Positions 1 through 64,000 of a stretch of DNA of 64,000 nucleotides are shown piece by piece; positions within the stretch are counted from its first letter, which is position 1; each line of letters starts with the position of its first letter. Below the pieces are notes generated by a model. That model made no database searches. It was not told the DNA's origin and saw nothing but the letters and a program-made list of their open reading frames with translations. The position numbers and the translations under genes were made by a program. Source of the stretch: Cladocopium goreaui (taxonomy: Eukaryota > Sar > Dinophyceae > Suessiales > Symbiodiniaceae); NCBI GenBank assembly GCA_947184155.2, contig CAMXCT020002646.1, forward strand, positions 345,558-409,557. Direction: 5' to 3'.

Positions 1-1755
1 CCTGGGCTCATGAGTCTCATGTTGGGCGATAGCATGCCCTTGCAACTGCGCAAAACCAGAGCCAGCTACCGGATTGCGCTGGCTCCACTTGAGGTGCATA
101 TATGCCGCTTCCGGCGACCCTGCCGGAGGCAAGCACGGGCCCAGGATTTTGCGCACCGGTGCCAGAGCTTTAGCTCCCCATCCTTGTGCACGCAGTGCGA
201 GGGTGGTTGCGTGATCCTCGGTGTCAAAAGCTACTACCTGCTCATCGGACAATGGTGGGAAGCAAGCTTGCAGGGTCTGCAGGCAGTCCTTGGCATCCCT
301 GAGGTGCTCGATGAGCCGTTTGCGTGTGGCATAGGTCTTTGCACAGGCGTTGCAAGTCTGGTCGATGGCATAAAACTTGACCAGGCGTCTGTACCCGTGT
401 GCACGACCAGACTGAGTCGCGAGGGCTCGCTTGGATGGGAATGCTTTCTGACATTGGTCGCAGACCCAGGTTTCGCTCTGGGTGGCCTGGGCACAGGGCA
501 GGATGCCCCCTGCGTCAACGAATCTGGCTTGGAAAGCTTTGAGCCAAACATGCTCCTCTGCATTCGCTTGGCGGAAGCTCAGGCAGCCCTTGGCAGCTTT
601 CTTGAGCCTCCCATTCCAATTGGTGTCCAGCGCCACATATGTGATCCACGCCGTAAGGTCTGCAGCATCTGTTGGGGCACCGGGAACCTGATAAAATTGC
701 AAGAACCAGGCAAAGGAGGACTTGCAAAGGGCTAGCCAACTGTGGGGCCATTCACCAGTTTGGTAAAGCAGGTTCCAGAGGGTTTGTGGGCAGTACTTCA
801 ATAGGCGTTTGAGATATCGAAGCCTGGCCACATGCAGTTGGTCCGTGGGCGGCAGGATCTGGGCTAGGGCGAAAAGGTCAGTGGTATCGACCTTGACTGG
901 GGCGATACCTTTGAGCATGGGCTTAGTCATCAATCCCAGGGGTTTCCTGAGTTTTTGTTGCCATGTGGCGAGGTGGTCATCTGTGACCCCAACCCACGTG
1001 TGAGCATTGTACATCATCCTGGACATGCTAAGGGACTGGAAAGCTGTGGTTTTGGCCTTGAGGCCGACATGCCTCTTGTGGTAAAAGGAACGCGCAAGGC
1101 ATCCCCAGCTTTGCATGGCCAGGGAGGCTCGCTGGGCAATTTCCCTTTGGTGGCATCCCCCAATCTGCATCCAGGACCCTAGATGTTTGTAGGAATGGGA
1201 CACGCGGAGGTTGAATGTGTTTGCTTCCTGATGCCAAGAGAGCCATTGACCAGAGTCGTGCAGGCGCTCCTTCAAGGCTTTGGACCCTTTCCCCAGGATA
1301 TCCCAGAGAACCTCTGTCTTGCCTTGGTTGAAGTTCACATCTAAGCCACGCGCCCTTGCCGCTGCATGGAAGGATTCCACCACAAGCTTGATGAGGCCCT
1401 CGACCTCTGGCAAAGTCTCGGCATGGATGGCCACGGCTACGTCGTCCACAAAGGACACATCAAAATAGGCATGAAGTGGGATGTCTTCGGCGTCAGCAAA
1501 GGAACTGCAGTGTGTGGGTGCTCCGAGCCAGGTTGCCCTCGAGCCTTGCTGAACCTTTGCATGCATGTCGTGCAGGACCAAGCGCATAATCAGGTTGAAA
1601 AGCAGGTCCCCTAGCGGGTCGCCAGGTCTGGTCCCCCGCGTGGTGTGGCACACCCCGGGTACCCCCTCCACCGTGAAGAAGGTGTTGTGCATGCAGTCTT
1701 GGATCAGTTTCTCGGTGTGGGCAGATGCATTTATAATGGCGTGGTCGGAGGACCC
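1..1755 (-). CDS. LINE-type reverse transcriptase, C-terminal part, runs off left edge
   Basis: This frame has no stop codon from 2574 down to base 1, so the C-terminus lies outside the window. Reading leftwards on the minus strand it shows a LINE RT motif B region (RGTRPGDPLGDLLFN, about 1601-1645), the catalytic FVDD box (about 1440-1455), a thumb-like segment, and two cysteine-pair zinc-finger-like motifs (CDQCQKAF near 460, CNACAKTY near 340) followed by histidines. These belong to non-LTR retrotransposon ORF2 proteins, which copy element RNA at a nicked target. Recognisable RT starts only near 1745. The fingers and the motif A aspartate are not visible upstream, although the frame stays open, so the RT looks 5'-truncated or joined to unrelated sequence. 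Both aspartates of FVDD are present. Family assignment is firm; whether the protein is functional is doubtful. Confidence 0.85.
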
Positions 1756-2012
1756 TGTGATGGTTCGGCCATTCGATTTGATGAGTGAATTGGCAAGCAA
1801 GGTTGACACTCGACAGCCGATGTGGATGGTGCTCTCCATGTTGGCGTTGTGAGGAAAGATTCCCACGAACAAAGGCTTCTCGTTGCGTGCTTGAGCCGCT
1901 ACCTCTGCCCTGTTTGTGACCCCGTGACCAGCTCGTCCTTGAGGAATGACTGCTCCTGGAATCCCTGAATGAGCAGTGAGAGCAGCTGCCACAGCTGGCT
2001 CTTGCATGATCA

Positions 2013-2980
2013 CTAGGGTAGGGCGTTTACCCATGCACCTTCTGGGAGGTACCCAGCGACCAGGACAGCGGCTGCCACTAAGTTCCCTCCTGCGGCGATG
2101 TGGGCAGGACCATTTTGGACACTTCTTAGGGCGTTTGTTGTTCCGAACATCGTTTCTTCGAAATGTCCATATGATCCGGCGACGCATGCTGCGACCAAGG
2201 TGGGGCCAACTCCTGCTTGTGCCCATGGTGCCACGATGGGAACGCTGCGATCCAATGCATTCCATTCTCTCACAGTTGGCGTTCCTGCGGGAAGAGCTGC
2301 TCCTCCGGGTCTTGGGCTGAAAACTCTTCCCAGAGAAATTTCTTCTTTGATGTGTTTCTTGAAGGACTCGAAAAGGTCCTTCAGTTTCCCCTCTGTCCCG
2401 CAGTTGATCCTCACACCATCTATGCCTACGGTGAGAGAGTTGGCACGGTTGATCGTTCGAAACGTCCAATTCCCAGGGGCAATCACAGGTACATGGGCCT
2501 CCAAGTTCACGCGGAGGTCTGGCATCGTTTAAGGCTTGGGAACAAGTCACCTGAACTGCCCCACTGCCTGATCGTCAAATTCAGGGCAGCGGTTGCAGCT
2601 GACTCGTCGAAACGGTTGGCTGCCCCACCATTTGCCGCCAGAGCGGCTGCAGCGTTGGCCGCCGCAGACCAATTCCCTGGCACCGCAACTCCAGCTGCTG
2701 CATATCCAGCCTTTACAGCTTCCGCGATCCCATACACGTCTCCTTCGGCTTTCGCCGAGAAAACTCCCGTTGAGCCGATCTCATGCAACAGAGTTCCGTC
2801 CCCGTTGTTGGCAGCTGATGCTACCCCCACTCGACCTGTCAAGTGCGCATCGTCCCTAATGACAATCACAGTGGATCTACCCTCTGGCGTCCCCTGATCT
2901 TTTTCTGCACCAATGCCGGTAGCAAGACGATCAGTTGCAGGGGATCCCAACAGGTTCACAAGGCCCAAAATGCCTGCCAT
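2013..2980 (-). pseudogene. Unknown Ala/Gly-rich protein of SL-tagged retrocopy, two frames
   Basis: A minus-strand reading frame starts with ATG at 2980, 49 nt downstream of an intact spliced-leader sequence, and ends at 2507. A second frame from 2525 to 2013 continues with similar composition, and a third frame is open from 2574 through the LINE RT to base 1. The product is rich in Ala, Gly, Val and Asn, with the short motif PGNW occurring once in each of the two frames. I do not recognise a family. The frame changes suggest a decayed retrocopy, or one holding a small unrecognised intron. A capsid-like or LINE ORF1 protein are possibilities only. Confidence 0.45.
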
Positions 2981-3029
2981 TGTTCCAAGGGACTATGATC
3001 TTTTAACCAAGCTTGCAAAACCAAGCTGT

Positions 3030-3051
3030 CTTGAGCCAAAATGGCTACGGA
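3030..3051 (-). other. Relict dinoflagellate spliced leader (SL)
   Basis: On the minus strand the 22 bases read TCCGTAGCCATT...TTGGCTCAAG, a full match to the conserved dinoflagellate trans-spliced leader, with T at the variable first position. It is followed by ACAGC rather than a GT donor, and no SL-RNA Sm-like site was noticed, so it is the 5' end of a reverse-transcribed mRNA and not an SL RNA gene. The next frame starts at 2980. This is the strongest taxonomic marker in the window. Confidence 0.93.
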
Positions 3052-3113
3052 GGGAAGGATGACATCCCATATATGAAATGGAAAATAAAAAATGTTTGAA
3101 ACCAACAACCAGT
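3052..3113. repeat. Family 4 inverted-repeat element, half copy
   Basis: This is the right half of the family whose full copies lie at 34820-34931 and 60584-60685, ending in the AACCAACAACCAG terminus. It starts exactly where the SL ends, so the retrocopy appears to have inserted into this element. Confidence 0.6.
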
Positions 3114-3413
3114 TACAGTTATGGCCCAAAATATCAGCTATAAATATCTATAAATTATATAAGTCAGTTGGAACCTCATTTATGGAATGATAACCCCATT
3201 TTTAACCATTTAGAACTGGTGTTTCAGGGCTTAGGTCTCCGGGTTGGAAATTTTGCATCCGATCTATCCCGTGAGAGCACCAAGTCACATGACTGCCAGG
3301 AGTGGCCTGGGCACGTAGGCATTGAGATTTGCTGCAGTACTTCGATGGCATGGGGGCTCATATGGATTGAATGTGTTAGAAAAGTTGATGAACGAAACCA
3401 TTTTCTAAGTAGT

Positions 3414-3573
3414 TACCCTCTGGTAAACTGACAGTTTGCTATTGAAAATGACCATTTATAGTTGGTAAACCTCTACATAGCTATTGAAAATGGCCCAGTC
3501 GAAATTGTGAGTTTTCCCATTATAGCTATGGTGATTTTCCATAGTTTTTTGTTAACGTTTACCAGGCCGGGTA
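3414..3573. repeat. Family 1 inverted-repeat element (composite)
   Basis: It starts TACCCTCTGGTAAACTGACAG and ends GTTTACCAGGCCGGGTA, with internal mirror blocks around GAAAATGG and GATTTTCC. The length is longer than the usual ~105 bp and suggests two overlapping copies. Confidence 0.7.
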
Positions 3574-4098
3574 ACTAGCTCCATGGCTCTCAAGTATCAC
3601 AAGCTATGGTGAGAGTCGAGAAATCGTACCGTGCCAGGTGACAAAGACTTCCAGTACCAGTGGGACCCAGAAGCTGCCGAGACCAAAAGCGAGTCCACTG
3701 GAAATGTCTGGAAGTCCTACTTGTTGTTTATGTACTGTTGATATATTCAATGGGGATATTCCCTTACATTGGCCTGAAAAATAGGCCTTATATATAGTAG
3801 GTACCTCCAATTTAGGTTCCTGAAATGGCCATTGATATATACAGCTATTTTGCTTCTGGTCAAGGTTTCTGCAGTAGAAGTGAGCCCATCGGTGTCTAGC
3901 CTCTGATGCTGCACCCACACCACTTGCAGTCTGAGTTCAGGACCAAATGCAGCCCCAGAAGGGAAAGTACAAATATCTCATCTCCGATAGGCAACAAGCT
4001 ACAAAGCAATGGCCTCGGTGAAAGAAACAGCTCCGAACTGCAGTAAGCTTCTGGAATGCTCTTCAAACCAGACCATGTTAAAATATGTTAAAATCATA
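3574..4098. other. No recognised gene
   Basis: A 104-codon open frame on the minus strand (3604-3918) has no recognisable domain and includes low-complexity TATA-rich sequence. I see nothing else supportable. Confidence 0.4.
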
Positions 4099-4204
4099 TA
4101 CCCTCTGGTTATTTAACATAGCCAATGGAAAATGGCCCATTTATAGCTGGTTCACCTATTAAAAGTGGTGATTTTCCATGGCTATGTTAAATAACCAGAC
4201 AGTA
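4099..4204. repeat. Family 1 inverted-repeat element
   Basis: Termini are TACCCTCTGGTTATTTAACATAG and its mirror CTATGTTAAATAACCAGACAGTA, around a GATTTTCC-type core. Confidence 0.8.
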
Positions 4205-4319
4205 AAACCATTAGAAGAAAGCACCTGTTGCAAGTTGCAAGTAGATCTCAGTACGAAAAAACGAACTCTTGTCAGGCTGGAGTTATTGACAAAAGGTACG
4301 ACAACTCAACAGTATGACA

Positions 4320-4425
4320 TACCCTCTGGTAAACTAACATAGCTATTGAAAATGGCCATAGAAATAGTGGATTTATCCATTAAAAATAGTGATTTTCCAT
4401 AGCTATGTTAGTTTACCAGAGGGTA
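4320..4425. repeat. Family 1 inverted-repeat element (near-perfect)
   Basis: This is a clean copy with ~25-bp terminal inverted repeats: TACCCTCTGGTAAACTAACA at the left and the exact mirror TGTTAGTTTACCAGAGGGTA at the right. GTAAAC near one end and TTTACCAG near the other read as a splice donor and acceptor on either strand. Confidence 0.9.
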
Positions 4426-4457
4426 CTCCTTTTCCTTTTCAACGGATTGTCCCTTAT

Positions 4458-4642
4458 GAATGCTAAACCTCTGGGGTCGTCCAAATGGTGCCGGATGTAG
4501 CAGCCAAGCCGCAATTGTTCGTGGGGCTACAACTCTGCTGTCGATATTTCTCGATGGCTCGCTGGATTCCCTCATCGCACGTGCCCCTAGGCTCAGGCGG
4601 CGTCTGAAAAGGGTCGGATTGATCCCCAAAGTGTATTGCCAA
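4458..4642 (-). CDS. Candidate exon, unknown protein
   Basis: On the minus strand the pyrimidine-rich TCATTTTCCCAG at about 4643-4654 looks like a splice acceptor. The following frame (GDQSDPFQTPPEPRGTC..., then IQRAIEKYRQQ) stays open to a TAG at about 4458, or leaves at GAG|GTTTAG. A second frame is also open across the stretch and reaches the family 1 element at 4425, where removal of the element as an intron would keep it open. I cannot decide between the frames. No family is recognised. Confidence 0.4.
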
Positions 4643-4666
4643 CTGGGAAAATGATTGACTTACAGA

Positions 4667-4762
4667 GTTAGCTAAGTTGGTTTATAAGTCCCATAACTAT
4701 GGTTTATGGCAGATATAACTATAGTTAATGGGGTTTATAAACCCACTTATAACTGGGGGGAC
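4667..4762. repeat. Family 3 inverted-repeat element, partial
   Basis: It carries the family 3 core (GTTAGCTAAGTTGGTTTATA ... AACCCACTTATAACTGGGGG) but lacks the outer GGTGCC/GGCACC termini seen at 15503-15629. Confidence 0.75.
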
Positions 4763-4776
4763 TATAGTTGTAACTA

Positions 4777-4987
4777 TACCCTCTGGTTATTTAACGTAGC
4801 TACGGAGAAATCACCATTTTTAATTGGGAAATCAGCAAAAAAACGTCTATAAATGGACCATTTTCCATAGCTAATACCCTCTGGTTATGTCAAAATAGCT
4901 ATTGGAAATGGCCATTGAAATAGTGAGTTTTCCCATTCAACATGGTGGATCTTTCCATAGTTTTTTGTTAACGTTTACCAGATGGTA
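4777..4987. repeat. Two abutting family 1 elements
   Basis: One copy starts at 4777 (TACCCTCTGGTTATTTAACG) and is interrupted or truncated at about 4873. A second, starting TACCCTCTGGTTATGTC, runs to GTTTACCAGATGGTA at 4987. Confidence 0.75.
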
Positions 4988-5157
4988 ACTATAAATGGAT
5001 ACAAATGGATTTAGGGGTACGAGGACAACCCGCACTTGAATGACAATCAATTTGCCGGTTCGTATGTTGTATGCTGTGTGAGTAGCTTCCTCAAACTACG
5101 ACTTGCTGGTATCTGCTTCACTTTCCGTATTTGCAACCAAATGCAAAAGGGTTACAC

Positions 5158-5531
5158 ATGAGCTCAAGAAGTCCCTCAATAGCCAATGCTGTTCAAGAGA
5201 TCGTGGCTCGCCAAATGGATCAATTACAGGCCAAAAACCAATCTGGGTGTGTCTGAAAATAGTGTACCCCTAAACCCAATGGTTAATCATCATTATCCCT
5301 ATTAAATGGCTATAATTGGGAATATACCCTATTTTCAGACAAATCCATCTAGACACCCAACCATTCAGTAGTTCTTCATCCTGTTCCCGTAGCCATAAAT
5401 TGTCCGCTCCCCCATCGGCACCTCCCAATAAGTTTTGGGCTCAAAGGGATGTAGCGCACAATGGGTCCGAAAGCCAACCTCTGCCAAGACACATGTCTAT
5501 TGCACCTTCTACTGTAGCAGTAGATTTGTGA
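5158..5531 (+). CDS. Small two-exon gene with an intron made of an inverted-repeat element
   Basis: Exon 1 is 5158-5246 from ATG (MSSRSPSIANAVQEIV...), and exon 2 is 5339-5531, ending in TGA. The intervening 92 nt begin GTGTGTCTGAAAATAG and end CTATTTTCAG. Removing them joins TCT-GG to A-CAA in frame and gives an uninterrupted 93-residue protein, rich in Ser, Gln and Pro in its second half. Other GT choices nearby give early stops. The frame upstream of the ATG is open to a TAG at 5083, so more 5' coding sequence is possible. GTAGCA/GTAGAT near the end of exon 2 could be a donor to the candidate exon at 5697. The protein family is not recognised. The intron coincides with a family 2 element with mirrored GTCTGAAAATAG termini. 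Confidence 0.6.
5247..5340. repeat. Family 2 inverted-repeat element acting as intron
   Basis: Terminal inverted repeats are GTCTGAAAATAG at 5251 and CTATTTTCAGAC ending at 5340. The intron is inferred as 5247-5338, with GT and AG supplied by or adjoining the termini. Confidence 0.75.
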
Positions 5532-5534
5532 AGA

Positions 5535-5650
5535 ATCAAATAATCAATAAATATCAAAAAAAATATACTCAATATATATTATAAATAATCAATAATCAAT
5601 AAAACATCAATAAATAATCAATAAATACCAGTAGTTTAATATATTAAACT
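5535..5650. repeat. AT-rich AATCAATAAATA low-complexity tract
   Basis: Irregular repetition of AATCAATAAATA/ATCAATAAAAC. There is no coding signal. It may be intronic between 5531 and the next candidate exon. Confidence 0.7.
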
Positions 5651-5696
5651 CAAAACGACCGGATTGACAAGATTTCCAGCGCATCCTTCTGCATCT

Positions 5697-5822
5697 GAGC
5701 AGAGCACCGACCATGGTTCTGCTCAGCACCAACACCGATCAACTCCCAAACCTGCCAGGATACGACGTCATAAGATTGATCGGATCACTGCCATGGTCAA
5801 AGCACGGTTCATTTGGGCCCCT
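5697..5822 (+). CDS. Candidate exon, unknown protein
   Basis: After TTCTGCATCTGAGCAG, a possible acceptor, a basic frame reads through (STDHGSAQHQHRSTPKPAR, then IRRHKIDRITAMVKARFIWA) to CCCCTG|GTTATC, a possible donor. It could be a further exon of the gene at 5158. The family is not recognised, and another frame is also open here. Confidence 0.35.
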
Positions 5823-6356
5823 GGTTATCCCTTATGAGGGATTCCAAGAATCATGTGATACCAATCCCAAGAATGGAGTACCAGTACTACCAGTACCATC
5901 CCTTGCGTGGCTTATTCCAGAAACCGTGTAACTTGACCAGGGCACATGTCATTCTGCTGCAATTATTGCGTGTTATATCCCATTATACTCCCAAGATACC
6001 CTTATGCATCCCACGATTCAACTATAGTATCCCAAAGAATCCCAAAGTTGTATCCACCATAAACCAACATGAAAACCAAGTGAGCTGTGCACCAACTTCG
6101 CTTAAGAAAAATCCCAACATGCATCCCACTAAATCCCATGAGAACCTCATGGAAAATGCCATGTAGTCCTTTTTTTTTAATCCTCACTGAATCCCATGAA
6201 ATCCTCGTTATCCGAACCACCAGGGTCGCTTCTCACCTCTCCTCTGGAGTTGGTTATCCCCATGTGTCCCACGATTCCTGGTGCGCTCAGCGACCCAGTT
6301 GTTTTCTGGGTCGTGTCAATGGGAATTTTCTACCCAAAACAGGAAAAACAGGTAGA

Positions 6357-6445
6357 AAAGTGATTCAAACAGGTTATATACTATAGTAATGGTGAATTAT
6401 AATACAAGTAATGGTGATTATAGTAATGGTGATTACTATAGTACT
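6357..6445. repeat. TAGTAATGGTGATTA short tandem/inverted tract
   Basis: Several irregular repetitions of ATAGTAATGGTGAATTATAA, with no coding signal. The flanking sequence from 5823 to 6700 contains nothing else I can identify. Confidence 0.5.
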
Positions 6446-6705
6446 ATAATTATTGGATGTCACTTTTCTGCATCCTTTTTGATGGCCATGCTTTCGTGGC
6501 CCGAAACACATTTCTGAAACTGACCCAGCTCCTGCAGTACACTGAGTGCAGCCCGCAATCCAGGTCCAGACCTAGGCCCAGGGCGAATGCCAACATTTCT
6601 TGCGTTTTTGATAGATCCGGGTTTATTTAACATTGTGAATGATAATCAATTTCATATACATTATGTATATATCCTTGATATGTTCTCCTTTTGATATAGA
6701 TTCTG

Positions 6706-6815
6706 CCGCTATGGAAAATGACCATCGTGAATAGGTAAATCAACATAAATAATCTACTTTCATGAACCATTTTCCATAGCTATAGCAGCTACGTTATATA
6801 AATAACCAGAGGGTA
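6706..6815. repeat. Decayed family 1 inverted-repeat element
   Basis: The right terminus ATAACCAGAGGGTA and the core CTATGGAAAATGACC...CATTTTCCATAG remain, but the left terminus is eroded. Confidence 0.6.
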
Positions 6816-7087
6816 GATGTATAGATATGACAGGCAAAACAAGCCTATATTAGAGAGATGGATTGTCAACATTGACTTCTGCTATTCTCCCACATTGACT
6901 TCTGCTATTCTCCCATGTGTACATATAGATAGATATAGATATGCATACCTGAGAAGGGGGGGGACGAAAGCCAGCCCCCAAAGCAATGCTCATGGTTTTT
7001 TTTTGTCTCTGCGCTGAAGTATCTCGAAGTAAAGGCGGTTGCTAGTTGTTAGCATTCCACGATACTTCCGTCCAGATCAGCTCCAGC

Positions 7088-8378
7088 TCGGCCGTTTTAG
7101 GCCAAATCCTGGCCAGGAGCCTTTTGGAGCCAGATCCAGAGCAGAAACCTGTTGGAAGCAATTTTCTGCCATTTGGCGGCCATTCGGCCGGCTATTGCAT
7201 TTCGCTTTTGGGAAGAACGGGAAACGGCTACATATACAATTTTAGAACGAACAGCAAGCAAACAGAAGCTATGAACCAGCATTGTGAAGCTAAAAACACA
7301 TAGACCCTTTTACACACAGACCCTTGCAGACTACACACAAACGTTTTTACACACAAACGCTTTTACACACAGACACTTTTTTACTTCGACACACAGATGC
7401 TTTTACACACAGACCCCTTTACAATAGCTTTACACAGAAACACGTTGACACAGAGACGCTTTTACAGACAAACAGCTTCACACAGACACGCTTGTACACA
7501 CAGACGCTTTCACACACAGACCCGTGTACGCAGGGACAGCTTTACACACAGACGCTTTTACACATAGACCCTTTGACACACAGACCCTTGCACACACAGA
7601 CGCCGTGAGACATAGACGCTTTTTTCGCACAGACACTTTTTGACACATAAACATCTTGACACAGAAATGCTTTTACACAGAGACCTTTTTACACACAGAC
7701 ACTTTTACACAGAAACCTTTTTACACACCGACCCTTTTACGCATACACAAAATGTTGCACACAGACCCTTTTACACACAGGCGCTTTTACACACAAACAC
7801 TTTTACACACATACGCTTTTACACACAAAGGCTTTTACATACAGACCTTTTTACACACAAACATCCTTACACCGAAAGGCTTTTACACAGAGTCGTAGTA
7901 GCACACAGACTGTTGGACACACAAACATCTTGACACAGAAATGCTTTTACACGCAGACCTTTTTACACACAGACACTTTTAAACACGAACCTTTTTACAC
8001 ACCGACCCTTTTACGCATACACAGAATGTTGCAAACAGACCCTTTTACACACAGACGCTTTTACACACAAACACTTTTACATACATACGCTTTGACACAC
8101 AGAGGCTTTTACACACAGAAGCTTTTACACAGAGACCCTTTTACACACAGAAGCTTGTACACACAGACCCTTGTACACACAGATATATCTACAGAGAAAC
8201 GCTTTTACACAGAGACGCTTTTACATAGAAACATCTTCACACAGAGACGTTGCGGCATGTTTTTTTACCTTCATTTGTAAAGCCGAAAAATGGTCAAATA
8301 GTTGGTGTTTTCGTGTTTTTTGAACAGTCTCGGAGCAAAAAACTCCGAAAAAAAAAAACGTGTTTTCTGACGCCTCGC
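7088..8378. repeat. Large direct duplication, copy 1
   Basis: It begins CGGCCGTTTTAGGCCAAATC, continues through a ~200-bp unique block and the 16-bp minisatellite, and ends in an A-rich CTCGGAGCAAAAAACTCCG segment. It matches 8572-9775 with a few indels. Confidence 0.9.
7300..8245. repeat. 16-bp minisatellite (CTTTTACACACAGACG)
   Basis: Degenerate tandem copies of CTTTTACACACAGACG, with variants ACAAACA, ATACG and AGAGG at the 3' half. Because 16 is not a multiple of 3 the unit is read in all frames, which creates long repetitive open frames (FYTQTLLHTD...) that I do not regard as genes. Confidence 0.9.
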
Positions 8379-8384
8379 AAGCCC

Positions 8385-8573
8385 GGAGCCTTTTGGAGCC
8401 AGCTTGTGGGACTTTCGCGGCTTGCGGGCCGGCAACTAAAAGGGCCTTCTGGGATCAAGGGGAAACGGCCATTTTTAGCCAAATCCTGGCCGAAGCCTTT
8501 TGGAGCCAGCTTTTAAGACTTTCGCGGCTTGCGGGCCGGCAACGAAAAGTGCCTTCTGGGCTCAAGGGGAAAC
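8385..8573. repeat. Two ~100-bp tandem units
   Basis: GGAGCCTTTTGGAGCCAGCT ... CAAGGGGAAACGGCC occurs twice (about 8385-8470 and 8485-8573), linking the two large duplicates. Confidence 0.75.
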
Positions 8574-9775
8574 GGCCGTTTTAGGCCAAATCCTGGCCAG
8601 GAGCCTTTTGGAGCCAGATCCAGAGCAGAAACCTGTTGGAAGCAATTTTCTGCCATTTGGCGGCCATTCGGCCGGCTATTGCATTTCGCTTTTGGGAAGA
8701 ACGGGAAACGGCTACATATACAATTTTAGAACGAACAGCAAGCAAACAGAAGCTATGAACCAGCATTGTGAAGCTAAAAACACATAGACCCTTTTACACA
8801 CAGACCCTTGCAGACTACACACAAACGTTTTTACACACAAACGCTTTTACACACAGACACTTTTTTACTTCGACACACAGATGCTTTTACACACAGACCC
8901 CTTTACAATAGCTTTACACAGAAACACGTTGACACAGAGACGCTTTTACAGACAAACAGCTTCACACAGACACGCTTGTACACACAGACCCGTGTACGCA
9001 GGGACAGCTTTACACACAGACGCTTTTGACACACAAACATCTTGACACAGAAATGCTTTTACACAGAGACCTTTTTACACACAGACACGTTTAAACAGAA
9101 ACCTTTCTACACACCGACCCTTTTACGCATACACAGAATGTTGCACACAGACCCTTTTACACACAGACGCTTTTACACACAAACACTTTTACACACATAC
9201 GCTTTCACACACAGAGGCTTTTACATACAGACCTTTTTACACACAAACATCTTTACACGGAAAGGCTTTTACACAGAGTCGTAGTAGCACACAGACTGTT
9301 GGACACACAAACATCTTGACACAGAAATGCTTTTACACGCAGACCTTTTTACACACAGACACTTTTAAACACGAACCTTTTTACACACGGACCCTTTTAC
9401 GCATACACAGAATGTTGCAAACAGACCCTTTTACACACAGACGCTTTTACACACAAACACTTTTACATACATACGCTTTGACACACAGAGGCTTTTACAC
9501 ACAGAAGCTTTTACACAGAGACCCTTTTACACACAGAAGCTTGTACACACAGACCCTTGTACACACAGATATATCTACAGAGAAACGCTTTTACACAGAG
9601 ACGCTTTTACATAGAAACATCTTCACACAGAGACGTTGCGGCATGTTTTTTTTTACCTTCATTTGTAAAGCCGAAAAATGGTCAAATAGTTGGTGTTTTC
9701 GTGTTTTTTGAACAGTCTCGGAGCAAAAAACTCCGTAAAAAAAAAAAAAAACGTGTTTTTTGACGCCTCGCAAGC
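8572..9775. repeat. Large direct duplication, copy 2
   Basis: Near-identical to 7088-8378 at an offset of 1484 at the start. It is shortened inside the minisatellite (compare 7510-7640 with 9000-9030), as expected from slippage or unequal exchange. Confidence 0.9.
8785..9635. repeat. 16-bp minisatellite, second array
   Basis: The same CTTTTACACACAGACG unit and variant order as 7300-8245, with an internal deletion. Confidence 0.9.
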
Positions 9776-9985
9776 CCAAAACCACGGTAGTTGCGGTGTT
9801 TTTTTGCTCCTGGAACCAAAAACCACGGTGTTTACAGTGTTTTATGGCCAGCACCTAGCAAAAACAGTGGTATTTACGCAGTTTTCAGCATGTTGCAAGA
9901 CGTACTTTTGCCAGGCCAAACGCACAAAAACACCGTAAATTACAGTGTTTCGGCATTTGAAACCCGATGAAAACCGTCAAGAACC
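9655..9985. repeat. ~310-bp direct repeat, copy 1
   Basis: Contains CCAAAACCACGGTA and TTGCGGTGTTTTTTTGCTCC blocks ending AACCCGATGAAAACCGTC. It is repeated at 10005-10310. Confidence 0.85.
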
Positions 9986-10004
9986 ACCAACAAGGTAAAG
10001 CCGA

Positions 10005-10310
10005 AAAATGGTCAAATAGGTGGTGTTTTCGTGTTTTTTGAACATTCTCGGAGCAAAAAACTCCGTAAAAACCGTGTTTTTTTGACGCCTCGCAAGCCCA
10101 AAACCACGGTATTTGCGGTGTTTTTTGCTCCTGGAACCAAAAACCACGGTATTTACAGTGTTTTATGGCCAGAACCTAGCAAAAACAGTGGTATTTACGC
10201 AGTTTTCAGCATGTTGCAAGACGTACTTTTGCCAGGCCAAACGCACAAAAACACCGTAAATTACAGTGTTTTGGCGTTTGAAACCCGATGAAAACCGTCG
10301 AAAACCACCA
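10005..10310. repeat. ~310-bp direct repeat, copy 2
   Basis: Near-identical to 9655-9985. Followed by a C-rich GC island (10380-10450) and TTCGCTTCGCTTCGCTT at about 10462. Confidence 0.85.
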
Positions 10311-10619
10311 ACAAGTGTCCAAAATGGAGCATCTCGTTCGGGCCCAAAAAACCAGGCAAACGGCAGGTCGGTTTTTGAGCTCTCCCCCCCCAGGCTCCGG
10401 CCTCACCTTTCAAAAACGGACCGATTTCGGGCCTCCCCCCCCCCACACCCCCTAGATTAGCTTCGCTTCGCTTCGCTTATACCTATACTCAAGCCCAGGC
10501 CTTCGGCTGGCTTTCGTGATATACATAATCTGTATACACACATATGTCACACATGCATATGCATATTATAATATATAAATAATCATGGATGTATACTATG
10601 TATATATACATATATGCTG

Positions 10620-11750
10620 TTCCTGGAAGCGAGGGATCTCTTTCTAGCCAGGGTCCACGTAGCTCCTTCCCCCTCAGTTCTATATCTGCATGCACCGGGC
10701 TTCCATGCGATACATTCCGGAAAGATGCCATTGGCAGAATCAAACTTGCTGATGGGACACCTCAGCCATGGGACCACGCACCACATAGGGCACATCGATT
10801 CCACAAGATTCCCGACCTCCACCGACTCAGTTCGAGCCGAAAAGACAGCTCGAACACCATTGACTGAGACTTAGACGGTGCATCCATGTCGCACATTGCC
10901 GGTGGAAGCTCCTGTGTGCAAATCAACTTCGACAATGTGAAATTGTGATGGAAATGTCCCAAAGTGTTACCCTCTTAGCTATCTAAATATTCTCAAATTC
11001 AATGAAAAGTCAGAACCCATTTTTGACAGAATCAGAGTTGGAGAGAACGCAGGATCCAAACATTCAAACTTTCCCAAAGTAAGGACACCGAGAGTTCTGG
11101 GTACAGTCCAAACTTGCAGTGATCAGAGTGATTACATCGCAGGGGGTGAAAGATCCAGAACTGAAAAAAAATCGAGGAAGCTTCACTCGGACGGTCCTCA
11201 TCGCTTTCTCGGCCGACTGCTTGCATTTTCTGTGTTTGTGGCACAAGGCAAACAATCGGCTACTCTTCATGCCCTCTATTCGAACACAAGAAGTTCATTA
11301 CCAAAGGCTAGATCCACTCCCGGGGTCCATTCCCAAACGGAGATTTGCGATGAAAAGTATTGAAAAGTGTGGTCTGTGCTTGATTCAGATGTCACTGGAT
11401 GTCGGGTTTCGATCGTTTTATCAAGCCAAAACAGCTGGGCCAAAGCGCCACCTCATCAAAGTGCAGAAACCACGGGCAGGGCGGCGGAAACCGACAACTT
11501 CTTGCAATCCGCTGGGAAAGAACTTCGACTCACCCCATGTCCGGATGCTGAAGTTACCCTCCAGTCATCAAACATGGCGATGGGAGATCCCCGAAGAAAA
11601 CTGAGCTTTGGTTGGCTGGAAACATCCTCGGTTTCTATATTAACATGGGTGATTTTCCAAAAAGCCATGGAGCCGATGACACCAGACAGTAAATATGAAA
11701 TTATTGGATATTCTACTATATTCTACTATGATACTGTAGGTAGTTAGTAT
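10620..11750. other. GC-richer stretch with several open frames, no gene resolved
   Basis: Open frames occur on both strands (minus 10583-10822, plus 11119-11604 and 11367-11747), with overlapping alternatives and no conserved motif I can name. Real exons may be present but neither strand nor borders can be chosen from sequence alone. Confidence 0.3.
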
Positions 11751-11795
11751 CCCGATTCAATCATTCTATCATGGCCTATCATCCCCATATCATCA

Positions 11796-11916
11796 TGGCC
11801 AATCAGCCAGATACCCTGCAAAAAATGACAAATTCTTAGCTGGTGAACGTAAGTACATCATCCCATTGATACCAAAAGACTAGAATTAGTTTCTACCCAT
11901 CCAGACGATTGAGCTA
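11796..11916. repeat. Dispersed repeat, copy 1
   Basis: ATGGCCAATCAGCCAGATAC, then CCTGCAAAAA, ATCCCATTGATACCAAAAGA and a GATTGAGCTAG end are shared with 51221-51337 at the other end of the window. Confidence 0.75.
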
Positions 11917-12523
11917 GTATAGATATATCATCACCTATAAACCATAGTGTCATTGGACTTCTTTGCACCAACTGAGCTATGAAAAATCAGCTCAAAATCC
12001 TATTCAACTTCATTTTTCCATCTATTTTTCCTGGTTGAATCACCTAAGCTATCATTAAAACCCACATTTTCCTGGTTGAATCACCATTTTCCATATATTT
12101 TGCCCTGTTCCTGTTGTTTTGTGGACTCAGCCAGCGACTCAATGGTGAGTCCCATGGGTCCATCAAGACCCGTGAGGAAATCCTCTGGATTGGATCCCCA
12201 GGCTTCTAACTCCCAACCTGAGAACGGAAGCTAGCGAACATATACTGACTTAGCTTGGCATTTCTGCAAGAAATATATCTATTGTATTTATCTATCAGTA
12301 AAAGAAAAGTTCTATTCTATGTGCATATTAACGATGTTTTTTCGGATGTCACATCCCCACAAGTGTGGATGATAATGAACGGTTGCAAAGAACAGTAGAA
12401 CAGTAGTTGGCCTTGACAGCTGACCAAGGCTGCAGCGTTGGATCGTGTTACTTCCACGGTTGGACCAATACAGCCTCGGTTGTGTGTGCCAGTTTCTGCA
12501 TGAGCCTTGGAGGAGCCATGGCC

Positions 12524-12638
12524 AACCCTCTGGTTATGACTAACATAGCCATGGTTAAGCCATGGCCCATTGAAATAGATGGTTACCTATTAGTAGCAGG
12601 GTGATTTTCCATGGCAAACCGTTAAATAACCAGATGGT
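12524..12638. repeat. Family 1 inverted-repeat element
   Basis: AACCCTCTGGTTATGACTAA at the left and GTTAAATAACCAGATGG at the right, around mirrored ATGG cores. Confidence 0.7.
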
Positions 12639-12664
12639 GTATAGAAATATATGGATGTGTCATG

Positions 12665-12783
12665 GTGTGCCTGAAATTTTAGGGAAAAACTCATGAAAAA
12701 ACTCCCGGGTTCTCCACTGGTTAGCCATCATCCCTCTTTAAATGGCCGAGAAAAATGGGCTGCATACCCCATTTTCAGACACG
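12665..12783. repeat. Family 2 inverted-repeat element
   Basis: Starts GTGTGCCTGAAATTTT and ends CATTTTCAGACAC, the same terminal design as the inferred intron at 5247-5338. The interior (AACTCATGAAAAAACTCC, CCTCTTTAAATGGCC) resembles the other copy. Confidence 0.7.
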
Positions 12784-12837
12784 AAAAAATCTAGAAAACT
12801 CAGGGAAAAATCCTGACCGATCCTGACCGATTTTTTG

Positions 12838-12960
12838 GGCATAGCCACTTGTTGTTGGTCTCGTCCACCACAATTCCATAGGGAGAACTTAGACCAGAGG
12901 CGACCTGGCACACACCAGGACAAGGCATCTGTGTTTTCGGGGGTTGGTTTTTGTCGGAAG
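12838..12960 (-). CDS. Candidate exon, NHL-repeat-like
   Basis: The minus-strand frame reads PGVCQVASGLSSPYGIVVDE, then TNNKWLCPKN. The G-L-x-x-P-x-G-I-V-V-D-x-x-N-N-K spacing fits the core of an NHL beta-propeller repeat. Only one repeat is visible, and borders are uncertain. NHL proteins usually carry several such repeats, so further exons would be expected. Confidence 0.4.
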
Positions 12961-13079
12961 GTACGACGCCTACAGAAAGACATTGCAACTTGATGGATGG
13001 AGAGATTGATGCGCTGAGGTGAGTGACAGGTTCTGTGCGTGTTCTTGTGATTGCGTGGATGATCTTGTGGCAAAGTCAC

Positions 13080-14840
13080 TTAAAGTGGCAAACATCATCG
13101 AACGACAGGCTGGTAAGTGGACGTTGAAACAAAAAATGATCCGCTCATAGGAGTCAGCTCAACGTCGAAGTAGGACTCAGGCTCAAAAACTGTCAACCAC
13201 CAAGGAGCAAAACCCTTCAACCCCTAGGCACCCTCCAAACAAGCGAACAAATCACCTCTTGTTTCGGCGAGGACAGAGCCATGTCTCGAACAAAGACCTG
13301 TCAGTTGTGAGTACAGAAAACGCTCAGAAACAGTCAGCTTGTAATGGGATCTAATGATTATAATGGTGTCAAAAGGTTTGCACTGCAATAGGCATTTCAA
13401 TGGCTTTTGGATCGAAGGGGATCGAACTGAGACACATTTGGAATGGGATCTAAGCATGCCAAATCTGTGTTTCTGCCGTGCTTCATCAAAGCTAGACTGC
13501 GGCCTTGTCCTCTCCCAAGCTCACCCAATAGACCTGGGAAAGGGAAAGGGCTCAGCATAACGTTTACCCGCCAGGGCTGCGTGGCATGCATCTGGCAATG
13601 TGTTTCACTGCATTTCACTTCCCAAAAGAAGACAATCGATTGAAACTGATGGACCAGAACCTGAATCTTAAGAATCTCAATGATATCATATATATTTTTC
13701 ATGCCATTTCTACACATTCGCATCTCCTCCGCAACATCTTAGTGGATCTGGTGTCAGCCGTCTCACCCTTTTGCCTGCTCTCCATTGGTATCCACCGCTA
13801 CACCCTGAGGTGTCGATTCACCCGTGGAGACATCTTCGATGGACCTGCGGCGAAGGAAACATGGCATCCTCAGCATATTTGGGTGAATTCATACACGATC
13901 TACTATATTTTGTATAGGTTTATATTTTTTACATGTTTACTTATCTTAATCCATCTATTCAAGTGTGTTCTTTATCATGTATTTAAACATATTACTATGA
14001 TACAATAACATAACAACAGTGGAATCACATACCATTGTACTGGATCAATGATCAAACAGCTGACAGACCTTTGGCAGTTCAACATGTGTGGTTCCAGGAC
14101 GGAGCAGATGGGTGAGAAATCCAAGGCCGCAATGCCATAAACCGATATAAACCGATGTAAACCGACCATTTGGGGATGATAGTTATAACCCATTAAAAGG
14201 TGACTTTGGGGGATGATCTATGGTCAAAGCTAAGGCTGGGACCCACCATCCAATGATTTTCGCTGCACCTGATCAATGCTCGCTTGGCGTGAGATGTGGG
14301 AAGTGATGAACCAAAGGGCAGCTGAAATCTTCAGATTTGAAGCATTTTGATGCAAGGATCGTTGACATTCAAATTGAAATATGGTTTCGATCTCGAGCCA
14401 AAACAAGAAGCGTGGGTTTTACATATTTTTTCATGAATAAGAATTAGAAGTCTCAACAAGATCCAGAAAGATCCGCCCCAAGAATGTCAATCTCCACTCC
14501 AACGAGATCCAACATTTATTCACACCGAGGTATTGTAGCAATCAAATCCCATGATTCATTCGACTGTCAAGGGCATTGCGTCTGTTTTCGTAGCAGTATA
14601 TCCTGGTGAATTGTCCCATCTATATATCACCATGTGGTGAAATTGTTCAGTAAGATCAATACATAACTATTGTAAATGACAATTGTATTAATATTGACTT
14701 GCCATATTTAAATATGTTCACCACCTATATCCCCTTTACATCGGTGTTGCCCATGGTGCACGTTTTAGCTCCCAGGTGTCTGTCACGTCTGTCCTTGTCG
14801 TTGGTCATGTCCACCCAATAGAGCATGCGATTCGTCTCAT
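13080..14840. other. No gene resolved
   Basis: A few GC-richer patches (13440-13600, 13740-13890) have short open frames on both strands, but no domain or convincing splice context. The rest is AT-rich. Confidence 0.35.
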
Positions 14841-15180
14841 CCAGCCTCGTTGCCAAAATTCTGTAAGATTTCAAAATTATTCGATACGACTCTGTTCCGC
14901 ATCTTTTTGGGGGCTGCTATAGTAATTATAGTAGGAGTTTCATCATGTTTGGATGTGAAAGTCATGTTTTTCCCATGTTTTTCTCATGTTTTTCCCATGA
15001 TTTCCAGCTGTCCAGCTGCGTTTTCTGTCCATCTTTTTGCGGGGTGCACACGACGGATCTATGACGACTTGGAGGATCATCCCACGGATGATTTGGGGCT
15101 ACCCATAGAAATATGTTTCACTATACTATGATTATTGATACTGATCAAATATCTAAAATTATTCATATAGTTACTATTTC

Positions 15181-15300
15181 GTGTATATATATATTATATT
15201 ATATTATTGTTATTATTATTATCATTATTATTATATACTATTATTATTATGTCTTAATACTATTAGTAACTATTATTCATACCAAATAGTTAAATCAGTT
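15181..15300. repeat. TA/ATT microsatellite tract
   Basis: Irregular TATATATTATATTATTATTG simple sequence with no coding content. Confidence 0.8.
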
Positions 15301-15390
15301 TCTTCATCACCAACACTTCGAGATTTTTCAGGCGCTCTGGGCACGCTGGGCACCTGGCGCGAGGCCACCTGGGAAGGCCAGGCCTCGAGG

Positions 15391-15415
15391 GCGCGGCGCT
15401 TTTAAAGCGCCGCGC
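15391..15415. repeat. GC-rich perfect palindrome
   Basis: GCGCGGCGCTTT and AAAGCGCCGCGC flank a single T, making a 12-bp perfect stem in otherwise AT-rich DNA. It could form a stable hairpin, or be a fossil end of a mobile element. Confidence 0.7.
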
Positions 15416-15502
15416 TTTTAGCACCAGTTGATACTTGATAGGTTATACTTCACTATAATCCATTATAATCCCATTACAATCCCATTTTTCATGATTAAAC
15501 CA

Positions 15503-15629
15503 TACAAGGTGGTGCCCCATAGTTAGCTAAGTTGGTTTATAACTCCAATAACTATGGTTTATGGCAGATATAACTATAGTTAATGGGGTTTATAAACCCA
15601 CTTATAACTGGGGGGCACCATCCTGTATA
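15503..15629. repeat. Family 3 inverted-repeat element, full copy
   Basis: Outer termini are ATACAAGGTGGTGCCCC and GGGGGGCACCATCCTGTAT. The inner core holds GGTTTATAACTCC and the mirrored GGTTTATAAACC, with ACTATGGTTTATGG. Confidence 0.85.
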
Positions 15630-15645
15630 GCCCATAATAACCCTA

Positions 15646-15815
15646 TACCCTCTGGTAAATAATGGCATATAATATCCCCATATACCCATAGATACCCATA
15701 GTTCATAATGGTTAATAATGATTCATAATGGTTTATAACCATATACCCTCTGGTAAACATACAAAAAACTATGGAAAATCACCATTTTGAGTGGGTGAAT
15801 CAACTATAAATAGCC
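15646..15815. repeat. Family 1 fragments
   Basis: Left termini TACCCTCTGGTAAATAATGG (15646) and TACCCTCTGGTAAACATAC (15744) are present without right termini. Between them is tandem-like CATAATGGTTAATAATGATT sequence. Confidence 0.65.
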
Positions 15816-15888
15816 ATATAACTATGGCATAACTATGGTTCATAATGGTTAATAATGATTCAATGATTCATAATGGTTTGTAATGGCA

Positions 15889-15938
15889 TACCCTCTGGTA
15901 AACGTTGACATAACTATGGAAAATCACCATGCTATTAA
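15889..15938. repeat. Family 1 element, left half, split by the DIRS-order element
   Basis: TACCCTCTGGTAAACGTTGA through ACCATGCTATTAA is a normal family 1 left half. The matching right half resumes at 25724, so the retrotransposon inserted into this element. Confidence 0.85.
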
Positions 15939-16142
15939 TAGGATTTAGCGCACTCACCTTTTTTGTGCTAAGCAGGGTTAGTTGGTAGAAAAGTTGGCTA
16001 GACCACCCAACTTACCCTCGGCCCTTGCTCTCCGGAATGGAGACATATACCACTCCGTAGCCATGATTAAAGCAACAATTTTGACACAACACAAACGAAA
16101 ATGAAGTAGGGGTGTGAGGGATTCACCTAGTTCTTTTCCTTC
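15939..16142. repeat. Split repeat B2 (204 bp)
   Basis: TAGGATTTAGCGCACTCACC ... CCTAGTTCTTTTCCTTC. It matches 16231-16434 at a constant offset of 292 and forms the outer 3' end of the element. Confidence 0.9.
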
Positions 16143-16164
16143 GGCCAAGGGTGGTTGGGGGCGG

Positions 16165-16231
16165 GAGAGACAAGCCACGCTGTGAGCAAAAAAGGGCCGA
16201 GCGTAAATCCTAAAACTGGAAGCCAGAAACT
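16165..16231. repeat. Split repeat A2 (67 bp)
   Basis: GAGAGACAAGCCACGCTGTG ... GAAGCCAGAAACT. The same sequence forms the other end of the element at 25657-25723. It directly abuts B1 and is separated from B2 by 22 bp. Confidence 0.9.
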
Positions 16232-16434
16232 AGGATTTAGCGCACTCACCTTTTTTGTGCTAAGCAGGGTTAGTTGGTAGAAAAGTTGGCTAGACCACCC
16301 AACTTACCCTCGGCCCTTGCTCTCCGGAATGGAGACATATACCACTCCGTAGCCATGATTAAAGCAACAATTTTGACACAACACAAACGAAAATGAAGTA
16401 GGGGTGTGAGGGATTCACCTAGTTCTTTTCCTTC
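16231..16434. repeat. Split repeat B1 (204 bp)
   Basis: Internal copy of B. The tyrosine recombinase reading frame ends inside it at 16415. Confidence 0.9.
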
Positions 16435-17095
16435 CACGACCCCTAGACTGCCAGCTTGCTGGTGGCTCAACGTGGCTTATCTTTTGCCACAGAGTGATAA
16501 ATGACCTTTGCTTTGGAGAAAGAGTAACCCGCATGTTGGATAGCAGCGCAGTAGAGTCATCGATGTATTGTTTCATGACTCGTTCGCTAGTCCAACGTCC
16601 TGTATGTTGGACCAGGTTATAGGAATGAGTGCTGATCCACATGTCGGTAGCTCCTCCTCGTCGAAGACTATATGGTTTCAGGTTCAGGTCTTGGAGTCCA
16701 CAAGCTGAAAGAACCTGCTGAAAGAAAGTGCGAAATTTTGATGCGCTAAATGGGATCAAAGGTGCATCCCATGCAACCTGATTTTGCCATTCTGATAAAA
16801 GTCGTGCTAAAACAGTACCAATAACATGAACAGTGCCCGAAGAAGGATTGCGGCTAGCAGTTTTAGTCAAACCGAGCCGAACCAGAATAGAAGATTGATC
16901 AGGTGAAACAATAATATCCTTGTTGGTAACACCTAGCAGTTCTCCTGTGCGAAGCAAACATTTGAAGGCTAGCAGGAGACCGAGTGAGGTTTGGGAGGAA
17001 ATAGAATGGGTATACCCTAGAACAACCTGGAGAGTGGTCCAGGTGAAGGGTGTTGCGCGCGCTGGTAGCTCATGGAGCTGCCACGTCTTCAACAT
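16415..17095 (-). CDS. Tyrosine recombinase of the DIRS-order element
   Basis: A 226-residue integrase that would insert the circular DNA copy. It shows the catalytic-domain signature of DIRS tyrosine recombinases: the first Arg in LLRTGELLGV (about residue 50), the box II region PYSLRRGGATDMW (about 143-155, with S-L-R in place of canonical H-x-x-R), and HTGRWTSERVMKQYID, whose Tyr is the likely nucleophile. The N-terminal core-binding domain is short. The same frame extends upstream without interruption to two adjacent TAG codons that end pol, so the start may lie before the ATG used here (RGWKNPNVNQAWK is in frame). The C-terminus is basic (RGRGRKRTR) and ends inside repeat B1. Confidence 0.88.
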   Translation of the reverse strand: MLKTWQLHELPARATPFTWTTLQVVLGYTHSISSQTSLGLLLAFKCLLRTGELLGVTNKDIIVSPDQSSILVRLGLTKTASRNPSSGTVHVIGTVLARLLSEWQNQVAWDAPLIPFSASKFRTFFQQVLSACGLQDLNLKPYSLRRGGATDMWISTHSYNLVQHTGRWTSERVMKQYIDDSTALLSNMRVTLSPKQRSFITLWQKISHVEPPASWQSRGRGRKRTR

Positions 17096-17137
17096 CTTCC
17101 AAGCTTGGTTGACGTTCGGATTTTTCCAGCCCCTCTA

Positions 17138-20100
17138 CTATTTGACGTCGCCCCATTTCCGTTTTCGGGAGCGCCGTGACGGCGCATCAGCTGGATTAGT
17201 TTTTGAGGCGGTATATCCCAACGTCAGTAGCACCCCTCCAATTAGCTGAAAGCCTGCAATTCGCTTACAAATAGATCTCAACTTCCGACTTGAAGTCCGA
17301 CCCTTGGTAATGATTTGCAGGGACACTAGACTGTCAACTAAATGAAGTATCTTGGTTCGAAATCCCTTATGTTTAAGAATCCTCCACCTAAGGCTAGTGT
17401 CAATCGCCCGCATCTCAAGGCGATTGATGTGCTCGCCCACCGTGCCTCCATTGGCCTTCCAGGTCCAGCCCGTCACAACTTTCCAATGCCACAGCTTTGG
17501 GCTCAACGAGTTCCTGAGCCGATGGTATTGCGGCAGGCCCTCGGTTGGATTACTTAAAAGCACGTCAGCCCCCTTTGGAGACACCAGGTGCAGCAACTTT
17601 CTTACCAAAAGAAGTTGGTGTTTTGGTTTTTGTTCAATGGATTTAAAAGGCATAGACCCTTTGATTCGAGGTCTGAGGAGGAGTCCTGAGACTTCCGATG
17701 CACCCCCCGGTTTACATTGGTTCATAATTTGAGAAACTGTGGCCGCAGGGATTAACCCTAAGCTAGCCACCAGAGGTTGCAATAGGTTACAAACTACTCC
17801 TACGTGCCAGGCATTCCCAATGAGAGTCATTCGGGCATCATTTGCCTCCAGGGGATTCGCTTTTCGAAAACCTTTCGGATGACTTTGGAATGTGTAATCA
17901 ATGGGAAAACCCATAATTGCTTCTTTTTCATTAATGTCCAACATTCGCCACCCTTTACGCTCATGTATCACCCCATTTTTCCAACGATAGGCATATGGGG
18001 GAAATCGCAAGCGGTCCTGGTGCCAAGCATCTAGATCCTTTGGGGTAGCATATTGAATCCCTGCCGGCTTATACCGAGGGACCTTTGACGGTTGAGCCGT
18101 AGTAAAAGTGCTAAAAGCACCAACTCCGGCTGGTGTCCACCCGGGTCGCAAAAAGTCCTTGGATTGACAGTCATAGTGGGATCTTATTTCTCCCCAATCT
18201 GAAGCAGAGCTTGACAGAGGGGGGAAGATTTCAATTCCTTCGCCTGTGGGTATAACCCAGTTAAACCACCACAAACGTGGTCGCCTACATAGCGAAAGAT
18301 GACATGCGTCAACCTTGTAGGGTAACACTCCAGAAGATTTGGTGTATACTTCCCTATCCGAATCTGACATTGAGGCAACACTTTCCATCAAAAAATAGAT
18401 GGGGCACCAAGGGAAAATCGAAGGGAGCCACCCTTTAATTCGGTCAAATATTTGGTGAAGGGATGATCTTGGATCTTTTATTGCCCCTTGTCTTGCAGCG
18501 TTCAGTTGTGACACTCCTTGGCACGGAGGTCCCCCTCCAAAAAGAACTGCTTTACAATTTGGAAATTGAGCAGCTATCTGCTGGAGGGTTTCTGGGGTTA
18601 CAGATTCAATGTCACTGATTTGCATTGAACATGGAAAATGGCTCTCAAGTACCCTGCGAGCTATGGGATCCTTCTCAATAGAAACATACCCTGCCAAAGG
18701 GACCTTGAGGGTATCCAATGCGATGCGCAAGGAGCCAATTCCGTCAAATGCTGATATGACCAGCAAACCTTGATTCTGAAAACTTTCTATTTCTTCTCCT
18801 CTGACGGTGCCTTCTGCAACCCGTGACCCCCATTCTGTTAACCCCGTTGAAGCAACCAAACCCCCGCCTGTTTCGGAGGCATCTGAAGCCGTGACAATGG
18901 GGTCCGTGGGTAAGCGGAAGTCCATGTAGGAGAACACCGAGAGGAAAAAGGAGGCCCACAACTCCTGAGCTACTGGCAGCGGCAGCGGCTTGTACTGCCG
19001 GTCGTTGTGAAACCCCGTGATGAAACCCCAGACATCATTAAGGTTTGCCATCAGGGGTCTGCGAAAAGAGAAAAGATAAACGAGTCCCCCTGCTAACATC
19101 TGCATCTGCCTTTGTGAGACTTTTCGTGTATTGAGTACATGAACAAGGGCTGTAAGGTATTTTCCTACCTTGTCTCCTTTGGGGCTACAAATTCCCTTTT
19201 CTCCATCAATCCAAGCTCCTTGCATTTCTGCAGAGCGGGCTGCTTCAACAGCCTTTTTCTCATTTCTCGGGATTCCCAGCTCATTGTAGGTATCACGAAG
19301 TTTGCCCATTAGGGACCCATGATCAGTTTCCAGAATCGCTTGAGACTGCTTTGACAGTAAGTCGAAGTTGTCCAAATAAGTTCTAAACCATACTGAGCTG
19401 CTGGGGAACTCCCGATCCCTGCGAATTTCATGTCCGAAATTCAGGGTATCTTTGAAAGCCAGGGCAATTATTTGGCGGTGAAGATGTTGCGCCACTGAAA
19501 CGCTATTGACAAAACCCATTGGCAAAACTTTGCTATACAAAATGTAATCCTCCCGGGCCCCCACCGGTCGCAATTCTCGCGGTATGGGACGGGAGAAACC
19601 CAAAAATTGATTCCAAACAGGGGGTACCCCTATGATGTAAAACATTGCACGGATGTCTTCAGAGGAAATTATCAAACCTTCTGAGGGATGTACCTCCAAT
19701 TGGACCATTTGTGACAGTACTGGTAGAGTACTGAGGTCTCCCCCTAGCGGAAGAAAGTTCTCGTTAATGGGCCGCAAGTCCATTATTAGCCTTAGAACCT
19801 CCGTTCCATCTTGGGTCCATTCGTTTTTCGGCACCCCAAAGAGTCCACCCAAAATGGGCTGCCCCTCTACACAGAATGCTTCTGAGAGCGGCATAATCCC
19901 ACACACCTGCCGTCTGATGAGGCCTTCTACCACCTCCTTCCAAGCGTCAGGCGGTACTTGTACCCGAGGTGGTCTGATCCATGTACGCGAAGCTATAGGT
20001 TTCAGCCACCTACCGGGTTGGAGCAAAAAGTCTTTAAAACCATCCTTGGACACATCCGCAGCCGGCAAGATTCCTGCCAAGCCTTGCGCGGGTAAACTAG

Positions 20101-20725
20101 TGGCTATGTTCTCCCATCTTAAAGGCTTTGCGACATGCACTTCTTCCCCATACGAATTAATCCATCTTTGACGGAAAAAGTCATCTGGGTTAAACTCATT
20201 AAATTCCAACACCCCCCAAGTTTTCAACAGAACTAGACTCCTTCGGATCTCTGCCAACAGTCGGGTCTGATGAATGTTTGGGGGGGAGTTTCCCAAATGA
20301 AATGAATTGCAAAACATCCAATTAAATGACCGTATCACCCCCTCCTCCCAGGTACGATTCAACTCGCGCTGCTGTCCCTGATGGTCAGCAGGCAAGGGGA
20401 GCGGAAAAATCCCCTCCATGCTGGAACCCCGCCTAGCCCCTTTAAAATTGCCCAGGACTTTGGGGAGGTGATTACAAACCTGTCTAGCTAACCCACTCAG
20501 GGAAGCAACCCGTGGCCCAATTGCCTTCCCAGTCTCCGACGCCGCTGCATCAGCATCGCCACCCGACGCTGCGCCATGGCTCGGATCCTCGAGAAGCGAA
20601 ACCTTCACGGGGGGCTGTTCATTGTTGCCTTGTATCTGTGACGCAGGCGATAAGAAGCTCGACTCCTTCACTATTGGAAGGCCGGTTTCGGCCAACTGTG
20701 ACTGAGCTGCCATCATGCCTTGCAT
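17138..20725 (-). CDS. Pol: reverse transcriptase, RNase H with inserted C5-DNA methyltransferase
   Basis: The start given is the first ATG after the gag stop (1195 codons), although the frame is open back to 22027. The RT region has LIMDLRPIN, the motif A-like SSEDIRAMFYI, LPMGFVNSVSVAQHLH (motif B) and motif C as YLDN instead of YxDD (about 19370). RNase H begins with TASDASETGGGLV (about 18885). A complete C5-methyltransferase follows: motif I SAFDGIGSLRIAL (about 18750), motif IV GGGPPCQGVSQ with the catalytic Cys (about 18530), motif VI as MESVASM (ESV instead of ENV), motif VIII RRPRLWWF, LDINEKEAIMGFP and motif X LIGNAWHVG (about 17810). RNase H then resumes with HINRLEMRAID (about 17420), LVDSLVSLQ and NPADAPSR (about 17180). 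The methyltransferase therefore sits inside the RNase H fold. The product would make element cDNA and could methylate cytosines. Confidence 0.9.
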   Translation of the reverse strand: MQGMMAAQSQLAETGLPIVKESSFLSPASQIQGNNEQPPVKVSLLEDPSHGAASGGDADAAASETGKAIGPRVASLSGLARQVCNHLPKVLGNFKGARRGSSMEGIFPLPLPADHQGQQRELNRTWEEGVIRSFNWMFCNSFHLGNSPPNIHQTRLLAEIRRSLVLLKTWGVLEFNEFNPDDFFRQRWINSYGEEVHVAKPLRWENIATSLPAQGLAGILPAADVSKDGFKDFLLQPGRWLKPIASRTWIRPPRVQVPPDAWKEVVEGLIRRQVCGIMPLSEAFCVEGQPILGGLFGVPKNEWTQDGTEVLRLIMDLRPINENFLPLGGDLSTLPVLSQMVQLEVHPSEGLIISSEDIRAMFYIIGVPPVWNQFLGFSRPIPRELRPVGAREDYILYSKVLPMGFVNSVSVAQHLHRQIIALAFKDTLNFGHEIRRDREFPSSSVWFRTYLDNFDLLSKQSQAILETDHGSLMGKLRDTYNELGIPRNEKKAVEAARSAEMQGAWIDGEKGICSPKGDKVGKYLTALVHVLNTRKVSQRQMQMLAGGLVYLFSFRRPLMANLNDVWGFITGFHNDRQYKPLPLPVAQELWASFFLSVFSYMDFRLPTDPIVTASDASETGGGLVASTGLTEWGSRVAEGTVRGEEIESFQNQGLLVISAFDGIGSLRIALDTLKVPLAGYVSIEKDPIARRVLESHFPCSMQISDIESVTPETLQQIAAQFPNCKAVLFGGGPPCQGVSQLNAARQGAIKDPRSSLHQIFDRIKGWLPSIFPWCPIYFLMESVASMSDSDREVYTKSSGVLPYKVDACHLSLCRRPRLWWFNWVIPTGEGIEIFPPLSSSASDWGEIRSHYDCQSKDFLRPGWTPAGVGAFSTFTTAQPSKVPRYKPAGIQYATPKDLDAWHQDRLRFPPYAYRWKNGVIHERKGWRMLDINEKEAIMGFPIDYTFQSHPKGFRKANPLEANDARMTLIGNAWHVGVVCNLLQPLVASLGLIPAATVSQIMNQCKPGGASEVSGLLLRPRIKGSMPFKSIEQKPKHQLLLVRKLLHLVSPKGADVLLSNPTEGLPQYHRLRNSLSPKLWHWKVVTGWTWKANGGTVGEHINRLEMRAIDTSLRWRILKHKGFRTKILHLVDSLVSLQIITKGRTSSRKLRSICKRIAGFQLIGGVLLTLGYTASKTNPADAPSRRSRKRKWGDVK

Positions 20726-20781
20726 AATGAGCTCATCTATCTCCGCCAGACTTGGAGGATCCTCCTCATCACTGATGCAGA

Positions 20782-22224
20782 TCAGCTCTGCGGAGGTACC
20801 ACCTTGCTGGCTTCGGCAACTCCTTTGCCTGTCTTCTCTTTCCCTGACCCTTTTTGCTTTCCCTTGGGCTGAGAGGAGGGGAAATCTTTTGGGAAAGGGG
20901 TCCAGGATCCTTTCCCCAACCCCGGGGCCCCTTTTAGTTGCCTCTGCAGCCTTGTCTCGGCCGTAAATTGTTTCTGGGCATACCGGGCTTCGCTGTCGGC
21001 TACCATACCCAGGTGATCTCGGGGTATGAGCTCGATCTGTTGGGCTAGGTTCGGATCCGACCCTTGCTGCATGAGCTCCAAGCTCTTCAAGCGTTGAGCG
21101 GCGAGATCGGCCGCTTTCAACACATCCCCCTCTATCAGTGTATCCAGCAACACTGAGAGGGTAACCATCTCCCGTTGGAGGCCTTTCGACCCTCCGCGGG
21201 GTGCCACGACCTGGCGGTAGTAGCGATGGAAGATCTTTAGGCTCTGAGGAGCTTCTCCAGTGGCTTCGGCCAAATTCTTCTTTGCTTCTTTCGCTGAAGC
21301 TCGGCAAAGATACCCCGGGAGCCGTTTTGCGATCACCCGTAGGCGATGTTCGGTACCCAGTCCTTCCTCGGAAGTTCCATTGGAACTTGATCCTTCCGTG
21401 CTGGGACTGCTCGAACTGCTCCCCTTTCTTTTTACCTTCAATTTTATTGGCTTCTTGTAGCCGGGATCCAGAGGGGTATCCTTGCAGCTCCATCGAGAAG
21501 CCTCCACCATCTTTTTTACCTTCTGTTTGCCTTTCAACTTTTTGGCCTTTGGGACTTGTTGCGCTTCTCCCAGCTCCCCTCCCATACCCAGATCTGGGGG
21601 AGGGGCTCCTGCTGTAGGAGCTGGTAGTCCCAGACCTCGAGCAGCTCGACGTAGGTCTTCGTTCTCGTCTACCCCTCTCTCTTGATCGGCGCAGTTGTCC
21701 ATCCATGGTAGGCGATCTGCACTGGTCACTTCTCGATACGAGAGTAAGTAACCTATACCTGGGGTAGTAAGTCTCTGCTCGGGAGAGCTCTTGATCTTTG
21801 AGAGGTACAGGAGAGGTGCCGGTGGAGGACTGGTTATGAGGAAGCTCCGCAACTGGTGCACTTGCGTTCCCAGCACTGCCAGTCCTACCCACCGCCCTTC
21901 GGAGTCCGTTGTATTCTCCTTCACAGTTCCATGAATCAGACCCTCCTCTCCTCCGTACCAAATTTTCATCAGGACTTTTTGACCCACCTTCAGATCTTCC
22001 TCTGACAGGGTTTCCACTTCTACCCATGACGCACCTTCCTCGACAGGAGATGGTGGGATTCTTCCACCCGGTCTTTTCAAGATACCGGTACTGGACAGGG
22101 CTTTAGCTTTCGCGTTAGGCCCCCTGACTCGCTTCGGTCTGGCCTGTATTACTGCAGCCGGGCGTCGAAGCTTCGGTGGCATCCGCCCAGTTTTCAACTC
22201 GCTCAGGCGCAACTTGGTCTGCAC
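20782..22224 (-). CDS. Gag-like protein of the DIRS-order element
   Basis: 480 residues. Basic N-terminus (PPKLRRPAAVIQARPKR), an acidic segment with KVGQKVLMKIWYG (about residue 80), a Lys/Ser-rich middle, and a helical C-terminal half with HRYYRQVVAPRG, VLLDTLIEGDVLKAADLAAQ and LIPRDHLGMVADSEARYAQK, a layout I associate with gag-like proteins of dinoflagellate retrotransposons. It likely packages element RNA. The end overlaps the pol frame, which is -1 relative to gag. I found no convincing slippery heptamer in the 20782-20880 overlap, so pol may start at its own ATG at 20725. Confidence 0.7.
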   Translation of the reverse strand: MQTKLRLSELKTGRMPPKLRRPAAVIQARPKRVRGPNAKAKALSSTGILKRPGGRIPPSPVEEGASWVEVETLSEEDLKVGQKVLMKIWYGGEEGLIHGTVKENTTDSEGRWVGLAVLGTQVHQLRSFLITSPPPAPLLYLSKIKSSPEQRLTTPGIGYLLSYREVTSADRLPWMDNCADQERGVDENEDLRRAARGLGLPAPTAGAPPPDLGMGGELGEAQQVPKAKKLKGKQKVKKMVEASRWSCKDTPLDPGYKKPIKLKVKRKGSSSSSPSTEGSSSNGTSEEGLGTEHRLRVIAKRLPGYLCRASAKEAKKNLAEATGEAPQSLKIFHRYYRQVVAPRGGSKGLQREMVTLSVLLDTLIEGDVLKAADLAAQRLKSLELMQQGSDPNLAQQIELIPRDHLGMVADSEARYAQKQFTAETRLQRQLKGAPGLGKGSWTPFPKDFPSSQPKGKQKGSGKEKTGKGVAEASKVVPPQS

Positions 22225-22714
22225 CCGATGCTCCCTCCGTAGACTCCGCTATTACAGTACCGGGCGGAGGGAGATCTTCACTGCGCGGAGGAGGAGCAGT
22301 AACCGACGAGCTGTCACTTTCCTCCTTCTCGTCCGCCTCCTTTGGCTTACCGCCGCCCTTGGCTTTTGCCTTGGCTCGCCTTTCTTCAATCTTCTTACCA
22401 ATGAATTGATCCCGAGCTTTCCCCTTGTTTTTCTTGGGCTTTGATCCCTCACTTGAGTATTGATAATCCCAAGAGGAATCCCAGCCCCAATTCCAGGGCT
22501 GTTGGCCCCAATAAGACCAGCCTTTACCTTTGTAGTAACCTTTCTGGTTTTTCCCAAGGTGCTTCCCTTTACCTTTACCCTTTGAAGAGGGCTGGGAAGG
22601 AGCGCCCTTTGCTTCCTCACCTAAGTCCTCTCTCTTCTCCTTATACTCCGCAGAGCGGGGAGGAGAAGGAGGCTCGGGCACCCGAGCTGAAGAGCTAGCC
22701 CCTTTCAGGATCAC
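22115..22714 (-). CDS. Basic Lys/Gly-rich ORF of the DIRS-order element
   Basis: 199 residues with KGKGKGKHLGKNQKGYYKG, WGQQPWNWGWDSSWDYQY and an Arg/Lys-rich segment, then an acidic Ser-rich tail. No zinc knuckle. The composition suggests an RNA-binding N-terminal gag partner. The frame is open upstream of this ATG to about 22860, where it meets the frame of the preceding ORF, so the two may be one protein joined by a frameshift or splice. It overlaps the gag-like ORF start by 110 nt. Confidence 0.55.
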   Translation of the reverse strand: MILKGASSSARVPEPPSPPRSAEYKEKREDLGEEAKGAPSQPSSKGKGKGKHLGKNQKGYYKGKGWSYWGQQPWNWGWDSSWDYQYSSEGSKPKKNKGKARDQFIGKKIEERRAKAKAKGGGKPKEADEKEESDSSSVTAPPPRSEDLPPPGTVIAESTEGASGADQVAPERVENWADATEASTPGCSNTGQTEASQGA

Positions 22715-22845
22715 CTCCTTACTCCCCTTGGGTGGAGGAGGAGGAGGCGCCGAAGGGCCGTCTTTTCCTCGCAGCTGAGGAACCCAACCGGACTTCTTAT
22801 CCGGAGGCTGCTCCTCCTTGATCTCCTTCTTTTCAGGCTCCTTTT

Positions 22846-23349
22846 CTAACCCTTCACTATGAGGGGGTGTTCTCTCCTCTTGCTTTGGGCTAAATCGCTC
22901 CCTCTCCTGTCACGAGATACCTCGCGAGGTGAGGGGGAATGGTGTCGCCTCCTCTCACGTCTATGCGACTGAGGAGACTGACTGTGTTCTGGTTTGGGAG
23001 ATCGGGTAGGAGGCCTTCGTTGGCGCCTCCTGTCCCGCGATCGATCCGAATGCCTTCTCTTTGAAGTACGCTCTCCTGGGGATCCTTGAGAGCGAAGTTC
23101 CTCCCCTGGTCCTGGGAGTTCTCCTCTTGTATTTGTATCCCGAGGAGCAATGAAGCTACTCCTTCCGCCAACTGGAGCGAGGAGTACCTTCGAAGTGAGG
23201 ATTCCGAGGATGCTGGCTAACTGCTCAGCTGTCCTATCGTAATCCTCCTCAGTAAACCCAGGCTGACCCGATACCTGGGTTAATGCCACACACAGGTATG
23301 AAGTTTCGTGGGAGAAGGTTTTTTTGTGGGATATGCGTTCGGACCTCAC
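22846..23349 (-). CDS. Arg/Ser-rich first ORF of the DIRS-order element
   Basis: 167 residues. The N-terminal part (GFTEEDYDRTAEQLASILGI) looks like a small globular segment. The C-terminal part is Arg/Ser/Pro-rich with RS and SP repeats (SKRRHSDRSRDRRRQRRPP). It ends at TAG near 22846, where another frame continues into the next ORF. RS-type tails suggest RNA binding, but the family is not recognised. Confidence 0.45.
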   Translation of the reverse strand: MRSERISHKKTFSHETSYLCVALTQVSGQPGFTEEDYDRTAEQLASILGILTSKVLLAPVGGRSSFIAPRDTNTRGELPGPGEELRSQGSPGERTSKRRHSDRSRDRRRQRRPPTRSPKPEHSQSPQSHRRERRRHHSPSPREVSRDRRGSDLAQSKRREHPLIVKG

Positions 23350-23875
23350 TTTAGGTTACCGGGAGGCCTCAGAAGCGTACCAAAGTGTCATGTTGAAATG
23401 GAAGGTACACAAGAACGCATATCAAGCGTTCCAGCTACTTGTCCTGGCTCAAGCCCTGTACCAAACATAAATATGTATGCTATATGTCATATTGCTCTTC
23501 CATTCGATGGGTGAAAACCAGCAAACAGGCAAAAAAAAACGGTGGTCGCGACATGAGACCCAAACCCGGCAAATCTTCAGCAATCTAACTTTTCACCAGT
23601 CGGATCAGAATGTATGCCAGACAGAACGCCAAAACTTTTGCCAGGTAAAATTTGCAAAAGATTTGCCAGATAGAACGCCATATTTGATGCCAGATAGAAC
23701 GCCCGAAGCGACACCAGAAGAAATTACATATATATAATAGAATGCCAGAATGTATGCCAGGGTTTATGTGACGGGGGGGTCGGTCGAAGCAAAGAATTGT
23801 TTTAAGTCTTTGTTTGTTGTTTTCGGTCTTTCGGTTTTGTTTATTTCTCAATAAGCGTATGTTTTTTCTCAATTT

Positions 23876-24135
23876 GATCACAATCAGAAAATTCTGATTG
23901 TGATCAGAAAATTCACTCAATAAGCGTTCTTTTTTCTCAATTTGATCACAATCAGAAAATTCTGATCACAATCAGAAAATTCTGATTGTGATCAATAAAA
24001 ATTCACTCAATAAACGCGTTTTTTTTCTCAATTTTGCATCAAAAATAAGCAAAATTGAGAAAAAAAACGCTTATTGAGTGAATTTTCTGATCACAATCAG
24101 AATTTTCTGATTGTGATCAGAAAATTCTGATTTGC
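23876..24135. repeat. Large imperfect hairpin region
   Basis: The arm TTCACTCAATAAACGCG, T-rich stretch, then CTCAATTTTGC (about 24001-24037) is mirrored by GCAAAATTGAG, A-rich stretch, then CGCTTATTGAGTGAA (about 24049-24087). Further inverted GATTGTGATC/GATCACAATC pairs surround it. Confidence 0.8.
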
Positions 24136-24139
24136 ATTT

Positions 24140-25385
24140 TTTTTGGATCACAATCAGAAAATTCTGATCAATCAGAAAATTCTGATCACAATCAGAAAAT
24201 TCTGATCACAATCAGAAAATTCTGATCACAATCAGAAAATTCTGATCACAATCAGAAAATTCTGATCGCAATCAGAAAATTCTGATCACAATCAGAAAAT
24301 TCTGATCACAATCAGAAAATTCTGATCGCAATCAGAAAATTCTGATCACAATCAGAAAATTCTGATCACAATCAGAAAATTCTGATCACAATCAGAAAAT
24401 TCTGACACAATCAGAAAATTCTGAAAATTCTGATCACAATCAGAAAATTCTGATCACAATCAGAAAATTCTGAAATCAGAAAATTCTGATCACAATCAGA
24501 AAATTCTGATCACAATCAGAAAATTCTGATCACAATCAGAAAATTCTGATCACAGATCAGAAAATTCTGATCACAATCAGAAAATTCTGATCACAATCAG
24601 AAAATTCTGATCACAATCAGAAAATTCTGATCACAATCAGAAAATTCTGATCACAATCAGAAAATTCAGAAAATTCTGATCACAATCAGAAAATTCTGAT
24701 CACAATCAGAAAATTCTGATCACAATCAAAAAATTCTGATTTGCAGGATAACAATCAGAAAATTCTGATCACAATCAGAAAATTCTGATCACAATCAGAA
24801 AATTCTGATCGCAATCAGAAAATTCTGATCGCAATCAGAAAATTCTGATCACAATCAGAAAATTCTGATCACAATCAGAAAATTCTGATCACAATCAGAA
24901 AATTCTGATCACAATCAGAAAATTCTGATCGCAATCAGAAAATTCTGATCACAATCAGAAAATTCTGATCACAATCAGAAAATTCTGATCGCAATCAGAA
25001 AATTCTGATCACAATCAGAAAATTCTGATCACAATCAGAAAATTCTGATCGAAAATTCTGATCGCAATCAGAAAATTCTGATCACAATCAGAAAATTCTG
25101 ATCACAATCAGAAAATTCTGATCACAATCAGAAAATTCTGATCACAATCAGAAAATTCTGATCACAATTCTGAGAAAATTCTGATCACAATCAGAAAATT
25201 CTGATCACAATCAGAAAATTCTGATCACAATCAGAAAATTTCTGATCACAGAAAATTCTGATCGCAATCAGAAAATTCTGATCACAATCAGAAAATCCTG
25301 ATCACAATCAGAAAATTCTGATTTGCATTTTTTTGGATAACAATCAGAAAATTCTGATCACAATCAGAAAATTCTGATTCTTGAT
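24140..25385. repeat. 20-bp tandem array (GATCACAATCAGAAAATTCT)
   Basis: About 1.25 kb of head-to-tail GATCACAATCAGAAAATTCT units, with a GATCGCAATC variant at several sites and some partial units. Every full unit holds a GATC. It lies in the 5' leader of the DIRS-order element. There is no coding role; the long interruption-free regularity suggests recent expansion. Confidence 0.95.
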
Positions 25386-25656
25386 GTTCAAGTTGGAGGC
25401 TTAAGGTTCAAAACCTGTAGAATCAGAAATGTTCGGATACAAATGGCCAATAAGCGTTCCAAAGTCACAAGTCACCAAAAACAAACGAACAATGCATCAG
25501 AAAAACCACTTGATAGTATAGAAACGCTTATAGCAATGCCACGATCAGAATTTTCTGAAAACCAGCTCGCGCGAAACTCCATACACACAGGCGGCAAAGT
25601 CTGCAGGCTTTGTCCCTCTCTGACGTCCACCTCTTACAATGTTCACAAACGTCCAT

Positions 25657-25723
25657 GAGAGACAAGCCACGCTGTGAGCAAAAAAGGGCCGAGCGTAAAT
25701 CCTAAAACTGGAAGCCAGAAACT
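25657..25723. repeat. Split repeat A1 (67 bp), 5' end of the DIRS-order element
   Basis: Identical in sequence to 16165-16231. The host inverted-repeat element resumes at 25724. Confidence 0.9.
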
Positions 25724-25782
25724 GGGAAAACTCACTATTTCTATGGCCATGTTCTATAGCTATGTTACTTTACCGGAGGGTA
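25724..25782. repeat. Family 1 element, right half, split by the DIRS-order element
   Basis: GGGAAAACTCACTATTTCTA ... GCTATGTTACTTTACCGGAGGGTA completes the copy that begins at 15889. Confidence 0.85.
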
Positions 25783-26078
25783 ACAACTATGGCATAAGTA
25801 TGGCATAATTATCCCATCATATAATCCCAAATTATCATAATTATTAATTATCCTAAAATAACCATGAGAAATCATAAGAATGTAACTGCTGGCCTTGAAC
25901 TATGGCATAACTACTCAATAACTGGCAGGGATTTGGGGGTGAGATTGATTTATATTGACGGAATCATTTTGGGATTTCCACTGAGTTGACGGGGGATCCC
26001 CAGTCGTCATCCAGTCGACTTGGAGGATAATTTGGAGGTACCGACACTCCCAACTGTGACCCACAAGATCTTACCTTT

Positions 26079-26189
26079 TACCCTCCAGTAAATTAACAGT
26101 TCGACCCTGGCAGACAGGGGTTGGAAGACTAGTGAAACCACTATAAATGGGTGATTTTCAGAGTCCAACTGTTAATTTACCAAAGGGTA
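26079..26189. repeat. Family 1 inverted-repeat element (variant)
   Basis: TACCCTCCAGTAAATTAACAG and CTGTTAATTTACCAAAGGGTA termini. The interior (CAGGGGTTGGAAGACTAG) matches in inverted form the copy at 54597-54690, defining a subfamily. Confidence 0.75.
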
Positions 26190-26477
26190 CTTCTTCATCG
26201 ACGAAAATTCAACCACTAATTGTGCAACCTTTCAGTCGCTTGTGGTTTACCTGTGTCTCACCATGTGCGAACAACACCATTCTTGCTGCACTATTCAGAG
26301 AAACACACAATAATTTGTGCAGCACACCCAGCCTTCGCTTTCAGGAATCCAGTCCTGCACAAACATCATTGGCACGATTCAGCAGGTAAACAGTCACACA
26401 AGAATCCTTCAGCCTTCATTCTCAAGCCTTTCTCCCAATTCTCTACCTTTAGTTGTTTAGTTTGTAGAGCTGCCAGC

Positions 26478-26672
26478 ATGAGCAAGATCTAATGGTCCCT
26501 GGTTCCATGCGATCTGAGGCAGATCGGCTCGCCCATCCTCAACCGTGACAAGATCTGAAAGATGTGCGCGCTGGATCTTCTTGTTCACCGCCCAGTAAAT
26601 CCTGGCACCACTCGTAAGTTGGAGGACCCCACAACAAGTTCCAACTGGTGGTTGTGTCTGTAAAGGTTCACC
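26478..26672 (-). CDS. Candidate exon, unknown protein
   Basis: The minus-strand frame VGEPLQTQPPVGTCCGVLQ, then SGARIYWAVNKKIQRAHLS and DLVTVEDGRADLPQIAWNQ has balanced coding-like composition in a GC-richer island. Borders are undetermined. The family is not recognised. Confidence 0.4.
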
Positions 26673-26949
26673 CACTTTGATGTCATTAACGTGTTACTAA
26701 CACATATCACCCAAACAAGGCGCTGCCGAATCGAACCGTCTCAAAATGACCCAGCCGAAATTGTGGTTCAATTGGGGCTCCACATTCGTCGCCATGACCA
26801 CATCTACATTATTTCTATCAGATCCTAGAAGGAACATATGATTCTTTGTTAAAGCAAGTGTAATTCAGATTGTCATGTTCAGATTGGAATCTTGCGATTC
26901 ACGCATTCATACTCACATTGATTATTCTCATTCATTCATATCCACATTG

Positions 26950-26967
26950 ATTATAATAATGATTATC

Positions 26968-27001
<34 letters not shown>

Positions 27002-27005
27002 TATT
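26950..27005. repeat. TA microsatellite
   Basis: TATATATATATGTATATATA simple sequence; similar short tracts at 27180 and 27480. Confidence 0.85.
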
Positions 27006-27539
27006 TACAAATATTTCAACAAAAAAAATGATACCAATAATAATTCACAAGTTTCAAACCAGGGCAGGGTCACATGGCATTTGGCAAATCGATGGCGACT
27101 CCATATGGATTGGCGAGGCCACTTCGATAGATCCTCAGCCAGGACGTTGCATGAAACCATGGGTTTTAACCCTGAAATATGTATATATATATATATCCAT
27201 AAAAGATTTCTAGTAGGTGTTTTTTCTTAAATTTGGGATCAAGCAAAATCTTAGTCAGTTGGGAATCTGAATCCTCCTCCGTCGCTGACACCCCTCTAGG
27301 GATCCAACTCTAAATCGGTGCCATTCAAGGTGCATCGCATGATGCGATGCTGCCACGGTTCGGACCAATAAACTTTCATTTCATCCACCTTGGAGCTTTG
27401 GAGCTGAATGAACTGGGGGACTTTCACAAAAAATTAACAGCCCTCCTTTAAATGTTCTGTGTGTATATGTGTATATGTGTGTATATATATGTGGATATAT
27501 ATATAGATGTACATAAACAATTATGTGGTTTACTGACTT

Positions 27540-27715
27540 AGTAGGTGAATCATCGAACTAAATGGGCGATGTTCCATAGCTATGTTAGTTTACCAGAGGG
27601 CACCATCTGGAAATTTAACATAGCCATGGAAAATCCCTTATAAATGGAGGTTTTAATGGGAAAATCATCCATAAATGGACCATGTTCCATAACTATGTTA
27701 GTTTACCAGAGGGTA
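27540..27715. repeat. Family 1 half copy plus full copy
   Basis: A right half ending GTTTACCAGAGGG (27540-27600) abuts a full copy (27601-27715) that starts CACCATCTGGAAATTTAACA and ends GTTTACCAGAGGGTA. Confidence 0.75.
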
Positions 27716-27863
27716 ACTCCCAATTGATGACCATTTTAATGGGGACAATGATGATAAAGCAGGGTATGGAACTGCGTTTTCAAACACCGGCACGGCACGG
27801 TCACAGAGCTTTTCACATGCAGGGACAGCTACAACAACTTCCCGCTTCATGGTCAGTATATTT

Positions 27864-27961
27864 CTGGTTGGTGGTTTCAACCCCTCTGAAAAATATTGGT
27901 CAGTTGGGATGATTATTCCCAAAATATGGAAAAATAAAAAAAGTTCCAAACCACCAACCAG
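27864..27961. repeat. Family 4 inverted-repeat element
   Basis: CTGGTTGGTGGTTTCAACCC at the left and GGTTCC-type CCAAACCACCAACCAG at the right. The termini begin CTG|GT and end AG. Confidence 0.85.
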
Positions 27962-28149
27962 ATTTGATACATCTACTTGAGCAGTGCATCTCTGTGCATC
28001 CAGACTGACTGCTGCCGAGTCGGCGTCAGCATCAGCAACACCAACCTCAAGCTGCCCAGGTATCTTGGGACACGTGGGTCCCAGGATGGCTGATCCTCCG
28101 AGGCATGTTTCATAGAAAAACATGAAAAAGCCATTGGATTTTGGGGAAC

Positions 28150-28272
28150 ACACTCTGGCAATTTAACAGTTTGCAAACTTGAAAATGGCCCAGTCGAAAT
28201 AATGGATGACTACCCATGAAACATGGGTGGATCTTTCCAGTTCGTTATGTCAACGTTTACCAGGCCGGGTAT
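28150..28272. repeat. Family 1 inverted-repeat element (CCGGGTA variant)
   Basis: Left CACTCTGGCAATTTAACAG, right GTCAACGTTTACCAGGCCGGGTA. The interior GGCCCAGTCGAAAT is shared with 3414, 35761 and 49863. A lone right end recurs at 28388-28402. Confidence 0.75.
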
Positions 28273-28849
28273 ATCATAGATTCATAGATCTATAGTATAT
28301 CATTATAGATATCTATATCATGGATGGTATACACTATATATATCTATATATATATATCTAGTTGTTATAAACATGGTATATCTATGATACCAGGCCGGGT
28401 ATATCATTTCTTGGGAGAACCAAAGCTTGACAGGGCTTGGATGTCTTGGAAGGATTGAACCATCCTGGGGATGTCCAGTGATACGTACTGTCCGGAGATG
28501 TTAAATTGCTGTAGGTGAAATGACCCTAAACCCGAAAAAAACGGGATGAACTGCTAAGAGATCTAGAACTTCAAAATAGTCAAAATATTGTCAAAATAGG
28601 TGGTCATACCCCAAAATGGTTCTCTGAATTGTGAAAGCTATGATCAATCATGGGATTTGGATGGATTTGGGAGCTCATTTTTTGAAACGAAAAGAAACAA
28701 GCTGTAGTCGTTGAAAAAATCCCAACTCCTAAAACACAAAGCTGGCTTGTTGGGCAAAGTTGGGAAACCCATTCCCAAGCCTAATTACCACTGGAAAATT
28801 TTGCAAAGTTGAATTCCCTCTACAGTTTGCAAGTCTAACGCAAGTTGGT

Positions 28850-28985
28850 TTCCAGTGGTTTCATCCTCAGCATTTGCTCTCGACGTGTCGATTCTCAGGT
28901 GCCAACAGAGTAACATGGCCTCTGCAGCACCAAAAATGGTCCGAAGCCCGATGCAACACTCATCCCCATGTGGATTCTCTTCCAA
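28850..28985 (-). CDS. Possible exon, unknown protein
   Basis: The minus-strand frame around FGAAEAMLLCWHLRIDTSRA, then NAEDETTGNQLALDLQ is coding-like, but there is no domain and no clear border. Evidence is weak. Confidence 0.25.
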
Positions 28986-29295
28986 AAATATTTCATGAGA
29001 TATCCCTATATATCAAATGATCGGGAACAACAATAAACCATTTGGTTGACACCATTTACCAGAAATATTACATACCAGAAGGTGTCATGAAATATCACTA
29101 CAACTCACTAAATAAAATGGATAAAAGTAAAATAGTTGGCTTAAAGAATTCACCAATTGTTTGACCTTTCGCCAGAAAGTCGGCTGTGTTACCAGCCTCG
29201 CATAAAGGCACCAAGCAGAGCCGCCTGGAGGACGTCGTCTCGTCTTCATCACTGATAGATGATATATGGATATGTTATGATTTGCAATGATTTGT

Positions 29296-29394
29296 TACAG
29301 GATGGTGCCCCCCAGTTATAAGTTGGTTTATAAAGCCCATGAAAACTATAGTTATATCTACCATAAACCATAGTTAAATGGTTTATAAACCATT
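29296..29394. repeat. Family 3 inverted-repeat element, partial
   Basis: TACAGGATGGTGCCCCCCAG start and the family 3 core, but the right terminus is missing. Confidence 0.75.
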
Positions 29395-29477
29395 TGTAAT
29401 GATTTGTTATGATTATATATAAATATATCATGACATAGCTGACATAGCATGAGAATTATAGATCAGTATTGATATAT

Positions 29478-29648
29478 ATATATATATAGAGAGAGAGATA
29501 CAGAGATATGTCTAGAGATAGGCGTATTACAGATATATTATAGATATATTATAGACATATGTTATAGATATATTATAGATATATTATAGACATATATTAT
29601 AGATGTATTGTAGATATATTATAGACATATTATAGGTATATATTGTAT
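29478..29648. repeat. ATAGATATATTATAGACATA minisatellite
   Basis: Irregular tandem repetition of ATAGATATATTATAGACAT after a TA/GA tract. Confidence 0.85.
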
Positions 29649-29755
29649 TACCCTCTGGTAAACTAACACAGCCATGGAAAATCACCATCTTTAATAGGTA
29701 AATCAACTATTTCTATGGGCCATGTTCAATAGCTATGTTAAATTACCAGAGGGTA
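29649..29755. repeat. Family 1 inverted-repeat element
   Basis: TACCCTCTGGTAAACTAACA and GCTATGTTAAATTACCAGAGGGTA termini. Confidence 0.85.
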
Positions 29756-29761
29756 ATATAT

Positions 29762-29872
29762 ATCTGGGTAAATTACAATGTTTCACTAACCTGAAATATA
29801 TTGGGATGATTCCTCTTACTAACCATGATTCCAGTGAGGGAGAACAGTGAGGTCGTTATAATTTACCCAGAT
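29762..29872. repeat. Family 5 inverted-repeat element
   Basis: ATCTGGGTAAATTAC at the left and TAATTTACCCAGAT at the right, with the CACTAACCTGAA and ACCATGATTCCAG internal blocks. Confidence 0.85.
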
Positions 29873-30390
29873 ATATATATGTATATACTATATATGATCA
29901 ACCCTTGGATGACCTATCCCTTTCCTGCCATGAATTTCCTTCGGCCTTGGTACCCAGAAACTCCACCCTCTATCCAGGTATTCCAGGTCCAGCTCGGCAC
30001 CTGGAGGGCGACCCAAATGGTTAAGAGTTTAGTGGATCTTTACAGGATTTTACTGGAATTTAGCGGATTATTGCATGATGTGACTGGAATTTTACTGGAC
30101 TTTTTAGGATATTTTTTACATGATTTGACTCTTCTTAATCGTATTTTAACGGATTTTGGTCGCTTCTCTGGGATGCTCCTGACGCCGGAAAAAAGCGCCT
30201 GCTAAGAGTGGCACATCTGCCTTGACGCAAGCAGGGTACTGAGGGTACTGATGAGGTGGACCCCATGACCATCCATGACCACATACTCTAAAAATATGTC
30301 AGAATCATAATCATAGCATAGCCATAGCCATAGCCCCATAGCCATTCGAATGTTGAAAATCATCCATGATCCTCAAGATTCCTCAATGTC

Positions 30391-30500
30391 TGTCTATGCC
30401 TGTCTATGCCTGTCTATGCCTGTCTATGCCTGTCTATGCCTGTCTATGCCTGTCTATGCCTGTCTATGCCTGTCTATGCCTGTCTATGCCTGTCTATGCC
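30391..30500. repeat. Decamer minisatellite TGTCTATGCC x11
   Basis: Eleven consecutive perfect TGTCTATGCC units, followed by TATGCC. The 10-bp period gives open frames in more than one frame (VYACLCLSMP), which are not taken as coding. Confidence 0.95.
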
Positions 30501-30809
30501 TATGCCCATCAATCATCAAGCATCGTTTTGTGTCATTTCCTCACCTTGATGTGGAAGTCCGGCCACACCAAGTCGCCACTCTAAGCTACACAGCTGGGCC
30601 CACATGCGCCGAAGCACCAATGAGCTAAGGGTGTCACTGGGGGAAATTGAAAATCAAATATATGAGATTTGTATAGATGTGTGGCTATCAAATCTTAAGA
30701 TACATCAAATAGCTAGAGTCCTAGAGCAATCATGTCTGATCATACCTCCTCTTGCTCTATCGGCATATCCAAAGTTTATCCAAGGCATCTAAAACGTGAG
30801 CAAGTTAGA

Positions 30810-30919
30810 CTGGTTTGTGGTTTGAACCCCTCTAAAAAATGATGGAGTTCGTCAGTTGGGATTCTGACATTCCCAATATATGGAAAGTCATAATCCATTC
30901 ATGTCAAACCACCAACCAG
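30810..30919. repeat. Family 4 inverted-repeat element
   Basis: CTGGTTTGTGGTTTGAACCC at the left and AAACCACCAACCAG at the right. Confidence 0.8.
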
Positions 30920-31164
30920 TAGATGTAGAGCAAGGAAGAACCGTCATCCGTGGATGCCAAGTTTGACTCGTTTCGATCAACAGAAGAAAGAAACACTACT
31001 CTGAATTCGGACCAAGAAGTGCGCAGCACTTTGTTACTATTCAGAACAGAAGTGTTCTTAGTGCTTCAAGTTTACACATTGAATGTGTTTAATCCAAATT
31101 AATTAATCATAATTAATGTTTAATCCAGATTTCATGTTATTAAAAAAAAAAACATTATCCAAAA

Positions 31165-31285
31165 ATTATCCCAGCTGGTGACAGCATCGCCGGATCACCC
31201 CCATCTCCTCAACACTCCAGGTATGACCTTCTGGAAGACCAATACGACGCAGGGCCTCCGCGAATTTGACATTGCAAGAGGAGCG
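31165..31285 (-). CDS. Candidate exon, unknown protein
   Basis: The minus-strand frame CNVKFAEALRRIGLPEGHTW, then SVEEMGVIRRCCHQLG has coding-like composition and amphipathic helices. One of several minus-strand candidates from 31.1 to 33.6 kb that may belong to one gene. The family is not recognised. Confidence 0.45.
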
Positions 31286-31499
31286 TTTATTTGACTCCCA
31301 ACTGGGATCCATCGTTGGAGCATTCTCAACTTGGACTTTTCTGGAAATTTCAGGAAAATCTCTGGAAATTGGAAATGTTGGAATATGTTGGCATGAAATC
31401 TTCCAGTGTGCCGTTGAATCCAATACATACCGTAATAATCCGTAATATACCTCCAAGTTGTGGGCAATCACAAAATGCTGATGTATTAAATGTATCTTC

Positions 31500-31640
31500 C
31501 CGGTGCGGGAAGCCATGGGAAGCCATTCGCACCTCTTTGGTGTTGTCCTCTTTCAAGCAGCCCTCGAGGATCTCCTTTCTGTACACAGTTCTGACCCCAG
31601 GAAAAGAGGGCGAGTCCATCTCCTGCCAGGGCGTACAACG
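31500..31640 (-). CDS. Candidate exon, unknown protein
   Basis: The minus-strand frame CTPWQEMDSPSFPGVRTVYR, then KEILEGCLKEDNTKEVRMAS. Same orientation as, and close upstream of, the candidate at 31165. No domain named; borders uncertain. Confidence 0.45.
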
Positions 31641-31683
31641 GACAAGGTAAAGCGACAATAAAACTCCTGGATGCCTCAAACGT

Positions 31684-31790
31684 TTACATAGCGAACTCGA
31701 AAGTCCCCAATTTTAATAGGTAAATCATGGTAAATCAACTATTTCTATGGATATAAATGGCAATTTTCAATAGCTAATCCAGATGGGGGG
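31684..31790. repeat. Decayed family 1 element
   Basis: Core blocks (CCCCAATTTTAATAGGTAAA, CAATTTTCAATAGC) without intact termini. Confidence 0.5.
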
Positions 31791-31799
31791 GCCCTCTCT

Positions 31800-31948
31800 C
31801 AAAAAATGTGCCCAGCTTCGGTGGATTTCATTTCATCTCCATGCTGAATCGCAAGTTCTTGGAGCGAACACCGCGACCCGTCCTCTTCGTAGACTTCTTT
31901 GTGTTCAAAAATCAGATGTGCACCATCCGCGCTCATGCCCAGGAGGTC
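31800..31948 (-). CDS. Candidate exon, unknown protein
   Basis: The minus-strand frame DLLGMSADGAHLIFEHKEVY, then EEDGSRCSLQELAIQHGDEM is clearly coding-like. The VYEEDGSRCSLQELA segment loosely recalls a motif of BUB1-type checkpoint proteins, but this is too short to assign. Likely an exon of the same gene as its neighbours. Confidence 0.45.
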
Positions 31949-32239
31949 CTTTGATCAGAAGTGTCAATCGTTTCACCATATCGCTATTGGCTTAAACTTA
32001 TCGAAGTCATTGCTGCGACAATCATTTTGAGTGATTTTGAGTGGGATTTGTTGAGTGGTAAATGGGGATTGTCACTGCATACTTTCCGTGTGGAGACTGC
32101 AACCCAAGACTCGGACATACTCGGACGATATCCAGCAAAAGCATCTAACTGCGACCGCATTCTTGAGGTTCCATATTAAATCTAGGGGGGGTATCTACCC
32201 TTAGAATTAGATTAATTAGATTGATTAGAGTTAGACATC

Positions 32240-32389
32240 CTGAAAATTGTAAAGCTCCAAGACTGCAACCAGACCCAAAGCAGTGTAAGGAAATCCACAT
32301 GGAACTGCCACAGCAAACGGAGACGTGCCATGGGGCTCCTTCATAATGCGAATCGCTGTCTCCTGCAGTACACCATCCAAGTCAACCCA
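32240..32389 (-). CDS. Candidate exon, unknown protein
   Basis: The minus-strand frame DLDGVLQETAIRIMKEPHGT, then SPFAVAVPCGFPYTALGLVA and VLELYNFQ. A different frame immediately upstream (32400-32465; LIRDRISQALKTKEPINGRG) is equally coding-like, which suggests a small frameshift or a separate exon. A small-molecule-binding or transport fold is possible but not identified. Confidence 0.5.
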
Positions 32390-32493
32390 ATCTCACGACC
32401 GCGCCCGTTGATGGGTTCCTTTGTCTTCAATGCTTGTGAAATTCTGTCACGGATGAGCCTAACGATGAAAACCCAGGAGCAAATTGGCAGTGT

Positions 32494-32592
32494 GTCAAAA
32501 CCTTGTACCCCTGGTGAACATCAAAATAGCTGGTAAATGGATGTTCATCCCATTAAAATGGTATTAATAGGTATTGATCCATAGCCATATGA
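32494..32592. repeat. Family 6 inverted-repeat element
   Basis: GTCAAAACCTTGTACCCCTGGTGAAC ... TGGATGTTCATCCCATTAAA ... related to 59098-59195 (in reverse) and to a fragment at 53765-53830. Confidence 0.55.
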
Positions 32593-32609
32593 CCAAATGG
32601 ATGACATAA

Positions 32610-32745
32610 AAACCAGCGAAACTTGGCAGAGGCCTGGCTGTTCTCATGCGGACATTTCTTGCTCCCTGGCAGTCGAGATGCACTTCTCCTGTGGGAAACT
32701 CAAATCCCCCGAAGCTCCAGGTCGACGAAATAGGTTAATCTGCAG
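32610..32745 (-). CDS. Possible exon, unknown protein
   Basis: The minus-strand frame GGFEFPTGEVHLDCQGARNV, then RMRTARPLPSFAG. Coding-like, but another frame on each strand is also open. Confidence 0.3.
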
Positions 32746-32949
32746 GAAAAAAGGGAAACCATGGTTAGTTTTTACATGTGTTACTCCCAAATTTGTTGGA
32801 AGGTCCTATAATAATCGTATAGATTGTTCCTTAAACCAATTCTGAAATCCACCATGATGAAATGAATTTGAGTATGGCAACCTAAAGTGGGGGAGAACCC
32901 ACATCAAAACTCACCACGTTTAGCGCCAAGGTTTAGGTGCCAATGATTT

Positions 32950-33096
32950 TCTGATTCACCAAGTTGTCAGTCTTGTCGAATTCCTGCCTTCTGCCGTCTG
33001 GGTACTTTTCTGCAACTTCAATAAGCAGTCGATCCTGAGACAAATCGCAGACCACCCGCCACTTCTGCGAGTCTCTTGACAGAGCTTCTGCATGTG
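32950..33096 (-). CDS. Candidate exon with a good splice acceptor, unknown protein
   Basis: On the minus strand a TTTCTTCTCAG acceptor at 33097-33107 is followed by a frame reading HAEALSRDSQKWRVVCDLSQ, then DRLLIEVAEKYPDGRRQEFD and KTDNLVNQ. This is the most convincing of the unassigned exons here: charged, helical, without low complexity. The 3' border may be AACTTG|GTGAAT at about 32957. Family not recognised. Confidence 0.55.
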
Positions 33097-33204
33097 CTGA
33101 GAAGAAACGCAGCTCTCAGCATCACGACAAGGAGCAACAAAGGCATCAATACATATCAATACTGTATCAGTACAGCACGAGATAGCGAACGGTAGCCGTC
33201 ATTT

Positions 33205-33600
33205 CTGCCCATCAGCGCCTTTTTGTGGGACGAGTAGAGTCTCAGCAAAACCACGTCGACCACGCGAACCTCGGAACACCGACGCGGCACGAGTCATCTG
33301 AGTTGATTTCAGCTTGGCGCGGGTACTGGCAACAGCACAGTCGCACACACATTCCCTGCTCGATAAAGTTGCTGTAATCCCCGAATTCTGGGTAAATTAT
33401 CATATTTCACTAACCTGAATTAAATTAGGCCATAAAAGGGGATGATTCCGAAATAAACCATGATTTTTTTAGGGCTCGGGAGAACAGGGTTTGGACGATT
33501 CCCAGGATTCCCCACCAACTTTTTGTGAGTGGTGGCGTCCAACATGAGCCTTGCTGAGCCATTCTGAACCTGCAGCTGCGTATATCGATCGACTCGCTCG
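33205..33600 (-). CDS. Two further candidate exons, frame unresolved
   Basis: 33480-33600 reads ADERVDRYTQLQVQNGSARL, then MLDATTHKKLVGNPG on the minus strand. 33205-33370 has two plausible frames (one with RRCSEVRVVDVVLLRLYSSH, one with STRAKLKSTQMTRAASVFRG). Between them lies a family 5 element whose ATTTACCCAG end, read on the minus strand, would be the acceptor of the second exon. Confidence 0.35.
33386..33482. repeat. Family 5 element lying between two candidate exons
   Basis: TTCTGGGTAAATTATCATAT ... AACCATGATTTTTTTAGGGC. The other end is diverged: on the minus strand ATCCTGG|GAATCG stands where full copies have ATCTGG|GTAAAT. Confidence 0.6.
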
Positions 33601-33974
33601 TCGGCTCCCAAGTGGGGTCACATGGCGAACTAAATGACGTACGTATATGCTTATATAATCTTATATATGGATATACCATACCCTCCAAATAGCCACTTAT
33701 ATAAGAGGAAACATATATCATTAGATGTAGCTAAATACCTTCAGAAAGAACTCATTGCAACTTCAGACCCCAAAAGTTATGAGTCATGATGAGACCTATC
33801 CCGACGCCTCCGATGCGAGCTCCTCCAAAGTCTTGGCCTCGTTGGTAGTGGTCAATGATGGTCACTGGTTACCGGATAGACTCCAGGAAATATACAAAAA
33901 CGCCTATGGAAATCCATGGTTTTAGTCTTGGAAAGATGATCTTTTTTCATGACTTTGATGACTTTCACGGTGAA

Positions 33975-34165
33975 GTTTTATGAAGTTTTCATATCTAGGT
34001 TGGTTTACTGGAGGCTCATTGTTGATCTCAACCACTAATGGCAAATTCTGCTGAGTGTGGCAACTTCCCAAGCCACAACTTCCATTAGAACATACGTTTG
34101 AAGTTGCTTTTGCACTCTGAATTCCTTGCCCAATTTGGATTTGCTTGAGAAAACCATTAAATATC
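33975..34165 (-). CDS. Possible exon, unknown protein
   Basis: The minus-strand frame FLKQIQIGQGIQSAKATSNV, then CSNGSCGLGSCHTQQNLPLV is coding-like, but lacks clear borders and a known domain. Confidence 0.25.
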
Positions 34166-34426
34166 ATACATGTTCATACATGTTCATGTATATCTCATAG
34201 TCAACTCACTTGATCCTGGAAGAACTAGTATTAAGTAGAGGGATGATCGAAAAAAACAATCAGGAGCAAATCAGCACGAATCGCATGGTACAAAAGGTAT
34301 CATTGGTCCGCCCTCAGCCCTTCAGCCGTCTGATACTGACCTCGCAAATGCCAAATTTGGCAATGTCGATGTCATAATCCTTCAGAAACACGCAGAAAGG
34401 GTGCCTGAAAATTGGGTACCCTCTGG

Positions 34427-34521
34427 TAAACTCACATAGTTAAGGAAAATCAACAATTTTAACAGGTAAATCAACTATAAATGAGCCATGTTCAATAGCT
34501 ATGTTAAGTTACCCGAGGTTA
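34427..34521. repeat. Family 1 inverted-repeat element
   Basis: TACCCTCTGGTAAACTCACA and GCTATGTTAAGTTACCCGAGG termini. A family 2-like start GTGCCTGAAAATTG lies immediately upstream at 34411. Confidence 0.8.
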
Positions 34522-34819
34522 TACAGTACCTTTTTTCGGCATGTTTTCTTGTGAACATTAAACCATTACATGTTTGGAGAAGCGTGCCTATTCTCAAGCA
34601 AAGCCAGGGAAGCGAAGTCTAAAATCTGATCTGGTGTCATTTTCATGTGGGACTAAACCAACCGTTTTACAGGGATACAATCCGGGACATTTGATGGGGA
34701 TGTAACCAAGATTATGCGGCTATATGGGTAAGAGGAGTGTAAAATCTGAGGTGGCGTGATCGTTGTAAAAGCAACCACGGGATATGATTGGGATACAACA
34801 TGATACACCTATATAATAC

Positions 34820-34931
34820 CTGGTTGGTGGTTTCAACCCCTCTGAAAAATATGAGTTCGTCAGTTGGGATTATGACATTCCCAATATATGGGAAGTCATT
34901 CAAAATTCCATGGTTCCAAACCACCAACCAG
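34820..34931. repeat. Family 4 inverted-repeat element, intact
   Basis: CTGGTTGGTGGTTTCAACCC ... CCATGGTTCCAAACCACCAACCAG, with internal TCGTCAGTTGGGATTATGAC. Confidence 0.9.
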
Positions 34932-35345
34932 TGATACTCTATACTTGTGGCAATTCCATGGGAGGATCCATGGTGATCCATCAGATTTTGGGGCCGGGTA
35001 GCCGAAGACCGAATGGTCCATTCTGCTTTCGCATCGTTCGAATCGGGCGAAAACATCCCACGATATCCCACTGCTGTGATGATGATCCCCCATCTAATCC
35101 ATTCTATAATCCTATATAATTTTCTGTATATTAGTAGTATAAGCTCCGGAAAAATAATCCACCAGGCAACCAGCCTTAGTTATCTGGTGGAAATCCCCCA
35201 TATTTCTGGAGTATATCAGTATATCCCATAAATATCCATAAATGGCAACAAATCATCTACCGTGGTTCTCTTCGTATTCCGTCCTGCAGCATCTTTCCCA
35301 CAATGTGCGGAGACCTGACCAACGCCCGGGATTCACTTGGACCGG

Positions 35346-35437
35346 CCTGGTAATGACTAACATAGCTATAGAAAATCACCATTTTTAATAGGTAAACCAT
35401 CTATTTCTATGGGCCATGTTCCATTACCAAGAGGTAG
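35346..35437. repeat. Family 1 element
   Basis: CCTGGTAATGACTAACATAG ... CATGTTCCATTACCAAGAGG, a slightly eroded copy. Confidence 0.7.
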
Positions 35438-35597
35438 ATTCAACCAACCCTATCACCTGATGGTCGACAAATGGTGATTTACCCAACATTGGGGATCTAA
35501 AATCAAGAACAATGCGAATAAAATGGGGAAAATTGTCCATTTCAGTATATTACAGAATTACCCCCAGGAAAGTGACCCCCAAAAAAAAATTTGGACT

Positions 35598-35716
35598 TAC
35601 CATCTGGTTATTTAACAGTTTGCTATGGAAAATCAGCATTTTCAAGTTCGGTAAACCATCTATTTCTATGGGCCATCTATTTCCCATGGCAAACTGTTAG
35701 TCATAACCAGAGGGTA
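35598..35716. repeat. Family 1 inverted-repeat element
   Basis: TACCATCTGGTTATTTAACAG and CTGTTAGTCATAACCAGAGGGTA termini. Confidence 0.85.
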
Positions 35717-35760
35717 AGGACAATCTCGACCACCAACGTTGACACCTTATAATCAACCAG

Positions 35761-35897
35761 TACCCTCTGGGAATTTAACAGTTTGCGAACTTGAAAATGG
35801 CCCAGTCGAAATCGTTGATTTTCCCATTGTAGCTATTTTCCCATTTTAGCTATGGTGGATCTTTCCAGTTCGTTATGTTAGTTTGCCAGGCCGAGTA
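35761..35897. repeat. Family 1 inverted-repeat element (CCGAGTA variant)
   Basis: TACCCTCTGGGAATTTAACAG ... TTAGTTTGCCAGGCCGAGTA, with the GGCCCAGTCGAAAT interior. Confidence 0.8.
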
Positions 35898-35936
35898 TAT
35901 ATGGGATAATAGTATAATATATATATATATATATAT

Positions 35937-35985
35937 GCTGCTTGGTGGTTTGGAACCATGGAATTTTGAATGACTTTCCATCATA
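35937..35985. repeat. Family 4 half copy
   Basis: GCTGCTTGGTGGTTTGGAACCATGG resembles one half of family 4 in inverted orientation. Confidence 0.5.
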
Positions 35986-36375
35986 GATAGGGTATATGGG
36001 GTTTTCCATAAGGTTTGTTTACCAATGTGGGGTCAGCGACCTGCGAAAACCTCATATCTGGTCATCCCATCCGGAAAAAAACCATCCAACTGTGGACCCC
36101 CAAGTGATGGGTAACTCAGAATCCAACTTTTCACCATGTTACATATGGAAATAGATGAAATATGTTGAAATGTTCATATCCCAATTTTGGGGAAATATCT
36201 TTAAAAAAAAACTTCAAACAAACTGCCGCCAGTTTTCGGTCATAGTCACAAGGACAAGAACTCACACACCCATACACCATCTGACTCACAGTGCCCACAA
36301 AGTACAAATCACTGCGAAAACTACAGCGAAAGTTTTTGCCTTTAAATTTAGAATATCAAAAGTGTGTGCGCGCGT

Positions 36376-36928
36376 GTGTGTGTGTGTACCATCTGAACAG
36401 ATGTAAAACTTCTGATTGGTTTTCACTAATTTGCAGGGGGGTGCAGAGCACAGTGGAGACTGCACCCAACGAAGCTATCCACTTGTGCTGGAAGCAGAGT
36501 CTGATCAACTCTGTGTACCTGCAAAATTTGGTTTCAACTGTTGATCAAGCTGTTACACTGCGTTGTTTCGAATCTACACGGTTGCCACAATCTGTATTGC
36601 ATGCATCAGAACCTTCCTCAGATTTTCGCCGAAACCATATCGCCGACAGTATTATGTTTTTTGACTTATTTTCGCCGAGACCCTGTCGCCGACGAACTAT
36701 GGGTTATTTTGGGAAACAATCGCCGAAACATTATTTTGGATTTCCACATGCTGGTCAAAACTCTATGGAATCTGGTTATGACTACGTTTGACAATTTCGG
36801 ATGCCCTACATCGTTTGCGAGAAGTACCTCATGTGGCTCTTTTATTCATCTAATAATCTAGGCTGGTTTGCATGTTTCAGGATTCAGTTCCTGCCGGATC
36901 ATATAATGATCCATTCTTGTCTAGTGTG
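36376..36928 (+). repeat. Left direct terminal repeat (553 bp)
   Basis: (GT)n, then a small hairpin ACCATCTGAACAGATGT, a TTTGCAG acceptor-like site, and in its second half five TCGCCGA heptamers within about 110 bp. It ends TTCTTGTCTAGTGTG. The 131-codon open frame inside is present in both copies, but I do not regard it as a gene. Confidence 0.9.
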
Positions 36929-37460
36929 ATTTCCATGGTGGCTCCGACATGGTGCCATGGAGCCATTGGAGGCAACCCTCTTCAGGGTGAGTGTTGACAG
37001 ACTTGAATTCTGAATTTACACTTTTCAACTCAGTAATTCATTTAAGTAAAGTGCAACAGCCAGCCTTTCGGTTATTCGCCTTTTGTGATGTCCCGCCGCT
37101 CCTATTGTCCCAGGGACCCCAGTGCTGCGTTCTTTCAAGGGAAGCCATTCCGAATGTTCTGAAACCTCCGTTTTTTGCAGCTGCTTTGCAACACCGTTGC
37201 ATCAAATCATGACAGAGAAATCAGGCAGGCACACGACTTTCAGGTGTGGTGATCCTTTCTTTTGATGGTTGTCTGGTGAGGTGAAACATATTGTGCACCT
37301 AATTCGTTGGAACTTGAAAGCTGTTTTATGCCATTGCGGCACGACTTGACCACGGTCCCGGTGCAGGGAATAATTGCACGATTTTGTAGGTAGTTAGGGA
37401 CTGAATCCTGTATGTGAAACTTTTTACAATTGTCCACTTTTGTTTTGACCTACTGAAGCG
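36929..37460 (+). other. Leader between left repeat and ORF1
   Basis: 532 nt with no long plus-strand frame. T-rich stretches (ACTTTTTACAATTG, CACTTTTGTTTTGACC) precede CTACTGAAG just before the ORF1 ATG, a possible trans-splice acceptor. Confidence 0.45.
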
Positions 37461-40079
37461 ATGCATCCGTGGAACACTCCAACATCATGGCCTGCTCCAC
37501 CACAGCCTTCGAACCCATCTTCGACGTGGCCGCAATCGACACCGAGTGCACATTTATTTGGACATCCCTCGGCTTTGCATCCTACATGGTCATCCTCCGC
37601 TTCGCTCATGCCGTCTACATCCGCCCCAACATCGTTGCCGTTCACCTCATTGACTTCGGCTCCTCATGCAGTACCAGGTCCACAACTTGTACCCACCATG
37701 CCTTCACCTTTGGCTCCTGAACCAACTATGGTACACACCGCTCCGTCGACTTTTCCATCTCCTATGGCACCTACCGCTCCACCCGCGTGGCCTTCCACTT
37801 CGGCTCCATCCCCTACATCGACTACACCACCTACATCGACTATGACACCGACTCCTTTGCCCAGTTCTCCATACCCACCTCACCACATTCAACCTCCATT
37901 ACAGATGGACGCATCGACGATCCCTCCAAATGAGCCTTCACCACGGCCCCCAGCAGTCAAAGCAGCTCCCAGGCATCGCTCTGACAAAAGACCGGATCGA
38001 CCGCGCAGACCAGCTCCGAAAACCCCTCCTCACGCTACACCATCGACACCTCAGACAGCACCGACTTCATCCGTTCCACCTGAACTTGCATCCCTGGGTT
38101 CCACCGCACAACAACTGGCCGAATCTGTTCGACTTATCCAAGCTCAGCAACTATTACTCATGGATTCTCAACGGGCACAAGAACAACGTCAACTCCTTCT
38201 TCAACAAGATGAACATCCACCGAATCCTACACCACAGATACCGCCACCTACACCTACACCACCACTGATCGCCACGCCTCCACCTGCACCAAAGGCCAGA
38301 CCCACCGAACCGGACGTTCAGGACCATCGCATTGTCCCAGCTCCAACCATCGCTCCTCCTCACCAACCACACGGTCCACCACCACCAACACGCCGACCAC
38401 GATCCCGAACTCCAAGATCACGTTCCCATCGACCTTCTGTACATTCCTATCGCCTTCGTCATTCTCCTCCACGTACAGAGCGACCTCGTTCTCCTCTCCC
38501 TCGTCATCGATCATCTACGAAACCCGACAAGAGCCGCAGAACACCATCTCCATACAGACGACGCTCACCACCACGACGCCGCTCTCCTGTGGTCCCTCGA
38601 CGTCACCGCTCCCATCCACGCCCACGCTCCGCGACACCACGTCACCGATCCCGAGGCCGTGAAGTCATACTTCGACCTGCTGCAAACCCATCCAATCCGA
38701 ACTACATTCCTACTCCTGATGCTGATGACACCTGGGGTACATGGAACGAAAGCCACTACAACGACGCCTACGACCACCACACTGCTCGACCCAATTCTCC
38801 TACTGATCCACCACCATCGGAACCACAAACCAACCCACCAACCCACACTTCAGCACCACTCGGCGCGGTGTCCTTCCGAGTTCCGGACGGCGACAGTGAA
38901 AATTCTGAGGTTGCTGATACCATTTCGCTCACCAAGTTTGACACGAATGACATCGACCTCGATGAAATGGTGGCGGCGGCCAATGACCCCCATAGAGTTC
39001 GATGCCTGACCGAGCTTGGCCCCGATCATGTTGTTCCTCTACGCCAATCATTGACCCCGGCTATCTTGCAGCTCTTCAACCAGTTTGTGGACGCGATGTT
39101 CGAACAGTTGGCTAAACCATACCGCACCGTCAACAACCATCGTATTTGGATCAAAGCCAGCCAAGCCACCGTCAGGAATATTGCCAGGGCCTTTGCACAA
39201 TCCGACTTACTGGACATCGAACTTGCAAAGCAAACACAAGCCTTCTATATTGAGCCAGAGAACTTGCTGACCATCACGGTTCCCACAGGATTGAAGAAGA
39301 AACCAATCTACCGTGGCGAACACATGGGCACCTACCTGATCTACCACAAGACAAGTTGGGAATCAGTTGCCAAAATTCTTGCTGAAGACTGCATCCGCCC
39401 GGCAACTTGGACAAAAAACGAAGCCGGTATACCGACCCAATACCCGTGTTACGGGTTCTTCGGAATGTCCTCTGAGATCGCAGACACCGACAACCTACCC
39501 GGCTATGCTGTCAGGATTTGTACCTCTCAGCTTTACAAAATAGGCAAAGGACAAAACCCATCAGGCCTGCTGGCCATATGCCGCTCACCCAAATGCATCC
39601 GTGCCCTAGCTGGAGGAAATGACCAAATCCAACGCTTGTGCAACCTTGCGGGCATCGCCAAGGGCAAAGACAATGCAACGGCTATGAACTCAAGCGCTGC
39701 ATCTATATGCTACGTCGCCTCCACTCACCAGGTTTTCCCGGGCTTGATCACACACCAGACTGCGGAGACCAATGCACCTTCGGAACCTCCTGATGATTCT
39801 GCACGTCCAGTACGACCTGACCCTTCTGCCGACGCCCCAGAACCTTCGGAGCCGGCCCCGGACGACTCTCACAATACACCGAGCCGCCGCGAGACTGCTA
39901 CCTCTGGCTCCCGGGACTATGCTCGCCGATCTTGGCATGACAATGCTGCTTGGGACAATTCCACCTACAGCCGCCGAGATCGCCGATCCTCATATTATGA
40001 CGACCATTCTCGCGACCAGCACCATGAAGGCCGACCTCGTTCTCGACATTCGACCCACCACTCCAAATCTCGTTGGTGA
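37461..40079 (+). CDS. ORF1: Pro/RS-rich protein with ADP-ribosyltransferase-like C-terminal region
   Basis: 872 residues. Residues 1-300 are Pro/Ser/Thr-rich and probably disordered. About 310-410 is an Arg/Ser domain (SRTPRSRSHRPS, RRRSPPRRRSPVV). About 500-770 is globular, and the tail is again RS-rich. In the globular part, LIYHKTSWESVAKILAEDCI (His629) resembles the first motif of PARP/KptA-type ADP-ribosyltransferases, CYGFFGMSSEIAD (Tyr664/Phe666) the second, and YVASTHQVFPGLI (Gln757) the region after the catalytic Glu. The usual Glu is not evident (Ser/Ile there). The fold assignment is my inference from motif spacing and order. It begins the ORF series, and its RS regions suggest RNA binding or a gag-like role. 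Composition differs sharply between the N-terminal and central parts. Confidence 0.7.
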   Translation: MHPWNTPTSWPAPPQPSNPSSTWPQSTPSAHLFGHPSALHPTWSSSASLMPSTSAPTSLPFTSLTSAPHAVPGPQLVPTMPSPLAPEPTMVHTAPSTFPSPMAPTAPPAWPSTSAPSPTSTTPPTSTMTPTPLPSSPYPPHHIQPPLQMDASTIPPNEPSPRPPAVKAAPRHRSDKRPDRPRRPAPKTPPHATPSTPQTAPTSSVPPELASLGSTAQQLAESVRLIQAQQLLLMDSQRAQEQRQLLLQQDEHPPNPTPQIPPPTPTPPLIATPPPAPKARPTEPDVQDHRIVPAPTIAPPHQPHGPPPPTRRPRSRTPRSRSHRPSVHSYRLRHSPPRTERPRSPLPRHRSSTKPDKSRRTPSPYRRRSPPRRRSPVVPRRHRSHPRPRSATPRHRSRGREVILRPAANPSNPNYIPTPDADDTWGTWNESHYNDAYDHHTARPNSPTDPPPSEPQTNPPTHTSAPLGAVSFRVPDGDSENSEVADTISLTKFDTNDIDLDEMVAAANDPHRVRCLTELGPDHVVPLRQSLTPAILQLFNQFVDAMFEQLAKPYRTVNNHRIWIKASQATVRNIARAFAQSDLLDIELAKQTQAFYIEPENLLTITVPTGLKKKPIYRGEHMGTYLIYHKTSWESVAKILAEDCIRPATWTKNEAGIPTQYPCYGFFGMSSEIADTDNLPGYAVRICTSQLYKIGKGQNPSGLLAICRSPKCIRALAGGNDQIQRLCNLAGIAKGKDNATAMNSSAASICYVASTHQVFPGLITHQTAETNAPSEPPDDSARPVRPDPSADAPEPSEPAPDDSHNTPSRRETATSGSRDYARRSWHDNAAWDNSTYSRRDRRSSYYDDHSRDQHHEGRPRSRHSTHHSKSRW

Positions 40080-40422
40080 ATTCTTTACCCTTGAGGAGTA
40101 CCAGAACAAGTATCGACTATTCTACGTCGGCGATCCAGTGAGCCTAGTGGCCCTGCCCGATTATTTTGGAGTAACAATGCTTCTCCCGACATTCGGTACT
40201 GCTGCCACTTCTTCCTCAAAAGGTTTGTGACTCGCTGCATGCTCATATTGTGGATCCTTGCGCAAGATTCGTTTTCACCTTATGTTTCACACACTGGAAC
40301 CTCGTATTATGTTTCACTTTTTCACTCGCACACTATCCTTGTCTCACCCTGACATTTCTCGCAGCTTTCATTCGGCAGTTCGAGCGCATTTTGACCTATT
40401 GTCTCGTGACCCTCTCTACCTC

Positions 40423-41727
40423 ATGGCGTCCCAGGACCTGATCTCCCAATACAGCGCGGATATGAATGGAATTCCTCCTTCCCAGCCGGATCGCTCGCGC
40501 ACACCACCTCGTCATCCACATGGTTGGCACCAAGCAGTACCGGCGTTCCGTGGCCCGATGCACTATGCCATGACGACCCATCGACCCTTTTGGAACCCAT
40601 CCGGAATACCGCCTCCACCGCCTACGTCTCCATCGTTCCCAACACGCCCACCATGGACTTCGCCTACGGCACCTTTTCCGCCCACGCCGCCTCCGAGCTC
40701 ACAGACACCCCCCAACAACGCCAGTTTTGCACCTCAACGTCACCCTTTTACACCGAGATCACCGAGACCTATGTCATCCCCAGGAGCAAGTTCTTCTGTC
40801 AACGAAGGATATACATGCAGACCAATTGAAATCCCACCAGTTGAGAATTGGAAACCTGATGTCGACTTCCACGACTCCAACAAGATCAATGGTTTGGACT
40901 TCCCTTCTAGAATCCGACAGAGCAGATTTTCAAGCTACAAGGACATTGAAGGGATGGATCCTTTACAAGTCCCACTCTGGAAGTTCTTGTACCAGGGCTT
41001 ACACAATACTTGGCTTCGCCGAGTTGCATACGGAAGAGAAACCTTCGTCCTTCCTTTTGACAACATAGGCACTACAGTATTTGTGGCCGAATTGGTATCA
41101 CAACTACGCACTCGCAATGTAGACTTGGACAAACTCGCTACATTCCGAGCTCGTTCAGCAGGCCAATGTCTCAACCAAAAGGAGGCCACCCAAAACATGG
41201 CCAAAGATGTTGCTCAACTTCTCCAATCTTGGCTCCCGACTCAACCTTCTGCTGACGTGGCCAGCCAACAACGCATTCTTGAACTGGAGGCAGAACTGGC
41301 CAAGGTCAAATCGGCCGCTACTACCTCACCAACTACTGCACCTCCGGGCTCCACTCCAGCCACGACACCGATTGGACGTGCACTTCAAGGACAACCTGCC
41401 GCGTCTACGACCTTTGAACCCTCAACTCTGCTTATTTCTCCGGGCTCCGTGAACACTTGGCTCGTTGACAACCAACCCACATCATTGTCGGACACTCAAT
41501 ACACCAAGTGGTTGAAAGCTTTGAAGCTACCACAGCCCAAACAGGACATCCTGGAGAAGAACTTGGAAAAGGTCAATGAATGGTGGCAAAACCAACCCGA
41601 TGATGCTTCGAAAACTATCCAACGCGCAAGCGTGGCTATGGGTATCGACCCTTGCAAACACAAGGGGGCCTCCACGGATGAAGTAGTCCTCAAGGTCATG
41701 ACGGTGGCGTTATTGATGCAATCCTGA
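40423..41727 (+). CDS. ORF2: unknown protein with Pro-rich N-terminus and coiled coil
   Basis: 434 residues from ATGGCG at 40423. The frame is open to 40258, but upstream codons lie in a T-rich spacer that ends CATTTCTCGCAG. The N-terminal ~130 residues are Pro/Ser-rich. A globular block follows (VPLWKFLYQGLHNTWLRRVA, TFVLPFDNIGTTVFVAELVS), then the coiled coil RILELEAELAKVK, a linker, and a C-terminal helical segment (YTKWLKALKLPQPKQDILEK, NLEKVNEWWQNQPDD). It ends 45 nt before the ORF3 ATG. Family unknown; an RNA-binding partner of the RT is plausible from position only. Confidence 0.7.
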   Translation: MASQDLISQYSADMNGIPPSQPDRSRTPPRHPHGWHQAVPAFRGPMHYAMTTHRPFWNPSGIPPPPPTSPSFPTRPPWTSPTAPFPPTPPPSSQTPPNNASFAPQRHPFTPRSPRPMSSPGASSSVNEGYTCRPIEIPPVENWKPDVDFHDSNKINGLDFPSRIRQSRFSSYKDIEGMDPLQVPLWKFLYQGLHNTWLRRVAYGRETFVLPFDNIGTTVFVAELVSQLRTRNVDLDKLATFRARSAGQCLNQKEATQNMAKDVAQLLQSWLPTQPSADVASQQRILELEAELAKVKSAATTSPTTAPPGSTPATTPIGRALQGQPAASTTFEPSTLLISPGSVNTWLVDNQPTSLSDTQYTKWLKALKLPQPKQDILEKNLEKVNEWWQNQPDDASKTIQRASVAMGIDPCKHKGASTDEVVLKVMTVALLMQS

Positions 41728-41772
41728 CTAGCAGCATATTTGAAAGCACCTGGCTCAAAAGCAGCCAACATT

Positions 41773-44499
41773 ATGCGAACTTTGGCCGTGGCTCATTCCT
41801 GTATTCTTGTTCTCGCACTATTGACTCCTTTCACGTTGTCCCCTTCTGTTGATGTCTTTTTTGCTTTTCGGATGCTTCAAACAGTATTGATGGGCCAATA
41901 TGTATTGTTACATCCACGGGCCAATCCGAAACTCCAAGCCTTGCTAAAAGGCACTCCGATGCAGAGTATTTTCTTTTGCAGATCCTGGGATGACTTGTCT
42001 GTCGCTCTCCAATGTTTCAAGCATCCCCAGGCGGTGTATATTCGTTTCTGCCACATTGCGAATTTTCAACCTAAGTTTTACATTGGCTCCACGTCCTCAT
42101 TTGTTTTAGACCGCGAACACTCTCGCTATCGGAAATTTCTGCAAGTGCAACAACATAAATTCGTGCTGGCCGAAGTAGCCTTACGGTTTTGGTGTAGATT
42201 TGACAATTTCTGGATGTGGTCTGTTTTCCCGATCTACACCAATAAATCCAACTTTTGGGCCTTGGAACAGGCCTTAATTCAACTGTGGCAACCTCGATTG
42301 AACACTCCGTTCATTTACCAGTTTTTCAACTGCCGAAAGGGACTCATTGCACGTACCAAATTTTCTGCCTCTCGGCAATTTGGAACATTCTCCTTGTGGC
42401 GGAAGCTTCGTTGGCGATCTACACCCCATCATGTTCGACACGCTCTTCACAGTCCTCTCTTTCATCGACGAGTACAACTCTGGGAGATTATCCAGGATTT
42501 GGGCAGTAACTCCGTTCGACGCTTCCACATGGAGAAGAGATTACGATCCAACGAAATTGGAGTTCAAGGCTGCTATTTTATTCGACGTCTTGCCAACAAC
42601 CTCGGAGAACCCCAAAGGTCGTACGCCGTCAATGCCGTTGACCGAGCTTTGACCTTCTGGAAAGCCAAACGAGTCAGAAAACCGGTTCCTCTTCGTGCGC
42701 CTTGGCTACTATGCCCCAATTGGACTCGGGATCTTCGACGCCTACTCACCTCCCACGTTCATCAAACCCGACACTACAACACCACATTGCAGACTCCTTC
42801 CACGGCGATTGTCTTCACAAAGTTCCCCTCGGTGATGGATAGCTTGTGCAATCACAAAGAAGCCGCTACCAAATGGGCTGACGGCGAAACCCCAAAGTGT
42901 GCCTGTGATGCCTTGCGACCTCATGCTCTTCGTGGTCTCCCACCCGATCAACACCTGGTCCTCGACGGCGACAACCTACATTTTGATGATGGCCCACACA
43001 CATCCATTGCGACTGGTTCGCTTCAAAACAAAATCTTCCCACCTTCCAAAGAAATCCAGACATCGCTTCGCCTGGCTTTGCGGACATGGACTACCCGACA
43101 CTCACTCCCTTCCTTACAAAAGCCCCATATTGATGAGCTTTGGCATCGTTCTATTCAATCCCACTACCACACACTCAACAACCACATCACTCACAAAGAC
43201 ATCAGCCGTTTCAAACGTCTTTTTCCAGAAGCCGTCTTCCACAACGAGGACAAGCGAGCCACATCCCTACGAATCTACTGCCCCGTGCTCTACTTCCAGT
43301 GCCTCACTACCACCTTTGCCGACCCGTTGGTATTTCGCAAATTGGAGCAAAGCCCGAGCGACATCATCGAGCGGACCATCGCCGAGATCAATCGCCATTT
43401 TGGCAATTCATACCCATGGGCACTTGGTGCTGGACGAGATCTGCCGAACGCCTATGTTCTACCCAAAAGGAAAAAACAGTTCAAGGCGGGACGACCTATT
43501 GTCAGCTTCTTCACGGCACCTTTCCGACCTATGTTGAACTGCACCGCCAAGCTGATTTACAACCTTCTACCTCAAGCGTTTCCCCACAACCTGGCCAGGG
43601 GTGATGTATTCGATCTCATCAAGCTCCTCAAGGACACTGACTTTGATTCGCTCCCCACTCCACGAATACACAACCAAGATCTTGCGGGCTTTTTCACAAG
43701 CATTGACACGGACCGCTTCATCGCGAGCTGGCGACTGACCCTGCAGTTCCTCTTGCCCCTCATGAATACCGCCCCCGATGAGATCATCTCCGTGAAAGCA
43801 ACTCCGGGCAACAAAACAGGGGACGTAGTAAAAGGCCGCACATGCCGTACACTCAATGTGACCAGGAAGATCTTCATTCGGGACATTGAACGCATCATCC
43901 TTATGTCCTTGAAGATGACTCAATTCTCCATCGGCACTAGGGTTTTTGAACAAATCCGAGGATCCCCTATGGGCTCCCCACTGAGTCCAGCTTTGTGCAT
44001 GATGGTTGTCGCACTGTCCGAAGAAATCTGGTACAAAACTTACCGTACCACCCTTAGCAACATGGATCTTACAGCTCGCCTCCTTCGCTATGTGGACAAC
44101 AGATTGTGCTTGTCGGACCCCAGCTGGGACTACGAAATTTGCTTCGCCAATTTCCTCCACCCGGAGTTCTACGGCCATCCTATCATTTTGGAAACTGAAC
44201 CGGACCAGGAGTTCTTGGGCTTTTGCATCGAGTTCGAGCCTTTTGCCCTCCGCTACAGCCCTCCACGCGACTTCAACCAGGTCATGGCGCCATTCTCCGC
44301 ATCACCTTTGGCCGTCCAACTTTCAGGCTTTGTTTCACGATTATTTCTGGTCGCCAAATGTGCGCACCCCACACATGAACGGACACGAGGTTTTGCCGCA
44401 TTGCATCGTTTGTACAGATCAGCCGGTTTCGCCGAGTCCGATCTCTTCGCTGCTGCCAAGCCGATTCGTCAATATTTACACGTTTCCTTATTGTGGTAA
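41773..44499 (+). CDS. ORF3: Penelope-like reverse transcriptase with N-terminal GIY-YIG nuclease
   Basis: 908 residues from ATG at 41773 (the frame also allows TTG at 41740). The GIY-YIG domain is near residues 85-130: AVYIRF (Val88-Ile90), KFYIGSTSS (Tyr103-Gly105), then DREHSRYRKF with the conserved Arg. RT follows: LPKRKKQFKAGRPIVSFF, motif A QDLAGFFTSIDTDRF (Asp636), motif B QIRGSPMGSPLSPALCMMV (about 725-745) and motif C RYVDNRL (Tyr773), which has Asn in place of the second Asp. These motifs match Penelope-like elements, and the N-terminal nuclease matches the permuted Naiad/Chlamys-type order, not the usual C-terminal one. The protein would nick the target and prime cDNA synthesis there. 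No C-terminal nuclease and no RNase H are present. Confidence 0.88.
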   Translation: MRTLAVAHSCILVLALLTPFTLSPSVDVFFAFRMLQTVLMGQYVLLHPRANPKLQALLKGTPMQSIFFCRSWDDLSVALQCFKHPQAVYIRFCHIANFQPKFYIGSTSSFVLDREHSRYRKFLQVQQHKFVLAEVALRFWCRFDNFWMWSVFPIYTNKSNFWALEQALIQLWQPRLNTPFIYQFFNCRKGLIARTKFSASRQFGTFSLWRKLRWRSTPHHVRHALHSPLFHRRVQLWEIIQDLGSNSVRRFHMEKRLRSNEIGVQGCYFIRRLANNLGEPQRSYAVNAVDRALTFWKAKRVRKPVPLRAPWLLCPNWTRDLRRLLTSHVHQTRHYNTTLQTPSTAIVFTKFPSVMDSLCNHKEAATKWADGETPKCACDALRPHALRGLPPDQHLVLDGDNLHFDDGPHTSIATGSLQNKIFPPSKEIQTSLRLALRTWTTRHSLPSLQKPHIDELWHRSIQSHYHTLNNHITHKDISRFKRLFPEAVFHNEDKRATSLRIYCPVLYFQCLTTTFADPLVFRKLEQSPSDIIERTIAEINRHFGNSYPWALGAGRDLPNAYVLPKRKKQFKAGRPIVSFFTAPFRPMLNCTAKLIYNLLPQAFPHNLARGDVFDLIKLLKDTDFDSLPTPRIHNQDLAGFFTSIDTDRFIASWRLTLQFLLPLMNTAPDEIISVKATPGNKTGDVVKGRTCRTLNVTRKIFIRDIERIILMSLKMTQFSIGTRVFEQIRGSPMGSPLSPALCMMVVALSEEIWYKTYRTTLSNMDLTARLLRYVDNRLCLSDPSWDYEICFANFLHPEFYGHPIILETEPDQEFLGFCIEFEPFALRYSPPRDFNQVMAPFSASPLAVQLSGFVSRLFLVAKCAHPTHERTRGFAALHRLYRSAGFAESDLFAAAKPIRQYLHVSLLW

Positions 44500-44672
44500 A
44501 ATCCTGAACTGTCTTGCCGCTGACGCTTACGTTTCACTGCTCACACCTTGCTGAAAGTCTCACCCCTTTGGACCTTATTTGCATCTATTTGATCACGGAA
44601 CAGTGCTTTTCCAGCAGGCTTACCCTCAAACTCGGCTCCATTTACCTGTTGGCCCATACTCGACGCATTGTC

Positions 44673-45305
44673 ATGGCTTCCTCGTCTCCTACGACGTCAA
44701 TTCCGATCCAAGAACCAGTGTTTCTTCAATTTCTTCATGATGTTCACCATGCTTACCTTCTACTACATCGAGCAATGGCGCTACTACCACCCACTCTCAT
44801 TCCCAACATTGAACCTACTCCTCTTCCCAGTACAGACGTATGGAATCAACCTGATGGCCTACGACCACACTATTCGGACCAGACCAATGCCTTCATTGAC
44901 AATGCCCCCATCCCATCGCCGGATCTGGAAGAAGAAGAGACACTTATGGATGAACTGGTGGAAACCCATCTTCCCGAGCCGCACCAACATGTTGCTGCTC
45001 CGCCTCCTGATGTTTTACCTGCACCTTCGAAGCTTTCTACTAGAACACCATCACCGCCAAGTCGCAAACAGAAAGCCAAATCTGCTCCAAAGGCTCCTGC
45101 CAAGCGTCGTCGCCGCCGTGACCAATCCCGATCCCGCTCCTCGAGCCCATTATCACTCTGGACCTCTGAAGACAAACAGAAACTACGCACTCTGAAGGTT
45201 GACGAAAAATCTCGATTTTCATGGAAGGTGATCTCGACCAAGATGGGCAAGTCTGAAGAAGATGTTCGCTCTATGTGGAATAAGATCAAAGACCAACTTG
45301 GCTGA
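44673..45305 (+). CDS. ORF4: protein with C-terminal Myb/SANT-like domain
   Basis: 210 residues from ATGGCT at 44673, after a spacer containing GTGCTTTTCCAG. The frame extends upstream to 44514 without an ATG. An acidic middle (DLEEEETLMDELVE) is followed by Pro-rich sequence, a nuclear-localisation-like KAPAKRRRRRDQSRSRSSS, and the C-terminal ~48 residues LWTSEDKQKLRTLKVDEKSR, FSWKVISTKMGKSEEDVRSM, WNKIKDQLG. The three regularly spaced Trp and helix pattern match a single Myb/SANT repeat. Such domains bind DNA or histone tails and could direct the element to chromatin. Confidence 0.75.
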   Translation: MASSSPTTSIPIQEPVFLQFLHDVHHAYLLLHRAMALLPPTLIPNIEPTPLPSTDVWNQPDGLRPHYSDQTNAFIDNAPIPSPDLEEEETLMDELVETHLPEPHQHVAAPPPDVLPAPSKLSTRTPSPPSRKQKAKSAPKAPAKRRRRRDQSRSRSSSPLSLWTSEDKQKLRTLKVDEKSRFSWKVISTKMGKSEEDVRSMWNKIKDQLG

Positions 45306-45417
45306 CCATTGACATATGCGAATCACAAGGAAAAGGTACGTTGCGGTACGGTATTACTGTTTCACCAACCCGTTGGCCTTCATTTTGGGAATTTTCTTCT
45401 TGTTTATCTTCAGAACC

Positions 45418-46152
45418 ATGGACGCTGTTGTCCCATTGAATTCTGACACGTCGTATCACACAACCCGCCAGCCATTTATTATGTCTCTCCGCGTTCACCT
45501 GGACCGCTATTGCCAACAGCGAGCTATGTCCCACGAGAGGATCTCACCTACACGACGCTCACGCTCTCCAACCAGGACGTCATCTTCCGCTATGGGCTCT
45601 ACGTCATTCCGGCACCCACCCAACCGGTCTTCGCCTCCGACACCTCACCGACCGGTTATTTTCCAGTTGGACCTGAAGCCGATGCAACAACTGGCCGTAC
45701 GCAACCCTTATTACAACATCTTGACCCCCAATGTCGCGGGCAACCTTCCTACGGCCACCTATGACAGCTTGTTCCAGACGTTCAAGGTCATCTACCCGGA
45801 CTATGCTCGCAGTCATTTCGTTTCAGACCTCAAAACCGTAGTCACCGACACACTGCTACAACGCTGGTCCATACACCTACCAGCGTCGGAGTTCTACATG
45901 ATGATTGACACCGATCAAGGAGCTCAGATGCTTGACGACCTTCCTCATTCTCTTCTGGATGTTTTGAATTGGTTCTACCCGAGATGGAAAACTCATCAAC
46001 ATCTCGATGCCTTCACGACCCGCGAGTGTTCTCCGTTGCTGCTGACACCACATCCAGATGCACAAGACACTGGCTTTGCTGTACATGTTCAAGTGATTCC
46101 CCGTGGACATCCATTCGTCACGGCCACCCGATACACTAAAGCCGCTGAGTGA
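45418..46152 (+). CDS. ORF5: unknown protein, related to ORF7
   Basis: 244 residues from ACCATGG at 45418. The spacer just before it is T-rich and ends TTTATCTTCAG. The frame is open to an ATG at 45316, but that extra stretch translates as a hydrophobic segment of spacer DNA. After a basic Ser/Arg-rich N-terminus, a globular domain runs from VIFQLDLKPMQQLAVRN to the end. The segment LLQRWSIHLPASEFYM ... LLDVLNWFYPRWKTHQHL ... TTRECSPLL aligns in order with LRSQWDIQIDPSNLEF ... VLQLLEAYRPEWRLRQY ... NSRESSFLI of ORF7. No known family. Confidence 0.7.
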   Translation: MDAVVPLNSDTSYHTTRQPFIMSLRVHLDRYCQQRAMSHERISPTRRSRSPTRTSSSAMGSTSFRHPPNRSSPPTPHRPVIFQLDLKPMQQLAVRNPYYNILTPNVAGNLPTATYDSLFQTFKVIYPDYARSHFVSDLKTVVTDTLLQRWSIHLPASEFYMMIDTDQGAQMLDDLPHSLLDVLNWFYPRWKTHQHLDAFTTRECSPLLLTPHPDAQDTGFAVHVQVIPRGHPFVTATRYTKAAE

Positions 46153-46371
46153 TTAGCTGTCTTGATGGATCTTGACACGGCTCACGTCTATGAGGAAAAA
46201 GACCAACATTCGTTGTGATGTCCACCACCCCGGTTCTGATTTTCCCTTGTGTCATCCTTTTCTCGTTTTCCAGTGGGTGATATTCGTTATTTATTCCTTC
46301 ATCATTGACCTTCCCCACGGCCTTTTGGCTTCAGTTTAGTATTTCCCGCTATCATATTCTTTTGATCGTAC

Positions 46372-47061
46372 ATGATGACCTCCAACACGGATGATCCTGC
46401 TCGATTGGTCTCGCACGGTTTACCACCTACATCCATACATGGCCTTGCCTCACACTTGCCACCGGATGATCCCACCTCGGCATCCTATATTCCTCGTGCA
46501 GCGAGAATGATTCCGACCTCTACCACTGTCCACTCCGTCTTCATCAAGAAGCTGAGCTATCCTTTGTCTAACCGTTCAGATGAACTTTGGATCGTGGAAA
46601 GGACACTTGATGGTCTTGAAACGTGGAAACCAGTGGAAACATTCCTGGAGAACATGCACCTCACCAACGACCAGGCAACCTTGCGCACTACAGCTAACCA
46701 TTGGCGCAGATACTATGATGTACCAATTCAACCATCATCCTCCTCCCCTACGGCAACTACTGTTCCCGTTTTACCACACCCTGAACACTCCAACGTCCAT
46801 GTCTCACAGCCGTACGAAGCGATACCGGACCACCTCCATATTTTACAGTCATGCTGGGGACGCTCCGCCCAACACCATTCTCAAGGAACCACTACCTCTT
46901 TATATTGGCCACCTTGGCGGTCTACACCACCGTCTTCCCCACCGGCAACACTACACCGTACTGTATATCTCACTCGCCCCGCTGTCCCTCCTCAACAAGT
47001 ACATGGTCCGTTGGATGCGAACGATATTGACCCGATGGATATGTCGGATTCAAGTGTGTAA
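46372..47061 (+). CDS. ORF6: unknown protein, related to ORF8
   Basis: 229 residues. The start at 46372 (ATGATGACC) follows a spacer with CTCGTTTTCCAG and CTTTTGGCTTCAG. The core VHSVFIKKLSYPLSNRSDEL ... TLRTTANHWRRYYDVPIQP aligns with VHQIQFKVITHSNNTRELF ... SLRTADYWRHHFEIPLVHG of ORF8. The C-terminal third is Pro/Ser/Thr-rich. No known family. Confidence 0.7.
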   Translation: MMTSNTDDPARLVSHGLPPTSIHGLASHLPPDDPTSASYIPRAARMIPTSTTVHSVFIKKLSYPLSNRSDELWIVERTLDGLETWKPVETFLENMHLTNDQATLRTTANHWRRYYDVPIQPSSSSPTATTVPVLPHPEHSNVHVSQPYEAIPDHLHILQSCWGRSAQHHSQGTTTSLYWPPWRSTPPSSPPATLHRTVYLTRPAVPPQQVHGPLDANDIDPMDMSDSSV

Positions 47062-47242
47062 TATACCACATTCTTTGTCGGCGGAAAAAAGACCTGTGAT
47101 TCATCGTCTCTTTGTGTGACCATTTACTAGGTACACCGTTTCTCTTTTATTTCTAACACTTTGTGCTTGTTCCTGTGGCTATTCCAACCCATTTTGCAGC
47201 TTGGGCTTTGCGCTTTATCCTCGATACTTCACATTCGACGCA

Positions 47243-47836
47243 ATGGCTCGTTCTTCTCGACCCAATCCATATCGCGCCACATCTACGATTGAGACACCGC
47301 TTGGTACACGAACCGTTGGGTGGATTGCTGGACATCGAGGCCTCCCTGGTGATGTGAACCCTCCTCCAAACAGACCTGTCCTTATCTTGGTTGACTTCTC
47401 TCCCTTACAGGCATTGACTCACCGAAGCGAACCTGACCGTGAACACTACATGGCTCTGGTGAACTCCAATTTTAGACATGTCAGTGGCTTTGAACTTGCA
47501 GCTTTGTTTACCTGGTCACGTCAGATGGAACCAGTTGAAGCCGGCCTCATCCCAATTGCCGAACTCCGCTTTTGTATCTCCAAAAGATTGAGGTCCCAAT
47601 GGGACATCCAAATTGATCCCTCGAACCTGGAGTTTCGCTTTTGCGACTTGGACGGTGATACATTCCAAGTTTCCAATGATATGACGGTCTTGCAGCTTTT
47701 GGAGGCATACCGACCTGAGTGGCGACTTCGGCAGTACAATTCCCGCGAATCCTCTTTCCTCATCCCGGGTACCAGACAGCCTTTCGTACTACGCTTGAAA
47801 TGCTACAAAATTAGCTCCGGTGTGATCCTGCCCTGA
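47243..47836 (+). CDS. ORF7: unknown protein, related to ORF5
   Basis: 197 residues from CAATGGCT at 47243. The spacer carries CCAACCCATTTTGCAG upstream, and the open frame reaches back to 47201 without ATG. There is little disordered sequence: PVLILVDFSPLQALTHR near the N-terminus corresponds to VIFQLDLKPMQQLAVRN of ORF5, followed by the shared W-x-I, P-x-W and REss-LL blocks. Likely one member of a duplicated ORF5-ORF6 / ORF7-ORF8 pair. Confidence 0.7.
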   Translation: MARSSRPNPYRATSTIETPLGTRTVGWIAGHRGLPGDVNPPPNRPVLILVDFSPLQALTHRSEPDREHYMALVNSNFRHVSGFELAALFTWSRQMEPVEAGLIPIAELRFCISKRLRSQWDIQIDPSNLEFRFCDLDGDTFQVSNDMTVLQLLEAYRPEWRLRQYNSRESSFLIPGTRQPFVLRLKCYKISSGVILP

Positions 47837-48099
47837 TGCACTAGCCGGCCAAAAAAGACCATGCTACAGGGTTTTCAATTCCTCCTTGACACCCCACTAA
47901 CACAAAGGATTTTTCGATTTCTATTTTATTTGACTTGGAGCTGTGGCTTCTCCGTCGCAACTGACCCACTTGATTGAGGACTGGATTTCACTTTTTTCAT
48001 TTTTGTGAATATTATCAATTTCGGGATTGGCTTTCTTCTGCAATTCTTGATGCTTCAGCCGTTGTTGCACTATTTCTCGCATTTGTGACAGTTTCACCC

Positions 48100-48825
48100 A
48101 TGGAACACAAACGAGACGCGACCGTGGCGGGCTTGTCTTGGCCTGCGAACTCTACTCGTGGACTCGCTCCTACCGACCCAGTTCAAGTACCAGACGCCTC
48201 GACTTCTGCACTATGTCACTCAGGAGCTCCCGACACTACGACCAACCCTACTCCGGCACCTTTGGTAACTGACAGTACGGCACCTGCTACGGGTACACTG
48301 GCCCATTCTGATACATATTCAGGACCAGCACCTCCTGGCGTTCCATTTCCGACAGACTCAAGTTCTACACACAACTACTTCCATCGTGCTCAGTTCTCTT
48401 CTCGCGTGGTTCACCAGATCCAATTCAAGGTCATTACCCACTCCAACAACACCAGGGAGCTATTCATTGAAGAAATTCCTTTGTTAGGGCATTCCCGATG
48501 TCGTGACCCTGAACACTATTTCTATGGTCTCTCCGGCAACTGGGAGTGGTCCCTGCGCACAGCGGACTATTGGCGACATCATTTTGAGATTCCCCTTGTA
48601 CATGGACACCATCCTTTTCACAATGTGCCCATTGAGACGACATCTCCTGGAGATGAACCAAGGCTGACCACCCGGATCCATGAATTAGCCAAAGATCTAT
48701 CTGACACCTTGAAGGCTGCTACGGCATCGGGGGAATTCGATCAGACTTGGGCGATGGTTGAACGCATGAGCTTCCACGATGCTATGGAAGTCCTTCTACA
48801 AGCTCCGAATTCCTCTTCTGACTGA
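48100..48825 (+). CDS. ORF8: unknown protein, related to ORF6
   Basis: 241 residues from CCCATGG at 48100. Upstream TTGATGCTTCAG and GTGACAG are possible acceptors; the frame is open to 47974 with a spacer-like translation. The Thr/Pro-rich N-terminus is followed by the domain shared with ORF6 (VVHQIQF ... LRTADYWRHHFEIP), then a helical C-terminal tail (IHELAKDLSDTLKAATASGE) absent from ORF6. It ends 108 nt before the right terminal repeat. Confidence 0.7.
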   Translation: MEHKRDATVAGLSWPANSTRGLAPTDPVQVPDASTSALCHSGAPDTTTNPTPAPLVTDSTAPATGTLAHSDTYSGPAPPGVPFPTDSSSTHNYFHRAQFSSRVVHQIQFKVITHSNNTRELFIEEIPLLGHSRCRDPEHYFYGLSGNWEWSLRTADYWRHHFEIPLVHGHHPFHNVPIETTSPGDEPRLTTRIHELAKDLSDTLKAATASGEFDQTWAMVERMSFHDAMEVLLQAPNSSSD

Positions 48826-48933
48826 AGTGACCGCCCTTTTGTACATTAGGTTATTACAGGTTCACTTTCACTGGTGTCTTGCCGATTCCGCCAGCGAAGT
48901 TCTTCCAAAAAACCGACCTCGCTACATGCGAGG

Positions 48934-49486
48934 TGTGTGTGTGTACCATCTGAACAGATGTAAAACTTCTGATTGGTTTTCACTAATTTGCAGGGGGGTG
49001 CAGAGCACAGTGGAGACTGCACCCAACGAAGCTATCCACTTGTGCTGGAAGCAGAGTCTGATCAACTCTGTGTACCTGCAAAATTTGGTTTCAACTGTTG
49101 ATCAAGCTGTTACACTGCGTTGTTTCGAATCTACACGGTTGCCACAATCTGTATTGCATGCATCAGAACCTTCCTCAGATTTTCGCCGAAACCATATCGC
49201 CGACAGTATTATGTTTTTTGACTTATTTTCGCCGAGACCCTGTCGCCGACGAACTATGGGTTATTTTGGGAAACAATCGCCGAAACATTATTTTGGATTT
49301 CCACATGCTGGTCAAAACTCTATGGAATCTGGTTATGACTACGTTTGACAATTTCGGATGCCCTACATCGTTTGCGAGAAGTACCTCATGTGGCTCTTTT
49401 ATTCATCTAATAATCTAGGCTGGTTTGCATGTTTCAGGATTCAGTTCCTGCCGGATCATATAATGATCCATTCTTGTCTAGTGTGT
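48934..49486 (+). repeat. Right direct terminal repeat (553 bp)
   Basis: I found no difference from 36376-36928 in the portions compared, including the hairpin and all five TCGCCGA heptamers. It continues into GTGTGTGTCATTATGTG host sequence. Confidence 0.9.
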
Positions 49487-49587
49487 GTGTCATTATGTGT
49501 CATTGGCTAAACATGGCTAAACGGAATTGCACCGAATTTGATGCAGTTGCAGAGCAACTGAGGTCCCAATACATATATATATATATA

Positions 49588-49714
49588 CTGGTTGGTGGTG
49601 TAGTTTCAACCCCTCTGAAAAATATGAGTTCGTCAGTTGGGATGATTATTCCCAATATGATGGGAAATTCATTCAAAATTCCATGGTTCCAAACCACCAA
49701 TATCCACCAACCAG
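49588..49714. repeat. Family 4 inverted-repeat element
   Basis: CTGGTTGGTGG...CAACCCCTCTG at the left, CCATGGTTCCAAACCACC and a duplicated CACCAACCAG at the right. Confidence 0.85.
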
Positions 49715-49862
49715 ATATATACTAGAGATATATCCCAGTGATGGCTCAGAGATCATCGCAACGCCAGATGGAAATCGCAACCGTTGTACATCCGTCTTTT
49801 TTATCAAGGATGGCGATGGAACATCCTCTGTAGATGATGTTCCCAACTAGAAACCTCCATTT

Positions 49863-49976
49863 AGCCTCTAGGTAAACTAAACTTGAAAATGGCCCAGTCG
49901 AAATAGTTGATTTACCATGATTTACCCATTAGAAATGGTGATTTTCCATAGTTTTTTGTATGTTTACCAAGGGGTA
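49863..49976. repeat. Family 1 inverted-repeat element (variant)
   Basis: CCTCTAGGTAAACTAAAC ... GTATGTTTACCAAGGGGTA, with the GGCCCAGTCGAAAT interior. Confidence 0.7.
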
Positions 49977-50627
49977 GTGCTTGGATTCCCCGGCCACATT
50001 TGATGAAATTGGATGAAATTGGATGAAATTGGAGGGTACCAGCTTTTAGCGCCTCCAAAAGTTTGGTCTCCTAACGTATGGGAAAAAAAAACATGTTGAG
50101 GTCGCCAAGTCACATATGCATCATCCTGAAGAATCAGCTTATCCCATATTGAAAGAAAAATATTGATATCCCCACATTTTATTCATGTGTGTGTCATTCA
50201 CAACTTCAATGGTTGCTTAAACTAGGCTACAGAAATGGAAGCTTCCAATCCATGGGGGTACCCCTGAATCATCCAGTCGTCATGGATGACCAGTTTCCTG
50301 TATTGAACAAGTATGGTGACTTAGGTATCCCCCATGACTTAAGAATCACCACATGGCTTTTATATGCTCTTATCATCCAATGTGAATAAACATGAATAAA
50401 CCAATTCTTGATGATTCGTTTGGGGGTTTTGCTCCACTCGTTTTTCTTCCAAACGAAGCCACTGAACATATATATAATGGATATTCAAAATGGAATGTAA
50501 CAGATATAATAACATATAACCATCACCAGTAACAATATCTGTTCTGATGATATCATATTCATGATCTATGGAAAATTATCCCATCTTATCTACATTCAAT
50601 AAGCTGCGGACTATGGGTATATCATAA
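49977..50627. other. No gene recognised
   Basis: Contains a short GATGAAATTG tandem (about 50000-50033) and AT-rich sequence with short unsupported open frames. Confidence 0.45.
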
Positions 50628-50739
50628 CTTGTCCCTCGCCATGGTCCCTCGGTGCCACAGCGTAGCCACGCCTGTCCAGCTCGCGGGAGACCTCCGCCAA
50701 GGTCCGTTCGCAGCCTTTGAAACTCAACAGGCGAGCCGC
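50628..50739 (-). CDS. Candidate exon, unknown protein
   Basis: This is a marked GC island in AT-rich DNA. On the minus strand CTCTCGCAG (acceptor-like, ending at 50740) is followed by AARLLSFKGCERTLAEVSRE, then LDRRGYAVAPRDHGEGQ up to GACAAG|TTATG. Composition is strongly coding-like. The donor would be non-canonical, which dinoflagellates tolerate. Family not recognised. Confidence 0.5.
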
Positions 50740-50812
50740 CTGCGAGAGCGAACCGCGCTGAAGCTGAAGCGGCGCAAGCGCCGATGTTTTTCGTCTTTGT
50801 TGGGGAGATAAA

Positions 50813-52110
50813 GATAGGATGATAGGATGATAGGATGGGGAGATCCATCCAACAAATTGTGATAACTATATGATAAATAACATATTTTAACATGACTTAA
50901 CTGTCACTAACATTCACAATCGAACGAACGAACGAACTAAGGGATCTGTAGAAGCATCAAAACTGATAATTTAACTATGGGAAAAATTGAGTATTTGATG
51001 GGAACCAAGCAACTTGATATGATATTTGGGACTGTTCAAAAAAACCGGGCCTACCAATCACAAATATGAAGGGCAGTGTTTATAAAAACCCATTATTCTA
51101 ATATGCAAAAAGGATACTTAAATATGATGAGATATGTCAACCATGTGAAAAGCAGTCAAAAATCAGCTATGGTGAACTCACAGCGCAGAAATGATCCAAT
51201 GAATTGCTTGACGTTGAAACATGGCCAATCAGCCAGATACCCTGCAAAAAGTTATACACTCTTAGCGAGTGAACGTAGATAATCCCATTGATACCAAAAG
51301 ACTAGTTAGGATTAAGGTACCCAAGATTGAGCTAGGAAAGCGGCCACCAGACATTTTCTGTTAGCTCAATGGACCCTACCCTTGGAAGATTTCCAGTGGA
51401 ACAATTTTGGAAGGTGAAAAGTCCCTGGCAAGAAATCCAACATGTTGAACAAAAAGTGCTGAACACATGAGATTTCTCATGTTGGCAAAAACATGAGAAA
51501 ACAAAATACATCAAAATACCATTTGGCTTTGAGCAGAACTTAGATGATCTTAGATGCATCATTTGTGAATCAAGTGAATCTTAGGTGCGTTGAAACTTCC
51601 GTTTCCAAATTTTCATGGCCATCAACCATGGCCAGAAAAAACATCCAGTCTCCCCAGCAAAATATGTCATCCGGAACATGGAGACAGAGCCTTGTGACAA
51701 GCCCAACGAAACAAAGCCACAGCATTTTGTTGATCAAATATCGCAGCGGGTCTCCCCTTTTTATTTTCATGGTTGGTTTCTACGATCATGGAAACTCACC
51801 TCGTAGCTAGAAGGGGAATATGGAGTTTAACCATAGCTCTGTTGACAGCTCCCTGAATTCAAAATCGAGTAATATAGGTTTTATTCATCCCCAATGAACC
51901 AATCCTCATTCATATCAATTCATATCATTGACTTATTGTCAGTCACTATTTATCTATATATATATATTTATCTCCATTAACCCTCATCTGTGAATGCATA
52001 CTTCCCATTCGTGGTTCTTTACTTCTGATACGATATTCCCATATCAATCCATATCCTTACAGAATCATGCCCTACAACGGTTAAATCCCCATTGATCCCT
52101 ATTTGTTCCC
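50813..52110. other. No gene recognised; one dispersed repeat
   Basis: Starts with a GATAGGATGATAGGATGATAG tandem. Apart from the repeat at 51221-51337 the region holds short open frames on both strands without support. Confidence 0.4.
51221..51337. repeat. Dispersed repeat, copy 2
   Basis: Matches 11796-11916: GGCCAATCAGCCAGATACCC, AATCCCATTGATACCAAAAG and GATTGAGCTAGG in the same order. Confidence 0.75.
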
Positions 52111-52115
52111 CATTG

Positions 52116-52340
52116 ATCTGGGTAAATTATCATATTTCACTAACCTGAATTAAGGCCCATGAAAGGGGATGATTTCCAATATACCCTCTGGTGAACTAAC
52201 ATAGCAATGGAAAATCACCATTTTTAATGGGAAATTCCACTATAAATGGCCATTTTCAATTGCTATGTTAGTTCACCAGAGGGTATTAACTTATATAACT
52301 ATGATTTCCAGGGCTCGGTCGTGATCTAATTTACCCAGAT
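52116..52340. repeat. Family 5 element interrupted by a family 1 element
   Basis: ATCTGGGTAAATTATCATAT at the left and TCTAATTTACCCAGAT at the right belong to one family 5 copy. A complete family 1 element (52182-52285) sits inside it, dating family 1 activity as later. Confidence 0.85.
52182..52285. repeat. Family 1 element nested in family 5
   Basis: TACCCTCTGGTGAACTAACA and TGTTAGTTCACCAGAGGGTA are perfect mirror termini, including a shared GTGAAC/GTTCAC change from the consensus. Flanks read ATA|TACCC and GGGTA|TTA. Confidence 0.9.
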
Positions 52341-52505
52341 TGATCCCACTGATCCCCCGCAGATCCCCCGCAGCTCCTCGCTGCGATCCCACCATTGATA
52401 CTGCCACATGGCGCCAGGTAAACGCCGATCGGGCACAGAGAACCTGGTGACATCTGGTGACGCTCGGTGCTGTTTGATCGAAAAATGGATTAATATGATT
52501 AAGAT

Positions 52506-52547
52506 AGGTCAACAAATGTCAACAAATGTCAACAAATGTCAACAACG
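52506..52547. repeat. Decamer tandem TCAACAAATG
   Basis: About four copies of GTCAACAAAT. Confidence 0.85.
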
Positions 52548-52994
52548 ATCTTGGAATTGGGACTTAACTTCTGTTTGAAATTTGGAGATCTTTTTGGGTG
52601 GCAATTGGATTTGACAACGATCTTTGAAATTTGGAATTGGGACTTATCTTTCAAGAACTTTTATAACATGTTCTTGGCAACGTGGAAGACTATGCTGGAC
52701 TTGGATCAATTTGGTTTATCATTTCAGCAGTACGTAGCTCCGGCTGAGGCTCCGTGCTCTGTGAGACTCGCACAGTGCATAAAGCCCAGCGTTGTGGGTT
52801 TCTGCACAGGGAGAACAGTTGTGCCGTTGTGCTGTTGTCACGCCAGAAAATCCAGCGGAAGTGTGAATTAAAATGTATCATAAATATTGTGTATATATAT
52901 ATCATAAATATTATATATAATATATATTATCTGATTGTATATGATTATATATGGTTTCCTCTCAAAAACTTGCCGTGTTCCCCATGGTCCCCAT

Positions 52995-53085
52995 ATGCCC
53001 CGCACCAGATCACACCCGTCACACCTGGCCGTGCTCATTGCTCAGCCGTTCCACAAGCTCACGACGTCGTTCTGTCACCTCAGTC
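52995..53085 (-). CDS. Possible exon, unknown protein
   Basis: The minus-strand frame DASTEVTERRRELVERLSNE, then HGQ, ending at GGCCAG|GTGTGA. A charged helical segment, GC-richer than its surroundings; the family is unknown. Confidence 0.35.
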
Positions 53086-53156
53086 GAAGCATCTGTTGGT
53101 CAATTTGTTGTGCCACAGAATATTTCAAAGTGTGTTCCATGAATACAAGACCAAGA

Positions 53157-53264
53157 TACCCTCTGGTAAACTAACATAACTATGGAAAATCACCATTTTT
53201 AATTGGAAAATCCACTATAAATCACCATTTTCAATAGCAAACTGTTAGTCATTCCCAGAGGGTA
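53157..53264. repeat. Family 1 inverted-repeat element
   Basis: TACCCTCTGGTAAACTAACA ... AACTGTTAGTCATTCCCAGAGGGTA. Confidence 0.85.
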
Positions 53265-53301
53265 ATACTTTTGGCTATGTGACATGTGGGTCAAAACTTT
53301 G

Positions 53302-53345
53302 GTTCACCAGGATTGTTCACCAGGATTGTTCACCAGGATTCTTCA
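53302..53345. repeat. 14-bp tandem TTCACCAGGATTGT
   Basis: Three consecutive copies. Confidence 0.85.
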
Positions 53346-53558
53346 GGATGTTCATCCCACGTCAGACTTGACGGAAACCGGTGGGCTCCAGTGGCTCCAG
53401 ACACTGTGATTCTGCTCTTCGTGCTGGAAAGGATGCACCTGCCATGCTGACCCAGTCATGTGCCACGTGCCAGTCATCTGCCTTCTGCCAGCCAGAAATG
53501 GTCTCAGAGATTGTTGGCGTTGAAACTATGTTGAAACAAAAATCATAAGACCTTTGGT

Positions 53559-53660
53559 TACCCTCTGGTAAACATACAAAAAACTATGGAAAATCACCAT
53601 GCTATCAATGGGTAAATCAACTATAAATGGGCCATTTTCAACAGCAAACTGTTAGTTTAT
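53559..53660. repeat. Family 1 element, right end lost
   Basis: TACCCTCTGGTAAACATAC ... GCCATTTTCAACAGCAAACTG without the CCAGAGGG end. Confidence 0.75.
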
Positions 53661-54382
53661 TTGTGTCAGACTTGGAGGTTGACCTCGAAGTCAGAGATTT
53701 GAACAAACCGGCTCCACCGGCTCAACCGGCCCAACCTCATCAGGAAAGCGGCCTGGCAAAATGTGTCAAGTCTGTGGATCAGACCGGGGCCCCTGGTGAA
53801 CATGAAAACAGCTGCTATGTGGCTTCATCCATAAAGAATATGGTATAGCTAACTTGGTGCGTCCCCATAAACATACCTTGACCCTCAGTTGATCCATCAT
53901 AAGTTGAAAAAAAGATCAACAAAAGGGCTAGAATATAAGCTGAGCAAACTGAGAGTCTAGATATTTCAACAGAAGTGACTGGAACTCATACTTCCTCCGC
54001 ACGATTTGTTTTGATGTTCTCATTCGGATGTAGCCGCAGTCTTGAGGCCACCCTAGGAATTGCTGCGGAGGTATGGTGATACATGCCACCATGAGAATCC
54101 CTATGAATGCATTGATGACCATTCCCCAAGATGAACCATGAGCAATTTCCATCAATTTCCCCAAGTTTCGACCATGGCCCGCTGGCCATGCTGGCCATGA
54201 GTGCGTCTCGCCGCGTCTCGCACCTTCTTTTGAGTCGCTCCTCTGTTTGGGGGTGATGCCATCGTCAGTTTGATGAAGCCAACCATGAACCTAAGCAGCA
54301 AAGCAGTGCAACAGCTTTCACTTTGGTGGTCTTGCAGAGAGGCAACCACGGAATCACCAGGGCATTAGTAGGGACAGTAGGG

Positions 54383-54490
54383 ACTCTGCCATGATCTCAT
54401 CAGCGGAAGCTCGCTGTAGTTCATCTTTATGCAGCATGATGCTGATGAAGTCTTGGCAAAGAGGCTCTAACCTGGTGAAGGCCAGGCAGA
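54383..54490 (-). CDS. Protein kinase exon, C-lobe end
   Basis: The minus-strand frame EPLCQDFISIMLHKDELQRA, then SADEIMAES matches kinase subdomain XI, where the pattern is D-[FL]-I-x-x-M-L-x-x-D-x-x-x-R-x-[ST]-A-x-E, including the invariant Arg. It follows, in order and strand, the kinase exons at 55550-55628 and 55795-55860. The interval between is occupied by four family 1 elements. The short stretch expected between subdomains X and XI was not found. Confidence 0.7.
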
Positions 54491-54596
54491 ATCCCACTGA
54501 AGCGGCTGTTTTTAACGGACAAGTTCTCCCACTTTTTGGACCCCAAATGCTGAAAAACTCATGGCGAAAAATGAGGTTTTAAATAGTTTTAAAGTA

Positions 54597-54690
54597 TCCC
54601 CTGGTAAATTAACATAGACCCTGAAAATCACCATGTTTTAATGGAAACTAGTCTTCCACCCCCTATCTGCCAGGGTCTATGTTAATTGTT
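54597..54690. repeat. Family 1 element (variant)
   Basis: ATCCCCTGGTAAATTAACAT ... AGGGTCTATGTTAATT; the interior matches 26079-26189 in inverted form. Confidence 0.65.
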
Positions 54691-54726
54691 GCGGCTTTCC
54701 CACAGTTTTCAGACGATCCTGGACTT

Positions 54727-54812
54727 ACCCTCCGGTGATTTAACATGGCGCCATGGAAATTGCTCGGATTTTACCCATGAAAAAATGATGATGTTCCATA
54801 GCAAACTGCTAC
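54727..54812. repeat. Family 1 element, right end lost
   Basis: TACCCTCCGGTGATTTAACA ... GTTCCATAGCAAACTGC. Confidence 0.65.
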
Positions 54813-54865
54813 CATCCCAGGGCCCAAGGCTGGCAGAAGGCCCGTGCGACTGATATGACTTTGAA

Positions 54866-54978
54866 TACCCGGCCTGGTAAACGTTTACATAACTGTGGAA
54901 AATCACCATGTTCAATGGGTAAATCCACTATAAATGGGCCATTTTCAATAGCAAACTGTAACAAATTACCAGAGGGTA
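54866..54978. repeat. Family 1 inverted-repeat element (mixed ends)
   Basis: Left end of the CCGGCC type (TACCCGGCCTGGTAAACG), right end of the standard type (AAATTACCAGAGGGTA). Confidence 0.8.
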
Positions 54979-55418
54979 GAGCTACCCCATGTGCCTCTTA
55001 GGGAACTTGGGCTCCTTCGTCTTGATGCAATTCTCATCCTGACGCCAAAGTGAACAGAAGGTCAGAAGCGAGGAGCCAAAAGCCGTGTGGCCAACCCAAT
55101 CAGAAGAAGAATGATGATGAAAATGATAATCATAATGAATTATATAAGTATATGACGTGCTTTTACTATCAGAAATCATGTACCATCTCCATTTTTACCA
55201 GAAATTGGTGATATTGACTCTCTCCAATTAAAGGTTTTGTGGCATTGGCTTCACCAAGGAAATTCAAGGAAATCTCACACACACGTCTGCAAACTTGTGG
55301 TGCAACAAGGGCACTGCCTGTGTACGTCATATGCGCATCATAAATTCTGGGTACACAAAGCATGTTCAGAGACGCCAACATCATCTTGTTGGCTATACAG
55401 TATATCATAAATCAGCAT

Positions 55419-55533
55419 TACCATCTGGTTATCTAACAGTTTGCCATGGAAAGATTCACCATGCTATTAATAGGTAAACCATCTATTTCTATGGGTCATT
55501 TTCCATGGCAAACTGTTAAATAACTAGAGGGTA
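55419..55533. repeat. Family 1 element next to a kinase exon
   Basis: TACCATCTGGTTATCTAACAG ... CTGTTAAATAACTAGAGGGTA. It lies 16 bp from the end of the kinase exon at 55550, inside the inferred intron. Confidence 0.85.
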
Positions 55534-55549
55534 GATCCCAAGAAATCAC

Positions 55550-55628
55550 GTTGATGACTGCGATCCTTGAACGGAAATCGCCCATCCAACAGGCCGTACA
55601 TGATGATGCCCAGGGCCCAAATGTCAAC
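55550..55628 (-). CDS. Protein kinase exon, subdomains IX-X
   Basis: The minus-strand frame VDIWALGIIMYGLLDGRFPF, then KDRSHQ. D-I-W-A-L-G is the invariant subdomain IX motif of eukaryotic protein kinases, and the sequence follows directly on YGLKAK of the preceding exon. Acceptor CTTGGAG|GTTGAC; possible donor CATCAAC|GTGATT. Probably a serine/threonine kinase of the CaMK-like type; subfamily undetermined. Confidence 0.8.
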
Positions 55629-55794
55629 CTCCAAGTTTCGCAGCATCAAATCGCACCACATTCCGAAGATCCCAATGCTTAAAACAAGAAACTGGAAAAA
55701 ATATGGAAAAGTCTAGAATTAAGTTGCAATCTTAGTATTTCTCATTGCCTCTGATTGCAAGCTTTGTTGGCCTATGTTGGCCTGCATGGCACAA

Positions 55795-55860
55795 CTTGGC
55801 CTTAAGGCCATAGTCCTTCGCAAAAATCTCCGGCGCCCAGAAAATCCTGCGGCCCCGAAG
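55795..55860 (-). CDS. Protein kinase exon, APE motif
   Basis: The minus-strand frame LRGRRIFWAPEIFAKDYGLK carries the APE motif at the end of the activation segment, with the expected Y-x-x-K six residues on. Upstream an in-frame TGA at about 55880 and possible acceptors limit the exon. The catalytic loop (HRD) and DFG exons were not found upstream to 56.1 kb. Confidence 0.75.
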
Positions 55861-56472
55861 TTCGTCATTCCCAGTTCATGGACGATCAACGCAAGCAGGA
55901 AACAAAAATCGCCTTCTGAAACCAGGGTTTCCCAAATGTGAAATCCCATGAAATCCCATGAAATCAACTAATCATCTGCCAAGTAGACTTTCCTGATGGT
56001 TGAAGCCGAAAAATGATGCTTAAATCTCATTCAAGTCCCAATATTGCCGATATTGGATGGTATGCTCCTTAAAAAAAACATCAACCAACTACATCAAAAA
56101 TGATGGTCGTAAATCATCTACCCATCATTTATCAACTACATCCATTTGATTGCTATAGCCATGTTTACATCATGGTTATATCCATCTTGTATCCCGATGA
56201 AATAGGCGCCGTATCCCGTTTTCAAAGCCAAAAAAACACCATGATGGTTGATACATCTCCAATATATTCCATATGATATTCTTAAGATCCTTATCCCGAA
56301 ATATTTGTTGGTTAACCAACCATGGCCTCAATTTCCATGAACCCTGTCATGAATTTAAACATATTTAAACCTGCTATCCCCAGCTAGTTGAAGCCCTGTA
56401 AATCTCGAAATTTTGTATCCTCAAAAAAACATTCACTGTCATTGACCATCTGTTTTTCCGTGAACCCATGGG

Positions 56473-56600
56473 ATCTGGGTAAATTATAATATTTCACCAA
56501 CCTGAATCTTGCGGCCATAAAAGGGGATGATTTCCCGCAATCTAACCATGATTCCAGGGCTCGGTGAACAGGGCTCGGTCGTGATGAAATTTACCCAGAT
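56473..56600. repeat. Family 5 inverted-repeat element, intact
   Basis: ATCTGGGTAAATTATAATAT ... GATGAAATTTACCCAGAT, with the AACCATGATTCCAGGGCTCG internal block. Ends read GG|GTAAAT and TTTACCCAG|AT. Confidence 0.9.
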
Positions 56601-56869
56601 GGATTGTATCCTCAAAAAAACATTCACTGTCATTGACCATATGTTTTTCCATGTGTGTTTCCATGAAACCATGGATGTCTCCATGAAAAATCCCATGGGA
56701 ATCTTCCCATCGAAAAAAAGACCGTCCTGGTGCCGACCTCGGAGCTCAAGCGACGACCGTCGCGCAGCAGCTCCGCTGTACCTGGGTAACACCCTGGGGC
56801 CCTGGGAGATGTTGGAAAACCATAGGAAAACCATAGGAAAATGGTGGTTTAATGGGATTTAATGGGATT

Positions 56870-56984
56870 TACCATCTGGTTATTTAACAGTTCGCCATGG
56901 AAAGATCCACCATGCTATTAATAGGTAAAGCATCTATTTCTATGGGCCATGGCTTCCATGGCTATGTTAAATAACCAGAGGGTA
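56870..56984. repeat. Family 1 inverted-repeat element
   Basis: TACCATCTGGTTATTTAACAG ... GCTATGTTAAATAACCAGAGGGTA. Confidence 0.85.
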
Positions 56985-59090
56985 CATAAAACAGGGGGAA
57001 ACTAAAAATGAAACTTTTCGGGTATCCAATTTGATCTTGGGAAAATCCCGATGCGCCGATTTGGGGTGTAGCCTAGTTGGAGCATCACCCCACTTCGCAA
57101 GTGGTCAATAACCCTGGTAGTTACTAACCAGTTTCTAACCAGTTTCTAAATGGGCTGATCCTCCAAGTATTCATCGGATTTCATCGGACAAATCCAAGAC
57201 TGGCACTGGCAGAACTTTTTCGGAGCGTCTCTTAAGCTCTACAGAAGGTGACGCTGAATGGACCTCTTTAAGGTGGGCCTGGAGCGCCCGGCCCGGCTTG
57301 CGCCCATGCCAAGTACATGGGCTGCGCTTGCATTAACGCAAAACGAGCCACAGCCTCGTGGCTGACTTGTGTCATATCTTTAAAGCAAAAGAGAAATGAT
57401 CCAATGATTTCCAATGAATTCGTAACTTGCATCTTTCTGATGACGAAAAGCTGGCGTGTAGAGAAGGAGTCAGATGGCGGATTGTATTTCCAGTGAATCA
57501 CCAGGCTACGGAGGCCGTGTCCTTGAGAAAATTCGTCACAGGCCCTGCTTTTCCATGGCGGCACTTGACCGCTGCTGTTGGCAGGTGGCCACTGTACAGA
57601 TCCACGAGCCGCGGCAGAGTTGGTTCACTTGGGATGCCATTTCCGTATATTTAAGGCTTTGTGATCCTTATGGGTTGGAAAGTTGGAGACTCCAAATGGT
57701 CATCCTTATGCGTGAAAAAAAATCTGGAGATTTCTGGAATTTGGAACTTCCAAATTCTCTTCGATAACCCTGAAACATGGCGAATCCTAGATACCCTGCA
57801 ACAACGTTCAGACGTGGTTGGGCATCCCTGGGTATGTTATGTCCCTATGAATCACAAGTATTTCCTGCCACAATATCACCCAGTGGCCTCTACCCAACCA
57901 GTTTTTCAAAAAAAAAAACGGACCTTTTGGACACTGGCTCTGGCAGTGTCCTCTAGACACCTGTCTGTATCCAATATTCCATGGTCTCCATCTTGGTGCA
58001 TCTCCGATGGTCTCCGAGACTCAAATGACCCATGATCCAACACTGCAGGCAGCTTCCCCTCGTCTGACGTGGGGTCGGACTCTCTCTAAGATGTTTGGCC
58101 CATCTCAACCGCTTCCGCCTATGGGCTTTGATTAAGGTCGGCGAAGTTGTTGTTTTTTGTTCAATCATCGTAACTAGTTTGGGCTTGAATCTAATCAATT
58201 TTTAAAATGATCAATGATCAATAATCTAGTGTTCAATAATCAATTATCAATGATCTAGATGCCAGGTTAACATTTGGGTTTACCCCCAAATTGGACGGCT
58301 TGATGGTAAAATCATGTAAAATCACGACTCATGACCTCGCCCCAAATTGGATAGTTTGACAAGCAAAAAAATTGTCCAAATGGGCCGCTTCCAGGATTGA
58401 AAGTTTGAGATGTTCAGCCCATCTTCAAATCGTGTTGAGTGATTTTGACCGTTGAATTTTCGCTATCCCCGAAACTCGTTTCTGGGTGATGGTTTCAATC
58501 ACTTCCAAAACTACATCGCTGTTTGGTAAAGGCTGTTTTCAAACAGTGTGCCTGGTCCTGCTCGCTTCTGATTGGTACACAACCACTATTTCAAACAAAA
58601 TGAAACCACCAAACCACTATTTACCAGAAAACCAAACCACATTTTCGCCCAGGGCTTGGTAAATGTCCCAAGCTTCGGGGATTTTTTTTATCATCACCTG
58701 AAAACATATCTGGAGATGATATGATGATCTCCCCTTTTTCTGTTGGGTGATGTGAAAAAACAGTTGATATAACATGATATAACTATAGTTATACAACACC
58801 ACAACACTGGTATTACATCTAATATCCGGAATCCCAGTTATATCAAGTTATATCCCTTTTTTCCTCATGAATTGTTTCCCAGTTCCCATTTTCCCGTATT
58901 CGTTCCAAGTTATATCCTATGTTTCCCTATGTTTTCCTATGTTTTCCCTATGTTTTCCCACATCTTTTCCCAGTTTCCATGGTCTCCCCATCTTTCGCCT
59001 GGTGAGTCCCTGGCGTTCCGAAGTGATGTTCGATGAGCCGTTGCTGCTCCACGTAGTTCTTGTGCGGGGCCGTAGCCTTGGAGAAAAAGA
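56985..59090. other. No gene resolved
   Basis: GC-richer patches at 57260-57360 and 57470-57640 have open frames on both strands without a recognisable domain. 58200-58260 is a TCAATAATCA low-complexity tract, and 58905-58960 a TATGTTTTCCC tandem. Confidence 0.35.
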
Positions 59091-59097
59091 TATGGGG

Positions 59098-59195
59098 GTG
59101 GGTCAAAACCTATTATCAATTCTAATGGGATGAACATCCATTTTAACCCAGCTATTTTGGGGTTCACTAGGTGCCAGGGTTTTGACCAATAGCCA
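59098..59195. repeat. Family 6 inverted-repeat element
   Basis: GGGTCAAAACCTATTATCAA ... GATGAACATCCATTTTAACC ... GGTTCACTAGGTGCCAGGGTTTTGACC. The ends GGTCAAAACC and GGTTTTGACC are mirrored. Confidence 0.7.
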
Positions 59196-59240
59196 TATTG
59201 GAGTTGCTTTTTGGGGGCTTCAATTTTAAAAGATCTTCCG

Positions 59241-59392
59241 TACAGGATGGTGCCCCCCAGTGATGTTTGTGGGTTTATAAACCCCATTAACTATAGTTAA
59301 TTATAGTTATATCTGCCATAAACCATAGTGAAATGGGACTTATTTGCACCAACTTAGCTAACTATGGGGCACCACCTTGTATAGATTCACCT
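59241..59392. repeat. Family 3 inverted-repeat element, full copy
   Basis: TACAGGATGGTGCCCCCCAG at the left and ATGGGGCACCACCTTGTATA at the right, with the mirrored GGTTTATAAACC and ACCATAG cores. Confidence 0.85.
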
Positions 59393-60370
59393 GTGGATTC
59401 CCCTTTGGGAAAATAAGAAATCACCCTAAACAAAACCAGCTATTAGCAGAACCCCAGTTCTTTCAATCCGTCTTTTTCGGCGTTTCGTGGGGGTTGCTTA
59501 AGTCAGGGGATCCACGTCGCCATAGTTGGTTCAATAGCAAGTCATGGCCCACCTGAATCATGTGGGGTCCCTCCATTTTTGGAAACTTCCAGATGACTAG
59601 GTTGTGAATAAAATATAGAACATATATAAGCATAATATATATATATTGCTATGGGTGTCTTGCTATATACCAGGGGGTGGTAATGTTACATGTTCCTATA
59701 ATTATGTGTAGTGGTAAATATACATATACAGATACAGATACATGTATATATATATATATACTAATTCAGATGTATTAAGTATGTTTATATTTGGGGGGGA
59801 CCAAAAAAGGTGTACAGCACCTATAGAGCCATAGCATGGCCCATTTTCTTGGCCAGGTGACATCACCTTCGATGAAGACCAGCAAGGGATGCTTGAACTG
59901 CTTGGGCATATCCTCAACGATCGCTCATGGATTGAGAATAGCTTGATATATACCCATTTAATCCTATTCAAAAATCCATACTGGATGTCAAAATCCATAA
60001 TGCACTCATCATTCATTGGATTGGTTTATGGGGAAATGTTCCAGGAAAACCTATATCTATCTATATTTTTCATGGGGAAAATGCAAATGTTTCAACTTCC
60101 TCAACATGTATACAACTACAAAATGCAAATGATATTTTATGTTGGATGCTTCAACTAACTCAACATATACAACTACAAAATACAAACGAGGAGTTTAAAT
60201 GAAACAACTACAAAATGAATGCAGCTACAAAAAGCTTGGCCCAACTCCACTTTTTTGTACAAAACGACCCCTGGCTGGAAATCTGTACTGTAGCCCAAGT
60301 CCTCCCCTTTATGTAGCTGTTGATCCCGGATCTATATCTTTCATTGGGAAAACCCATGGGTTTCCTTCTC
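59393..60370. other. No gene recognised
   Basis: AT-rich, with TATATA tracts at 59630 and 59745 and several AACTACAAAATGCAAA direct repetitions at 60110-60230. Confidence 0.45.
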
Positions 60371-60372
60371 AT

Positions 60373-60480
60373 TACCCTCTGGTACTTCAACATAGCGATC
60401 GAAAATGGCCATTGAGTTCGTTGATTTAGCTATAAAAAATGCTGGTTTTCCATAGCTATGTAAACGTTTACCAGAGGCTA
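60373..60480. repeat. Family 1 inverted-repeat element
   Basis: TACCCTCTGGTACTTCAACA ... GTAAACGTTTACCAGAGGCTA. Confidence 0.8.
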
Positions 60481-60583
60481 CTCAGACCAGCATCAGTGGA
60501 GACGAGATAGTACTTCACTGCAGCCATTGTGGGCACAGCCTGGAATCGGAGATCTCGTAAGCAGTGCAAAGATGCGGCTTTCA

Positions 60584-60685
60584 CCTGGTTGGTGGTTTTA
60601 ACCATCTTGAAAAATATGAAAGTCAATGGGAAGGATCCCAATATATATTATGGAAAAAGTAAAAATGATCCAAACCACCAACCAG
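60584..60685. repeat. Family 4 inverted-repeat element
   Basis: CTGGTTGGTGGTTTTAACCA ... GATCCAAACCACCAACCAG. Confidence 0.85.
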
Positions 60686-60809
60686 ATTCACATGTCCAAA
60701 ATTTCAGAGGAGACTTTGAATGCATAAAGTGTATTAGAGTTTGTCTGAAAAAAGGGTACTGCACTACCGGACCCCAAATCTTGATGGTTGATTTTCTACT
60801 GTTCCTTGT

Positions 60810-60985
60810 CAAAATGGCGATTTCAGAGGTGTACCCAGCTATACACCCCATATTGCAATACATCCCATTGTTGGACAAGCCCACGACGACATCTGAGCTG
60901 ATCAAAAGCCACCAAAATCTGCTGTCCCAAGCTGCTAGGAACATGCCCGTGACTCCCAACAAGGCAGAGAACAGCATGATCAAGG
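60810..60985 (-). CDS. Possible exon of a membrane protein
   Basis: The minus-strand frame IMLFSALLGVTGMFLAAWDS, then RFWWLLISSDVVVGLSNNGM and YCNMGCIAGY has two hydrophobic stretches of transmembrane length. A second minus frame and one plus frame are also open. It may belong with the hydrophobic frame at 61105-61250. No transporter family can be named. Confidence 0.35.
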
Positions 60986-61104
60986 CCTCGGAAGAAACTC
61001 AGCAAATGACCAAATGACCTCTGAAAATTGGGAAAATCTCTTCATTCTTCATGGAAAATGGGATGACTTTCTTAAATTTTGGCCAAATCTATTGGAAATG
61101 ATGC

Positions 61105-61250
61105 TGGATGAATGTGTCTCCAGGTGTCCCAGCTATGATGACCACTGGATGCATGCGCATGAACTGGCCGCCAAGGCTGGCATACATCTGCACCTCGACC
61201 ACATTGCCTCAGTCGGCCAGTCGGCCAAGGATGGCGCCAAGGATGGCTGC
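61105..61250 (-). CDS. Possible exon of a membrane protein
   Basis: The minus-strand frame GNVVEVQMYASLGGQFMRMH, then PVVIIAGTPGDTF, with a stop just upstream (LAD-stop-GNVV) after FAAILGAILGRLAD. Short GGCCAGTCGGCCAAGGATGG repeats make overlapping frames open, so the call is weak. Confidence 0.25.
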
Positions 61251-61299
61251 GAATGGCTGCGAAACGAGCGAAACGAATGAAATGCTGACATTTCTGGTT

Positions 61300-62550
61300 G
61301 CACCCTGCTGATACTTACCCATGACGGATCCATGGTGCTGCTATATATGGTAACATGGATCCCATCAATATACCCCAAATGTTAGCATATATACCAGCAC
61401 CATGGATCCTATGGATTAAAGCTTCAAATTGTTCGTCCCTAAATAGTTGGCCGCAGAGAAAAACATGTTTACGCTTCGGTGGGTAAGACACTGTGCCGGT
61501 AGCGGATTGAGGCACTGCGCCGGAACTCAGTGCAAGCCCCGGCCTGTGAAGATTTTGATGCTGGTACCAAAAATAACAAGCCTCGATCAGCGATTGACTG
61601 CTCAAGAAAACCTGCATATCATGCATCTCTACATGCATTGCACAACATTCAGTCTTCACTCTATCATTTACAAAGCTTGTAAGATTGAAAGCCATTAAAA
61701 GCTGTCTTGTGATGGAGTGAAGCAGCAAGATTCTCCGTTCTCAGCTGCTCTCCAAGTGGCCACAGCAGATTTTCCAAACGCTGATCCCGCGGAAGGTGTC
61801 CATCGAACAAGATGGCGGGCACGGTTAGAATGGCTGAGGCGATTGCACCTGCAACTGGTTAGATCTGCTTGGTGTTTCTGGGGTGAAAAAACCGTCAGGG
61901 GATACGAATTCACCGATGCTGGGGAGATCCAAACCATCGCCGGATCGCAGACATTTGCAAAATGACCTATCTGAAAGTGGCTAGATCTGGTTTTTCGCTG
62001 CTATAGCTATGGTCAGCAAAACCTGCCATAGCTAACATCTCTCGACTTTTTTTCGACCTGCCTGCCTGCCATTTCAAACGTCATCGACAGCGGACGGCAA
62101 GGCGCGCCGCGCCTATCTCTGGGATGAAGTTCAACAAAAAGGTCAAGACCTGTCCGACTGACTTTAATGGAGATCTGTCAATCCCACATGGATTGAAAAT
62201 GGGGTGCATATATGTATATATATATATATGGTATATACCTAATGCCATCCTGTTGATATCTCTTGATCATTTTCTGTGTAATCATGGCCATACTGGAGGT
62301 ATCTCATTATATAAATATAATAATATAATATATATATATATTATATATATTATTATATAACCCCCAGTGACACATCCATCATTCATTGGGTATATCCTAG
62401 TTGTTCATGGTTACGTTCCTGATTGTTGATGCTCAAGTCTCCAGTTCCGGTGTTTCATCCCGAGCGCAAAATCCACAGTGGTGACATCACTAAGGGAACT
62501 CAATTTGTATCTCCAACTGGCTCCCCATCTAATAGGGAAGTTCCCCTTTG
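61300..62550. other. No gene resolved
   Basis: GC-richer patches around 61450-61560 and 61730-61930 have open frames on both strands with no named domain. TA microsatellites at 62210-62230 and 62320-62360. Confidence 0.35.
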
Positions 62551-62556
62551 GTTGTT

Positions 62557-62665
62557 TAAAGTAACCATGGATAACAACAATGTTTAGTAGGCAAATCATC
62601 ACAAATCATTTAGAAATGGGTAAATTATCACAGCATATCACAGCTATGTAACAAATAGCCGGTAG
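62557..62665. repeat. Decayed family 1-like element
   Basis: AACCATGGATAACAACAATG ... CACAGCTATGTAACAAATAGCCGG keeps the symmetric layout but little of the termini. Confidence 0.4.
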
Positions 62666-63437
62666 ATACCGTACCCGAATCGCTCCGTTCATCGCTCCCT
62701 CCGTTCAGGGATCGTAAGGCTTGGACAAAGAAAAGGCTCCAAATTTTGCATTGCAACGCTAGGAGTAGCGCCTCAGCGTCGATGGATCATGATGCATCCA
62801 GGGCTGGGTGTTGTCTGATTCCGTTTGTTGGACCAGAAAAAAAAAAGGCATTTGGCCAGAAAAAAAAGGAAAATGTGGATTTGTCAATTTGGCATTTCCA
62901 CATTTGGCCAGAAAATTGACAAACATGAGCAAAATGTGGATTTCGACTGGTTTGAGGGAAATATTACAGGAAACATCAGCTTTTTAGCCACAATTCCAGG
63001 GATGTCCTGCAACTTGTCCTTCAAAGGTTTCCGGGAAATCTGCAAGAGACATGCTCAATTACAATTAGGACATCGCAATTAACTTCTGCCACAACACACT
63101 CATCAAGGTTGCAAAGAGCAGACAAACGATGGTCTTCAACAGCAAATAGGACTTGAAGACCTGCCACTGAAACGCTGAAAACTGTGGATTTGGAAATGAG
63201 GCATTGGAAATGCGGCAATGCGACATGAGTTGAAGTGTCTTGCCATTGATGTAGCAGATGTTCCAAAACGTTCATCATCACTTTTTGGCAGCCTCCGCGA
63301 CTGGGCTGCTGATGGGAAGTGGTTCGAAGATCCAAAAGAAGAGGTAGACGAAGAACATCAACGCCTGACATCGTTGAGATGGGGGCTTCATGGATAGTCA
63401 TGGGGGATCAGTCACAACTGATTTCCGTACATTGAAC
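62666..63437. other. No gene recognised
   Basis: Contains AAAAAAAAGG/TTTGGCCAGAAAA repetition at 62835-62920. Open frames at 63021-63401 (minus) and 62825-63082 (plus) lack support. Confidence 0.4.
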
Positions 63438-63499
63438 TTAGGTCATCCATGACTTAAAGATGATGGCCTGGGGTAACCCCCATGACTTCGGAACCAATC

Positions 63500-63640
63500 T
63501 GAGTTTGTGTGGTCGTGATCCCATGGCTCCCAGGGAGATGATTCGCAGCCAGAAACAGCACCCAATGTTCGTCCCAAAGAAATTGTCAAACAACTCATCT
63601 CGCCATGTGTTTCCGTAGAAAGTTACCAGGGTTTTCATAG
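63500..63640 (-). CDS. Possible exon, unknown protein
   Basis: The minus-strand frame KTLVTFYGNTWRDELFDNFF, then GTNIGCCFWLRII is coding-like. It abuts the exon at 63666-63823 in a different frame, so if both are real a very short intron or a frameshift separates them. Confidence 0.35.
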
Positions 63641-63665
63641 ACCAAACATCTCCCCCACCTGGAAA

Positions 63666-63823
63666 CTCAAGGACTCCAAGCTCGAGACGATCTGCGCAGT
63701 CATTTCTGGCAGCTGAGTCTGCAAGAAGTCCGCGGCCTTCTTCTGGATATCCTGTGCTTCGGCTACGGTCGTGTCGTGGTCATAGGACTGGTTTACTAGC
63801 ACGTTAAAATAAGACTGGCGCAT
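63666..63823 (-). CDS. Candidate exon, unknown protein
   Basis: The minus-strand frame SYDHDTTVAEAQDIQKKAAD, then FLQTQLPEMTAQIVSSLESL and SFQ, ending at a good donor (CCAG|GTGGGG). An acidic/amphipathic helical segment, probably preceded by the exon at 63915-64000. Family not recognised. Confidence 0.5.
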
Positions 63824-63914
63824 GAACTTTCTTTCTCAGCTTGCAGTTACAAATTTTGATAATTATCAAGCAGATTCAAGTAGAACAACTCTTGATTTTT
63901 ATGAAATAAATGAA

Positions 63915-64000
63915 ATGGTCATCTCTTTGACAGCCAAGGACGACCACACCTCCCAGATTTTCTGCGGGAAGATGGGCTTGATGAGGTCGAGGAACTCCAT
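63915..64000 (-). CDS. Candidate exon at right edge, unknown protein
   Basis: The minus-strand frame MEFLDLIKPIFPQKIWEVWS, then SLAVKEMTISF continues off the right edge of the window. Its ATG may be internal. Same strand as, and likely the same gene as, 63666-63823. Confidence 0.45.

Follow-up and report, generated by a model that had tools for sequence, protein, structure and literature searches.

A probable Penelope-like retroelement with eight selected proteins in the dinoflagellate Cladocopium goreaui

A 13-kb stretch of the genome of Cladocopium goreaui is one unit, found in many copies that share its ends and its gene order, and it most probably represents (we put the likelihood at about 0.8) a multicopy, recently mobile Penelope-like retroelement of the nuclease-then-RT (Chlamys/Naiad) kind that has grown to eight proteins in its dinoflagellate host. 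All eight proteins are under selection, and they are apparently made with the use of host mRNA-processing signals and a leaky stop codon. The reading frame shared by ORF2 and ORF3 across a UGA-CUAG sequence is new relative to an earlier, sequence-only reading of this DNA. To our knowledge, Penelope-like elements represent the least understood class of eukaryotic retroelements and have been taken as one-protein elements outside the rotifer Terminons. If the present interpretation is true, eight selected proteins together with a Gag-Pol-like stop would mean that the Penelope class can reach virus-like complexity, the lineage would place the Penelope-like class in alveolates, and the element would serve as a compact natural test of the processing of dinoflagellate multigene RNA by spliced-leader addition, which is a disputed point.

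Terminal repeats and coding regions

The window, namely the whole stretch of DNA analyzed, comprises 64,000 nt of Cladocopium goreaui (GCA_947184155.2, CAMXCT020002646.1, 345,558-409,557, forward strand), and all positions refer to it. An exact dinoflagellate spliced leader is present within these 64 kb, and a DIRS element with a methylase was found as a further dinoflagellate-type feature. The features of the unit, all on the plus strand, are as follows.

36376..36928, +, left pseudo-LTR (pLTR), 553 bp; starts (GT)6, ends CTAGTGTG
36929..37460, +, leader from the left repeat to ORF1
37461..40079, +, ORF1, 872 aa, rich in Pro and Ser and containing an RS-rich stretch; fold of the C-terminal part unknown; dN/dS 0.21-0.23
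40423..41727, +, ORF2, 434 aa, in a Gag-like position, ending in UGA and then CUAG; dN/dS 0.04-0.06
41728..44499, +, ORF3, together with the in-frame segment that follows the ORF2 stop; dN/dS 0.05-0.07 (from 41890)
44673..45305, +, ORF4, 210 aa, with a Myb-like domain at the C-terminus, starting near 45159; dN/dS 0.02-0.11
45418..46152, +, ORF5, 244 aa, paralogue of ORF7; dN/dS 0.10-0.14
46372..47061, +, ORF6, 229 aa, paralogue of ORF8; dN/dS 0.14-0.26
47243..47836, +, ORF7, 197 aa, predicted ubiquitin-like beta-grasp core; dN/dS 0.06-0.16
48100..48825, +, ORF8, 241 aa; dN/dS 0.20-0.26
48933..49485, +, right pseudo-LTR, 553 bp, followed by the flank TGTGTC

The 553-bp direct repeats (36376-36928 and 48933-49485), spaced by 12,557 bp, show 0 differences, as the sequence-only reading had claimed, although its bounds for the unit (36376..49486) ran one base too far at the end (49485). 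Repeat pairs measure 553-555 bp across copies and are 99.6-100% identical within 9/10 copies and 90% in one, which fits the recent activity proposed earlier. Five copies of TCGCCGA lie inside the left pseudo-LTR (36626-36726). The left-end matches of 29 other places start within query bases 63-79 (36362-36378), TGT opens the right flank in 10/10 copies, GT closes the left flank in 7/9 readable copies, and the flanks of some copies are long GT arrays. This TG at the outer edges may be partly the element's own, because the repeat itself begins with (GT)6. A search for a hammerhead ribozyme gave no Rfam match within 34000-52000 even with E as high as 5, none at the gathering score, and no match to a strict pattern.

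Between the two repeats lie eight plus-strand ORFs, and the row of eight described earlier is confirmed, all of them being protein-like by dN/dS. The unit holds 12 forward frames that run from stop to stop over 190 aa or more (the eight ORFs and four overlapping frames); in 200 local dinucleotide shuffles the average was 1.24 and the highest count 4. When the window was compared with four other copies, which represent two pairs of near relatives, dN/dS was 0.02-0.26 in 32/32 ORF comparisons versus 0.68-6.64 in other frames, with ORF8 evolving fastest in the two most diverged copies. The earlier view that ORF3 alone is a known retroelement protein agrees with the retroelement domain matches, which are confined to ORF3, but ORF4 can be read as Myb-like (Pfam E 0.00099 for the C-terminal match, which scores 19.7 bits where the cut-off is 22.9) and ORF5-8 as paralogues (blastp 2e-7 for ORF5 versus ORF7 and 1e-5 for ORF6 versus ORF8). 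Judging from these sequences, ORF5-6 and ORF7-8 are an old duplication, and ORF5/7 may be ubiquitin-like according to a structure model of ORF7 with a mean pLDDT of 55.

Spacer signals and the ORF2-ORF3 junction

The signals between the coding regions, again on the plus strand, are listed below.

40218..40222, +, AAAAG after ORF1, dinoflagellate poly(A)-site-like, also in 3/3 other aligned copies
40363..40364, +, candidate acceptor AG, 58 nt ahead of the ORF2 ATG, 3/3 other aligned copies
41725..41731, +, UGA-CUAG leaky-stop motif, 15/15 copies
44613..44614, +, candidate acceptor AG, 58 nt ahead of the ORF4 ATG, 3/3 other aligned copies
45331..45335, +, AAAAG after ORF4
45412..45413, +, candidate acceptor AG, 4 nt ahead of the ORF5 ATG, kept in copy C1502, lost in C1813 and C3687
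46196..46201, +, AAAAAG after ORF5
46333..46334, +, candidate acceptor AG, 37 nt ahead of the ORF6 ATG, 3/3 other aligned copies
47085..47091, +, AAAAAAG after ORF6
47198..47199, +, candidate acceptor AG, 43 nt ahead of the ORF7 ATG, 3/3 other aligned copies
47851..47857, +, AAAAAAG after ORF7
48057..48058, +, candidate acceptor AG, 41 nt ahead of the ORF8 ATG, 3/3 other aligned copies
48907..48913, +, AAAAAAC after ORF8, as read in the window copy

Most spacers thus appear to contain a poly(A)-site-like motif, then a T-rich stretch and a candidate acceptor AG, the evidence for the AG being weak. Signals of this type (AAAAG/C, a branch point, and an AG acceptor) are described for dinoflagellates in passages of PMC2488372 and PMC5492045. 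The motif A4+[GC] is found in 7/8 spacers (shuffles: mean 1.20, maximum 6/8, n=3,000) and, once the coding ORF2-3 stretch is removed, in 6/7 (shuffles: mean 0.92, maximum 5, n=5,000), while comparison of its count with AT-richer segments outside the element yields only P 0.015-0.028. It occupies the aligned place after ORF1, 4, 5, 6, and 7 in the window and 3/3 other copies; the ORF3-4 spacer has no A4 poly(A)-site-like motif and carries a second candidate AG 69 nt before the ORF4 ATG. Mean T content is 0.38 ahead of ORF starts versus 0.23 ahead of internal ATGs. AG dinucleotides as such are not specially conserved (28/37 kept, versus 46/61 for GA and 791/1,285 for all dinucleotides), and a test for AG-free zones weakens without ORF3 to P 0.011, 0.045, and 0.12 for windows of 120, 150, and 200 nt, GA-free zones being likewise long.

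The earlier "operon-like" description calls for caution: the spacer DNA signals fit host-style processing, but a single precursor RNA is only a candidate. A serious competitor, although the odds lean somewhat against it, is the same element with a dinoflagellate promoter of its own for each gene (TTTT box, start site, branch point, and AG within the spacer), no polycistronic precursor, and a full-length RNA made separately from the pLTR. Symbiodinium promoters are described in part of PMC5492045 as a TTTT box, a start, a YTNAY branch point, and an AG acceptor, and transcripts of dinoflagellate tandem arrays are reported not to be polycistronic. T4 runs number 21 across the seven spacers, where 14.6 would be expected (P 0.035), but the presence of T4 per spacer does not exceed that in shuffles (P 0.32), and the distance from the A4 motif to the scored AG is short, at 72-201 nt.

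At the junction, ORF2 and ORF3 form one reading frame broken by a single UGA. The motif UGA-CUAG drives readthrough in mammalian cells according to a passage of PMC4132726, and its presence together with the shared frame in 15/15 copies implies Gag-Pol-like readthrough. In the 162 nt past the ORF2 stop, 4-9 synonymous changes were counted between copies versus 1 nonsynonymous change. It is unlikely that ORF3 is instead translated without readthrough from a spliced mRNA of its own, starting at ATG 41773 or ATG 41890: an AG does stand 5 nt upstream of ATG 41890, following 120 nt that are free of AG, but it is lost in C1813 and C3687, while the post-stop stretch changes like coding DNA and the UGA-CUAG is invariant. 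Because most of that stretch follows ATG 41773, with the 45 nt ahead of this ATG showing 1 synonymous and 0-1 nonsynonymous change, the motif itself provides the strongest support for readthrough.

Class assignment and unity of the element

The domains of ORF3 follow the order GIY-YIG, CxC, and RT, with weak domain matches, at the following positions.

42034-42306, +, GIY-YIG-like motifs, N-terminal in ORF3
42898-42906, +, CAC motif
43492-44223, +, RT motifs

The RT profiles RVT_1 (E 0.0078) and TIGR04416 (E 0.0016) and the GIY-YIG profile (E 0.037, at residues ahead of the RT) all match below curated cut-offs, and a single-sequence AF2 model of ORF3 gave pLDDT 34 and no usable fold; membership in the Penelope clade is for this reason assigned by motif. 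The nuclease motifs read VYI...FYIG...E...N, with FYVG for FYIG in 3/3 diverged copies. The RT motifs, read by eye, and the single CxC of ORF3 (CAC, residue 337), which lies between nuclease and RT, are kept in 3/3 diverged copies, and RT motif C is YVDN rather than YxDD in the window and 3/3 copies read. The permuted Penelope type (nuclease then RT) is the best filing suggested for ORF3, and the earlier label "Penelope-like" is retained on the sub-threshold profile matches, motif order, and repeats. A reverse-transcribing element of another class (divergent LTR, DIRS, or endogenous virus-like), with GIY-YIG and RT over-read from such weak matches, is improbable: LTR elements, too, have terminal direct repeats and a Gag-stop-Pol layout, but Pfam matches with E as high as 1 show no integrase, protease, RNase H, or tyrosine recombinase in any of the eight ORFs, the highest 19-residue hydropathy mean (1.44) gives no sign of an envelope, the nuclease motifs precede the RT, the only CxC lying between the two, and the repeats run (GT)6...GTGTG instead of TG...CA.

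Among 11 near-identical copies (the window and 10 others), 8 contain the two repeats and the complete, ordered set of eight ORFs, the remaining 3 being interrupted, cut, or only partly covered, and both of the 96% copies examined are likewise complete. ORF8 lies 3,590-3,618 bp downstream of ORF3 in 45/52 scored ORF3 places, 4 of the other 7 running off the contig, and matches for ORF8 were obtained at 150/150 scored genomic places. The single mobile unit proposed earlier is thus borne out, having survived a check for copies with ORF3 and repeats only and the other ORFs foreign. That the seven extra ORFs are unrelated neighbors enclosed by two copies of an element with a single ORF is refuted by these complete copies and the fixed ORF3-ORF8 spacing and is exceedingly improbable, even though retroelement domains match in ORF3 only and one relative (L020/L028/L029) retains ORF1 and the start of ORF2 without ORF3-8.

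Proposed mechanism and comparison with known systems

For the Penelope-like element favored here, we infer a route of expression and transposition from sequence features. RNA would start in the pLTR, and at most spacers the host would add poly(A) and its spliced leader, so that ORF1, ORF2(-3), ORF4, 5, 6, 7, and 8 would each have an mRNA of their own, while unprocessed RNA would serve as the template. A minority of ribosomes would pass the ORF2 stop, yielding a Gag-Pol-like ORF2-ORF3 fusion that could tether nuclease and RT to an RNA particle. The GIY-YIG domain would nick TG-rich DNA and the RT would copy RNA from the nick (target-primed reverse transcription), with repeats at both ends arising from a tandem template or template switching. 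ORF1 (RS-rich), ORF4 (Myb-like), ORF5/7 (possibly ubiquitin-like), and ORF6/8 would act as RNA-packaging, DNA-targeting, and host-interaction proteins. A bolder version, conceivable but held at somewhat less than even odds, is that a Penelope-class element independently evolved a retrovirus-like programme of Gag-UGA-Pol readthrough, accessory mRNAs made by hijacked spliced-leader/poly(A) addition, and particle-forming proteins, rather than a single RT-nuclease RNP.

The closest systems are the N-terminal-nuclease Penelope-like elements Chlamys and Naiad, reportedly described by Craig et al. 2021. Features of this clade include a CxC between nuclease and RT, a bias toward microsatellite insertion, and the lack of a canonical hammerhead. 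The present element resembles them in its GIY-YIG-like motifs before the putative RT, the CxC between, pseudo-LTRs, no hammerhead found, and possibly its TG/microsatellite-like ends, and differs in having eight ORFs rather than one, a readthrough stop leading from a Gag-like ORF to the RT ORF, and a dinoflagellate host. The departure from a single ORF is taken as a variant and not as clade-defining, because Terminons break that rule too. In retroviral Gag-stop-Pol readthrough, a structural-type ORF and an RT ORF share one frame across one leaky stop. The same arrangement is seen here, but without the enzymes of LTR elements, and the UGA-CUAG context is as in a passage of PMC4132726. Canonical Penelope/Poseidon elements share the RT and GIY-YIG, both putative here, a pLTR, and a tandem or partial-tandem layout (PMC11167929), whereas theirs is a C-terminal nuclease in a single ORF with a hammerhead ribozyme. 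A passage of PMC12477816 describes Penelope-like elements as unreported in TSAR before Ectocarpus. The Terminons/Athena elements of bdelloid rotifers are likewise multi-ORF and Penelope-type with extra enzymatic and non-enzymatic ORFs (PMC5408684), which describes Athena elements as telomere-associated and endonuclease-deficient; by contrast, Pfam matches with E as high as 1 include neither DEDDy nor GDSL in the extra ORFs here, and GIY-YIG-like motifs (a weak profile match) are present.

Copies of the eight-ORF unit and their ends

The 553-bp direct repeats that the sequence-only reading had described as free of differences (pseudo-LTRs, pLTRs) were recovered with 0 differences, 12,557 bp apart, and the eight plus-strand ORFs that it placed in a row were likewise found between them.

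36376-36928: left pLTR
48933-49485: right pLTR

The genome (1.166 Gb, 6,202 contigs) was searched with the left repeat and the leader, the stretch between this repeat and ORF1, yielding at least 48 matches, a lower bound given that the best 40 of 2,236 candidates were scored. Besides the window, at least 29 places match repeat and leader, all starting at query bases 63-79 (window 36362-36378), and the ten right-hand repeats among the matches listed share an identical end base. At least 15 of the 29 places are 98-100% identical, and ten of those 15 were fetched and examined. The sequence-only reading had proposed that a single mobile unit would appear as several copies sharing all eight ORFs and the same repeats; 8 of the 11 near-identical copies (the window plus ten) are complete in this respect, leader included, with the ORFs in order, one of them carrying a 2.2-kb insertion within ORF3. 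The three incomplete copies are accounted for by an insertion in ORF1, an insertion in the leader and a contig end, and in the first two, of which the 5' parts were examined and the 3' parts left out, ORF3 and ORF8 still lie at the standard spacing. All eight frames are open in 3 of the 11 copies; in the rest, one or two ORFs contain small gaps, or the copy is interrupted by an insertion or lacks a part. Foreign inserts within element copies were observed at the fetched loci L013/L014 (in ORF3, ~2.2 kb, with an 8-base overlap of the two sides), and at L011/L012 and L021/L022, in ORF1 and leader.

C1502 and C3001, which belong to a 96% subfamily, have both repeats and all eight ORFs. The more diverged C1813 and C3687 also carry the eight ORFs (76-97% protein identity), ORF1 being incomplete and ORF2 having a gap in C3687. 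ORF8 was scored at 150 of 1,639 candidate places and matched at every one (75-100% identity), 149 of them without an internal stop, and is located 3,590-3,618 bp downstream of ORF3 on the same strand at 45 of the 52 scored ORF3 places (1,844 candidates). Four of the remaining seven run off the contig, and three lack ORF8 among the matches listed, two of these with an ORF3-internal stop. Readings of the eight-ORF set as trapped neighbours or as an artefact are ruled out by the complete copies and the fixed ORF3-ORF8 spacing. Beside the full copy C1446 stands a relative (loci L020/L028/L029) in which ORF1 is retained (85%) but ORF2 stops after its initial 260 bp, with no later ORF within the fetched stretch.

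Since the repeat pairs within copies are 99.6-100% identical in 9 of 10 cases (90% in one) and subfamilies differ by ~4% in the repeat, the copies fit recent insertions in which both repeats would have been made at insertion, agreeing with the recent activity suggested earlier. The 90% case is C1224 (L026), whose right repeat differs from its left to this extent and which is possibly a mosaic of subfamilies. Right flanks start with TGT in 10/10 copies and left flanks end with GT in 7 of 9 readable copies, some inside long GT arrays; the 64-kb window contains only three (GT)5+ runs, all at repeat ends. Because the repeat itself begins with (GT)6, part of the terminal GT is the element's own, and with this contribution a TG target preference is not proved.

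Protein-coding content and the ORF2-ORF3 junction

When the window was compared with four copies by counting synonymous and nonsynonymous changes, dN/dS of the eight ORFs was 0.02-0.26 in 32/32 comparisons versus 0.68-6.64 in the two other forward frames, the four copies being two pairs of close relatives and thus about two independent comparisons. These alignments showed one in-frame stop, located in the C3687 copy of ORF6. Because the ratio is low in every comparison, ORF1, 2, 4, 5, 6, 7 and 8 are judged to be maintained proteins, as is ORF3. The unit contains 12 forward frames of at least 190 codons, of which 8 are the ORFs and 4 overlap them; 200 local shuffles gave 1.24 such frames on average and never more than 4. 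With the neighbouring DIRS gene as training set, codon bias favoured the correct one of three forward frames in 7/8 ORFs, the exception being ORF3, and for ORF1 one reverse frame scored equally high; training on ORF3 gave no discrimination between frames. RS dipeptides are enriched in ORF1 (P 0.008) and ORF4 (P 0.03), and not significantly in the remaining six.

Searches of IMG/VR revealed no relatives of ORF1, ORF2, ORF3 or the ORF5/7 and ORF6/8 alignments, and GTDB contigs none of ORF3. Among PDB sequences, ORF3 and ORF5/7 had no match and the C-terminal part of ORF1 had a single chance-level one (E 0.52), while PHROGs and NCBIfam returned nothing convincing except TIGR04416 for ORF3. A by-eye resemblance of the ORF1 C-terminal part to ADP-ribosyltransferases, supported by no tool, was dropped. 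In ORF3, RT motif C (44089-44100) reads YVDN, not YxDD, in the window and 3/3 other copies read.

ORF2 and ORF3 occupy a common frame separated by a single UGA, which is followed by CUAG in 15/15 copies read, a context reported to give efficient readthrough in four mammalian genes (excerpt of PMC4132726). Compared with the window, four diverged copies show 4-9 synonymous changes and 1 nonsynonymous change over the 162 nt that follow the stop, mostly at third positions; the initial 45 nt of this stretch, up to its first ATG, contain 1 synonymous and 0-1 nonsynonymous change. From the shared frame, the invariant stop context and the coding-like change beyond it, we infer that ORF3 is probably made at least partly as a Gag-Pol-like ORF2-ORF3 readthrough product.

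Noncoding parts of the unit

In dinoflagellate tandem genes, AAAAG/C occurs at the poly(A) site and the AG trans-splice acceptor lacks a simple consensus (excerpt of PMC2488372), and Symbiodinium promoters are described with a TTTT box, a YTNAY branch point and AG (excerpt of PMC5492045). The corresponding A4+[GC] motif is present in 7/8 spacers following the ORFs, against a dinucleotide-shuffle mean of 1.20, 7 never being reached in 3,000 shuffles; the count gave P 0.00055 against segments inside ORFs and only P 0.015-0.028 against AT-richer segments outside the element. With the coding ORF2-3 stretch left out, 6/7 spacers contain it (shuffle mean 0.92). It stands at the aligned place after ORF1, 4, 5, 6 and 7 in the window and 3/3 other copies, is absent after ORF3, and the ORF8 spacer falls outside the alignment.

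The 120 nt before ORF starts have a mean T content of 0.38 versus 0.23 before internal ATGs. A candidate AG 37-69 nt before the ATG of ORF2, 4, 6, 7 and 8 is present in the window and 3/3 other copies, and that of ORF5, 4 nt before the ATG, in the window and only 1/3; AGs in general are kept in 28/37 cases, so conservation of AG alone is not specific. For windows of 120, 150 and 200, the AG-free-zone test gave P 0.0003, 0.0035 and 0.037 with ORF3 included, and weaker values of 0.011, 0.045 and 0.12 once ORF3 was excluded because of the readthrough finding.

In the pLTR, TCGCCGA occurs five times within 101 bp (36626-36726), possibly a regulatory or binding array, and RNA folding of the repeat is not unusual (z 0.62). 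No tRNA primer site was seen by eye 3' of the left repeat, and no hammerhead ribozyme was found in the element region.

Neighbouring elements and known systems

Other features of the window are as follows.

3050-1500, minus strand: exact spliced leader, then a LINE-like RT stretch (motif identified by eye)
16415-22909, minus strand: DIRS-like element with an RT-like stretch (E 0.024), a C5 cytosine methylase (E 2e-13) and a tyrosine recombinase (E 1.6e-6)
7296-9777 and 23871-25379: duplicated repeats ~90% alike (7.4 and 8.8 kb), plus a dense satellite array

The exact dinoflagellate spliced leader occurs once (3030-3050, minus strand; 0 in 100 shuffles), and its position before the RT stretch suggests a retrotransposed trans-spliced LINE mRNA. 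The DIRS-like element resembles the SymbioDIRS-Dnmt3 elements of Symbiodinium (excerpt of PMC5890265).

A literature search for dinoflagellate Penelope elements returned none on topic among the matches listed, and an excerpt of PMC12477816 states that Penelope-like elements were unreported in telonemids, stramenopiles, alveolates or rhizarians before Ectocarpus. For multi-ORF forms, the precedent is the Terminons of bdelloid rotifers (excerpt of PMC5408684).
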